Shown: positions 1 to 39,603 of the stretch, one piece after another
How positions within the stretch are numbered: position 1 is the stretch's first letter
Layout of the letters: each line of letters opens with the position of its first letter
DNA from: Candidatus Omnitrophota bacterium
GTDB lineage: Bacteria; Omnitrophota; Gorgyraeia; Zapsychrales; Fredricksoniimonadaceae
Assembly (NCBI GenBank): GCA_015228785.1
Contig: JADGCU010000014.1
Span: 1 to 39,603, forward strand
Length of the DNA stretch: 39,603 nt
Direction of reading: 5' to 3'
Translations under genes and position numbers: made by a program
The notes under the pieces: model-generated
Seen by the model: the letters and a program-made list of their open reading frames with translations, nothing else
What the model was told of the DNA's origin: nothing
Database searches by the model: none

Positions 1-1008
1 AGACCGGTGTATCACAAGAACTTGTCGTTTCAGATGAACGATGTTTATCGGCTGATTATGTCCGATGGCGTTCATCCTTTTTTCATTGTTCTGATTGAGG
101 TGCCCGCCGTTGACGTGGATGTTAATATTCATCCTCAGAAGCGAGAGGTCCGTCTTAAGCAGGAATCGCGGATTGGAAGTTTTCTTCGTCAGGCTGTTGA
201 GCGGGCTCTGATGACCAAAGGGGGCGCCAAGGAAGTTGGCGGGGCGTATTCCCATAATCCTGTTTTTACATTTAACGCAGGGAAACCATGGAGAGAAGAA
301 GGTCTTGCGGCGGACAGGATCATATTTGCTCCAGGTCAGACAGGGGGCCTGCCCACCTTTCGCAGTACGGAAAGGCGGGAGGAGGAGAGTTCTTCGGTCA
401 ATAGTATGCCGAGGGATCTTTTTTCGCAGCAGGACGGGGGGATTAAAGCCCGGCTCTTGCGTGCGCGATTCTTGGGGACGTTTGCGCGGAAATATCATCT
501 TTTTGAGGAAGGAGAATCTTTGTTTGCGCTTGATCAGCACGCAGCTCAAGAGAGGGTCCTTTTTGAGAAATTCTTAGGCCAGATCATGGGTGGAAAAGTT
601 GAGGTGCAGCGGTTGTTGACACCGTGTGTTGTTAAGCTGACGCCGCAGGAAATGATGATATGGGAATCTGGGGAAGAAGACTGGAAAGTGTTTGGGTTTG
701 ATACGTCTCGCCTTGATGAGGGCGCGGTGTTAATCCACGCGCATCCGGGGCTTCTTCAACATCCAGAATTCGTATTTCGTTCGTTTTTGGTTGAGGATAA
801 AGTGATCAGGGCCGATCGCGGCGCGCTTGCTAGTCGTGCTTGTCGAGCGTCTGTGATGACAGGGGATGCGATGTCTTCTTTTGAGGCTATCCATCAGCTG
901 AAGGAACTTTCCTTGTGTCAGGATCCTATGACCTGTCCGCATGGGCGGCCTGTTTTTATTGAGCTGAAGACTTCTTTTTTTGATCGACAATTCCTTCGTT
1001 CTTCGTAA
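1..1008 (+). CDS. mutL: DNA mismatch repair protein MutL, C-terminal part (5' end outside window)
   Basis: The frame is open from base 1, so the gene starts upstream of the window. The first residues match the end of the MutL N-terminal ATPase module, including the family signature VDVNIHPQKREVR. A variable linker follows, then the C-terminal dimerisation/endonuclease domain. That domain has DQHAAQERVLFE, which fits the metal-binding endonuclease motif DQHA-x2-E-x4-E, then ASRACRASVMTGD and finally CPHGRP near the end. MutL links MutS mismatch recognition to strand removal. Having these motifs, this is the nicking type of MutL found in bacteria without MutH, rather than the E. coli type. It ends about 85 bases before the secretin gene. 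Confidence 0.95.
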   Translation, partial: RPVYHKNLSFQMNDVYRLIMSDGVHPFFIVLIEVPAVDVDVNIHPQKREVRLKQESRIGSFLRQAVERALMTKGGAKEVGGAYSHNPVFTFNAGKPWREEGLAADRIIFAPGQTGGLPTFRSTERREEESSSVNSMPRDLFSQQDGGIKARLLRARFLGTFARKYHLFEEGESLFALDQHAAQERVLFEKFLGQIMGGKVEVQRLLTPCVVKLTPQEMMIWESGEEDWKVFGFDTSRLDEGAVLIHAHPGLLQHPEFVFRSFLVEDKVIRADRGALASRACRASVMTGDAMSSFEAIHQLKELSLCQDPMTCPHGRPVFIELKTSFFDRQFLRSS

Positions 1009-1020
1009 TTATCTTTCGAG

Positions 1021-1049
1021 TTGACACCTCTACTTAAATAAATAACAAT
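1021..1049 (+). promoter_or_regulatory. possible sigma70-type promoter before the secretin gene
   Basis: TTGACA at 1021-1026 is a perfect -35 match. A 17-base spacer leads to AACAAT at 1044-1049, a 4 of 6 match to the -10 consensus. It lies in the only gap between mutL and the secretin gene. The region is AT-rich, so the -10 could be a chance match. Confidence 0.4.
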
Positions 1050-1092
1050 ACTCATGTTTATTTTAATTTTAATTAAGGATAGTGGGTTGCGT

Positions 1093-2562
1093 ATGTCTTC
1101 TCGGGTATTTTTCAATGCTTTGTTTTTCTTGTTCTTATTGTCCTGTTCAGGTTTTGCGCAAAATGTGCCTGTGGCTATCGATAAGGGCGGGATCATTGAT
1201 GAACTGGAGCTTAAGGGCGCGGATATATCTGATGCCCTGTCTTTGATATCTCAAAAGAGCGGGATCAATATTATTGCCGGGCGGAATGTGGAAGGCACGG
1301 TCAGTGTTTTCCTGAAGAATGTAGACGCCAAAGAGGCGCTGCGTATTGTGGCTGAGGCTAATGGGCTTGCGTTTGCTGATGAGGGGCGCATTATTCGGGT
1401 GATGACCGAGCAAGATTATATGACGAAATATGGTCATGCCTTTGGCCAGGAAAGAGTGACAAAGGTTATCAAGCTGAACTTTGTGGCTGCGAAAGATATT
1501 GTTTCTCTCTTATCAGAGATGAAGAGCGGGGACGGTAAGATCATTCCCAACGAAGAGATGAAGAGTATTCTTTTGGTTGATAGTGCGGAGAAGGTCAAGG
1601 CCATGGAAACCTTGATCCAGGAGGTCGATGTCCAGACCGTGACGAGTATGCTCCCCCTTAAATATAGTCGAGCGGAAGATGTCCTGGAGGAGGTCAAGGG
1701 CATGGTGACCCAGAGCCTGGGAGGGATAACTTGTGATTCTAAAGAAAATCATCTTGTGGTGACAGATACGCTTATTAAGGTTGAGAAGATTCGTAAGCTG
1801 GTCGAGATCCTTGATGCGCGTGGGCGCAAGGTTATTCTTCAGGCCAAACTTGTTCATGTTGTCTTGAATGAAGAGCATTTGAATGGTGTTGATTGGGCGG
1901 GTATTGTTTCTGATTTTCAGAATTTGCGGCTTGAGGGGGTTTACAATTTCTTAAATGGGGGCGAAAAAAACAATACATTGAGCCTGGGAACGATCGCGGA
2001 TGATGAGTTTTCGACTTTACTTGAGGCTTTGGACACGGTCGGGTTTGCCAGAGAATATCCGATTTCTGATATTACGATATCTCCAGATGATCAGGCCAGG
2101 CTTGTGGTGAGATTTGACGAGCCGCATCTTGTTCTTAATACGGTTAGGACTAGTGATGCTCCGGAGAATTTTTCCCCTGTTCGGATGGGGGCTGCGTCGT
2201 TGGAATTCTTCATTAAGCCTGTTGTGGATGTGGATGGGGCTATTAAGACGACTATTATGACGCATGAAGGCCCTCAAAAAGGCCATATCACTACTCTTCA
2301 TTCGAGGGCGGGCAATATGGTTGTTTTGGGCGGTCTTATTGCGACGGAGAAAGTGTTGACGGCCAGAAAAGTTCCGCTTATGGGTGACCTGCCGTTCTTG
2401 GGATTGGCCTTTCGTTATCATAATCGTTCTGTGCGCCGAGAGGAATTTGTGGTTTTCTTGACGCCCAAGGTCGTTTCTTTTGATGAACATGTAGCCCCGG
2501 TTGTTTCCGTGTCAGAGGCTTCATCGGTGACCGTATCTCCTGAAGAAAAGAGGTTGCCTTAA
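1093..2562 (+). CDS. secretin-family outer-membrane channel protein (PilQ/MshL/GspD type)
   Basis: I choose ATG 1093 (489 residues) because the protein then begins with a normal signal peptide, MSSRVFFNALFFLFLLSC followed by SGFAQ; an upstream in-frame ATG at 1054 would put 13 extra residues before it. After the signal come a short secretin N-domain (DISDALSLISQKSGINI), two NolW/N-type repeats, and the C-terminal secretin barrel domain with GNMVVLGGLIA and the hallmark VPLMGDLPFLGLAFR. Secretins form the outer-membrane ring of type IV pili and type II secretion. The protein is shorter than most GspD, so a type IV pilus or MSHA-like role is more likely. No other pilus genes are in the window. 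The amidase gene follows after one base, which suggests co-transcription and peptidoglycan remodelling near the channel. Confidence 0.85.
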   Translation: MSSRVFFNALFFLFLLSCSGFAQNVPVAIDKGGIIDELELKGADISDALSLISQKSGINIIAGRNVEGTVSVFLKNVDAKEALRIVAEANGLAFADEGRIIRVMTEQDYMTKYGHAFGQERVTKVIKLNFVAAKDIVSLLSEMKSGDGKIIPNEEMKSILLVDSAEKVKAMETLIQEVDVQTVTSMLPLKYSRAEDVLEEVKGMVTQSLGGITCDSKENHLVVTDTLIKVEKIRKLVEILDARGRKVILQAKLVHVVLNEEHLNGVDWAGIVSDFQNLRLEGVYNFLNGGEKNNTLSLGTIADDEFSTLLEALDTVGFAREYPISDITISPDDQARLVVRFDEPHLVLNTVRTSDAPENFSPVRMGAASLEFFIKPVVDVDGAIKTTIMTHEGPQKGHITTLHSRAGNMVVLGGLIATEKVLTARKVPLMGDLPFLGLAFRYHNRSVRREEFVVFLTPKVVSFDEHVAPVVSVSEASSVTVSPEEKRLP

Positions 2563-2563
2563 G

Positions 2564-3601
2564 ATGGATGTAAGAGGGATATTGTTTTTATGTGTGATGG
2601 TGTTTTTGGCCGGGTGCGCGACTGTGCCTAGGGCTGTTCCTCCGTCAACGTCCCAAGAAACTCTTCAAGCGCTTTGCGCCAGGTATAACATGGAGTGCCG
2701 TTGGGATGGGATTTCTCAGACGGTTGATATGACCTATGCGCGAAGAAAGATCCGGGCTCTTGTGGGGAGCAATATTGTCCTTGTTGATAATAATCGTTTA
2801 GCATTGAGTGATGGTCTTCGTCGCAAGAAAGGCGCGATTATGGTCCCTGCGGATTTTGAGCAGGTGGTGATCGGCACTTCAGGAAAACCCCAGGATGCGT
2901 ATCAGAAGGTGGCGCGGGCCGGACGTATCAAGAAGGTCATGATCGACGCAGGTCATGGGGGAAAGGATCCGGGCGCCGTTGGATATCGGGGGGTGAGGGA
3001 GAAAGATATCAATCTCGATATTGCCTTAAGGGCGGCTGAGGCTTTTCAGGCTGCCGGGATCAAGGCAGTGTTGACGCGGGACAGTGATGATTTTATTACG
3101 CTTCAGGAAAGGACGGAGCGGGCCAGCCAATCAGGGGTCGATCTGTTTGTTAGTATTCATGCCAATGCCAACAAGAGCCGTGGTGCTAGTGGGGTTGAGG
3201 TTTATTATGCTGATCCGTTGGGGATCGAGGATAAGTTTTCAGATCAGCGGCGTATCAATGAAAAGAAGTTTGTGGCCCCGTTGAATATGAATAAAGAGAA
3301 TGTGGATGTCCGTAAGATCATCGCGGATATGTTATATTCTTATAAATTAAGTCTTTCTCCGGGATTAGCAGAGAGTGTGGCGCGCGGATTATCTTTTGAG
3401 ATTAGCGGGAAGGCTCGAGGCAGCAAGCCTCAGCGGTATTATGTTCTTCGAAACACATTGATCCCGGCTGTTTTGATCGAAGTGGGATTCATCACCAACC
3501 CCGAGGAAGCGAAACTTTTACAGGACAAATCGTATCGTCAGAGGATCGCAGATGCGATCACAAAGAATGTGTTGAGGTATGGAAATGCTTCAGGAATGTG
3601 A
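2564..3601 (+). CDS. N-acetylmuramoyl-L-alanine amidase, lipoprotein (Amidase_3 family)
   Basis: The 345-residue product starts with a lipoprotein signal peptide ending in the lipobox LAGC (Cys about residue 18), so it is predicted to be membrane-anchored in the envelope. Residues about 40-110 form a small N-terminal region resembling copper-amine-oxidase-N or AMIN-like cell-wall modules. The catalytic Amidase_3 domain starts at about residue 122. Zinc ligands are visible in VMIDAGHGGKDPGA, in REKD and in SIHAN, and the catalytic Glu in LIEVGFITN. The enzyme cleaves the amide bond between MurNAc and the stem peptide in peptidoglycan. It follows the secretin gene after a single base and overlaps murI, so the three are probably one transcript. 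An AGAGG Shine-Dalgarno lies upstream of the ATG. Confidence 0.9.
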   Translation: MDVRGILFLCVMVFLAGCATVPRAVPPSTSQETLQALCARYNMECRWDGISQTVDMTYARRKIRALVGSNIVLVDNNRLALSDGLRRKKGAIMVPADFEQVVIGTSGKPQDAYQKVARAGRIKKVMIDAGHGGKDPGAVGYRGVREKDINLDIALRAAEAFQAAGIKAVLTRDSDDFITLQERTERASQSGVDLFVSIHANANKSRGASGVEVYYADPLGIEDKFSDQRRINEKKFVAPLNMNKENVDVRKIIADMLYSYKLSLSPGLAESVARGLSFEISGKARGSKPQRYYVLRNTLIPAVLIEVGFITNPEEAKLLQDKSYRQRIADAITKNVLRYGNASGM

Positions 3602-4391
3602 CAGGCCAATTGGCGTATTTGATTCGGGTATTGGAGGGCTTACGGTTGTTCAGGAGATCACCCGTCTGTTACCGAATGAACAGATCGTGTATTTTGGTGA
3701 CACGGCGCGCGTACCGTATGGAACTAAGTCCAAAGAGTCGGTAATACGGTTCTCCCGGGATAATATGAATGTTCTTTTGAGACACAATGTGAAGATGGTA
3801 GTTGTAGCCTGTAACACCTCCACAAGTTGGGCTTTGAACATTCTTAAGCGGGAGTATGCTATTCCTGTGATCGGGGTTATTGAGCCCGGTTCCCGTCGGG
3901 CTGTGGCTGCCACACGCCGTAAGCGGATCGGGGTAATAGCGACCCCTTCTACCGTGAACAGCCGAAAATATGAAGAGACTATTCTTCGGATGGCGCGTGG
4001 AGCGAAGGTTTTTCAGAAGGCGTGCCCTTTGTTTGTGCCGCTTGTCGAGGAGGGTTGGCAGGAGCATCGGGTCACAGAAGCCGTGGCGATGGAATATCTT
4101 GCGGCCATGAAGAAGAACGGGGTTGATACCCTTATTCTGGGGTGTACGCATTATCCACTCTTAAAGACTGTCCTGCAGAAGGTGATGGGTCGCGGTGTGA
4201 CACTTGTGGATTCTGCTGTCGAGACAGCTCATGAGGTGCAGAATCTTCTGGAAAAACAGAAGTTGATGCGTCAGAACCAGCATCCGCCTAAGCATCAGTT
4301 CTTGGTGTCGGATGAGCCAGAGCATTTTCGTGTTGTGGCCAAGAGATTTTTGGGGCACGATCTACCTCATGTTCAAAGGGTTGTTTTTTGA
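3585..4391 (+). CDS. murI: glutamate racemase
   Basis: Converts L-glutamate to D-glutamate for peptidoglycan stem peptides. The 268-residue protein has all the family landmarks: GVFDSGIGGLTV at the N-terminus, the first catalytic Cys in VACNTSTSWAL and the second in LILGCTHYPLL. ATG 3585 is preferred over ATG 3579 because GAGG at 3574-3577 is then 7 bases upstream instead of 1. The gene begins inside the 3' end of the amidase gene, which indicates translational coupling of two cell-wall genes. Confidence 0.95.
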   Translation: MLQECDRPIGVFDSGIGGLTVVQEITRLLPNEQIVYFGDTARVPYGTKSKESVIRFSRDNMNVLLRHNVKMVVVACNTSTSWALNILKREYAIPVIGVIEPGSRRAVAATRRKRIGVIATPSTVNSRKYEETILRMARGAKVFQKACPLFVPLVEEGWQEHRVTEAVAMEYLAAMKKNGVDTLILGCTHYPLLKTVLQKVMGRGVTLVDSAVETAHEVQNLLEKQKLMRQNQHPPKHQFLVSDEPEHFRVVAKRFLGHDLPHVQRVVF

Positions 4392-4412
4392 TCTTAATTG
4401 AAAAGGAAGTAT

Positions 4413-4775
4413 ATGTTTGAGCTTACAGTCAGAGGAGATTTCTCTTCAGCGCATTTTTTGCGTGATTATGACGGTCAGTGTAAGAATCTTCATGGCCATA
4501 CATGGAAAGTGGCGGTAACGGTGGCCGGGGAGAAGCTTGATGACATTGGTGTGATGGCGGATTTTGTTGAGATGAAGCGTTGTTTGTCAGATATTTTAAA
4601 AAGGCTTGATCATGCATGTTTGAATGATCAGGATTTCTTCAAAGTTCATAATCCAACGGCTGAGAATCTCGCAAAATATATTTATATGGAATATAAGACG
4701 TTGATTGCGCCCGTTCGACTTGTTAAGGTCCAGGTCTGGGAGTCGGAGAAGGCAGATGTTGTGTATTATGAGTAA
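4413..4775 (+). CDS. queD: 6-carboxy-5,6,7,8-tetrahydropterin synthase QueD
   Basis: First of four genes for making the 7-deazaguanine precursor of queuosine. QueD converts dihydroneopterin triphosphate to 6-carboxytetrahydropterin. The zinc-binding His residues are visible in SSAHFL and LHGHTW, the catalytic Cys in GQCKNLHGH, and the LDH motif in RLDHACLND. ATG 4413 (120 residues, normal length) has AAAAGGAAG directly upstream. The in-frame TTG at 4398 lies before that Shine-Dalgarno and is rejected. It follows murI by about 20 bases. Confidence 0.95.
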   Translation: MFELTVRGDFSSAHFLRDYDGQCKNLHGHTWKVAVTVAGEKLDDIGVMADFVEMKRCLSDILKRLDHACLNDQDFFKVHNPTAENLAKYIYMEYKTLIAPVRLVKVQVWESEKADVVYYE

Positions 4776-4787
4776 GGACATTTGATG

Positions 4788-4816
4788 CTCATTTCTCGAT
4801 GGGGTCGAGGGATGAG
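4788..4816 (+). other. hairpin between queD and queC
   Basis: CTCATTTCTCGA at 4788-4799 pairs with TCGAGGGATGAG at 4805-4816 around the loop TGGGG. The stem is 12 pairs if two U-G wobbles are allowed. No T-run follows, so it is not a typical terminator. It could be an mRNA stability or processing structure. Confidence 0.5.
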
Positions 4817-4838
4817 TGACGAATGATGATGTGTTCTC

Positions 4839-5504
4839 ATGAAGAAAGCTGTAGTTCTTCTTTCCGGCGGTTTAGATTCTGCGACAACTCTTTATTATGC
4901 GCAGTCAAAAGGGTATGCGGTATGTGCGCTGATCTTTGACTATGGCCAGAGGCATCGTCGGGAATTAAAGAGTGCCATGGTGCTTGCGCGAAAGGCTGAT
5001 GTGCCTTTTAAGCTTGTCCAGATCTCGCTTCCCTGGAAAGGATCCGCCCTTTTGGATAAGACGATCAGGGTTCCGCGTCAGTTAGGTAAGAAGATCCCAT
5101 CGACTTATGTTCCCGCAAGAAATATAATTTTCGTGAGTTTTGCGGCTTCTTACGCCGAGGCCATTGGGGCTAGGGCTATTTTTATTGGGGCGAATGCGAT
5201 CGATTATTCTGGTTATCCAGACTGCAGGCCGGAATTTTTCGCTGCTTTTCAGAAAGCCTTGGATAAAGGGTTGAGGGCTGGGGTTGAAAAGAAAGGGATC
5301 AGTATTCTGACACCCCTGGTTAAAATGACAAAGGCCCAGATCATTTCTCTTGGGACAAAACTTGGTGTTCCTTATCATATGACATGGTCGTGTTACGAGG
5401 GGAATAAGACGCCTTGCGGTGTTTGTGATAGTTGTCGGCTTCGGGCCAGGGGTTTTCAGGAAGCGGGCATGAAGGACCCTGTTTATGGTGCAAGAAAAAG
5501 CTAA
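4839..5504 (+). CDS. queC: 7-cyano-7-deazaguanine synthase QueC
   Basis: ATP-dependent ligase that converts 7-carboxy-7-deazaguanine to preQ0. It has the PP-loop SGGLDS at residues 9-14, FDYGQRH, and the C-terminal zinc site C-x7-CGVCDSC. The length (221 residues) is normal for the family. It sits 63 bases after queD, with the hairpin at 4788-4816 in between, and its 3' end overlaps queE. No strong Shine-Dalgarno is visible before ATG 4839, so translation may depend on the leader structure. Confidence 0.96.
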   Translation: MKKAVVLLSGGLDSATTLYYAQSKGYAVCALIFDYGQRHRRELKSAMVLARKADVPFKLVQISLPWKGSALLDKTIRVPRQLGKKIPSTYVPARNIIFVSFAASYAEAIGARAIFIGANAIDYSGYPDCRPEFFAAFQKALDKGLRAGVEKKGISILTPLVKMTKAQIISLGTKLGVPYHMTWSCYEGNKTPCGVCDSCRLRARGFQEAGMKDPVYGARKS

Positions 5505-6183
5505 AGTCGTTGAGATCTTTGAATCCATTCAGGGCGAAGGCAAGTATGCCGGCGTTTCTCAGGTCTTTGTGCGCTTTGCGGGATGTAATTTGAACTGTGC
5601 CTGGTGTGATAGTTCGCATGCCAGGGATCCTAAGCCAGGCGGGTTTCGCGAAATGGGAGCAGAGGAGCTTTTGGCAGAGGTGGATCAGCTTCGAGGGGCG
5701 TGTCATTCTTTGAGTCTGACGGGTGGTGAGCCTTTGGTTCATGTGGATTTCTTAAAAGAATTCCTGCCGATGCTTAAGGCATATAAGATCCCGGTTTATT
5801 TGGAAACAAATGGAACGCTGCCTAAGGCGCTGGCTCAGGTGATTGAGGATGTTGACATTGTTTCTATGGATGTGAAGCTTCCCAGCTCGACGGGATGTGT
5901 TCCTTTTTGGGATGAGCATGTCGAATTTTTACGTGTGGCCTGGGGAAAGGATGTGTTTATTAAGATGGTCGTGGCGAACACAACCACGATGGAGGACATT
6001 GTGAGATCTGTTGAAATGATTTCTCAGGGTGATTCCAGCTTGCTGCTTTTCCTGCAACCCAATTATTTTGATCTTAAAGAGGGCGTGATCGATAAATGTC
6101 GTGAATTTCAAACATACTGTCTGAATTATCTTTCGGACGTCCGGATTATACCGCAGATGCATAAATTTATGAATTTAAGATAA
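5485..6183 (+). CDS. queE: 7-carboxy-7-deazaguanine synthase QueE (radical SAM)
   Basis: Radical SAM enzyme that contracts the pterin ring of the QueD product to 7-carboxy-7-deazaguanine. The cluster-binding motif is CNLNCAWC at about residues 35-42, preceded by the family-typical FESIQGEG. TGGEP and LETNG are the expected SAM-domain motifs further on. The 232-residue product begins within the last 20 bases of queC, so the two are translationally coupled. Confidence 0.95.
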   Translation: MVQEKAKVVEIFESIQGEGKYAGVSQVFVRFAGCNLNCAWCDSSHARDPKPGGFREMGAEELLAEVDQLRGACHSLSLTGGEPLVHVDFLKEFLPMLKAYKIPVYLETNGTLPKALAQVIEDVDIVSMDVKLPSSTGCVPFWDEHVEFLRVAWGKDVFIKMVVANTTTMEDIVRSVEMISQGDSSLLLFLQPNYFDLKEGVIDKCREFQTYCLNYLSDVRIIPQMHKFMNLR

Positions 6184-6202
6184 GTCTTTGATGTCAGATG
6201 CA

Positions 6203-6232
6203 AGACGTCGGCGTATCTTACGCCTGACGTCT
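6203..6232 (+). other. hairpin between queE and queF
   Basis: AGACGTCGGCGTA (6203-6215) and TACGCCTGACGTCT (6219-6232) form an inverted repeat of 13 pairs with one bulged base and a 3-base loop. No T-run follows. It lies just upstream of the queF Shine-Dalgarno (TAGGAG) and may be a processing or stability element, or a copy of a dispersed palindromic repeat. Confidence 0.55.
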
Positions 6233-6248
6233 AACTATAGGAGTTGCC

Positions 6249-6647
6249 ATGGACAAAATCAGTTCTTATGAAGGCTTGCAGAAGAAGATACGTCAGTTGA
6301 AGACTCCCGTGATTGAGGTCTGGACCAATCAGTATGCGGATCGGGATTATGTTATTCATCTGGAGATCCCGGAATTCACCTGTATTTGTCCGAAAACGGG
6401 ATTGCCGGATTTTGCGACTATTATGGTTGATTATCGCCCAGCAGAGGATTGTCTGGAATTAAAGTCTCTCAAGATGTATACGATCTTTTACCGTGATGTG
6501 GGAATTTTTCATGAACATTTGGTTAACAAGCTTCTTGATGATTGTGTGAAGGCCTGTAGGCCGCGGTGGATGAAGGTTTCGGTTGAGATGAATCCGCGCG
6601 GGGGGATCTACACGGCGGTAGAGGCTGAGTACACGCGGAAAAAATAA
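6249..6647 (+). CDS. queF: NADPH-dependent 7-cyano-7-deazaguanine reductase QueF (short type)
   Basis: Reduces the nitrile of preQ0 to the aminomethyl group of preQ1, the last step before insertion into tRNA. The 132-residue length is that of the unimodular YkvM-like form. The catalytic Cys is in FTCICPKTGLPDFA, the Asp being in the same motif. The QueF signature ELKSLKMY and the following FYRD-GIFHEH are both intact. With queD, queC and queE it completes the GTP-derived route from the pterin to preQ1; FolE and the transglycosylase are not in the window. Confidence 0.96.
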   Translation: MDKISSYEGLQKKIRQLKTPVIEVWTNQYADRDYVIHLEIPEFTCICPKTGLPDFATIMVDYRPAEDCLELKSLKMYTIFYRDVGIFHEHLVNKLLDDCVKACRPRWMKVSVEMNPRGGIYTAVEAEYTRKK

Positions 6648-6722
6648 GTACACAAGTCACGGGATGCCAGATGAAATGAATCGGTTATTTCCTGCGTCCT
6701 GTGTTTTACGAAGGGGCAAGTT

Positions 6723-7442
6723 ATGAAACGTATTGATGGTAGAACGTCCAATCAGTTGCGCAAGGTTGTGGTTCAAAAAGATTATCTAAAGCACGCCGAG
6801 GGTTCATGCCTGATTTCTTTTGGCGATACTAAGGTGGTGTGCTCTGCTTCTGTTGAGGAAAGTGTTCCGTCTTTTCTTAAAGGTAAGGGGCAGGGGTGGG
6901 TCACGGCGGAGTACGGGATGCTGCCGCGTTCATGTACACAGAGGATCAATCGTGAGAAGGCTGGTGGCTCTGGCCGGACGCAGGAGATTCAGCGTTTGAT
7001 CGGTCGTTCTTTGCGGGCTGTTGTGGATATGAAGAAACTTGGTGAGCGCACGATCAAGATTGATTGTGATGTTATCCAGGGAGATGGCGGGACCCGCACG
7101 GCATCGATTACGGGAGGATTTATCGCGTTAGCCATGGCGATTGCGAAAATTATGAAGGGTGGCCTTATTGCGGAAAGCCCTTTAATAGCCCAAGTCGCGG
7201 CGATCAGCGTTGGGATGAAGGAAGGCAAAGCGATCCTGGATTTGAATTATGCTGAGGATTCGACGGCGGAGGTCGATATGAATATTGTGATGCTCGGTAA
7301 TGGAAAGTTCGTCGAGGTTCAGGGAACGGCTGAGGGCAAGGCGTTTTCAGAAAAAGATATGTCGGCTATGGTTGCGCTGGCGAAGAAAGGTATTCGAGAA
7401 CTTTTTCTTTTTCAGAAAAGAGCCGTTGGGGGAAAGGCATGA
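6723..7442 (+). CDS. rph: ribonuclease PH
   Basis: Phosphorolytic 3'-5' exoribonuclease that trims tRNA 3' ends. The 239-residue protein begins with the typical [15 protein letters not shown] and contains [34 protein letters not shown] and [17 protein letters not shown], all standard RNase PH landmarks. Its last four bases overlap the next start codon (ATGA), coupling it to the nucleotide pyrophosphatase as in many bacteria. Confidence 0.97.
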
Positions 7443-8047
7443 AGGAGCTATTGATCGCGACAAAGAATAAGGGCAAGGTTCGTGAGCTCGCCGATCTTTT
7501 AAAGCCTTTTGATATTAAGGTTCTTTCGCTTCTTGATTTATCAAGCCCGCCGGATATCGTTGAGGATGGCGAGACCTTTCGTGTTAATGCGGCCAAGAAG
7601 GCCGTGGCGATCTCGATTTATACGGGGAAGCCTGTTCTCGGTGAGGATTCTGGTCTTGAGGTGGATGCTTTGGGTGGGAAGCCAGGTGTTTATTCCGCAC
7701 GATACTCAGACCCGGGAGCCACGGATGAGCGCAATAACGATAAGTTGATCCAAGAGCTTTCAGGGGTAGCTTGGGAAAAACGTACTGCTCGTTACCGCTC
7801 TGCTATTGCCTTTGCTGACGACGATGGGCTTATTGATGTTGTCGAGGGCAGTTGTGAGGGGATCATTACGGCTGAACGGCGCGGCACGAACGGATTTGGG
7901 TATGACCCGCTTTTTTATATTCCGCAATATCAGAAAACTTTTGGTGAACTTCCGCTTGAGATCAAGCAAACCCTGAGCCATCGTGCTGAGGCCTTCCGGA
8001 AATTTCTTAAGCTTCTCGAGAAATATCTTGTGGTAACGGGGCGTTAG
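7439..8047 (+). CDS. rdgB: XTP/dITP diphosphatase (RdgB/HAM1 family)
   Basis: House-cleaning enzyme that hydrolyses non-canonical purine nucleotides such as dITP and XTP. The N-terminal [14 protein letters not shown], the metal-binding region [22 protein letters not shown], the specificity segment [11 protein letters not shown] and the terminal [10 protein letters not shown] are all present. Length (202 residues) is normal. Start ATG 7439 overlaps the rph stop by four bases. Confidence 0.96.
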
Positions 8048-8179
8048 ATTCTAAAACCTGAAGGTCTAGAAGTTTTTGTGTCTGGGAGGTTTTCAGAGGG
8101 GAGGGAGACTGTCCAGGAATGGTGTTTTGTACAGAAGCTTCACGCCGTAAGACTTTTTTGGCTTTTTTCCCCCTGGGAA
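8048..8179. other. convergent intergenic region, no clear terminator
   Basis: Lies between the + strand rdgB gene and the - strand AsmA-like gene. AAAACCT and AGGTTTT are inverted around about 26 bases at 8054-8094, which could stop transcription weakly from both sides. I see no strong stem with a T-run. Confidence 0.3.
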
Positions 8180-11100
8180 CTATTCAAATATCTTTAAGAG
8201 GTTGCCAACAGTATTTTGCAGTGTTTTCTGAATGACTGTGGGTGCTGACAGATTGCTTTCGATCTTTGGTTTTTGGAGTGTTCCTGTGACGTGCAGGTTC
8301 AGGAGGCCCGCGGTAGGATTGATAGGTTCTATAGAATTGTCTGTGGTGCCGGTCTTGGGTTCAAGTCTGGGGGTGATATTCAGATTTATATTCTGATCAA
8401 AGTCTATCCATCCTTCTCCCAGGAGAGAGACGGCAATGCTTTTTAATGTCAAGGTATTGGTTGATATACGGCCTTCATTTATGTCAAGGGTAGCGCTCGC
8501 ATCAGTGATGATGACGTCCCCCCCCTGGAATGATGTGGAGAGGATGCCGAGGATTTTGGTGAGGATCGGGAATTCCCACAGATAGCCATTGGCGATCTCA
8601 ACGTTACTTCGTCCTGTCATGTTTTTCCAGTCAAGCGCCTTGCCTTTCAATTCTCCTGAAAGAGTCAGGAAGCCCGAAAACTGGTTTTGTTGGAGAGCGG
8701 GAATATCGCGCTTGAGGAGCTCCAGGTTTGTTTGCTGAAGTTTGAAGGTCGTATCAAAAGGAATGCCTGTCTCAATTAGTCCAACCGTGGAAATGATTCC
8801 AAGATTCCCATCGTATAGGATCCCTTTGATCTCGAGAGGTGCCAATGTGCCGTTCTTTTCTAAGGCGGTGATATTCAGATTATTGATCGTATAGCCCATA
8901 CAGGAGAGGCTAGGCGTTGTCACGGCAATATCCGCGTTCCAGTTTTGCCAATCCATTGCTGGGCCTTTGATCACGGCCTTGATCTTAAGCACCCCGGATA
9001 ATTTTAGGTCCGTGATGTTCTTTTCGTATTGTGGCAGGATCTTGGGGATATCGCGGATCGCGATTTTTCCATCAGCTGTTATATTGATGAGGGGAGGCTG
9101 TCCCGTTGGAATGTCGATCCGGCCTTTTGCGCTCACCGATGAGTCAAAAAGGGAGGCCGTTAGACTTTCGACGTGGATGTTATCTCCGATCTTCTTGGCT
9201 TGTATATCCGCGACCATATCAGCCCCTTTGATCGAGGTGACAATAGTGGGATTGGAGAAATCTTGCAAATGGCCGTTGAAGACATAAGTTTGTTTTTGGA
9301 AATCGAGGCTTAGGGTCTTCCAGGATAAGGAAGGGGGAGTGTAGGTCACTGTGCCTGAGATATTATCGAGGTTTTGTTTGAGTTTTGAGCTTTCGATAGA
9401 CGCTCCGCTGATATCTGCTGTTGCGATGATCTTGGCCTGGTCGATCTTGGCCGCTTCTCCCTCGATATGAGCCGTGATATTGGCCTGCCCCGCGATTTTG
9501 AGCCCTTGCTCTTTGAAGAGTTGGGGGATCAACCGTTCTGCTAAGGATAGATTCACGTTCTTGGCCGCAGCATCAACATTGAGCATCGGATGAGCAAAGT
9601 TTGTGATCTCGCCCGATACGCCGACGGATGTATCAAAGACTTTAAACGACAGATCTTTCGTTGAAACTTTTTCGGTCTCAAAGAGAATTTTGCCATTGAT
9701 CTCTTTGGCGGCGTCGATAACGGGGAGATTCTTGATGGCGTTATCAGCAAGATCAAGGGATCCGTCATATGAAAGAGCTTTATTTTCGAGGCGCAGATGG
9801 ATCGCAGCCGTAGAATTTCCCGAGAAGGTGAGGCCTTGGGGCAGGTTGATTTGGGTGTTGCTCATTTTTGCTGTCATGTTGACGTCTATGGCATTGTTCT
9901 GGAGAACAACAAGGTCTGGCGATGTAATGTCACCCGAGTAGAGAATGTCCCCGCTTTTAATTTTAAGTTTTTCGATCCGCAGCTGAGACAGGAACTTCAT
10001 TTTCTCTTTTTCAATTTGGGCTTGGGCCTTGACCAGCGAGAGATCTCCGGAAATGATTTGACCTTGTGATGTCTGGATCGCCATGTTTTCAACATGTATA
10101 TCGGCGCTGGTAGTCAGCCCTTTATCATTTTGGGCGATCTTGAAGGATGAGAGGGAGATGTTCCCTTGTAGTTTTTGATCGCCCGTGAGGATCGCGGAGA
10201 AATTTCTTATATCTACATCTGTAGTAGCATTTATTTGTCCATTTTCAAGCGAGAGGGCCTGGATATTGGCATGGAGATCTCCTTGGATGATCTGGCTATC
10301 GAAAGACGCTTCGGTTTTTTGCCCGGTGATGTTCCCTTGGAGAAGAAGGGTGTTCCCCTTGGAGGATAACGAGAATTTATTGAGTATAAGGTCTGTTTTG
10401 ACGCGCCGGTTCTTCTCCAGCATCAGGTCCAGTCCCGGGAACGTAACGCTACCTGCAATAGTGATGTTATTTTCTGCCGTAGATACGTTGATTTCTGCGG
10501 TCTTGAGGGTAGCGTTATTGACCGTGACAGGTAGGGACTCAGGCATGAAACGGACATAGCGGGCGAGATCGATATTGGTGATCTTGAAATCTCCTTTAAA
10601 CGTGTTATCGCGAAGCCCTAGGCGGGTGTCGAACTTGATCGTCCCTGTTGAGGAGGGGATCGCCATTTCGCCAAAGATGTGGAGTCCGTCAGCCAAGGAA
10701 AGAGAGCCCTTGAAGTTGAGAGGGTCAATGTTGTCAGAAAATTCATCGCCCGATGACAGGTCGACTAGTTTGATGCGTGCTTGAGTGAAGGCAAAGCTGC
10801 TCACGATGATATCGGGCATAGAGTTGTTGTTCGTCGTTGGAGCAGAAGGCTTCATGAGATCGGAAAAGTTCCAGATTGTCTGCCCCGTCTTTACCAGGCA
10901 CAACGACAGGCCGTTAATTTTCATGGAGGGGATGATGATTTTCTTGTGAAAGAACGGGAAGATAAGGATCTGGGCTGATGCGCTTGGGATGTGGAGAAAG
11001 ATATCGGTTGGCTTCTCTTTATCGTAAACGATAAGGTCTGTGATCATGGCGCCTTGGACAGGGCTCCATTGAAGGGTTGCGAGACTCACCTTTCGCCCTG

Positions 11101-11230
11101 TTTGTTCTGATAAGGCTTTGATGATCATGCCCTTTATTTGGACGGGCAAAAGGACCTTGTTGACATAGAATAATCCTGCGGAGAGAATAAGAAAAATGAT
11201 GGCGAGGATGAGGAGGATTCGTTGTTTCAT
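8180..11230 (-). CDS. AsmA-like envelope protein (AsmA/TamB/YhdP superfamily)
   Basis: A 1016-residue protein with an N-terminal membrane anchor (about residues 4-24, ILLILAIIFLILSAGLFYV). A typical AsmA beginning follows: PVQIKGMIIKALSEQTGRKV, then GAMITDLIVYD and SMKINGLSL. The middle is a long series of repetitive beta-rich segments. The C-terminal AsmA_2-like part contains LSGELKGKALDWKNMTGRSN, ANGYLWEFPILTKIL and LTLKSIAVSLLGEGWIDFDQ. Proteins of this superfamily span the periplasm as lipid-conducting grooves between the two membranes. ATG at 11230 is chosen; the open frame runs 7 codons further to a GTG, but that would precede the hydrophobic anchor with extra polar residues. A TATACT element lies in that stretch and may be the -10. 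The gene stands alone. Confidence 0.85.
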   Translation of the reverse strand: MKQRILLILAIIFLILSAGLFYVNKVLLPVQIKGMIIKALSEQTGRKVSLATLQWSPVQGAMITDLIVYDKEKPTDIFLHIPSASAQILIFPFFHKKIIIPSMKINGLSLCLVKTGQTIWNFSDLMKPSAPTTNNNSMPDIIVSSFAFTQARIKLVDLSSGDEFSDNIDPLNFKGSLSLADGLHIFGEMAIPSSTGTIKFDTRLGLRDNTFKGDFKITNIDLARYVRFMPESLPVTVNNATLKTAEINVSTAENNITIAGSVTFPGLDLMLEKNRRVKTDLILNKFSLSSKGNTLLLQGNITGQKTEASFDSQIIQGDLHANIQALSLENGQINATTDVDIRNFSAILTGDQKLQGNISLSSFKIAQNDKGLTTSADIHVENMAIQTSQGQIISGDLSLVKAQAQIEKEKMKFLSQLRIEKLKIKSGDILYSGDITSPDLVVLQNNAIDVNMTAKMSNTQINLPQGLTFSGNSTAAIHLRLENKALSYDGSLDLADNAIKNLPVIDAAKEINGKILFETEKVSTKDLSFKVFDTSVGVSGEITNFAHPMLNVDAAAKNVNLSLAERLIPQLFKEQGLKIAGQANITAHIEGEAAKIDQAKIIATADISGASIESSKLKQNLDNISGTVTYTPPSLSWKTLSLDFQKQTYVFNGHLQDFSNPTIVTSIKGADMVADIQAKKIGDNIHVESLTASLFDSSVSAKGRIDIPTGQPPLINITADGKIAIRDIPKILPQYEKNITDLKLSGVLKIKAVIKGPAMDWQNWNADIAVTTPSLSCMGYTINNLNITALEKNGTLAPLEIKGILYDGNLGIISTVGLIETGIPFDTTFKLQQTNLELLKRDIPALQQNQFSGFLTLSGELKGKALDWKNMTGRSNVEIANGYLWEFPILTKILGILSTSFQGGDVIITDASATLDINEGRISTNTLTLKSIAVSLLGEGWIDFDQNINLNITPRLEPKTGTTDNSIEPINPTAGLLNLHVTGTLQKPKIESNLSAPTVIQKTLQNTVGNLLKIFE

Positions 11231-11388
11231 AATTTGAATATTAGTATACACAGAAATCTGGATTTTTCATCAGCTCAATTTCAAGTAAAAAGTGTGTAAT
11301 GCGGCAAGCCCTTTTGCGACAAAGAAACGAGTTCAGCCAACAGGCATGAAAGATAAGTGATCGAGTTTATTAAACAGGAGGTTGTGTT

Positions 11389-11973
11389 ATGTCCGTATTA
11401 GTAGGAAAGAAGGCGCCAGAATTTCAGGCAACAGCGGTTCAGGGGGATCATATTGTTGAGAATTTCAAGCTTTCCAGTTTTTTGGGGAAGCATGTTGTTC
11501 TTTTCTTTTATCCATTGGATTTTACGTTCGTCTGTCCAACAGAGCTTCATGCCTTTGGCGAGAAGCTGGAGGAGTTTAAGAAGCGCGGGGTTGAGGTTAT
11601 CGCGGTCAGTGTTGATTCGCATTTTAGTCATTTGGCGTGGCTCAAGACCCCTAAGGTGTGTGGGGGTATTGAAGGGGTGGGCTATCCGATCGTATCGGAT
11701 CTCAATAAAACGATTTCGCGCGATTATGATGTCTTGGTGGAAGGCCGGGGTATTGCTTATCGTGGGCTTTTTCTGATTGATAAGGAAGGGGTTGTCCGTC
11801 ATCAGGTTGTTAATGATCTTCCCTTAGGCCGCAGTGTGGATGAGGCTTTACGGATGGTCGATGCGCTTCAGTTCTTTGAGAAGAATGGTGAGGTGTGTCC
11901 TGCTAATTGGAGAAAGGGCGAAAAGGCCATGAAACCGAATCAGAAGGGGTTGGAAACGTATTTTGGTAAGTAA
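11389..11973 (+). CDS. ahpC: typical 2-Cys peroxiredoxin (AhpC/TSA family)
   Basis: Thiol peroxidase of 194 residues that reduces hydrogen peroxide and organic peroxides. The peroxidatic Cys is in FYPLDFTFVCPTELHAF and the resolving Cys in GEVCPANWRKGEKAM, the standard order for 2-Cys enzymes. An excellent Shine-Dalgarno (AGGAGG) precedes ATG 11389. It is monocistronic with a strong terminator immediately downstream. A broken copy of the 3' end of a related gene lies about 1.1 kb further on (13091-13182). Confidence 0.95.
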   Translation: MSVLVGKKAPEFQATAVQGDHIVENFKLSSFLGKHVVLFFYPLDFTFVCPTELHAFGEKLEEFKKRGVEVIAVSVDSHFSHLAWLKTPKVCGGIEGVGYPIVSDLNKTISRDYDVLVEGRGIAYRGLFLIDKEGVVRHQVVNDLPLGRSVDEALRMVDALQFFEKNGEVCPANWRKGEKAMKPNQKGLETYFGK

Positions 11974-11989
11974 TTTTGAAATGGCGAAG

Positions 11990-12030
11990 AAAGGGTAGCT
12001 TCTTTTGGTCAAAAGGAGTTACCCTTTTTT
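11990..12030 (+). terminator. rho-independent terminator of the peroxiredoxin gene
   Basis: AAAGGGTA pairs with TACCCTTT, and inside them TTCTTTTG pairs with CAAAAGGA, giving a long stem ending in TTTTTT. It starts 17 bases after the stop codon. Confidence 0.9.
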
Positions 12031-12126
12031 ATGTTTGGAGCAGGCATTGTAGGCAAGGGCATAAATCATCTGCGGCTGTTGCCAAAAGGCGGGTGCGATT
12101 AATTTGGACTGGTCATTTGCTGTTGT

Positions 12127-12303
12127 TCAGTCCTTTGGCTGGTGCGCTTTACACCAAGGAATGGAGTGCAGCACTAACCAGTCGCGGGTAGCCTTTTCCA
12201 TGCCGATATCTTGGCCAGCTTTTTCGCTTTCGAGCCATTTATGCCGTTCAATTTCGTCGATAACTGCAGGGTTTTTCAATAGCTCAATGCTAGTCTTTTT
12301 CAT
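12127..12303 (-). CDS. small protein of the WIESEKAG-DIGW family (paralogue 1)
   Basis: A 58-residue product with the pattern LLKNPAVIDEIERHKWLESE followed by KAGQDIGMEKATRDWL and PWCKAHQ. The same pattern recurs in two + strand genes on the far side of the giant gene (23857-24057 and 24117-24383), which confirms it is a real gene rather than a chance frame. I do not know its function. The short N-terminal DP/NP motif, the E-W-x-E-S-E-K-x-G core and the W-AH end suggest a compact helical protein. The start ATG at 12303 is chosen because the paralogue at 24117 begins with the same MKK after an identical GACG. It follows the 12316-12486 gene by a few bases on the same strand. Confidence 0.75.
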   Translation of the reverse strand: MKKTSIELLKNPAVIDEIERHKWLESEKAGQDIGMEKATRDWLVLHSIPWCKAHQPKD

Positions 12304-12315
12304 CGTCATATAGGT

Positions 12316-12486
12316 CTAATAATGCCCTGAGTTGCCGAAAATTAATGTTTTTGGAGCATAACCGTACGGGAGCTGTTTGTGAATGTTGGGCCAGACAGTA
12401 ATAATTCGGTTAGAATCCATTTGAGATGCTCGAGGGCATTCAAGAAATCTGTTAATTCTGTTTTCCATTATCTGTTTCGTTATCAT
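12316..12486 (-). CDS. small protein, paralogue of the gene at 12545-12841 (possibly truncated)
   Basis: An open frame of 56 residues from ATG 12486 to TAG 12316. Its first half resembles the start of the neighbouring product: IMENRINRF versus TIKNRINKF and ASQMDSNRIITVW versus TSQINSNEAINSW. The likeness stops after about 32 residues and the frame ends early, so it may be a truncated copy. No function can be given. It lies between two small genes of the same strand and probably shares their transcript. Confidence 0.5.
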   Translation of the reverse strand: MITKQIMENRINRFLECPRASQMDSNRIITVWPNIHKQLPYGYAPKTLIFGNSGHY

Positions 12487-12544
12487 GGCGGGCCTTTTTT
12501 AATTTTATATTTTGACATTTATTGTAATAAGCATGGCCACAGTC

Positions 12545-12841
12545 TTAGTTGCAGAACACTCGTGTGTGTGTTCTTGTGAACCAGGAAAACTCATGCTGCA
12601 CAAACCTTTGATGAGCAGGGTTCTTTATGAGGGTGTCACATTTTGTGATTTCAAGCCCGGTGCGCTTGGAGCGTTCGACTTCCGCGATGGTTTGAATTAA
12701 GGAAAGGCCGCAGCACCAATTGCCACCTGTTTGTAAATATTGAGACCAGGAGTTAATGGCTTCGTTAGAATTTATTTGAGATGTCGGAGTATGTCCAGCG
12801 AATTTGTTTATTCTGTTTTTTATCGTCCTGCTTATTTTCAT
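12545..12841 (-). CDS. small uncharacterised protein (98 residues)
   Basis: ATG 12841 has a very good Shine-Dalgarno (AAAGGAGG) a few bases upstream, which supports expression. The product begins MKISRTIKNRINKF and is rich in Asn, Thr and Ser in its first half. The C-terminal part (LIKNPAHQRFVQHEFSW) faintly recalls LLKNPAVIDEIERHKW of the gene at 12127-12303. That could be chance, or it could mean the end of this frame is built from a decayed copy. I do not recognise a domain. It is the first gene of a three-gene minus-strand group. Confidence 0.55.
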   Translation of the reverse strand: MKISRTIKNRINKFAGHTPTSQINSNEAINSWSQYLQTGGNWCCGLSLIQTIAEVERSKRTGLEITKCDTLIKNPAHQRFVQHEFSWFTRTHTRVFCN

Positions 12842-12863
12842 GGCAACCTCCTTTCTAAAATCT

Positions 12864-12905
12864 ATTTTAATTGCCAATATAAACGGAATATTAAATAGAG
12901 ACTAA
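12864..12905 (-). promoter_or_regulatory. possible promoter with phased TT boxes before the minus-strand small genes
   Basis: Read on the minus strand, TTAGTC (12905-12900), TTAATA (12894-12889) and TTTATA (12883-12878) are spaced exactly 11 bases apart. TAAAAT (12869-12864), 5 of 6 to the -10 consensus, follows after 8 bases. The layout resembles the boxes before the giant gene and the porin, but the region is AT-rich and the boxes are degenerate. Confidence 0.3.
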
Positions 12906-13439
12906 TTTCTTATTAAGGGAGAGGTGTTTGGTTCTTCGTTTGTAGGTTCGCGTTGGCATAATTTGGTGATAACTTGGTGGCCGATTCTTCGCTCTTATCG
13001 AGCTAAATTACGATGGAAGAAGGCGCCCCTAAAAGGGTAGAGTCTTGGCATTGGATGAAGGACGAGGATCTTTCCTCAAGAAAGGATAGAGAAGTTGTTT
13101 TCTCAATCTTCAGGAGAGAGGGCGGTAAGGTCATGAAGCCGGATCGGATCAGAAAGGTCTTGAGATTCTTTTCGGCAAATGAATTAAATTGAAAACAGTA
13201 AAGAAGTCATAAAAAGGCGCCGTTTTCCACGCATTTTTCTTTTCTTCTGCGAGTTTCTTTCCATTTTGATATTTAGAAAATATGTCACTGTTGTTTTACG
13301 GGTCGAATTATATCGAATGTGGAGCAGTCTTTCTACTTATGTGTAGTTCTATCACTCATTGTGGGGAAGAGACTAAGAATTTGATTGTATTTACGTTCGT
13401 AATGGATTCTTATGGATCTCTGGAATCTACTGCCATATC
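12906..13439. other. gene-poor region upstream of the giant gene
   Basis: No convincing intact gene on either strand. It contains the peroxiredoxin relic at 13091-13182; the rest is AT-rich and unassigned. Confidence 0.6.
13091..13182 (+). pseudogene. relic of a peroxiredoxin 3' end
   Basis: Removing one copy of a tandem GGATC duplication at 13141-13150 gives a frame reading MKPDQKGLEILFGK-stop. The intact peroxiredoxin ends MKPNQKGLETYFGK-stop, so 11 of 14 residues match by hand alignment. Just upstream EVVFSIFRREGGKV corresponds to EVCPANWRKGEKA, with the resolving Cys lost. No matching N-terminal part is left. Confidence 0.75.
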
Positions 13440-13467
13440 TTGACATTATTTGTCATGTCCAACATAA
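13440..13467 (+). promoter_or_regulatory. possible sigma70-type promoter upstream of the giant gene
   Basis: TTGACA at 13440-13445 is a perfect -35, followed after 17 bases by CATAAA (4 of 6). If used, its RNA would contain the whole inverted repeat at 13497-13544. Confidence 0.35.
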
Positions 13468-13468
13468 A

Positions 13469-13511
13469 TTAACATTCCCTTAATACTTTATTAACAATAG
13501 TGGGCTATTCT
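13469..13511 (+). promoter_or_regulatory. putative Pho-box promoter of the giant gene
   Basis: TTAACA (13469), TTAATA (13480) and TTAACA (13491) stand at exact 11-base spacing. Nine bases after the last box is TATTCT (13506-13511), a -10-like hexamer. The box form matches known PhoB/PhoP-family direct repeats (TTAACA-like in Bacillus PhoP, PyTTAAPy in cyanobacterial SphR). The porin promoter at 26154-26196 has the same number, phase and -10 distance. Confidence 0.65.
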
Positions 13512-13551
13512 TCATTGGCAGTATTGAAGACTATTGCCCACTATGGTTTTT
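13497..13551 (+). promoter_or_regulatory. inverted repeat with T-run in the leader of the giant gene
   Basis: ATAGTGGGC (13497-13505) pairs with GCCCACTAT (13536-13544). The pairing continues inward through TATTCTTCA against TGAAGACTA, with one mismatch and a 2-base bulge, around a 10-base loop. TTTTT (13547-13551) follows two bases later, and the start codon is 17 bases beyond. It looks like an attenuator or a dyad operator. Confidence 0.6.
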
Positions 13552-13568
13552 GTGTTTGAAAGGGGATC

Positions 13569-16500
13569 ATGTTTGGATCGCGGCAACAGGGAAGTTTGCG
13601 TGACTTAAGACAGTGGACATGGTTTCGGGTCTTATGTTTGACGGTATTGGTTTCTTATTGCTGTGATTTCATTGGTATTGACTTTCTTCGGGTTCAAGAG
13701 GCGCGTGCGCAAAGTATGGTCATGGCGCCTCTTCCAGGGACTTTATTGTCCATTTCGTCGGCCACGGCTCTTCCTAGTCTTAAAGCCATATCCATTGACC
13801 CGGCCGATCCTCTTAAGATTAATTTTCTGGTTGATGGCGGGGATCAGGCGAAGGTCAATGAAGAAGAGTCCCGCCTTCTTATCAAATATTTCCTGACATT
13901 TTTGACAATTCCGGAACAAGATCTTTGGGTGAACCTGTCTCCTTCTGAGCCCGGTCGCATCATCAATCCGGATTTGGGACGAACGACCGTGGGCCGGGAT
14001 ATGCTTATGGAAGATTATCTTCTTAAGCAGCTGGCCGCTTCTATGACCTTCCCTGAGCGGGAGCCGGGCAAGACATTTTGGGAGCAGATTTACTCCAAGA
14101 TTAAGAAACAATATGGGGATGTTGATCTCCCCTTGAATACATTTAGCAAAGTATGGATCGTTCCGGAAAAAGCTGTTGTGTATGAACAAAAAGATGCGGC
14201 CTTTATATCGGAAAGCCGTCTAAAAGTTATGCTGGATGAAGATTATCTGACTATGAAGAAGTCAGCGCTAGTTGATAAATCTTTTGCGGGCAGTGTTGAT
14301 CAGGCCAGTGAATTATATTTGAAGATCGCCCGGGAAATTATTATCCCGGCCCTTGAGCGGGAGGTGAATGAAGGCCAGTATTTTGCCCCCTTGCGTCAAA
14401 TGGTCAATTCGTTGATCTTGGCGATCTGGTTTAAGCGGAAGCTTCAAGACCATGTTGTTAACCAGGTTTATACGAATCAAAAGAAAACATCCGGTATTCA
14501 GATAGAAGACAAGCAGATCAGTCAAAAGATCTATGAGCAGTATATGCTGGCCTTACAGAAAGGCGTCTACAATGTTATTCGTGAGGAAGAAGATCCCGAT
14601 CAGCAGGCTGTTGTTCCCCGTCATTATTTTTCAGGAGGAGTTGTATTGGAATCAGCCATGGCGGCGATCGAGTTTAAGCCAATGCCGTCTTTTAAGCCTG
14701 AACAGGCATCATTGATCAGACGTTTGGGGGATAAGCTTTCTCGTTTTACGATTTCTTTGCTTCCCAGAGGGATGTCTAGGCAAGCCCTCTTGAATCTTGT
14801 TCTTGCGGCTGGATTGTTGACCGGCGTTGGCTCCAAGGCCTTGGCGCAGACGATGCCTGCTCCGACTCCTCTTCCACAGGCTGCAGTCACTACGGTTAGT
14901 CCATCCAAGGCACCTCTTTCACCAATTTATGGTGCCCCTCAGAATATTCAGCTCAAAGCACCTCCGAGCATAGCGCCAGTGAAAGTCACATCCGCGCCAT
15001 CCGCTATTAAGGGAGGCCAGGTTATTTCAGCCGAAGCGGTTGTGGTCGAGGACATGGTTTTGATGCGCGCCCCCTCAGGTGGGGTTGTAAGACAATTTGA
15101 CCTCGGCAAGAAGGAGTATGCGAAGGATGAAAATATATATTTTATCGAGGATTCAAAGGTGGTTGAGAAGATTGTTGCCAAGAGCGCGCAATTGAAGATT
15201 AGGACAGATATGTTGACCAGTACGGACTGGGCGGCGGGAGCAACGGGGCCGGAGTTCAGTAAAACTATGATCGAAGCAGCCAATCTGGAAGTCGAGATTC
15301 AAGGACTGGAGGCGCAAAGGATTGTGGGGGTCGTTAAGGCGCCGTGCGATCTTTCTATTCCTGATAGAGAGGGTGTTCACGATGGCATGACAGTTGTCGC
15401 AGGACAGCGCCTTACGGATTATATCCCTAAGGATAGAGGCCATTTGCAGGTTTCCATACCTTTGGAGCAGACATATTTTGGTCGTATTCATAAGTTTCGG
15501 GTTGGTGATAAAGAGCTCGAGCCCACAGGCGCTGTCTTGCAATTGGATCCGACACATACTCAGTTGCTGGTCACTTTTTCGGTTTACGGTCCTGATGGGC
15601 TTCCGGATATTGGTAAGAAGCATGCTGTTGTGATAGAGATCATCCCTCCTCTTGAGGATAAGAACGGTCTGGATAAAGTTCATAGTGTTTCCAGTACATG
15701 GGTCGCTGTCGATCAGAACGCCTCTTCTTTGGAGATCCGGACGCCTTCTGTTGGCCCTGTTCAATTTAATGTCCAGCCGGGAGATAGGGTTCAGGTCGAT
15801 GATTGGATATTGACCCAGAAAGGTCCTGCCCTGGATGAGTTCGGTAAGACCATGTCAGAACTCCAAGAGGTTCAGAAGCAGCTAAAGAATGTTCAGTCTT
15901 CAGGTGGTCTGATGGGGGTATCTCCTGATGAGGTCCTTCATTTGCGGGACAGGGAAGCCGAACTGTCAGCCAGGCTTAAGACTTTGCAGGATGAAGCCGG
16001 ACGGTTACTTGTCAAGACTCCCGCTGATGGTATGGTTAAGGAGATCTCTTGGGAGCCTTCTTCATTTGACCAGGGGGCAGTGGCCGTGCGATTGCAGCGT
16101 TCGCAGTTTGTGATTGGCAATACGGATAATTCTATTTTGTTCTCCCGGGATCTGCAAATTAGCGAGGGCGATCCGGTTGTCCTGCGGACGCCTGCGGGAA
16201 TATACGGGGTGGGGGAGGTGATCAAGACAGATCCAGGGGTACAAAGTTCGAAATCGAATCTGGGTCCGGTACAGGCGGTTAAGATCAAGGTGTATGATCC
16301 TCATAATGCGTTTTATGCGGGTCTTCCGCTACAGGTGATTGTCCCGGATAGCAGTGAAAGAGCCCGTGTTGCCCAAGTCTTGGCCAAGGTCAAGGCAACG
16401 CGTTTGGAGTCCTCGCGTTCTGCGACGGCCATGAATCCGTTGGCTCACGTTACGATCCCTTCTTCTGTGGCCATGGGAGGATCGACGGTAGGCACTGTTG

Positions 16501-19500
16501 CCTCTAAGCAGATCGTTCCTTTGCCGATTCCTGATGTGTCTGGGGCACGATACACTAAAGCAGAGATAGTCGAGAAGGTAAGGGCCAATTCGCTAGGGTA
16601 TTTTGCTGCGCGGACGAGTTTGGCTCAGAGCCAAAGTCTGACAGGGAAGGCCCGTCAGGGGCAGGATCTGAGTATTGGCATTGATCCGAGCACTTCTTTG
16701 AGTGTCGATAGCGTTAATGTTGGTGCAAGTGGTGAGGTATCGGCGGGATTCCCAAATCCTTTTAAATTGGTTTTTGGTTTTGTTGAGAGTCTCTTTAGGA
16801 AAGGGGCGGATCATAAGGATCATGGTCCTGAAAAAAGGGCGGCGGTGATCAAGGCCATACAGGACGCTGCCCAGCACCACGTGGATGCCGAGAAGGACAG
16901 GCTCGAACAGGTGAGTTTGGAATACGCTGCCGTTATTGGTCAGGCCCAGATGAGACAGAGTCAGCTTAGGCCTTTTCTTCAACTTTTGCAAGAGCAGAAA
17001 AAAGCCCTTGAAGCCCGTCGAGAAGCCGGTCTGGCTCAGAGCAATGCTTTAACAGAACTTGATTCGCAGATCACGGCGAAGCGTCTGGAGATGCAATATT
17101 GGAAAAACCAGGAGCAGACTGCAACTCTTGCTCTGCATAGGATGATGGGGTCTGAATCCAAAGAGCCGATCGTACCGGAGTTTCCTTGGAACGGGACATT
17201 TCCAGGTACATCCGCCGCCGAAGAGGCCACTTTGAAAGGCAGGCTTGGTTCGAATGCTCAATTGCTGCAGGCTCAGGCGGCGAATCGTCTGATGGATATT
17301 TTGGCCGAGATCTATGGAAAGAATACTGTTTTTGCGAGACCGGACTTAAAGTGGATCCTTGATGTGGCGAGCATGCATTCTAATCTGACCTCGCCTATGT
17401 CGAAGGTCCCTTCGCCCCGGTCGTTTGTCAACCCAGGGGGCATGGGGGTCACTTTTCGGATGGATGATCCGAAAAGCGAGGTGGCCAAATTGGTCACAGC
17501 TGACGAAAGGGGATTTTCCTCTAACAATCTTGTCAATGTTAATCTGGAGCTTGAACAGAGACAGGCTACGGCTTCGGCGTGGAAACAGTCGTTGAGCGAA
17601 CGGATCCAACAGGCCGAGAAGGAATATTCCCGAGTCGTGGCCACGCAGGAGCAAATGGATGCTCAGCAGGCAGCGAGCAAGAATTATTCTCCTGGTCAGA
17701 TGGTGGCGGCCCATGCTGCTGTTGATCGGGCCGCGGCAGACCTCACTGATCTTGAGGCGCAGTATTTTAAGATGGAGGCCGCGTTGTGTGGCTTGGATGT
17801 GCTGAGATCTGATCAGACTTATGTGGGGGCAGCGGCGAATTCCGCGACGATTCGAAAGGCCCAGGCCGTGGTCGCCGCCTCTGTTTCCGGATTGAATACC
17901 GTTTCTGTAACAGCCAGCCAAGGGAAGGGACAAGGTTCCTCGGGGTTGACGGTTTCTTTTCCGACACCATCTTCCCCTCCGCGGGATTCCTTTGCGGTCG
18001 GAGATGTCTTGATTAGTGCGCCGGGGATTAGTCCCATAGAGCTGGGGACGATGATGACAGGGAAAGAGCCTTTCTCACAAAAACAATATGATGTCGCTGT
18101 AAGGGTTCTCACGCAGGATGCTAATGTTATGAATCGGGTGGAAATGTTGGATTTCTTTTTAAAAACACTTCAGAGCAATCACAAGGGCATTGATACTGTC
18201 GAGCAGATTATTCTGAATTCGCCTTGGGACGATGTCCGGCAAAGGCTTCTCCAGCACATGGTCAATCTGGACGGGTTTGATGCGCGGTTTCTGGTTTATA
18301 TCGCGGATCAGGCGATTGATCCTAAAGATCCCCAGAAGAAGAATCCAGTCCTTGGTGAATTGTGCCTTCATACATTTAACGATATTCTGGTCAATGACCC
18401 AAATGCCCTGAAGCAGTTGTCCGAATTGAATTACTCCCCTGAGACAGGCCCAGCCCACGCACGAATTTCAGTGGATACAGCACGCAGGTTTTTGTTGACG
18501 TTTTTATCCTGGGCGCCGGAGAATTCGCTGGGGAGGATACGCTTATTGCAGAGTGATTATTGGACAGTTGAGCAGCTGGCCCAGATCTATAAGACATTAA
18601 GATCAGGTAACCAGGGCGGGTCAGAAAGATTGAGCCAGCTCATTTACGATGAGATTTTAAGGCGCGAGGTGCTGGCTAATCTTGAAGAATTCTTTCATAA
18701 AGGGCCTTTTCGTCAACTGCCAATATATATTTCTTCTGATGATGTGTATGGTGCTTTTATGTCTGAAGAATTTAAGAAGGTGAATCAGCTGTTTCTCACA
18801 AGCTCGCCAGAATGGAGGGATATCGAAGGGCGTGTTCCCGAACAATTATATCAGAGGGGCAAGGCGGGTGCAGATACGCTTGTTGGCCCCACGGGGCCTT
18901 CTCTTCTGGGGCCAGGCCCCATGGTGTATGACGTCTCACCTGTATCGATGACAGATACATCGCTACTGGCTTATTACGGTAATCTTGATGATACGGCACG
19001 AAAAGCTCATATTACTGATTTGAAAAGACCGCCAAGCCTGCCTGAGCTTGCACGCATTCTAAAAGCTGATAGAAATTTGAGAGGCATGGCGCTGGACAAA
19101 TTAATGGAAACTCAGCAGGGGCGGATCCTGGTTTTGTCGGCTTATACAGAAGTTGATGAGGCTAAGGCAGGTAACGATGAAGCGAAAGCAGATGCCAGAG
19201 ATCTTTGTAATTTGGTGGAAGGCCGCGAGTGGAACGATCGTTTGCTGACAGATGTAAAGGACGTTAGCGATCCGGTTTCTACTGATATCGTACGCCGCGC
19301 CATGGAAAAGATGTCTCGGCGGACAGGCCAGACATGGCCTTCGAATTTTCGCGGGAGAACATATTCGTTTGACGAGCTGAAAACAGCTACCGATTTACAG
19401 CCAGGAGACAAGGATCTTCGGCTTCAAGCCTTGGCTGTGGAACAGGCGCTTGGACTTCTGCGCGAGGCGGGAAGAAATAGTCCACGTTTGTGGCTCGGAC

Positions 19501-22500
19501 AGGTTGTTTATAATCCTCAAGAATTGAATTTGATGCAGCAGGTGCAAAAGATAATTGATTCAAGTGGTGACCCTCGAGTATTGATTTCTTATCTGGATCA
19601 GCTTGATAAGGAAAATGATCCGACAACAAAAGTTCTTCGGAAGGATTTGACTTATTGGAGAAATCGAACGGCTAAGGCAATTGAGGACAATAATCAGGAC
19701 TTGCCCCGGGCTCCGTTTTTTACCTGGGCGTTCAGTAGCGCACTCGCTTTGATCATCGCAGGACTTTTTGGCAGAAAGCTTTTATGGAAGGCTCATATTA
19801 ATTCTTCCAGTACAAGAAGCCTTTTGGATAAATATGATATGGAAGTGATGCCAAAGTCAGATAATGAGGGAGGAACTCATGAATCTGCGATGGCCAATCA
19901 GAACGGGGAGAGTGGGAAAAAGAGATTTTTCTCGATGCTTTTTAATCGACGTGCGTCGAAAAAGGCAAAGCTTCTTTCCATTCCTAGTATCGAGATGCCT
20001 GGGAAAACCCTGCAACACCTCAAGATATGGGAGAGTGTTCTGCTCCGGTGGAAGAAGGATGGCATACAGGTTGACCCGAAAAGTGTTGTTATCGACCTTA
20101 ACAATATTATGAATAATGCATCTGAAATTCTTCGTGAAATACCTTATGATCCTGGACTGATGGGAAGGCCGCATGTGGGCGGGTCTATTGAAAATGAGCG
20201 CTATCACAGTGTTCTTATTAATTTTAACTCATTGGCCTTGAACACAATGAAAGTGCTGGAGGATTATCTGGAAAATAGGTCGGATCTTGACCCGGTTCAG
20301 AAGAAGGCTTTTTTACGAGATGTTGGCGACCTTATCAATATGGCTAAGTATAGCGCTAGATATACAAAAATTTTACGCTCTCGGGGGATCATTGACATGG
20401 TGATGGCGTACAAGTTCGCTAATAGTCACTTGTTTGAATGGTCTGGTATCTATCCTTTTATGCGCTTTTGTTCAGGATATGGTTTTCTATTAGGAGGATC
20501 CAGAAAAGGAATAAGAAATGAATTGCCACAATTATTAGAAAATTCGGAATCTTTTTTGCCGGGGCTTTACGGTAACGCTGACAACAAGAAAAAGATTATT
20601 AAAGAGAGTGAACAAACATTAGGCGAATCAATTCAGAACGCTGATACGTTGCTTTCTCCTATAGGGACCAAGGATGCCTATATGCTCAAGGTGCGCAGGC
20701 TTCGCAGTCGTTTATGGTTGTTTGTGCCCTTTCTGTGCAATATCGGATTGTTTGCTCTGGCTTTGACGGGTGTGTTTCCGTTGTTTGTAACACAGCTGAG
20801 CATTCTGGGATTGGTGTTCTTTATAGGAAAAATCATTACTTTTTGGCTACCGCATCTACGACTGATGCAGATGCCATGGAAGGTGATCTTTGATTTGGCT
20901 ATTAAAAAATTTGATTCTAGTTTATCTGAGAAATTGGGCATGCCGTCCGGAAGCACAATAGGAGGAGCCCAGGGTTCTGGGGAAAAGAATATTGTCCGTT
21001 TGGCGATAGAAGAGGGGGCTTTGGCGCTTAAGAAAGAGCTTGATCCGACTCGTAAAGCAAGTGTGGATATGATCATGGTTCTCCCCGAAGATCCCGGGGA
21101 TGAAGAAGGTGTGAGGGGTTTTGTGAAGGATTCCCAAGGTCAAGGGGAGCTTTTTCGTAAGGACACTCCTGTTGTTGTGGCGCCAGCGACTAGAAAGGGA
21201 AGTGCGAATGTTTATTTTGATGCTATTCAAGTTGTCCAGGACAAATTGAATGATGAGCAATTTTTAAGAGAGAATCCCCATTTGAGGGGGGTTCCCTGGC
21301 AGGATGTTAAAGTCCTGTTTGTTTTTCATGGTGCTAATCAAGGTCAGGACAAAAGCAGCTTGAAGTGGGCGGTGATCAATGGATATCGCGCGATGGGGGC
21401 CTCGAACGGACAGAAACAGGGTCAGGTCGGGACTGAGCCGGGGGGGCACACGGTCATTTATAGTCGTGATGTGTATTTCGGCCCCATGCTGAATTTCCCT
21501 GATAAAGATATTAACATATTAGGCGATTGGGTCGATCAAGAAGCATTGAAGAACTTGGGATTGATGATCATGGATTTTGCCAAGGATGGGATCACGGTGC
21601 AAGAGATCCTGGAGAAGTTGGATATAGCGGAGCGTCAAGAGAAGGAAAAGCAGAGAGGAGCGACGAACAATACATTGACGCGTCTGAAAAGAGATTATAG
21701 TTATGATTTGGGAAATAACTCTATAAGGCAGTATCCCGCCGCAACTGGCGTGATGAGATTTAGTCCCAAGACTGTCAGGATATTGGGAAGAGTCCATCAG
21801 GATTTGAAGGACAATAAAAGCTTGCGGCAAAAGTTAGGATATTTGCATTTGACAACGGATGTGCTTAATAATCTTATTAAACAGCCCGAGGATCTGGGGG
21901 ACGATCGCTATCTGGATACCCGGGTTGGTTTTTCTGATATAAAAGAGAATTATAAGATCACGAATCGTGATGATGCACGCGCTATCTTTAGGCCTTTGTA
22001 TGAGCTGTTTGCCAAGGCCAGAGAAGCCGAGGGGAATCACCTGACCATTAATTCCGTTCTTCCGCATCGTGGTGCAGGAGAGGTGATCCACGTTAAGCGG
22101 CCGAAAGACATGGAGAGGGTTATTGAACTATTAAGGGAAGGTGGCCTAGGGGACATCATCTCTTGGCGGCCAGCGCAAGAGCCATTGCCGCAAACGAGCG
22201 TCGTGTTGCAGCCATCACTTGCGGCGCAAGACGGATCAGGCAATCCTGCTCTTGGAGAAGGGTCAGCTTCGAAAGAAACACAGCCTCCCAGTACGGATAA
22301 GTCCATAGTGTTGTCTCAGGAACAAAAAGACCAGGAGACGATTCCGCAAAGAACGAAGGAGCCGAGCAAGACTGTTGTGGAGCCAATATTAAGGAGTGTT
22401 GAGGGAACAGCAGATGCCAGACAGTCCGTTAGCGAACCAAAATCTTTGGCAGAGGATACTGTCTTTGCTGTTGGCAAGCGCACATCGGTGCCGATTTCCC

Positions 22501-23558
22501 TGGCGACTATCCGTAAAGCCTGGTATCCGGTCTTGCTTTTTGCTCACGCATTCTCTAGTAACAAGGCTTCTGTCCCTGTTCAGCAGATTTTAAACAAATT
22601 TCTGACGGGAAAAGGGCTTGATGGACAGGATCTTCAAGGATCTCTTGACCAGTTTTTTAAGGACTATGAGGTCGCGGAAGAGGACCAGGTTCCCAACTGG
22701 CAGGATTTCGTGTCTGGCCTGACAATTGACGGACTCAGGGATCTGGTGGATACCGTGACGGATGAGATAAGGAGGAGAAAAGATTCTCCTGACCAGCAAT
22801 GGCTGCCGATCCTGGAATATTTGAGAACAAGGATCCAGGATGTCGCGCCCGCGGTCTCGGTTCCTGCAGGGTTGTCGCAGAAGGCCTCGCATTCTTCCTC
22901 GGTTGATACACAGCTGCCACAAGAATATCTTCGGTATACAAAGCAGGTTGGGAGATTAACTCAAGAGGCAGAAAGATTGCGCGGTCCGAAAGGGTCGAAG
23001 ATGTCGTGGGTAAACAGGAAGCTCAGGGCGTCGGTCAATGGAGAGATCTTTGCGCTGACTGGAGAACTTGCCAGGAAAGTGATAGCAGATGAGCAGTTAT
23101 CCCAAAGCGATCCGGTTCTCGCCGGAGCCACACAAAAATATCTTAAGTATAAGCATGAGGTGGATGCCTTGAAAGAAAGAATTGCGGCCTTGGGTGGTGA
23201 AGATGGAGCAACGCTTTCTGAAAGCAAAAAGAAGCAGATCAGAAGTTTATACGGCCAGATCTCGGCGATCAAGAATTTTAGAATGACTCCGTTGCGAACA
23301 CAGATCTTGCCCCGCTTGGAAACGGTAATTCAAGCGGCTGAGCCTGCTATGGAAAAAGATCTCAAGAACGGCGGGCTGGACCTTTCTGGTATGAAGAATA
23401 ATATTGAATTTAGAGAAGGCGACTCTCTTTTGATCAAGAATTTACAGCCTTTCGTATTGGCACATCCGCTGCGATTTCTTAGCCTGTTGCGTGGTTTTGA
23501 TTTTAATATTATTGCTTTCCAGCCTATTGAAGATCCGGCCAAATTCTTTGCTTTTTAA
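13569..23558 (+). CDS. giant multidomain envelope protein (3329 residues) with HlyD-like and TolC-like segments
   Basis: ATG 13569 has AAAGGGG upstream. Residues 1-50 look like a signal peptide or anchor (hydrophobic 20-38, then EARAQS). Residues 50-400 form an N-terminal domain I associate with giant Omnitrophota proteins (SLKAISIDPADPLKINFLVD, FNTFSKVWIVPEKA-like stretch). Residues 402-427 are a second, internal signal-like segment (LLNLVLAAGLLTGVGSKALA), then a Pro-rich linker. About 490-960 resembles HlyD-type adaptor domains: APSGGVVRQFDLGKKEYAKD, RTPSVGPVQFNVQPGDRVQV, coiled coil 757-810, KTPADGMVKEISW. About 990-1415 resembles outer-membrane efflux (TolC) repeats, notably EARREAGLAQSNALTELDSQ. 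About 1480-2040 is helical and unassigned. Membrane segments lie near 2050-2070 and 2383-2430. A folded domain follows (2460-2860), then a Ser/Thr/Pro/Gln linker (2866-2975) and a helical end. Function unknown; an export or cell-surface role is inference. Confidence 0.85.
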   Translation: MFGSRQQGSLRDLRQWTWFRVLCLTVLVSYCCDFIGIDFLRVQEARAQSMVMAPLPGTLLSISSATALPSLKAISIDPADPLKINFLVDGGDQAKVNEEESRLLIKYFLTFLTIPEQDLWVNLSPSEPGRIINPDLGRTTVGRDMLMEDYLLKQLAASMTFPEREPGKTFWEQIYSKIKKQYGDVDLPLNTFSKVWIVPEKAVVYEQKDAAFISESRLKVMLDEDYLTMKKSALVDKSFAGSVDQASELYLKIAREIIIPALEREVNEGQYFAPLRQMVNSLILAIWFKRKLQDHVVNQVYTNQKKTSGIQIEDKQISQKIYEQYMLALQKGVYNVIREEEDPDQQAVVPRHYFSGGVVLESAMAAIEFKPMPSFKPEQASLIRRLGDKLSRFTISLLPRGMSRQALLNLVLAAGLLTGVGSKALAQTMPAPTPLPQAAVTTVSPSKAPLSPIYGAPQNIQLKAPPSIAPVKVTSAPSAIKGGQVISAEAVVVEDMVLMRAPSGGVVRQFDLGKKEYAKDENIYFIEDSKVVEKIVAKSAQLKIRTDMLTSTDWAAGATGPEFSKTMIEAANLEVEIQGLEAQRIVGVVKAPCDLSIPDREGVHDGMTVVAGQRLTDYIPKDRGHLQVSIPLEQTYFGRIHKFRVGDKELEPTGAVLQLDPTHTQLLVTFSVYGPDGLPDIGKKHAVVIEIIPPLEDKNGLDKVHSVSSTWVAVDQNASSLEIRTPSVGPVQFNVQPGDRVQVDDWILTQKGPALDEFGKTMSELQEVQKQLKNVQSSGGLMGVSPDEVLHLRDREAELSARLKTLQDEAGRLLVKTPADGMVKEISWEPSSFDQGAVAVRLQRSQFVIGNTDNSILFSRDLQISEGDPVVLRTPAGIYGVGEVIKTDPGVQSSKSNLGPVQAVKIKVYDPHNAFYAGLPLQVIVPDSSERARVAQVLAKVKATRLESSRSATAMNPLAHVTIPSSVAMGGSTVGTVASKQIVPLPIPDVSGARYTKAEIVEKVRANSLGYFAARTSLAQSQSLTGKARQGQDLSIGIDPSTSLSVDSVNVGASGEVSAGFPNPFKLVFGFVESLFRKGADHKDHGPEKRAAVIKAIQDAAQHHVDAEKDRLEQVSLEYAAVIGQAQMRQSQLRPFLQLLQEQKKALEARREAGLAQSNALTELDSQITAKRLEMQYWKNQEQTATLALHRMMGSESKEPIVPEFPWNGTFPGTSAAEEATLKGRLGSNAQLLQAQAANRLMDILAEIYGKNTVFARPDLKWILDVASMHSNLTSPMSKVPSPRSFVNPGGMGVTFRMDDPKSEVAKLVTADERGFSSNNLVNVNLELEQRQATASAWKQSLSERIQQAEKEYSRVVATQEQMDAQQAASKNYSPGQMVAAHAAVDRAAADLTDLEAQYFKMEAALCGLDVLRSDQTYVGAAANSATIRKAQAVVAASVSGLNTVSVTASQGKGQGSSGLTVSFPTPSSPPRDSFAVGDVLISAPGISPIELGTMMTGKEPFSQKQYDVAVRVLTQDANVMNRVEMLDFFLKTLQSNHKGIDTVEQIILNSPWDDVRQRLLQHMVNLDGFDARFLVYIADQAIDPKDPQKKNPVLGELCLHTFNDILVNDPNALKQLSELNYSPETGPAHARISVDTARRFLLTFLSWAPENSLGRIRLLQSDYWTVEQLAQIYKTLRSGNQGGSERLSQLIYDEILRREVLANLEEFFHKGPFRQLPIYISSDDVYGAFMSEEFKKVNQLFLTSSPEWRDIEGRVPEQLYQRGKAGADTLVGPTGPSLLGPGPMVYDVSPVSMTDTSLLAYYGNLDDTARKAHITDLKRPPSLPELARILKADRNLRGMALDKLMETQQGRILVLSAYTEVDEAKAGNDEAKADARDLCNLVEGREWNDRLLTDVKDVSDPVSTDIVRRAMEKMSRRTGQTWPSNFRGRTYSFDELKTATDLQPGDKDLRLQALAVEQALGLLREAGRNSPRLWLGQVVYNPQELNLMQQVQKIIDSSGDPRVLISYLDQLDKENDPTTKVLRKDLTYWRNRTAKAIEDNNQDLPRAPFFTWAFSSALALIIAGLFGRKLLWKAHINSSSTRSLLDKYDMEVMPKSDNEGGTHESAMANQNGESGKKRFFSMLFNRRASKKAKLLSIPSIEMPGKTLQHLKIWESVLLRWKKDGIQVDPKSVVIDLNNIMNNASEILREIPYDPGLMGRPHVGGSIENERYHSVLINFNSLALNTMKVLEDYLENRSDLDPVQKKAFLRDVGDLINMAKYSARYTKILRSRGIIDMVMAYKFANSHLFEWSGIYPFMRFCSGYGFLLGGSRKGIRNELPQLLENSESFLPGLYGNADNKKKIIKESEQTLGESIQNADTLLSPIGTKDAYMLKVRRLRSRLWLFVPFLCNIGLFALALTGVFPLFVTQLSILGLVFFIGKIITFWLPHLRLMQMPWKVIFDLAIKKFDSSLSEKLGMPSGSTIGGAQGSGEKNIVRLAIEEGALALKKELDPTRKASVDMIMVLPEDPGDEEGVRGFVKDSQGQGELFRKDTPVVVAPATRKGSANVYFDAIQVVQDKLNDEQFLRENPHLRGVPWQDVKVLFVFHGANQGQDKSSLKWAVINGYRAMGASNGQKQGQVGTEPGGHTVIYSRDVYFGPMLNFPDKDINILGDWVDQEALKNLGLMIMDFAKDGITVQEILEKLDIAERQEKEKQRGATNNTLTRLKRDYSYDLGNNSIRQYPAATGVMRFSPKTVRILGRVHQDLKDNKSLRQKLGYLHLTTDVLNNLIKQPEDLGDDRYLDTRVGFSDIKENYKITNRDDARAIFRPLYELFAKAREAEGNHLTINSVLPHRGAGEVIHVKRPKDMERVIELLREGGLGDIISWRPAQEPLPQTSVVLQPSLAAQDGSGNPALGEGSASKETQPPSTDKSIVLSQEQKDQETIPQRTKEPSKTVVEPILRSVEGTADARQSVSEPKSLAEDTVFAVGKRTSVPISLATIRKAWYPVLLFAHAFSSNKASVPVQQILNKFLTGKGLDGQDLQGSLDQFFKDYEVAEEDQVPNWQDFVSGLTIDGLRDLVDTVTDEIRRRKDSPDQQWLPILEYLRTRIQDVAPAVSVPAGLSQKASHSSSVDTQLPQEYLRYTKQVGRLTQEAERLRGPKGSKMSWVNRKLRASVNGEIFALTGELARKVIADEQLSQSDPVLAGATQKYLKYKHEVDALKERIAALGGEDGATLSESKKKQIRSLYGQISAIKNFRMTPLRTQILPRLETVIQAAEPAMEKDLKNGGLDLSGMKNNIEFREGDSLLIKNLQPFVLAHPLRFLSLLRGFDFNIIAFQPIEDPAKFFAF

Positions 23559-23672
23559 TTTCTTCCAGAGAGTTTTAGTGCCCTCGTCTTTGGTCATAAT
23601 AATTAATTAATCTCTACTTTATCTGCAGTTCATACTCGTTTGGGATACTTACGGAAATATAAGGGAGGTTTT
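23559..23672 (+). other. gap between the giant gene and the small-gene group
   Basis: AT-rich, with no clear terminator. AAGGGAGG before ATG 23673 is a strong ribosome binding site. A promoter may lie in the ATTAATTAATC stretch but I see no good -35/-10 pair. Confidence 0.4.
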
Positions 23673-23876
23673 ATGGCTGCGTATGAGGATCAAGATAAGA
23701 AGATTGATAATTTTCTGAGTTATCGGGCGAAAGAATTCGGGTTCGCGGGGTCGCAGGCTCTCAAATGGCGGGAGCGCGCTCTTGTGGAGCATGCCCGTTC
23801 TGCGTTGAGAGACTATATTCATAAAATTGACATGATAGAAAGGGATGGAAGGGAAGATGATTACAGAAACAATTGA
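23673..23876 (+). CDS. small uncharacterised protein (67 residues)
   Basis: ATG 23673 follows the strong Shine-Dalgarno GGGAGG; an in-frame upstream start at 23640 is less likely because it would place the Shine-Dalgarno inside the gene. The product is very polar and probably helical (YEDQDKKIDNFLSYRAKEFG, then ALKWRERALVEHARSALRDY). No known domain is recognised. It overlaps the next gene by 20 bases, so the two are translationally coupled, and it is first in a three-gene group of which the other two are paralogues. Confidence 0.7.
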   Translation: MAAYEDQDKKIDNFLSYRAKEFGFAGSQALKWRERALVEHARSALRDYIHKIDMIERDGREDDYRNN

Positions 23877-24057
23877 TTTTGAGAGAGATCCTTTGGCGCG
23901 CAAAGAGATCGAGCGGTACAGATGGATTGAGAGTGAGAAACGAGGGAATGATATCGGATGGGCCAAGGCTGTGCAAGAATGGGTTTTTTGCTATGCTATG
24001 GCATGGGGCAAGGCGCAGTCCAGTCGCAAGTATCCTCTTAAGAAGCATGCCTTTTAA
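23857..24057 (+). CDS. small protein of the WIESEKAG-DIGW family (paralogue 2)
   Basis: A 66-residue product: FERDPLARKEIERYRWIESE, then KRGNDIGWAKAVQEWV and AMAWGKAQ. It matches the genes at 24117-24383 and 12127-12303 (-) at the same positions. ATG 23857 is preferred over ATG 23845 because GGAAGGGAAG lies directly before it. It overlaps the preceding small gene. Function unknown; the strict conservation of the WIESEK-G-DIGW core among otherwise divergent copies suggests a structural or binding role. Confidence 0.75.
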   Translation: MITETIDFERDPLARKEIERYRWIESEKRGNDIGWAKAVQEWVFCYAMAWGKAQSSRKYPLKKHAF

Positions 24058-24116
24058 GGCAGATCAAGACGGCGTTTTTAAACAGGGTTTTCCAATGGTT
24101 TTGAATGGGGGCGACG

Positions 24117-24383
24117 ATGAAAAAAGCAGAAACTGATCTTTTGAAAGATCCTTTGGTAAGGGAAGAGATAGGGCGGTACCAATGGATCGAGAGCGAGAAG
24201 GCTGGTTTTGATATTGGGTGGCAGAGAGCCTCAGAGGAATGGGTATCGCGCTATGCGATTGCCTGGTGTCGGGCACATCCGATCCGCAAGCGTCCTTTTC
24301 GCAGGGAAGATGTGAGGCTCAAGAAAGGAAGTTGCTCTGAATCACGGCGGACTTCCAATTTTCTCGAGTACAGTTTTGTTTAA
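24117..24383 (+). CDS. small protein of the WIESEKAG-DIGW family (paralogue 3)
   Basis: An 88-residue product beginning MKKAETDLLKDPLVREEIGR, then YQWIESEKAGFDIGWQRASE, EW and AWCRAHP. Start ATG 24117 has GGGGGCG upstream and matches the start of the minus-strand copy at 12303. It has a longer basic C-terminal tail (RKRPFRREDVRLKK) than the other two copies, which might bind nucleic acid or membrane; that is speculation. Last gene of the group, followed by a non-coding stretch of about 80 bases. Confidence 0.75.
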   Translation: MKKAETDLLKDPLVREEIGRYQWIESEKAGFDIGWQRASEEWVSRYAIAWCRAHPIRKRPFRREDVRLKKGSCSESRRTSNFLEYSFV

Positions 24384-24466
24384 ATTTGATTTCGGCTTGA
24401 GGGGGTCATCCTGCAGACCGGAACCCCGGATCCTTATTTTGCATTCTGTTAGGACTATCGTTTTTA

Positions 24467-25039
24467 TTATTTCAAGGGTTCTGAATGAATGGCTTTTTGA
24501 GGGGGCTTTTTTGTAGAGGAAGAGAAAGGGGTCTCTTCAACGATTTTTCTTAGAAGACTTTTGAGCGAGTTCATTTGATTTCTAAGCAGCTTCATTTCAT
24601 TGCTCGTATTCGATGAGCCGTTTTCGAGCGATTCCATCCTGGAAGTTGTTTCGTTAATTCTTGCCTCAAGGCTACCGAGGCTTAGAAGTGATTCCTTCAT
24701 CCATTCTTTTTCAGAGTTCTTTATTCTTTGCGTATCTGCTTTGAGTGATGCGTGGGTTGTTTTAAGGGCTTCGATCGTTTGATTTGCTTGATTTAAGGTT
24801 CTTTGTTGGGCGATCTGGCTGGCTTTTGTTTCTTCGAGCATCTGTCTGAGGGCGGATATTTGGAGCTCCTGTTCCTTGATCTTTTGCGAAATGTTTTTTA
24901 TTTCCAGCTGTTGTGCGCGCAATAAATTAAAGAGAAAAGCACCGCTCGACAGAAGAGCCGCGACAAGGACGCATTTTAATACGATCAGGATTATCTTACG
25001 AGCACTGGTGTTATTGAAGGGCGTTGTTTTTTCGATCAT
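24467..25039 (-). CDS. membrane-anchored coiled-coil protein of unknown function
   Basis: A 190-residue product from ATG 25039, which has AAGGAA upstream; the longer open frame back to 25165 has no such site. One membrane segment lies near residues 16-38 (LIVLKCVLVAALLSSGAFLF). The rest is almost entirely heptad-like coiled coil (about residues 42-165: EIKNISQKIKEQELQISALR, SLGSLEARINETTSRMESLE), ending in a Ser/Thr/Pro/Lys tail. Such a layout suggests an envelope tether or scaffold. It is divergent from pstS1, sharing a 186-base control region, but no functional link can be shown. Confidence 0.75.
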   Translation of the reverse strand: MIEKTTPFNNTSARKIILIVLKCVLVAALLSSGAFLFNLLRAQQLEIKNISQKIKEQELQISALRQMLEETKASQIAQQRTLNQANQTIEALKTTHASLKADTQRIKNSEKEWMKESLLSLGSLEARINETTSRMESLENGSSNTSNEMKLLRNQMNSLKSLLRKIVEETPFSSSTKKPPQKAIHSEPLK

Positions 25040-25225
25040 GATTCCTTTATGATTTTTGATGAAGTATAGACTATTTCTCTTGATTTTGCCAATCAGCAAA
25101 AGAACTGCTCGCGCTCGCAAGATTCTTTTGTTACCATAAGTCCAGATTTTTTGTGGGTACGGCAATCCCGCATGTTTTTGCTTTTATTGGGGAAAAGCGG
25201 GGTAAGAAAAAGATGGGGAGGCTCT

Positions 25226-26083
25226 ATGGAGTATATGAAAAAGACGCTTTTTGTTCTTTTCTTATTATTATTCTCACCGATAGTGTGCGCAGAAGATATA
25301 AATATTAAGGGATCTGATACGATCGTCCGGCTGACCCAGCGCCTTGCTGAGGTTTACATGAAGGATCATCCTCAAGTGAAGATAGCAGTATCAGGTGGCG
25401 GATCAGGGGTGGGGATTGCGGCCATCATCAATCAAACGGCGGACATTGCGGATGCTTCCCGTGAGATGAAGGCCAAGGAACTTGAGGGGGCGGCCCGCAA
25501 GAATGTGTCGCCCAAGAAGGTCGTGATTGCGGCGGATGCCATTGCGATCATTGTCAATGAGCGTAATCCTGTGCGGACCTTGACAACGGATGAATTGGGT
25601 GCCGTTTTTCGTGGTGAAATCACAAATTGGAAGAAATTGGGTGGCCTGGATATGCCAGTCACGCTTTATGGTCGGCAGTCGACATCCGGGACTTATGTGT
25701 TCTTAAGGGATCTTGTCGTCAAGGCAGACTATTCTCCCAGAATGGCAGGACTTCAAGGAAATGCGGGGATCATGGAGGCGGTCAAAGCGGACCAATCTGG
25801 GATCGGGTTTGTTGGGGTGGCCTTTATAAGGAAGGCAGAAGGCGTGAGTCCTTTGATGATCGCGGCATCCAAAGACCATCCTTATTTAAGTCCGTTGGAT
25901 AAAGATGTAGTGGAGTCGGGCGCATACCCTCTGACTCGTCCTTTGATCCAGTATATTGATGCCCATTCGAGGCCTGAGGTGCATGGCTTTATTGCCTTTG
26001 AATTGTCTTCCGACGGGCAGAAAGTGATCGAGGAAGAAGGATTTTTTCAGATTCCCTTATCCTGGAAGACAAGATTGCATTAA
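25226..26083 (+). CDS. pstS: phosphate ABC transporter substrate-binding protein PstS (copy 1)
   Basis: Periplasmic phosphate-binding protein of 285 residues in the short PBP-like family. Start ATG 25226 has GGGGAGG just upstream; the signal peptide is MEYMKKTLFVLFLLLFSPIV with a likely cut after VCA. Phosphate-contact segments are visible: IKGSDTIVRLTQ, VSGGGSGVGIAA, ADIADASREM and YGRQSTSGTYVF. It is separated from the Pst permease genes by the porin and a second pstS. Closest relative in the window is pstS2. It may serve as an alternative receptor of different affinity for the same permease. Confidence 0.9.
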   Translation: MEYMKKTLFVLFLLLFSPIVCAEDINIKGSDTIVRLTQRLAEVYMKDHPQVKIAVSGGGSGVGIAAIINQTADIADASREMKAKELEGAARKNVSPKKVVIAADAIAIIVNERNPVRTLTTDELGAVFRGEITNWKKLGGLDMPVTLYGRQSTSGTYVFLRDLVVKADYSPRMAGLQGNAGIMEAVKADQSGIGFVGVAFIRKAEGVSPLMIAASKDHPYLSPLDKDVVESGAYPLTRPLIQYIDAHSRPEVHGFIAFELSSDGQKVIEEEGFFQIPLSWKTRLH

Positions 26084-26153
26084 GCGCTTAAGTTGTTGCG
26101 ATTTATTGTGTTCTGTTATATTTATTTCCTAGCTGCATCGCCTTTATTTACAC

Positions 26154-26196
26154 TTCATATCCGCTTAATATTTCCTTAACATGCATCCATTATATT
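26154..26196 (+). promoter_or_regulatory. putative Pho-box promoter of the porin gene
   Basis: TTCATA (26154), TTAATA (26165) and TTAACA (26176) at exact 11-base spacing, then 9 bases and TATATT (26191-26196). This is the same geometry as at 13469-13511. A PhoB gene is encoded 5.7 kb downstream, so the regulator is at hand. Confidence 0.7.
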
Positions 26197-26250
26197 GCGT
26201 CTGACTAAATTGTGTCAAACGTCTTTATAAACCAAAACGAAAGGGAAACT

Positions 26251-27537
26251 ATGTTGAAGAAGATCATGTGGATGTTCACAGCGGCATGCCTGGTGGTGTG
26301 TCCGGGTCTTGCCTCCGCGGGGGAGACGGACCTTCTGGTTCAGAAACTCGTCGAGAAAGGGATCCTGACGCCGTATGAGGCGCAGATCCTGAGAGACGAT
26401 ATTCGTCAGGATGTCAACAAGCAGATCGCAGAGAAAAAGAATGATGCGCTTCCTTCATGGGTTCAGTCGATCAAGATGAAGGGGGATGCCCGCCTTCGTT
26501 ATCAGAGTACATCGAAAGAAGGAACTGGAAACACTGTGATCAGGAATCGCGGACGTGTCCGGTATCGTCTGGGGATTGAGGGCAAACCCAACGACAAGTT
26601 TACAGTCGGTGCAGGTCTGGCGAGCGGTGGGCAGGATCCCCGTTCGACGAATCATACCTTGGAAGATTCACATGAGAAGAGTTACGCGATGCTGGATTAC
26701 GCTTTTGCAGAATACAAGCCGACTTCTTGGCTCACGATGATTGGTGGTAGATACAATGCCGCTAGCAGAGGGTTTTTATGGTACACAACAGACATGATGT
26801 GGGATTCAGATATCAATCAGGGTGGGCTTTCAGCCCGTTTGGACATTCCTAAAGTTCTTTTTGGGGATATGTTCATCACCGGTGGTTATTGGGCCCTTGA
26901 TGAAAGCTCTACGAGCCAGTCTGATGCGGGGATGTATTATGCTCAAATGGGTATGAAATTCCAGCCGGCCGAAGGGTGGAACATGAAAGTGGCGGGAACA
27001 GGCTATGGCACGCATTTCGGGGGAGCGTATACTAGTTTGCCATGGAGAACTGATGTGGAAGGAACGGCTCCCACTTCTCCGGACGGGAACTCGATGACGG
27101 GCAGTACTTACAAGTACAAGTTCACTCCAGTCTATGCGGGTTCAGCGGAAATAGTGTACAGCTGGCCTGAGGAAACAAGTTTCCCGATCAAGATGGCCGG
27201 AATTTTTGGTGATTATGTGTCCAACCCTGACCCTTCTTCGCACAATACGGGCTGGGCGTCAGGCGTGAAGTTTGGGCATAAGAAGGTTGGCGAGGCCAGA
27301 GGCGATTGGCAGTTTAAATACCAGTATGTCTCTCTTGGTGCTGATGCCTGGCTGGATGCTTTTCCGGATTCTGATCGTTATAGCGGGGCGACCAATTCAA
27401 AGGGCAATGAGTTCATTCTGGCTATCGGGTTAGCTAAGAATGTTACCTTGGACCTTGATTATTATATGACCGACCGTATTGCGGGCGGGAGCAAGGAAGA
27501 GCGTTTGTTCCAGGCTGACATCAACTTCAAGTTCTAA
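26251..27537 (+). CDS. outer-membrane porin, probably phosphate-regulated
   Basis: A 428-residue beta-barrel protein. Start ATG 26251 has AAAGGGAAA upstream; the GTG at 26212 is rejected. The signal peptide is MLKKIMWMFTAACLVVCPGL with a cut after ASA. Residues about 25-75 form an N-terminal helical segment (LVQKLVEKGILTPYEAQIL, then coiled coil), as in the putative-porin families whose N-terminal part holds a trimer or binds the wall. The barrel begins at about IKMKGDARLRYQ and ends in ERLFQADINFKF, the C-terminal aromatic signature for barrel insertion. Its place between two pstS genes and its Pho-box promoter suggest an anion pore like PhoE or OprP. Confidence 0.85.
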   Translation: MLKKIMWMFTAACLVVCPGLASAGETDLLVQKLVEKGILTPYEAQILRDDIRQDVNKQIAEKKNDALPSWVQSIKMKGDARLRYQSTSKEGTGNTVIRNRGRVRYRLGIEGKPNDKFTVGAGLASGGQDPRSTNHTLEDSHEKSYAMLDYAFAEYKPTSWLTMIGGRYNAASRGFLWYTTDMMWDSDINQGGLSARLDIPKVLFGDMFITGGYWALDESSTSQSDAGMYYAQMGMKFQPAEGWNMKVAGTGYGTHFGGAYTSLPWRTDVEGTAPTSPDGNSMTGSTYKYKFTPVYAGSAEIVYSWPEETSFPIKMAGIFGDYVSNPDPSSHNTGWASGVKFGHKKVGEARGDWQFKYQYVSLGADAWLDAFPDSDRYSGATNSKGNEFILAIGLAKNVTLDLDYYMTDRIAGGSKEERLFQADINFKF

Positions 27538-27550
27538 GCGGCTTATCCGT

Positions 27551-27579
27551 GCAGCGGCGGTCCAGTGAGGCCGCCCTGC
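27551..27579 (+). other. GC-rich hairpin after the porin gene
   Basis: GCAGCGGCGG and CCGCCCTGC form a stem with one bulge around a 10-base loop, 14 bases after the stop. No T-run follows, so it may shield the porin mRNA end or attenuate read-through into pstS2 rather than terminate fully. Confidence 0.5.
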
Positions 27580-27641
27580 GCGGAATATTTAAAATTGAAA
27601 TATTAAAAATAATATAAATTTGAGTGATAAATGGAGGTGTT

Positions 27642-28514
27642 ATGAAAATGATGTCAAAAATAGCCTTGGCGGTGACAGGCTTGGTGTTCTGCGCCAGCGC
27701 TGTATCTGCTGAAATGATTCAGATCAAAGGGTCGGATACCATTGTGAATTTGGTCCAAAAGCTTGCGGAAGTTTATATGCAGCAGAATCCTGAAGCCAAG
27801 ATTTCGGTCACAGGTGGCGGTTCTGGAACAGGCATCGCGGGCATGATCAACAAGAAGTGCGATATTGGTAATGCTTCGCGTGCGATCAGTGCCAAGGAGA
27901 TTGAGCTGGCTTCTGCAGCCGGGCTCAATCCTTCCCGCGTTGTTATCGCGATCGACGGATTGAGTGTTATAGTTAATGATGGCAATGCGGTCACAAAGTT
28001 GACCGTTGAACAGATCGGTGCGATCTTCCGCGGTAAGATCACCAACTGGTCGGAAGTGGGCGGTTCCAATATGCCGATCACTCTTTACGGTCGTCAGTCG
28101 AACTCTGGAACTTATGGCTTTTTTCGCGAGATGGTCCTCAAAGGTGAATATTCTCCCAAGATGCGCAGTATGAACGGAAATGCCCAGATCGTTGAGTCAG
28201 TCAAGGCTGATCCTACGGGGATCGGTTATGTCGGCGTGGGTTATGTGCGGGACGCTGCTGGACTGACAGTGCTTGAGGTCGCTTTTAAAGACGGCATGCC
28301 TTATGCGAGTCCTTTGGATGAGAAGGCTGTTGAGTCAGGAGATTATCCCATTGCCCGTCCTTTGTATCAGTATGTTGGCGGGACAGTGAGCGGTGCGGTG
28401 AAGGAATTCATGCAATTTGAGACAAGTCCGGAAGGTCAGAAGATCGTTCAAACGGAAGGGTTCTTCCCGATCACGGATGAATACCGCAATTTGAATGCCC
28501 GTGTTGGACTGTAA
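27642..28514 (+). CDS. pstS: phosphate ABC transporter substrate-binding protein PstS (copy 2)
   Basis: A 290-residue product; ATG 27642 has TGGAGG upstream and is preferred over GTG 27624. The signal peptide MKMMSKIALAVTGLVFCASA is cut after VSA. Binding segments are IKGSDTIVNLVQ, VTGGGSGTGIAG, CDIGNASRAI and YGRQSNSGTYGF. It is the copy directly upstream of pstC-pstA-pstB and so the likely main receptor of the first Pst importer. A strong terminator follows, so it is probably made in excess over the permease, as is usual for binding proteins. Confidence 0.93.
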   Translation: MKMMSKIALAVTGLVFCASAVSAEMIQIKGSDTIVNLVQKLAEVYMQQNPEAKISVTGGGSGTGIAGMINKKCDIGNASRAISAKEIELASAAGLNPSRVVIAIDGLSVIVNDGNAVTKLTVEQIGAIFRGKITNWSEVGGSNMPITLYGRQSNSGTYGFFREMVLKGEYSPKMRSMNGNAQIVESVKADPTGIGYVGVGYVRDAAGLTVLEVAFKDGMPYASPLDEKAVESGDYPIARPLYQYVGGTVSGAVKEFMQFETSPEGQKIVQTEGFFPITDEYRNLNARVGL

Positions 28515-28534
28515 GGTTACCATGTTCTCTCCCT

Positions 28535-28570
28535 AAAAAGGCAGGCTTGATCATGCAGCCTGCCTTTTTT
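28535..28570 (+). terminator. rho-independent terminator after pstS2
   Basis: AAAAAGGCAGGCT pairs perfectly with AGCCTGCCTTTTTT around an 8- to 9-base loop and ends in TTTTTT. It separates the pstS2 transcript from pstC. Confidence 0.93.
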
Positions 28571-28585
28571 GTAGGCTAGAGGTGG

Positions 28586-28614
28586 TTGCAGGATATCAGG
28601 TTTCTGGTTATAAT
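28586..28614 (+). promoter_or_regulatory. promoter of the pstCAB-phoU-phoBR operon
   Basis: A perfect TATAAT (28609-28614) stands 17 bases after TTGCAG (28586-28591), 24 bases before the pstC start and just after the pstS2 terminator. No phased Pho boxes are visible here, so this operon may be expressed at a basal level. Confidence 0.55.
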
Positions 28615-28637
28615 GCGTTGCGTCAAGAGATCATCTT

Positions 28638-29522
28638 ATGAATAAACGCCGGTTAAAAGAGAAACTGATCGAGTGGCTGTTCTTTGTGAACGGCATGATC
28701 GCTGTTCTTGTTTTGGTTGGAATTTTCATCCTCCTCGTTCGCAACGCCTTCCCTGGGTTCAAGGAAGTTTCTTTCTGGGAATTCTTAACCACAAGTCGAT
28801 GGAACCCCGATGCCTATGATAAGGAGACCTATGGTTTTCTGGCCATGCTGGCATCAACCGGTATGACGACCATAGGATCTTTATTGATCGCGGTCCCCCT
28901 TGGTGTGGGGACAGCGGCTTATCTTTCTGATGTGGCGAGCCACAGGGTGCGCGAGATTGCCAAGCCCCTTATTGAGATCCTCGCTGGGATACCATCTGTT
29001 GTGATCGGTTTCTTAGGGATCGTTTTGGTGGGGCCGGTACTTGCCAAGCTGACCGGAACGTATAATGGACTTAATGCCATCAATGGATCCATTCTTCTTG
29101 CGGTGATGGCGCTTCCGACGATCGTAAGCCTTTCGGAAGACGCCTTAAACAGTGTCCCTCGTTCTTATGAAGAGGCATCTCTGGCACTCGGCGCCAACAA
29201 ATGGCAGACAGTTATCAAGGTCAAGATCCCGGCAGCCGCTTCCGGTATTATTGCGGCTTGTATGCTGGGCATGGGGCGGGCGATCGGGGAAACGATGACT
29301 GTTCTTATGGCAACGGGAAATGCACCTGACTTTCCGCAAAACTTGTTGTCCTCGGTCAAGACCATGACGGCCACGATCGCGATTGAATTAGGGGAAACAG
29401 CGTATTTCTCGACGCATTTTTACATGCTTTTTACGGTGGGGCTGGTTCTTTTTATCATCACTTTCTTTATAAATCTGATCTCGGATATTATTTTTCATAA
29501 ACATATGAAGATGCTTAAATGA
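28638..29522 (+). CDS. pstC: phosphate ABC transporter permease PstC (copy 1)
   Basis: Inner-membrane permease subunit of 294 residues with about six membrane segments; the first is MIAVLVLVGIFILLVRNAF. The family motifs are intact: LIEILAGIPSVVIGFLGIVL, and the cytoplasmic coupling segment SYEEASLALGANKWQTVIKV that docks on the ATPase. GMGRAIGETMTVLMATGN follows in the last part. It overlaps pstA by four bases (ATGA). With PstA it forms the phosphate channel. Confidence 0.95.
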   Translation: MNKRRLKEKLIEWLFFVNGMIAVLVLVGIFILLVRNAFPGFKEVSFWEFLTTSRWNPDAYDKETYGFLAMLASTGMTTIGSLLIAVPLGVGTAAYLSDVASHRVREIAKPLIEILAGIPSVVIGFLGIVLVGPVLAKLTGTYNGLNAINGSILLAVMALPTIVSLSEDALNSVPRSYEEASLALGANKWQTVIKVKIPAAASGIIAACMLGMGRAIGETMTVLMATGNAPDFPQNLLSSVKTMTATIAIELGETAYFSTHFYMLFTVGLVLFIITFFINLISDIIFHKHMKMLK

Positions 29523-30373
29523 ACGAGAAAAGCATAAAACAGGTTTTGGGGTTCTGGGTGCTTCGCCTGTGTATGGGCTTTGTGGCCTTGATCCTCGTCG
29601 TTGTTTTTTACGATATCATTACCAAGGGAGCGCCCGCTGTCACATGGACATTCTTGACCCAGTCGCCGCGTGAAGGGATGACGGAGGGCGGTATCTTTCC
29701 GGCGATCGTTGGAACATTTCTGGTTACTATGATCACGGCGATCCTGGCGGTTCCGTTGGGGATGGGCAGTGCGATCTATCTTAATGAATACGCTCCGGAC
29801 AATTTTATGACGCGGTTTATTCGCATGTCGATCAGAAACCTTTCGGGTGTTCCGTCGATCGTTTACGGTCTTTTCGGGGTGGCTCTTTTTGTTGAGATGT
29901 GTCATTTTGGGACATCGATCATTTCGGCAGGGTGTACTTTGGGGCTTATGACGCTTCCCTTGACGATCACGGCCAGTGAAGAGGCGCTCAAGGCTGTGCC
30001 CCGTTCTTATCGCGAGGGGGCGTTGGCGCTGGGCGCTACGAAGTGGCAGTCGATTCGGACAAATGTTCTTCCTTATGCGATCCCCGGCATGCTCACAGGG
30101 GCGATCCTGGGGCTTTCCCGAGCGGCGGGAGAGACAGCGCCTATTTTGTTTACTGGGGCTGCGTTCTTTTTGCCGGATCTTCCCAACTCACTTTTGAGTC
30201 AGTTCATGGCGCTTCCGTATCATCTCTACATTATGTCGACACAGCATCACAATATTACGCTCGTCCGGCCGATCGCCTACGGAACAGCGCTGGTTCTGTT
30301 GATGCTGATTTTCTTAGTGAACATTTCTGCGATTATTTTGCGGTATCGTCTCAGACAAATGAAGAAGGAATGA
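29519..30373 (+). CDS. pstA: phosphate ABC transporter permease PstA (copy 1)
   Basis: Second permease subunit, 284 residues, about six membrane segments. It shows SGVPSIVYGLFGVALFV, SYREGALALGATKWQSIRTN (ATPase-coupling EAA-type loop) and LSRAAGETAPILFTGAAFF, the usual PstA end motif. Coupled to pstC by an ATGA overlap and followed 3 bases later by pstB. Confidence 0.95.
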   Translation: MNEKSIKQVLGFWVLRLCMGFVALILVVVFYDIITKGAPAVTWTFLTQSPREGMTEGGIFPAIVGTFLVTMITAILAVPLGMGSAIYLNEYAPDNFMTRFIRMSIRNLSGVPSIVYGLFGVALFVEMCHFGTSIISAGCTLGLMTLPLTITASEEALKAVPRSYREGALALGATKWQSIRTNVLPYAIPGMLTGAILGLSRAAGETAPILFTGAAFFLPDLPNSLLSQFMALPYHLYIMSTQHHNITLVRPIAYGTALVLLMLIFLVNISAIILRYRLRQMKKE

Positions 30374-30376
30374 CAC

Positions 30377-31141
30377 ATGCCTAACATGAAGCCCAAGATC
30401 AAGATAAAGGATTTTAATTTTTACTACGGGGCATCTCAGGTGCTGAAGCGTATTTCTATGGATATTCAGCCTACGCATGTGACAGCTATTATTGGTCCTT
30501 CGGGTTGTGGGAAATCGACATTGTTACGGTGTTTGAACCGTATGAATGATCTCATTCCATCTTCCCGTCCGGAGGGGAAGATCGAGATTGACGGCCAGGA
30601 TATCAATGCGCCTTCTATTGATGTCGTGGATCTCCGAAAGCGCGTTGGGATGGTTTTTCAGAAACCTAATCCGTTCCCGAAATCAATATTTGACAATGTG
30701 GCTTATGGACTTCGCGTGAACGGCATCAAGGATAATCGTCTTATTGAAAAGAGAGTCGAGGCGAGTTTGAAAGGGAGCGCACTTTGGGAAGAGGCCAAAG
30801 ATCGTCTAAAAGAAAACGCCTTGAATCTCTCCGGTGGGCAGCAACAGCGTTTGTGCGTGGCGCGCGCCCTTGCGATCGAGCCAGAGGTGCTGTTGATGGA
30901 TGAACCTGCCTCGGCCCTGGATCCCATTGCGACCGCCAAGATTGAGGAATTGATCGTTGAGCTGAAGAAGAAATATACCATTGTCATCGTGACACATAAT
31001 ATGCAGCAGGCAGCGCGTATCTCCGACAGCACGGCCTTCCTGATGCAGGGGGATTTGGTTGAGTACGGGAAAACATCGGATATTTTTACGAAACCGAAAC
31101 AGAAGATGACAGAAGAATATATTACGGGAAGGTTTGGATAA
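30377..31141 (+). CDS. pstB: phosphate ABC transporter ATPase PstB (copy 1, canonical)
   Basis: A 254-residue ATPase with every catalytic motif intact: Walker [11 protein letters not shown]-loop VFQKPNPFP, signature LSGGQQQR, Walker B LLMDEP, D-loop SALDP and switch His in [10 protein letters not shown]. It would act as a symmetric homodimer on PstC-PstA. Its ending EEYITGRFG is the PstB hallmark. It serves as an internal reference for the two altered ATPases at 37428-38929. Confidence 0.97.
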
Positions 31142-31146
31142 AGGAA

Positions 31147-31175
31147 AACCCCTTCGTCCGTCAGCCTGAGGGGTT
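31147..31175 (+). other. short hairpin between pstB and phoU
   Basis: AACCCCT pairs with AGGGGTT around a 15-base loop. No T-run follows, so it is more likely an mRNA structure than a terminator. Confidence 0.4.
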
Positions 31176-31219
31176 GACGTGACTTCGGGAGTCAAGAAAT
31201 CTTACGGAGAGAACTTTCT

Positions 31220-31909
31220 ATGAAACGCCATTTCGACGATGATTTAAAGAATTTCACTTCTAACATTCTCAAGATGGGGAACCTGACGGAGCGGGCTATT
31301 AGTGCCGCTATCGAGGCCCTGCAGACGCAGGATGCCCAGAAGGCCGAGAAAGCGATCAAGGGGGATACCAAGATCGATTCTCTCGAGCTTATTATTGAGG
31401 AGCAGGGGATCGATCTTCTGGCTTTGTATCAGCCGATGGCGGTCGATCTGAGGACCGTGACAACGGGCCTTAAGATCAATGCCGAGCTCGAGCGGATTGC
31501 GGATCTTGCGGTCAATATCTGCCAGCGGGTGATCGAGATCGTGGAACTGCCGATCTTAAAACCACTGGTTGATATTCCAAGATTGGCGGATCTTTCCAAA
31601 TTGATGACGAGAGATGCTATTGACGCTTTTGTCAATAAAGATGAGGCGCTGGCAAAGAAGGTCATTCTGATGGATATGGAGGCTGATCGCCTGAAAGATT
31701 GTACGCAGGATGAATTGATCAATGATTTTATTGTGAAGGACGGGACAACGGCGCCGCGTGCTATTCCGCTTATTCTGGTCGTGCGTGATCTGGAGCGGAT
31801 CTGTGATCATGCCAGTTATATCGCCGAGGATGTTGTTTTTATGGTCAATGCCCAGGTGATTAAACATCACCGGGATGAGCTTTTGAAAGAGCTCGAGAAA
31901 GGCGTCTGA
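31220..31909 (+). CDS. phoU: phosphate signalling protein PhoU (copy 1)
   Basis: A 229-residue all-helical protein with two PhoU repeats. Metal- and partner-contact motifs are visible: AELERIADLAVNICQR in the first repeat and RDLERICDHASYIAEDVVFM in the second. PhoU passes the state of the Pst transporter to the sensor kinase PhoR and limits phosphate uptake. Start ATG 31220 has GGAGAG upstream. It overlaps phoB by one base (TGATG). Confidence 0.95.
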   Translation: MKRHFDDDLKNFTSNILKMGNLTERAISAAIEALQTQDAQKAEKAIKGDTKIDSLELIIEEQGIDLLALYQPMAVDLRTVTTGLKINAELERIADLAVNICQRVIEIVELPILKPLVDIPRLADLSKLMTRDAIDAFVNKDEALAKKVILMDMEADRLKDCTQDELINDFIVKDGTTAPRAIPLILVVRDLERICDHASYIAEDVVFMVNAQVIKHHRDELLKELEKGV

Positions 31910-32604
31910 TGTCTGCCCGTGTTCTTGTTGTTGAAGATGATGTCAGCATCAATGAATTGATCTGCTATAACCTTAAGAAAGAAGGCTTTGATGTCCATTC
32001 TGTCATGAGGGGCGATGGGGTGATGGTTGCTATTGCGAAATTTGATCCGGAATTGATCGTTCTTGACTTGATGCTCCCTGGGATAGACGGGCTTGAGCTA
32101 TGCCGGAAGATCAAGCAGGGTTCAGGTACAAAACATATTTCGGTCATCATGGTAACGGCCAAGGGCTTGGAAGCAGATATCATTGCGGGTCTTCAACTGG
32201 GGGCGGATGATTACATACCGAAACCTTTTAGCCCTAAAGTTCTTTTAGCGCGCATTAGAGCGGTTTTAAGACGTTCGGGTAAGCCGGGTGCGGTGGAATT
32301 GGATCGGCGAGAGTTCCGGAATCTTGTGATGGATCTTCCCAAGCGTATCGTTAGAGTAGATGGAGAGGGCATCCCTCTGACGACTCGTGAGTTTGATATT
32401 TTGGAATTTCTGTCTCGTTCACCAGGGCGGGTCTTTACGCGAGATCAGCTTCTTGATAATGTTTGGAAAGAAGGCCGATTCATTGTGGATCGCGCTGTTG
32501 ATGTCCATATTCGGGGTGTTCGCAAGAAGCTGGGAAAAGCCGAAGACTTGGTTGAGACCATCCGCGGCATCGGGTATCGGTTTAAAGACATTGAGGACCT
32601 ATGA
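31909..32604 (+). CDS. phoB: phosphate-regulon response regulator PhoB
   Basis: A 231-residue OmpR/PhoB-type regulator. The receiver domain has the acidic pocket VVEDD, the phospho-acceptor Asp in LIVLDLMLPGIDG (about residue 54), and the conserved Lys in ADDYIPKPF. The C-terminal winged helix includes LTTREFDILEFLSRSPGRVF, RAVDVHIRGVRKKLG and IRGIGYRF. It should bind the 11-base-spaced boxes seen at 13469-13496 and 26154-26181. Coupled on both sides, to phoU by one base and to phoR by ATGA. Confidence 0.93.
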   Translation: MSARVLVVEDDVSINELICYNLKKEGFDVHSVMRGDGVMVAIAKFDPELIVLDLMLPGIDGLELCRKIKQGSGTKHISVIMVTAKGLEADIIAGLQLGADDYIPKPFSPKVLLARIRAVLRRSGKPGAVELDRREFRNLVMDLPKRIVRVDGEGIPLTTREFDILEFLSRSPGRVFTRDQLLDNVWKEGRFIVDRAVDVHIRGVRKKLGKAEDLVETIRGIGYRFKDIEDL

Positions 32605-33974
32605 GTCATTCGTCACTGAGACTGGTTGTTTTTTTCTTTGTTTTATCCTTTGTTTGTTTGTTCTTTTTTCGGTTGGCCGTCGGCCATCCTTTGACTGATA
32701 AAGTTTCTGTTCTTTTGGTGGTATCTTTTCTTTTAGCAAATGTCCTTATGTTTGCGGTGAGATCGGTCTATTTAAAGCCTCTTCGTTCCCTTATCACTCA
32801 GTTACCGAGAATTTCTCAGGGCATGTCTCCTGAGTCTGCGGGGTTGACTCGTGAAGATGAGATTGGCGATCTCGTCCGCCGCATTGATGAAATTTCCCAG
32901 GATTTCCGCGAAACTATTGCCCAGGCCCAGCGCGAGCGGGAAGAGATCCGAGCTGTCCTTTCAAGCATGAATGAAGCGGTTCTTGTAATCGATCGTCATG
33001 ACCGTTTGATGCTCATGAGCGCGGCCGTTCCCAAGATCTTGGAGCTTCGTTCCGGGGGCTCCATTGGCCGTCCTTATTGGGAAGTGATCCGTCATGATGA
33101 GATCAACAGTGTCATTAGATCCGCCATGTCTCGTCGGGTATCAATCAGTAAAGATGTGGTCATTTATAATCCTCACGAGGCCTTTTTTAATCTTCAGATT
33201 GCGCCTGTTTTCAGGCCGGACAAGGAAATGGTCAGCCTTGTGGTTGTCATGCACGATATTTCAGGGCTGAAAAAGTATGAGCGAATGCGCAGTGAATTTG
33301 TGGCTAATGTGTCTCATGAGTTAAAGACACCCTTAACATCTATTCGTGGATATGCTGAGACGCTTCGTTCTGGAGCTATTGATGATAAGGAAAAGGCGTA
33401 TCGGTTTGTCGATATTATCGATACCCAAGCCAAGCGTCTTGAGGCCCTGGTTTCAGATGTCCTGTCGCTTTCGAGGGTTGAGGCACGTGAGGCAGATCGC
33501 AGCGTGCTTGAGTTGGATGCTGAGGATGTTAGTCAGCTTATCGAGGGCGCTATTTCTGTTCAGAGAAACCATATTGACGATAAACGTCATATTGTTGAGG
33601 TCGTGTGTCCTCAAGAACTTAAAGTCTTGGTTGATCGTGGTGAGATAGAGCATGTCTTTTTAAACTTGATCGATAATGCGATTAAGTTTACCCCTGAAGG
33701 TGGTCGCATCATGATTCGGGTGATGGAAGAAGGAGCGTTCGTGCGGATCGATGTCGAAGATTCAGGTATCGGGATCGACAAGGTCCATATCGACCGTCTT
33801 TTTGAACGGTTTTATCGTATTGATGCGTCTCGTTCGCGTGAACTGGGGGGTACAGGCCTTGGTCTTGCGATCGTCAAGCATGTTGTTCAGGCCCATAATG
33901 GTAAAATTTCTGTCACAAGCCTTCCTGGTAAGGGATCGACCTTTTCTGTGTTCCTTCCTGTTGTTCGCGCCTAG
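32601..33974 (+). CDS. phoR: phosphate-regulon sensor histidine kinase PhoR
   Basis: A 457-residue kinase. Two membrane segments (about residues 7-27 and 35-56) are joined by a very short loop, so there is no periplasmic sensor domain, as in other PhoR that sense through PhoU/Pst. A HAMP-like stretch (60-105) and a PAS domain (about 110-215) follow. The H-box is FVANVSHELKTPLTSIRGYA. The ATP-binding domain has the N box LNLIDNAIKFTPEGG, G1 VEDSGIGI, F box FERFYRID and G2 GGTGLGLAIVKH. A relic of a second phoR 3' end lies just past arsC at 34450-34554. Confidence 0.93.
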   Translation: MSHSSLRLVVFFFVLSFVCLFFFRLAVGHPLTDKVSVLLVVSFLLANVLMFAVRSVYLKPLRSLITQLPRISQGMSPESAGLTREDEIGDLVRRIDEISQDFRETIAQAQREREEIRAVLSSMNEAVLVIDRHDRLMLMSAAVPKILELRSGGSIGRPYWEVIRHDEINSVIRSAMSRRVSISKDVVIYNPHEAFFNLQIAPVFRPDKEMVSLVVVMHDISGLKKYERMRSEFVANVSHELKTPLTSIRGYAETLRSGAIDDKEKAYRFVDIIDTQAKRLEALVSDVLSLSRVEAREADRSVLELDAEDVSQLIEGAISVQRNHIDDKRHIVEVVCPQELKVLVDRGEIEHVFLNLIDNAIKFTPEGGRIMIRVMEEGAFVRIDVEDSGIGIDKVHIDRLFERFYRIDASRSRELGGTGLGLAIVKHVVQAHNGKISVTSLPGKGSTFSVFLPVVRA

Positions 33975-34013
33975 CTTGTGGAGAACAAATTCTTAAAATG
34001 TGTGGGGTATGAT

Positions 34014-34439
34014 ATGCCAAAGGATAAAGTATTATTTGTGTGTATTCATAATTCGGCCCGCAGTCAGATGGCTGAGGAGCTTTTGCGCAAGTTGGGCGGC
34101 GACCGGTTTGAGGTGGAAAGTGCTGGTATAGAGCCGGGCAAGTTGAATCCGGTCGTGATTGAAGTTTTAAAAGAGATCGGGATCGATATTTCCGGTAAAA
34201 AGACGCAGGCTGTTTTTGATCTGTTCAAACAAGGTAGACTTTATAGTTATGTGATCACCGTATGTGATGAAGTAAGCGCCGAGCGTTGTCCGATATTTCC
34301 CGGAATTGCCAAGAGGCTTCATTGGGGGTTTACGGATCCTTCAAAATTTGAAGGGACTTTGGAAGAGAAGATTGCCAAGACCAGGGTCGTCCGTGAAGAG
34401 ATTAGACAAAAGATCGAGAGTTGGTTAAGTCAGAATTAG
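34014..34439 (+). CDS. arsC: arsenate reductase ArsC, thioredoxin-coupled type
   Basis: A 141-residue protein of the low-molecular-weight phosphatase fold. The P-loop CIHNSARS fits C-x5-R-S. The two later redox Cys are present in [16 protein letters not shown], followed by LHWGFTDPS, as in the staphylococcal thioredoxin-dependent enzyme. It reduces arsenate to arsenite. ATG 34014 has TGGGG upstream; an in-frame GTG at 33978 is less likely. Arsenate enters cells by phosphate transporters, so its position between two Pst sets makes sense. No arsenite efflux gene is in the window. Confidence 0.9.
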
Positions 34440-34449
34440 AGGGTTATTT

Positions 34450-34554
34450 ATCGTTAAATATGTTGTGCTGGCCCATAACGGCAAGATATCTGTCGTAAGT
34501 CTTCCTGGCAAGGGGGCAACCTTTTCTGTTTTTCTTCCTGGTGCTCGCATTTGA
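34450..34554 (+). pseudogene. relic of a second phoR (last 34 codons)
   Basis: Reads IVKYVVLAHNGKISVVSLPG then KGATFSVFLPGARI-stop. The intact PhoR ends IVKHVVQAHNGKISVTSLPG KGSTFSVFLPVVRA-stop. By hand alignment 27 of 34 residues and about 79 of 102 bases agree, with most base changes silent. It has no start codon or upstream domains in frame. Confidence 0.85.
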
Positions 34555-34862
34555 CTCATTCCTTTCTTTAGAGTGATCCTTCTTGATATAGCCAAATTTA
34601 TGTTTTTGGTCATGCCTTTATGGCCTATAGTCGATTTTGGCCATCATTCTCGCTTTGTTACCTTCTTGTAAGCTCTTCATTGCTATCAACTATGACTATT
34701 TTGGATCGCGTTGAGGCATAAAGGCACACTAATTTTACGTATGGGGCAAATATAATTAGCAAGATCGGGAAAAAATAATAAGGAAAAAATAAGAATTTTG
34801 GTATTATAGGGCATTGTTTTTGATAATAAATAATCAAAATGCTTAAAAAAGAGGAGAAAGAT
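34555..34862 (+). promoter_or_regulatory. control region of the second pst operon
   Basis: No gene seen in this 308-base stretch. TTGTTA (34655) and TTGTAA (34666) are 11 bases apart, with TTCATT one base out of phase (34676) and TATGAC at 34691, a weak Pho-box candidate. TG-G-TATTAT at 34799-34807 is an extended -10 element closer to the gene. Confidence 0.35.
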
Positions 34863-35717
34863 ATGTTGAGGAAATGGTTTTTAATCTTTGCAATTCTTTT
34901 GATCGCTTCTCCGGCTTTTGCCAGGTCAGGTAAAAATTCGATCCAGATCAAGGGGTCGGACACCATGGTTAATCTTGGCCAGGCTTGGTCGGAGAAATAT
35001 ATGGAGATCAATGCGGGAGACTTCATCGCTGTCACAGGCGGTGGGTCGGGCACGGGGCTGTCTAGCCTTATCAGTGGCAGTTGTGATATCGCGATGAGCT
35101 CAAGGAATATTAAGGAGAAAGAGATCGGGCTGGCAAAGGCCAAGGGGATTAATCCCAATGAGATCAAAGTGGCCCTTGATGGGCTGGCGGTTGTGGTCAA
35201 TCCAACCAATTCCGTGACCAATTTGACGCTGGATCAACTGGCAGGTATTTTCACAGGACGTATCTCTAATTGGAAAGAATTGGGAGGGGTTGACGAGAAG
35301 ATCGTGATCCTGTCCCGTGAGGTCAATTCGGGGACGCATGTCTATTTCAAAGAGCATGTCTTAAGAAAGAATGATCCTGCTTCCCAGGAAGAGTTTGCGT
35401 CTAACGCGCTGATGCTATCTTCTTCCCAGGCGATCGCGGATGAAGTGGCGAGTAATCCTGCGGCCATTGGATATTACGGCATGGGCTATATTTCACCCAA
35501 GCAGAAAGCGGTTCATATTGCGAAGACTGAGGGCGCAGAATTTGTGATTCCGGCTATCGAGAATGTTATTAATGGAACATACCCGATCTCAAGGCCTCTT
35601 CTTCTTTATACGAATGGAACGCCCGAGGGGCTTGTGAAGAAGTTTGTTGATTTCGCGCTTTCCAAGGAAGGGCAGGATATTGTTTTGAAGACTGACTTTG
35701 TGCCGGTTGTGAAATAG
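34863..35717 (+). CDS. pstS: phosphate ABC transporter substrate-binding protein PstS (copy 3)
   Basis: A 284-residue binding protein. ATG 34863 follows GAGGAG; the ATG at 34839 is rejected because the polar MLKKEEKD would precede the signal peptide MLRKWFLIFAILLIASPAFA. Segments are IKGSDTMVNLGQAWSEKYM, VTGGGSGTGLSS, CDIAMSSRNI and LSREVNSGTHVYF. It differs clearly from copies 1 and 2: a VILSRE strand replaces TLYGRQ and the C-terminal FALSKEGQDIVLKTDFVPV is closer to other PstS subgroups. It is the dedicated receptor of the second importer, 5 bases before pstC2. Confidence 0.93.
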   Translation: MLRKWFLIFAILLIASPAFARSGKNSIQIKGSDTMVNLGQAWSEKYMEINAGDFIAVTGGGSGTGLSSLISGSCDIAMSSRNIKEKEIGLAKAKGINPNEIKVALDGLAVVVNPTNSVTNLTLDQLAGIFTGRISNWKELGGVDEKIVILSREVNSGTHVYFKEHVLRKNDPASQEEFASNALMLSSSQAIADEVASNPAAIGYYGMGYISPKQKAVHIAKTEGAEFVIPAIENVINGTYPISRPLLLYTNGTPEGLVKKFVDFALSKEGQDIVLKTDFVPVVK

Positions 35718-35722
35718 GGCCT

Positions 35723-36586
35723 ATGCGCAAGATTAAAGAGTTTATTATTGAGAAGATGATCCTGCTTTGCGGGTTGGCGGCTATATTTTTTGTAGGGCTG
35801 ATCTTCCTGTTTCTTCTTAAAGAAGGGCTTGCCGTTTTTAAGATGGTAGGCCCTTTTGACTTTTTGTTCGGCAAGAGTTGGTATCCTATTTCAGAACCGC
35901 CGAAATTGGGGATTCTTCCTTTGATTATGGGCTCTCTTCTGGTCACATTGGGAGCTGCGATCATCTCGATCCCTATCGGCGTGGGATGTGCGGTTTACAT
36001 TGCTGAGATCGCACCGGGAAAAACCAAGGAAATTTTGAAGGCAGGCATAGAACTTTTAGCAGCTATCCCGAGCGTTGTTCTTGGATTTATTGGGATGGTG
36101 ACGCTGGTCCCTCTGGTTAAGAATCTTTTTCATCTGCCGACAGGTCTGACCGCGCTTTCCGGATCGATCATGCTCGCATTCATGGCGATGCCCACGATCG
36201 TTTCGATTGCCGAGGATGCTCTTTATTCCATACCGAGAAATTATAAAGAAGGCGCCTTTGCGCTTGGCGCGACCCACTGGCAAACAATCTGGCGCGTTCT
36301 TTTGCCGGCTGCATCGAGCGGGATTTTGGCTGCTGTGATGCTGGGGATCGGGAGAGTCATTGGTGAAACCATGGCGGTTATGATGATCACCGGGAATGCG
36401 GCTGTTCTCCCGCAGAGCATTCTGGTGCCGATCAGGACATTGACCGCGACCGTTGCCGCTGAAATGGGTGAAGCAGTCGTTGGGAGTGAACATTATTTTG
36501 CGTTATTCGCCATTGGTATTGTGCTTTTTATTATCAGTTTTATTATTAACGTTACAGCGGATCTATTTTTACATAAAAAGCAATGA
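35723..36586 (+). CDS. pstC: phosphate ABC transporter permease PstC (copy 2)
   Basis: A 287-residue permease with about six membrane segments (first: MILLCGLAAIFFVGLIFLFL). Motifs AAIPSVVLGFIGMVTLVPLV, NYKEGAFALGATHWQTIWRV (coupling loop) and GIGRVIGETMAVMMITGNAA are intact. Overlaps pstA2 by ATGA. It pairs with PstA2 to form a second phosphate channel. Confidence 0.95.
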   Translation: MRKIKEFIIEKMILLCGLAAIFFVGLIFLFLLKEGLAVFKMVGPFDFLFGKSWYPISEPPKLGILPLIMGSLLVTLGAAIISIPIGVGCAVYIAEIAPGKTKEILKAGIELLAAIPSVVLGFIGMVTLVPLVKNLFHLPTGLTALSGSIMLAFMAMPTIVSIAEDALYSIPRNYKEGAFALGATHWQTIWRVLLPAASSGILAAVMLGIGRVIGETMAVMMITGNAAVLPQSILVPIRTLTATVAAEMGEAVVGSEHYFALFAIGIVLFIISFIINVTADLFLHKKQ

Positions 36587-37434
36587 AACGAAATCCACAC
36601 CTTACACAGAAAATCGCGTTCTTTCTTCTTTTGCTGGCCACGCTTTTAATCGTGGTTCCGGTCGGGCTTATCGTGGTTATTATCATCCAGAAGGGGCTGC
36701 CGGCCATGAATTGGCAATTCCTGACAGATATTCCCCGTCAGGGAATGCGTGCCGGCGGTATTTTTCCGGCCATCGTTGGAACCGCTTATCTGGTTGGTGG
36801 TGCCATTATTTTTGCTTTGCCGATCGGCCTATTGGCCGCCATTTACTTAAGTGAGTATTCCAAGGAGAATATCCTTTCGCGTATTATTAAGTTGGCAATC
36901 ATCAATCTTTCCGGCGTGCCTTCGGTGGTCTATGGGCTCTTTGGCTTGGCTTTGTTTGTTGTGTTTTTTAAGTTTGGGGCATCGATCCTTTCAGGGGCAT
37001 TGACATTAGGGATTATGATTTTGCCGATCATCATCACTTCATCTCGGGAAGCGCTTGAGAGCGTGCCGGATTCCTTTCGTGAGGTCAGCTTATCTTTGGG
37101 CGCCAGTAAATGGCAGACGATACGACATATTGTTTTGCCGAATGCGATCCCCGGTATTTTGACAGGGACGATCTTGGGTTTGGGAAGAGCCGCAGGAGAG
37201 ACAGCGCCGATCCTCTTTACCGTCGCTGCGTTCTATTTGCCGCAGCTTCCGGGATCGATCTTTGATCAGGCTATGGCCTTGCCGTATCATCTTTATGTTA
37301 TATCGACCCAGGTGCCGAATGTAGATGAGAAAATAAGGTATGGAACAGCCCTTGTTCTTGTGCTTCTGGTTCTTTTCATGAATCTTATGGCGATCATTAT
37401 CCGGTCGAAGTTGAGGAAGAACAAAAAATGGTAA
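36583..37434 (+). CDS. pstA: phosphate ABC transporter permease PstA (copy 2)
   Basis: A 283-residue permease: TM1 near residues 11-33, then GMRAGGIFPAIVGTAYLVGG, LSGVPSVVYGLFGLALFVVF, SFREVSLSLGASKWQTIRHI (coupling loop) and GLGRAAGETAPILFTVAAFY. It overlaps pstB2a by 7 bases. Its partner ATPases are unusual, so its coupling loop and that of PstC2 may be specialised for two different ATPase chains. Confidence 0.95.
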   Translation: MKRNPHLTQKIAFFLLLLATLLIVVPVGLIVVIIIQKGLPAMNWQFLTDIPRQGMRAGGIFPAIVGTAYLVGGAIIFALPIGLLAAIYLSEYSKENILSRIIKLAIINLSGVPSVVYGLFGLALFVVFFKFGASILSGALTLGIMILPIIITSSREALESVPDSFREVSLSLGASKWQTIRHIVLPNAIPGILTGTILGLGRAAGETAPILFTVAAFYLPQLPGSIFDQAMALPYHLYVISTQVPNVDEKIRYGTALVLVLLVLFMNLMAIIIRSKLRKNKKW

Positions 37435-38174
37435 CGTTCTCGGTTAAAGACCTTAATATCTGGTTTGGAACAACGCAGGCGTTGAAAGATGTGAGCCTTG
37501 ATGTTCGGACCCATGAGATCTTGAGTGTGATCGGGCCTTCTAATAGCGGTAAGACGACTTTCTTAAGGACGCTGAATCGTTTGAATGCGCTCCATCTTCA
37601 TTTGAAGATGAAGGGGGCGGTTCTTTTTGAGAATAAGGATATTTTTAAAATCGATTTGGAATTGCTTCGCCGCAAGGTAGGCATGGTCTTTGCCCTGCCG
37701 CTTCCTTTGCCGTTGTCCATATTTGATAATGTAGCTTTTGGGATCAGGATGCAAGGGATCAAGGATAAGAAAAGGCTGGCGGCAAGTGTCGAGGAGGCGT
37801 TAAAAGAGGCCCATATTTGGAGCGAGGTCAAGGATCGTCTTAATGAGTCTGCTTTCAAATTGTCCGGAGGCCAGCAACAGCGGTTGTGTATCGCTCGGAC
37901 TCTGGCGGTGAAGCCAGAGGTGATCCTTTTTGATGAGCCCTGTTCTGGTCTTGATCCTATTTCAACGGCCAGGGTTGAAGAAACGATGGTTAAGATCAAG
38001 CAGAAATATACGATCGTGCTTGTCACTAACAATGTAAAACAGGCGGCAAGGGTTGGGGATCGGACGGCTTTCTTCCTGAACGGCACGCTTATCGAGTTGG
38101 ATAGTACGCATAAGATATTTACAACGCCGAGCGACACGCGTACAAATGATTATATCGTTGGAAAGTTTGGATAA
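37428..38174 (+). CDS. pstB: PstB-like ATPase 2a with altered Q-loop and switch residue
   Basis: A 248-residue PstB homologue. Walker A is still workable (GPSNSGKTT, residues 36-44), the signature LSGGQQQR (145-152) and Walker B ILFDEP with catalytic Glu170 are intact. However the Q-loop reads [14 protein letters not shown] instead of [14 protein letters not shown], so the key Gln is Ala89. The switch His is Asn201 ([10 protein letters not shown] instead of [10 protein letters not shown]). Its own ATP site should thus hydrolyse poorly, while it can still offer a good signature to a partner. The next gene overlaps by one base and has the opposite defects, so the two probably form a heterodimer under PstC2-PstA2. 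Confidence 0.92.
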
Positions 38175-38929
38175 TGGCTAAGATCGTCACGCAGGATCTC
38201 AATTTGTGGTACGGGAATTTCCAGGCCCTTAAAAGCGTTAATTCGTCTTTTGAGGCGCAGAGGATCACGGCGATCATCGGGCCTTCGGGATGCGGCAAGT
38301 CGACGCTTCTTCGGGTTTTGAACCGGATGAATGATCTGACCGAAGGTGTTCGGACCGAGGGAAAGGTTTTGGTCGACGGCAGCGATATCCTTGGGGCGGA
38401 GGCCGATCTAGTATCTTTACGGAAAAAAGTGGGCATGGTTTTTCAGCGGCCCAATCCTTTTCCTCTTTCGATCTATGAGAATATCGCCTTTGGGCAGCGG
38501 ATCCACTCGGGTGGCATCAAGAAAGAGGATTTAGATGCACTTGTGGAGAGGTGCCTTAAGAGCATTCTTCTTTGGGATGAGCTGAAGGACAAGCTCAACA
38601 AGTCGGCCATGTCGTTATCTTTGGAACAGAAACAGCGTCTGTGCATTGCGCGGCTGATCGCGGTGAAGCCGGATGTTCTTTTGATGGACGAGCCATGCTC
38701 GACACTCGATCCGCAGGCCACGGCCCGGATCGAGGAGCTGATGCATGAATTAAAGCGTGATTATACGATCATTATTGTGACGCATAATATGCAGCAGGCG
38801 GCGCGTATTTCCGACGACACAGGATTTATGCTTTTGGGAGAACTGGTCGAATTTGGCAAGACAAAAGATATTTTTATGGCACCTAAAGATAAGCGTACAG
38901 AAGATTACATTACGGGGATATACGGATAA
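38174..38929 (+). CDS. pstB: PstB-like ATPase 2b with altered signature motif
   Basis: A 251-residue PstB homologue. Walker [10 protein letters not shown] (36-44), Q-loop VFQRPNPFP (Gln91), Walker B LLMDEP (Glu173) and switch His204 ([10 protein letters not shown]) are all canonical. The signature is LSLEQKQR (148-155) in place of LSGGQQQR, with both Gly replaced by Leu and Glu. It ends in EDYITGIYG like other PstB. Paired with 2a, its ATP would be sandwiched against the intact LSGGQ of 2a, giving one full site and one degenerate site. Start codon overlaps the 2a stop (TAATG). Confidence 0.93.
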
Positions 38930-38944
38930 AACGGAGAAAATTTT

Positions 38945-39603
38945 ATGCAAAGACATTTCGATGAAGAATTGAGAGATTTACATCAGGATATTCTGAAGAT
39001 GGGCACGTTTGCGGAAGAGGCGATCGTTCATTCTGTTGAGGCCCTGCGTTCCCAGGATCGGAGGCTTGCGCAGGTCGTCATTGATCAGGATGCGCGGGTT
39101 GATGAGCTGGAACTTATTATTGATGAGAAGTGCCTGGACCTGATCGCCCGTCATCAACCTATGGCAGCGGATCTGCGTTTTATTTCAACGGGAATGAAAC
39201 TAAATGGAGAACTTGAGCGTATCGCGGATATTGCTGTTGATATCGCCGACCGGGTTCTGATCCTGGCTGATGAGCCGGTTTTAAAGCCGCTGGTTGATAT
39301 CCCTAAGCTTTCGACCATTGCCCAAATCATGGTCAAGTTGGCTATTCACGCTTTTATCGCCCGCGATGCGGAGCTGGCCAGAAAGGTTATGCTGTATGAG
39401 CCTGAAGCCGATGCCCTTCGTAACGCCATTCATAAGGAACTGGTAGAGGACTACATGGTTAAGGATCCTTCCACCTGTGCACGGGCGGTCCAGCTTCTTT
39501 TGATAGGTCGTTTTCTTGAAAGAATTTGCGATCACGCAACGTATATTGCTGAAGATGTGATTTACATGATCAAGGGCGAGGTTGTCAAGCATCATCCGGA
39601 GCG
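38945..39603 (+). CDS. phoU: phosphate signalling protein PhoU (copy 2, cut by window end)
   Basis: Starts at ATG 38945 with CGGAG upstream, 15 bases after pstB2b, and stays open to the last base (219 codons), so only the final residues are missing. It begins MQRHFDEELRDLHQDILKMG and has GELERIADIAVDIADR in repeat one and RFLERICDHATYIAEDVIYM in repeat two, matching copy 1 (MKRHFDDDLKNFTSNILKMG). It is the dedicated PhoU of the second importer. Confidence 0.93.
   Translation, partial: MQRHFDEELRDLHQDILKMGTFAEEAIVHSVEALRSQDRRLAQVVIDQDARVDELELIIDEKCLDLIARHQPMAADLRFISTGMKLNGELERIADIAVDIADRVLILADEPVLKPLVDIPKLSTIAQIMVKLAIHAFIARDAELARKVMLYEPEADALRNAIHKELVEDYMVKDPSTCARAVQLLLIGRFLERICDHATYIAEDVIYMIKGEVVKHHPE

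Follow-up and report, generated by a model that had tools for sequence, protein, structure and literature searches.

A conserved Pho-type promoter precedes a giant envelope-protein gene in Omnitrophota

What switches on a 10-kb gene for a single envelope protein in a Candidatus Omnitrophota bacterium, and why does the DNA before it read like the promoter of a porin in the same neighbourhood? The window, that is, the whole stretch of 39,603 nucleotides analysed here, holds both genes. The original prediction had described three boxes in 11-base phase, a 9-base gap and a -10-like hexamer before each of them, and all of these letters and coordinates are correct. A scan of the window adds a third site, arranged in the same way, which that prediction had overlooked. 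The promoters and the giant gene are arranged as follows.

13469..13496, + strand: Pho boxes before the giant gene, three in 11-bp phase, TTAACA/TTAATA/TTAACA (starts 13469, 13480, 13491)
13506..13511, + strand: -10 element of the giant promoter, TATTCT, 9 nt past the last box
13569..23558, + strand: giant gene, 3329 aa
23607..23649, + strand: third Pho-type promoter, TTAATC-TTTATC-TTCATA, 9 nt, GATACT; precedes the small ORFs
26154..26181, + strand: three Pho boxes of the porin, TTCATA/TTAATA/TTAACA (starts 26154, 26165, 26176)
26191..26196, + strand: -10 element of the porin promoter, TATATT, 9 nt past the last box

None of the three promoters has a sigma-70 -35 hexamer 16-19 nt from its -10 element, and at the giant and porin promoters the best match reaches at most 2/6. 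A plain -35/-10 promoter is thereby ruled out, and the missing -35 at these two promoters is what is expected where an activator substitutes for that element. PhoB-activated promoters of E. coli keep about the same distance (~9 nt) between the last repeat and the -10 element. Pho boxes are 11-nt direct repeats to which PhoB is bound head to tail (PMC4415409, PMC2648988). At the giant promoter, phosphorylated PhoB, supplied by the phoB-phoR pair 18 kb downstream, would bind head to tail along the three 11-bp repeats, replace the missing -35 and bring RNA polymerase to the -10 element at 9 nt; the mechanism would be the same as at the porin-pst-phoU-phoBR promoter. The giant promoter also contains a 16-nt inverted repeat (88%; 13493-13548; DNA fold z -5.1), which overlaps the -10 element and the start region. 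The repeat occurs in this genome only and not in the orthologues, which rules out a conserved hairpin in the 5' region of the giant, and it is perhaps a second operator.

The original prediction had placed a phoB gene in the window about 18 kb from the giant boxes. The gene is indeed there; what had been missed is that it lies inside the porin-pst cluster, whose members are all encoded on the same strand.

25151..26083, + strand: PstS-like phosphate-binding protein 1 (PF12849, E 2e-34); precedes the porin
26251..27537, + strand: porin (Porin_5; PF16930, E 1e-43), heading the cluster
27624..31141, + strand: pstS2, pstC, pstA, pstB
31220..31909, + strand: phoU (PF01895)
31909..32604, + strand: phoB, response regulator with a winged-helix DNA-binding domain (PF00072 + PF00486)
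32601..33974, + strand: phoR, sensor kinase (PF00512, PF02518)

The best NCBIfam model for PhoB is TIGR02154 PhoB, at 238 bits and under the equivalog cut-off of 296. Directly after phoBR, a second set of genes (34839-39601) encodes a PstS-like protein, two permeases, two ABC ATPases and PhoU; in the window scan, this second pst system shows no Pho site of its own above threshold.

Porin orthologues are found in 44 of 55 relatives, and their promoters provide a yardstick for the giant site. A 43-column matrix was built from the porin/pst promoters of the 28 relatives with upstream DNA, with the own genome excluded. The same boxes lie upstream of porin/pst genes in 25 of the 28, and these 25 contributed a site. 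The matrix was seeded with the pattern of the original finding, and both the porin set and the giant set are independent of the window. Under this porin-derived matrix, the giant site at 13469 scores 27.1 bits and the own porin site at 26154 scores 30.9 bits. When the phase is left free, 11 bp is best in 26 of 29 porin regions and in 15 of 17 giant regions; when the position of the -10 element is left free, 9 nt is best in 13 of the 17 giant regions, which include one giant-like gene from another family (L126).

We therefore read 13469-13511 as a probable PhoB-dependent (Pho-box) promoter, at a probability of roughly 0.86; scarcity of phosphate would then induce the giant alongside the genes for high-affinity phosphate uptake, and the giant would be a core member of the Pho regulon. 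The site is common to the pst promoters, and phoB or phoR stands beside the giant or in line with it; from these two observations and general knowledge of the Pho regulon, we infer that PhoB binds these boxes in response to phosphate starvation and activates transcription. The boxes could instead be bound by another regulator of the OmpR/PhoB family, such as an envelope-stress regulator, so that the shared layout would not mean phosphate control. OmpR-family regulators do recognise similar direct repeats, and the PhoB encoded here is also similar in sequence to MtrA, RegX3 and BaeR. This alternative is nevertheless improbable, given that the boxes precede the most conserved member of the Pho regulon, pst (PMC4415409), in so many relatives, and that many genomes encode phoB or phoR beside the giant or immediately behind it.

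PhoB control of the giant also accords with the way in which the gene is placed elsewhere. The giant adjoins pst and/or phoBR in ten relatives, in several different orders. In one of them (G022), a gap of about 20 bp separates the giant from phoB, which is encoded downstream on the same strand; in G016, G012, G005 and G018, too, phoB or phoR comes after the giant in the same orientation. Because of this downstream position, the giant's Pho promoter may drive phoBR too in relatives with the giant-phoBR order.

The upstream regions of 12 giant genes, none of them used in the matrix, score a median of 21.7 bits under the porin-derived matrix, all above shuffles (p 0.005-0.01). Column-permuted matrices give a median of at most 2.7, as against 21.8 observed. 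For 18 genes of other genomes that have only the N-terminal module in common with the giant, the median is -2.0 bits (Mann-Whitney p=6e-6 against the giants); two N-module genes from other families score 18 bits (G052, G042). The original prediction would have been in difficulty if orthologues of the giant had lacked the boxes. With further orthologues added, 15 of 16 giants, the one in the window among them, have a site above 13 bits, and these include giants that lie on another contig than the porin. The sole exception, in G014, is a full giant orthologue with a weak site of 12.3 bits. Proximal giant sites are also weak, at about 15 bits, in G022 and G024; in the latter, the best matrix match is 469 nt upstream and the proximal site scores 15.0 bits. 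The reciprocal matrix, built from the relatives' giants alone, ranks the sites at 26154, 13469 and 23607 first in the window (35.7, 32.4 and 24.4 bits), and the next match scores 12.0. A conserved Pho-type promoter before the giant orthologues is thus established by computation.

The same comparison bears on whether the giant promoter might be a passive copy of the porin promoter, made by local duplication and kept without selection. The two loci share a nearly identical layout at a distance of 12.7 kb, as such a copy would, but the site persists in many genera with different flanks and gene orders. Strong giant sites, at 26.2, 29.4 and 25.9 bits, are also kept in G025, G031 and G028, where the porin is on another contig, so that linkage alone does not explain the boxes. 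The site is also absent from the giant's paralogues: all 20 in the own genome score at most 7.3 bits, save for a T-rich stretch that reaches 16.3 without containing proper boxes. Passive duplication is accordingly a very improbable origin for the giant's Pho boxes.

The boxes had also been expected to be scarcer than ordinary AT-rich DNA would supply, and this is borne out both by the paralogues and by neighbouring genes. Among 67 other genes in the fetched neighbourhoods, none exceeds 13 bits, in comparison with 9 of 11 porin entries; the 67 are 70 entries less three giants (L109, L118, L119) that had first been binned as 'other'. With up to three mismatches, TTMAYAN5TTAAYAN5TTAACA has 3 matches in the window, where dinucleotide shuffles lead one to expect 0.10, and its only perfect window matches are the giant and porin sites. 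The own assembly (2.02 Mb, 123 contigs, 82% complete) was scanned throughout by patterns. With up to one mismatch, the triple-box pattern finds only the giant and porin sites, and the reversed-pattern control finds 0. A looser 43-base pattern of three boxes, 9 nt and a loose -10 matches the genome perfectly at three positions, every one of them in the window (giant, small ORFs, porin); its one-mismatch matches are about as numerous as those of the reversed control, so nothing is claimed from them.

Across 32 genomes of the family, the strict 43-base pattern gives 19 matches, versus 2 for the reversed control. Fourteen of these precede a porin (nine), pstS (one) or a giant gene (four). Another, G020:C29, precedes an unassigned ORF and, beyond it, a PstS-like gene; the sequence covered after G021:C56 contains no ORF, and three (G007:C51, G026:C26, G026:C219) have no recognisable pho gene after them. 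A chance origin in AT-rich repeats, which boxes so short and AT-rich might invite, is refuted by this genome-wide rarity together with the shuffles, the reversed controls and the conservation across species.

The third Pho-type promoter of the window is followed by three small open reading frames.

23673..23876, + strand: small ORF 1, 67 aa
23857..24057, + strand: small ORF 2, 66 aa; RYRWIESEK family, with weak DUF4032 similarity under the cut-off
24117..24383, + strand: small ORF 3, 88 aa; same family as small ORF 2, with homologues next to giants in L108, L109 and L126

Small ORFs 2 and 3 have the motif RY(R/Q)WIESEK...IGW in common. Small-ORF homologues with a Pho-like site of their own adjoin giants in L108 (12598) and L109 (15660). 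At L126, in genome G052 of another family, a different giant (1019-6587, 1839 aa) has the N- and C-modules and a weak PG_binding_1 match; its Pho-type site scores 18.5 bits, and a small-ORF-3 homologue comes after the gene. In the relative G013, a porin-like match (G013:C14:71999-72238) is overlapped by an open frame of 24,086 aa, an extreme giant ORF.

The giant protein itself has no Pfam or NCBIfam match. Its parts, in residues, are as follows.

about 21-48: signal/transmembrane segment
about 60-360: N-module
407-425: transmembrane segment
about 480-1410: adaptor-like and TolC-like region
about 1510-2040: helical region
2050-2072: transmembrane segment
2160-2840: conserved region
3265-3329: C-module

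The N-terminal module (about 300 aa; DNA 13569-14657) is matched 27 times in the own genome and as many as 49 times in relatives. Paralogues pair it with a recurring C-terminal module (GGIDL ... F.GF.F.I..F.P; DNA 23361-23558). Paralogues with the N-module and the GGIDL C-module form a large family of Omnitrophota envelope proteins with no Pfam entry, and its members may have a system for sorting or anchoring in common.

The middle of the giant gives an HlyD-type profile match (E 4.5e-6 to 4l8j) and no Pfam match. Foldseek relates its AlphaFold model, which is of moderate quality (mean pLDDT 62, pTM 0.37), to MexA/AcrA (E about 2e-8 to MexA) and to TolC/OprM/VceC (E about 1e-8), at about 12% identity. 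The TolC-type matches have a TMt of 0.5-0.6, with short strands in the model and no sequence match. The limits of the adaptor and TolC-like parts (about 474-944 and 989-1409) come from the secondary structure of the model. These matches suggest an adaptor fused to an outer-membrane-factor-like part. The matches to both fold types fall in one stretch of the giant. Unlike in MexA/AcrA adaptors and TolC/OprM factors, the two parts are apparently fused in a single chain, which has further modules at its N- and C-termini; in the cluster, no separate export pump was recognised. Region 2160-2840 has no PDB match by sequence or fold.

Giant orthologues occur in Candidatus Omnitrophica, Omnitrophota and Elulimicrobium assemblies. 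Sixteen of 55 genomes have the adaptor region, and all of these belong to one family; the count is to be read with caution as the region is divergent. About half of the family's genomes have no adaptor-region match, which indicates that the giant is not universal even where pst has boxes. In G012, a shorter giant without the middle keeps the N-module, the C-region and the Pho site, so the Pho link is not confined to the adaptor/TolC-like part. On the modelled folds, the giant could be a membrane-anchored trans-envelope protein, with its adaptor and TolC-like middle serving the phosphate-starved envelope as conduit or scaffold; we hold this possibility tentatively, at somewhat less than even odds. 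A more specific and rather doubtful extension is a phosphate-starvation regulon narrowed in Omnitrophota to essentially two kinds of target: the porin-pst-phoBR genes for phosphate uptake, and a single giant envelope protein in which adaptor and TolC-like parts are fused into one chain. That protein would form a trans-envelope conduit or surface structure for gaining phosphorus, possibly from other cells or macromolecules.

The kind of promoter described here is already known; what is new is its target, a giant envelope gene, and its lineage. It resembles the PhoB-dependent phoA/pstS type of E. coli in its 11-bp repeats, in lacking a -35 and in having boxes common to the pst operon and phoBR. 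It differs in its target and in its consensus, TT(A/C)A(C/T)A, which is closer to GTTCACC than to CTGTCAT. A large cell-surface protein under the influence of phosphate through the Pho regulon has a precedent in the LapA adhesin of Pseudomonas fluorescens (PMC3032545). Control of LapA, however, is indirect, through Pho-controlled RapA and c-di-GMP, and low phosphate removes the adhesin, whereas in the present case the boxes stand in the promoter of the giant itself.

The giant ORFs described for Omnitrophota (PMC10066038) come from the same phylum and are likewise very large and poorly annotated, with transmembrane segments. They exceed 20 kb, in comparison with 10 kb for this gene, and are tied to predation or adhesion; that paper's passages on giant ORFs name no phosphate link. 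In the open-licence PMC literature, we found neither a paper linking Pho boxes to Omnitrophota nor a description of a Pho regulon in the phylum; the papers that mention both Omnitroph and PhoB concern other subjects, judging by title and abstract.

The original prediction is correct in substance, and the giant is probably part of the cell's response to phosphate shortage. A conserved phosphate switch, along with an operon-like position with phoBR in some relatives, ties one of the giant proteins of Omnitrophota to a condition that can be tested. A Pho-box matrix is now supplied for Omnitrophota. Together, these results suggest that phosphate scarcity alters the architecture of the envelope in these cells.
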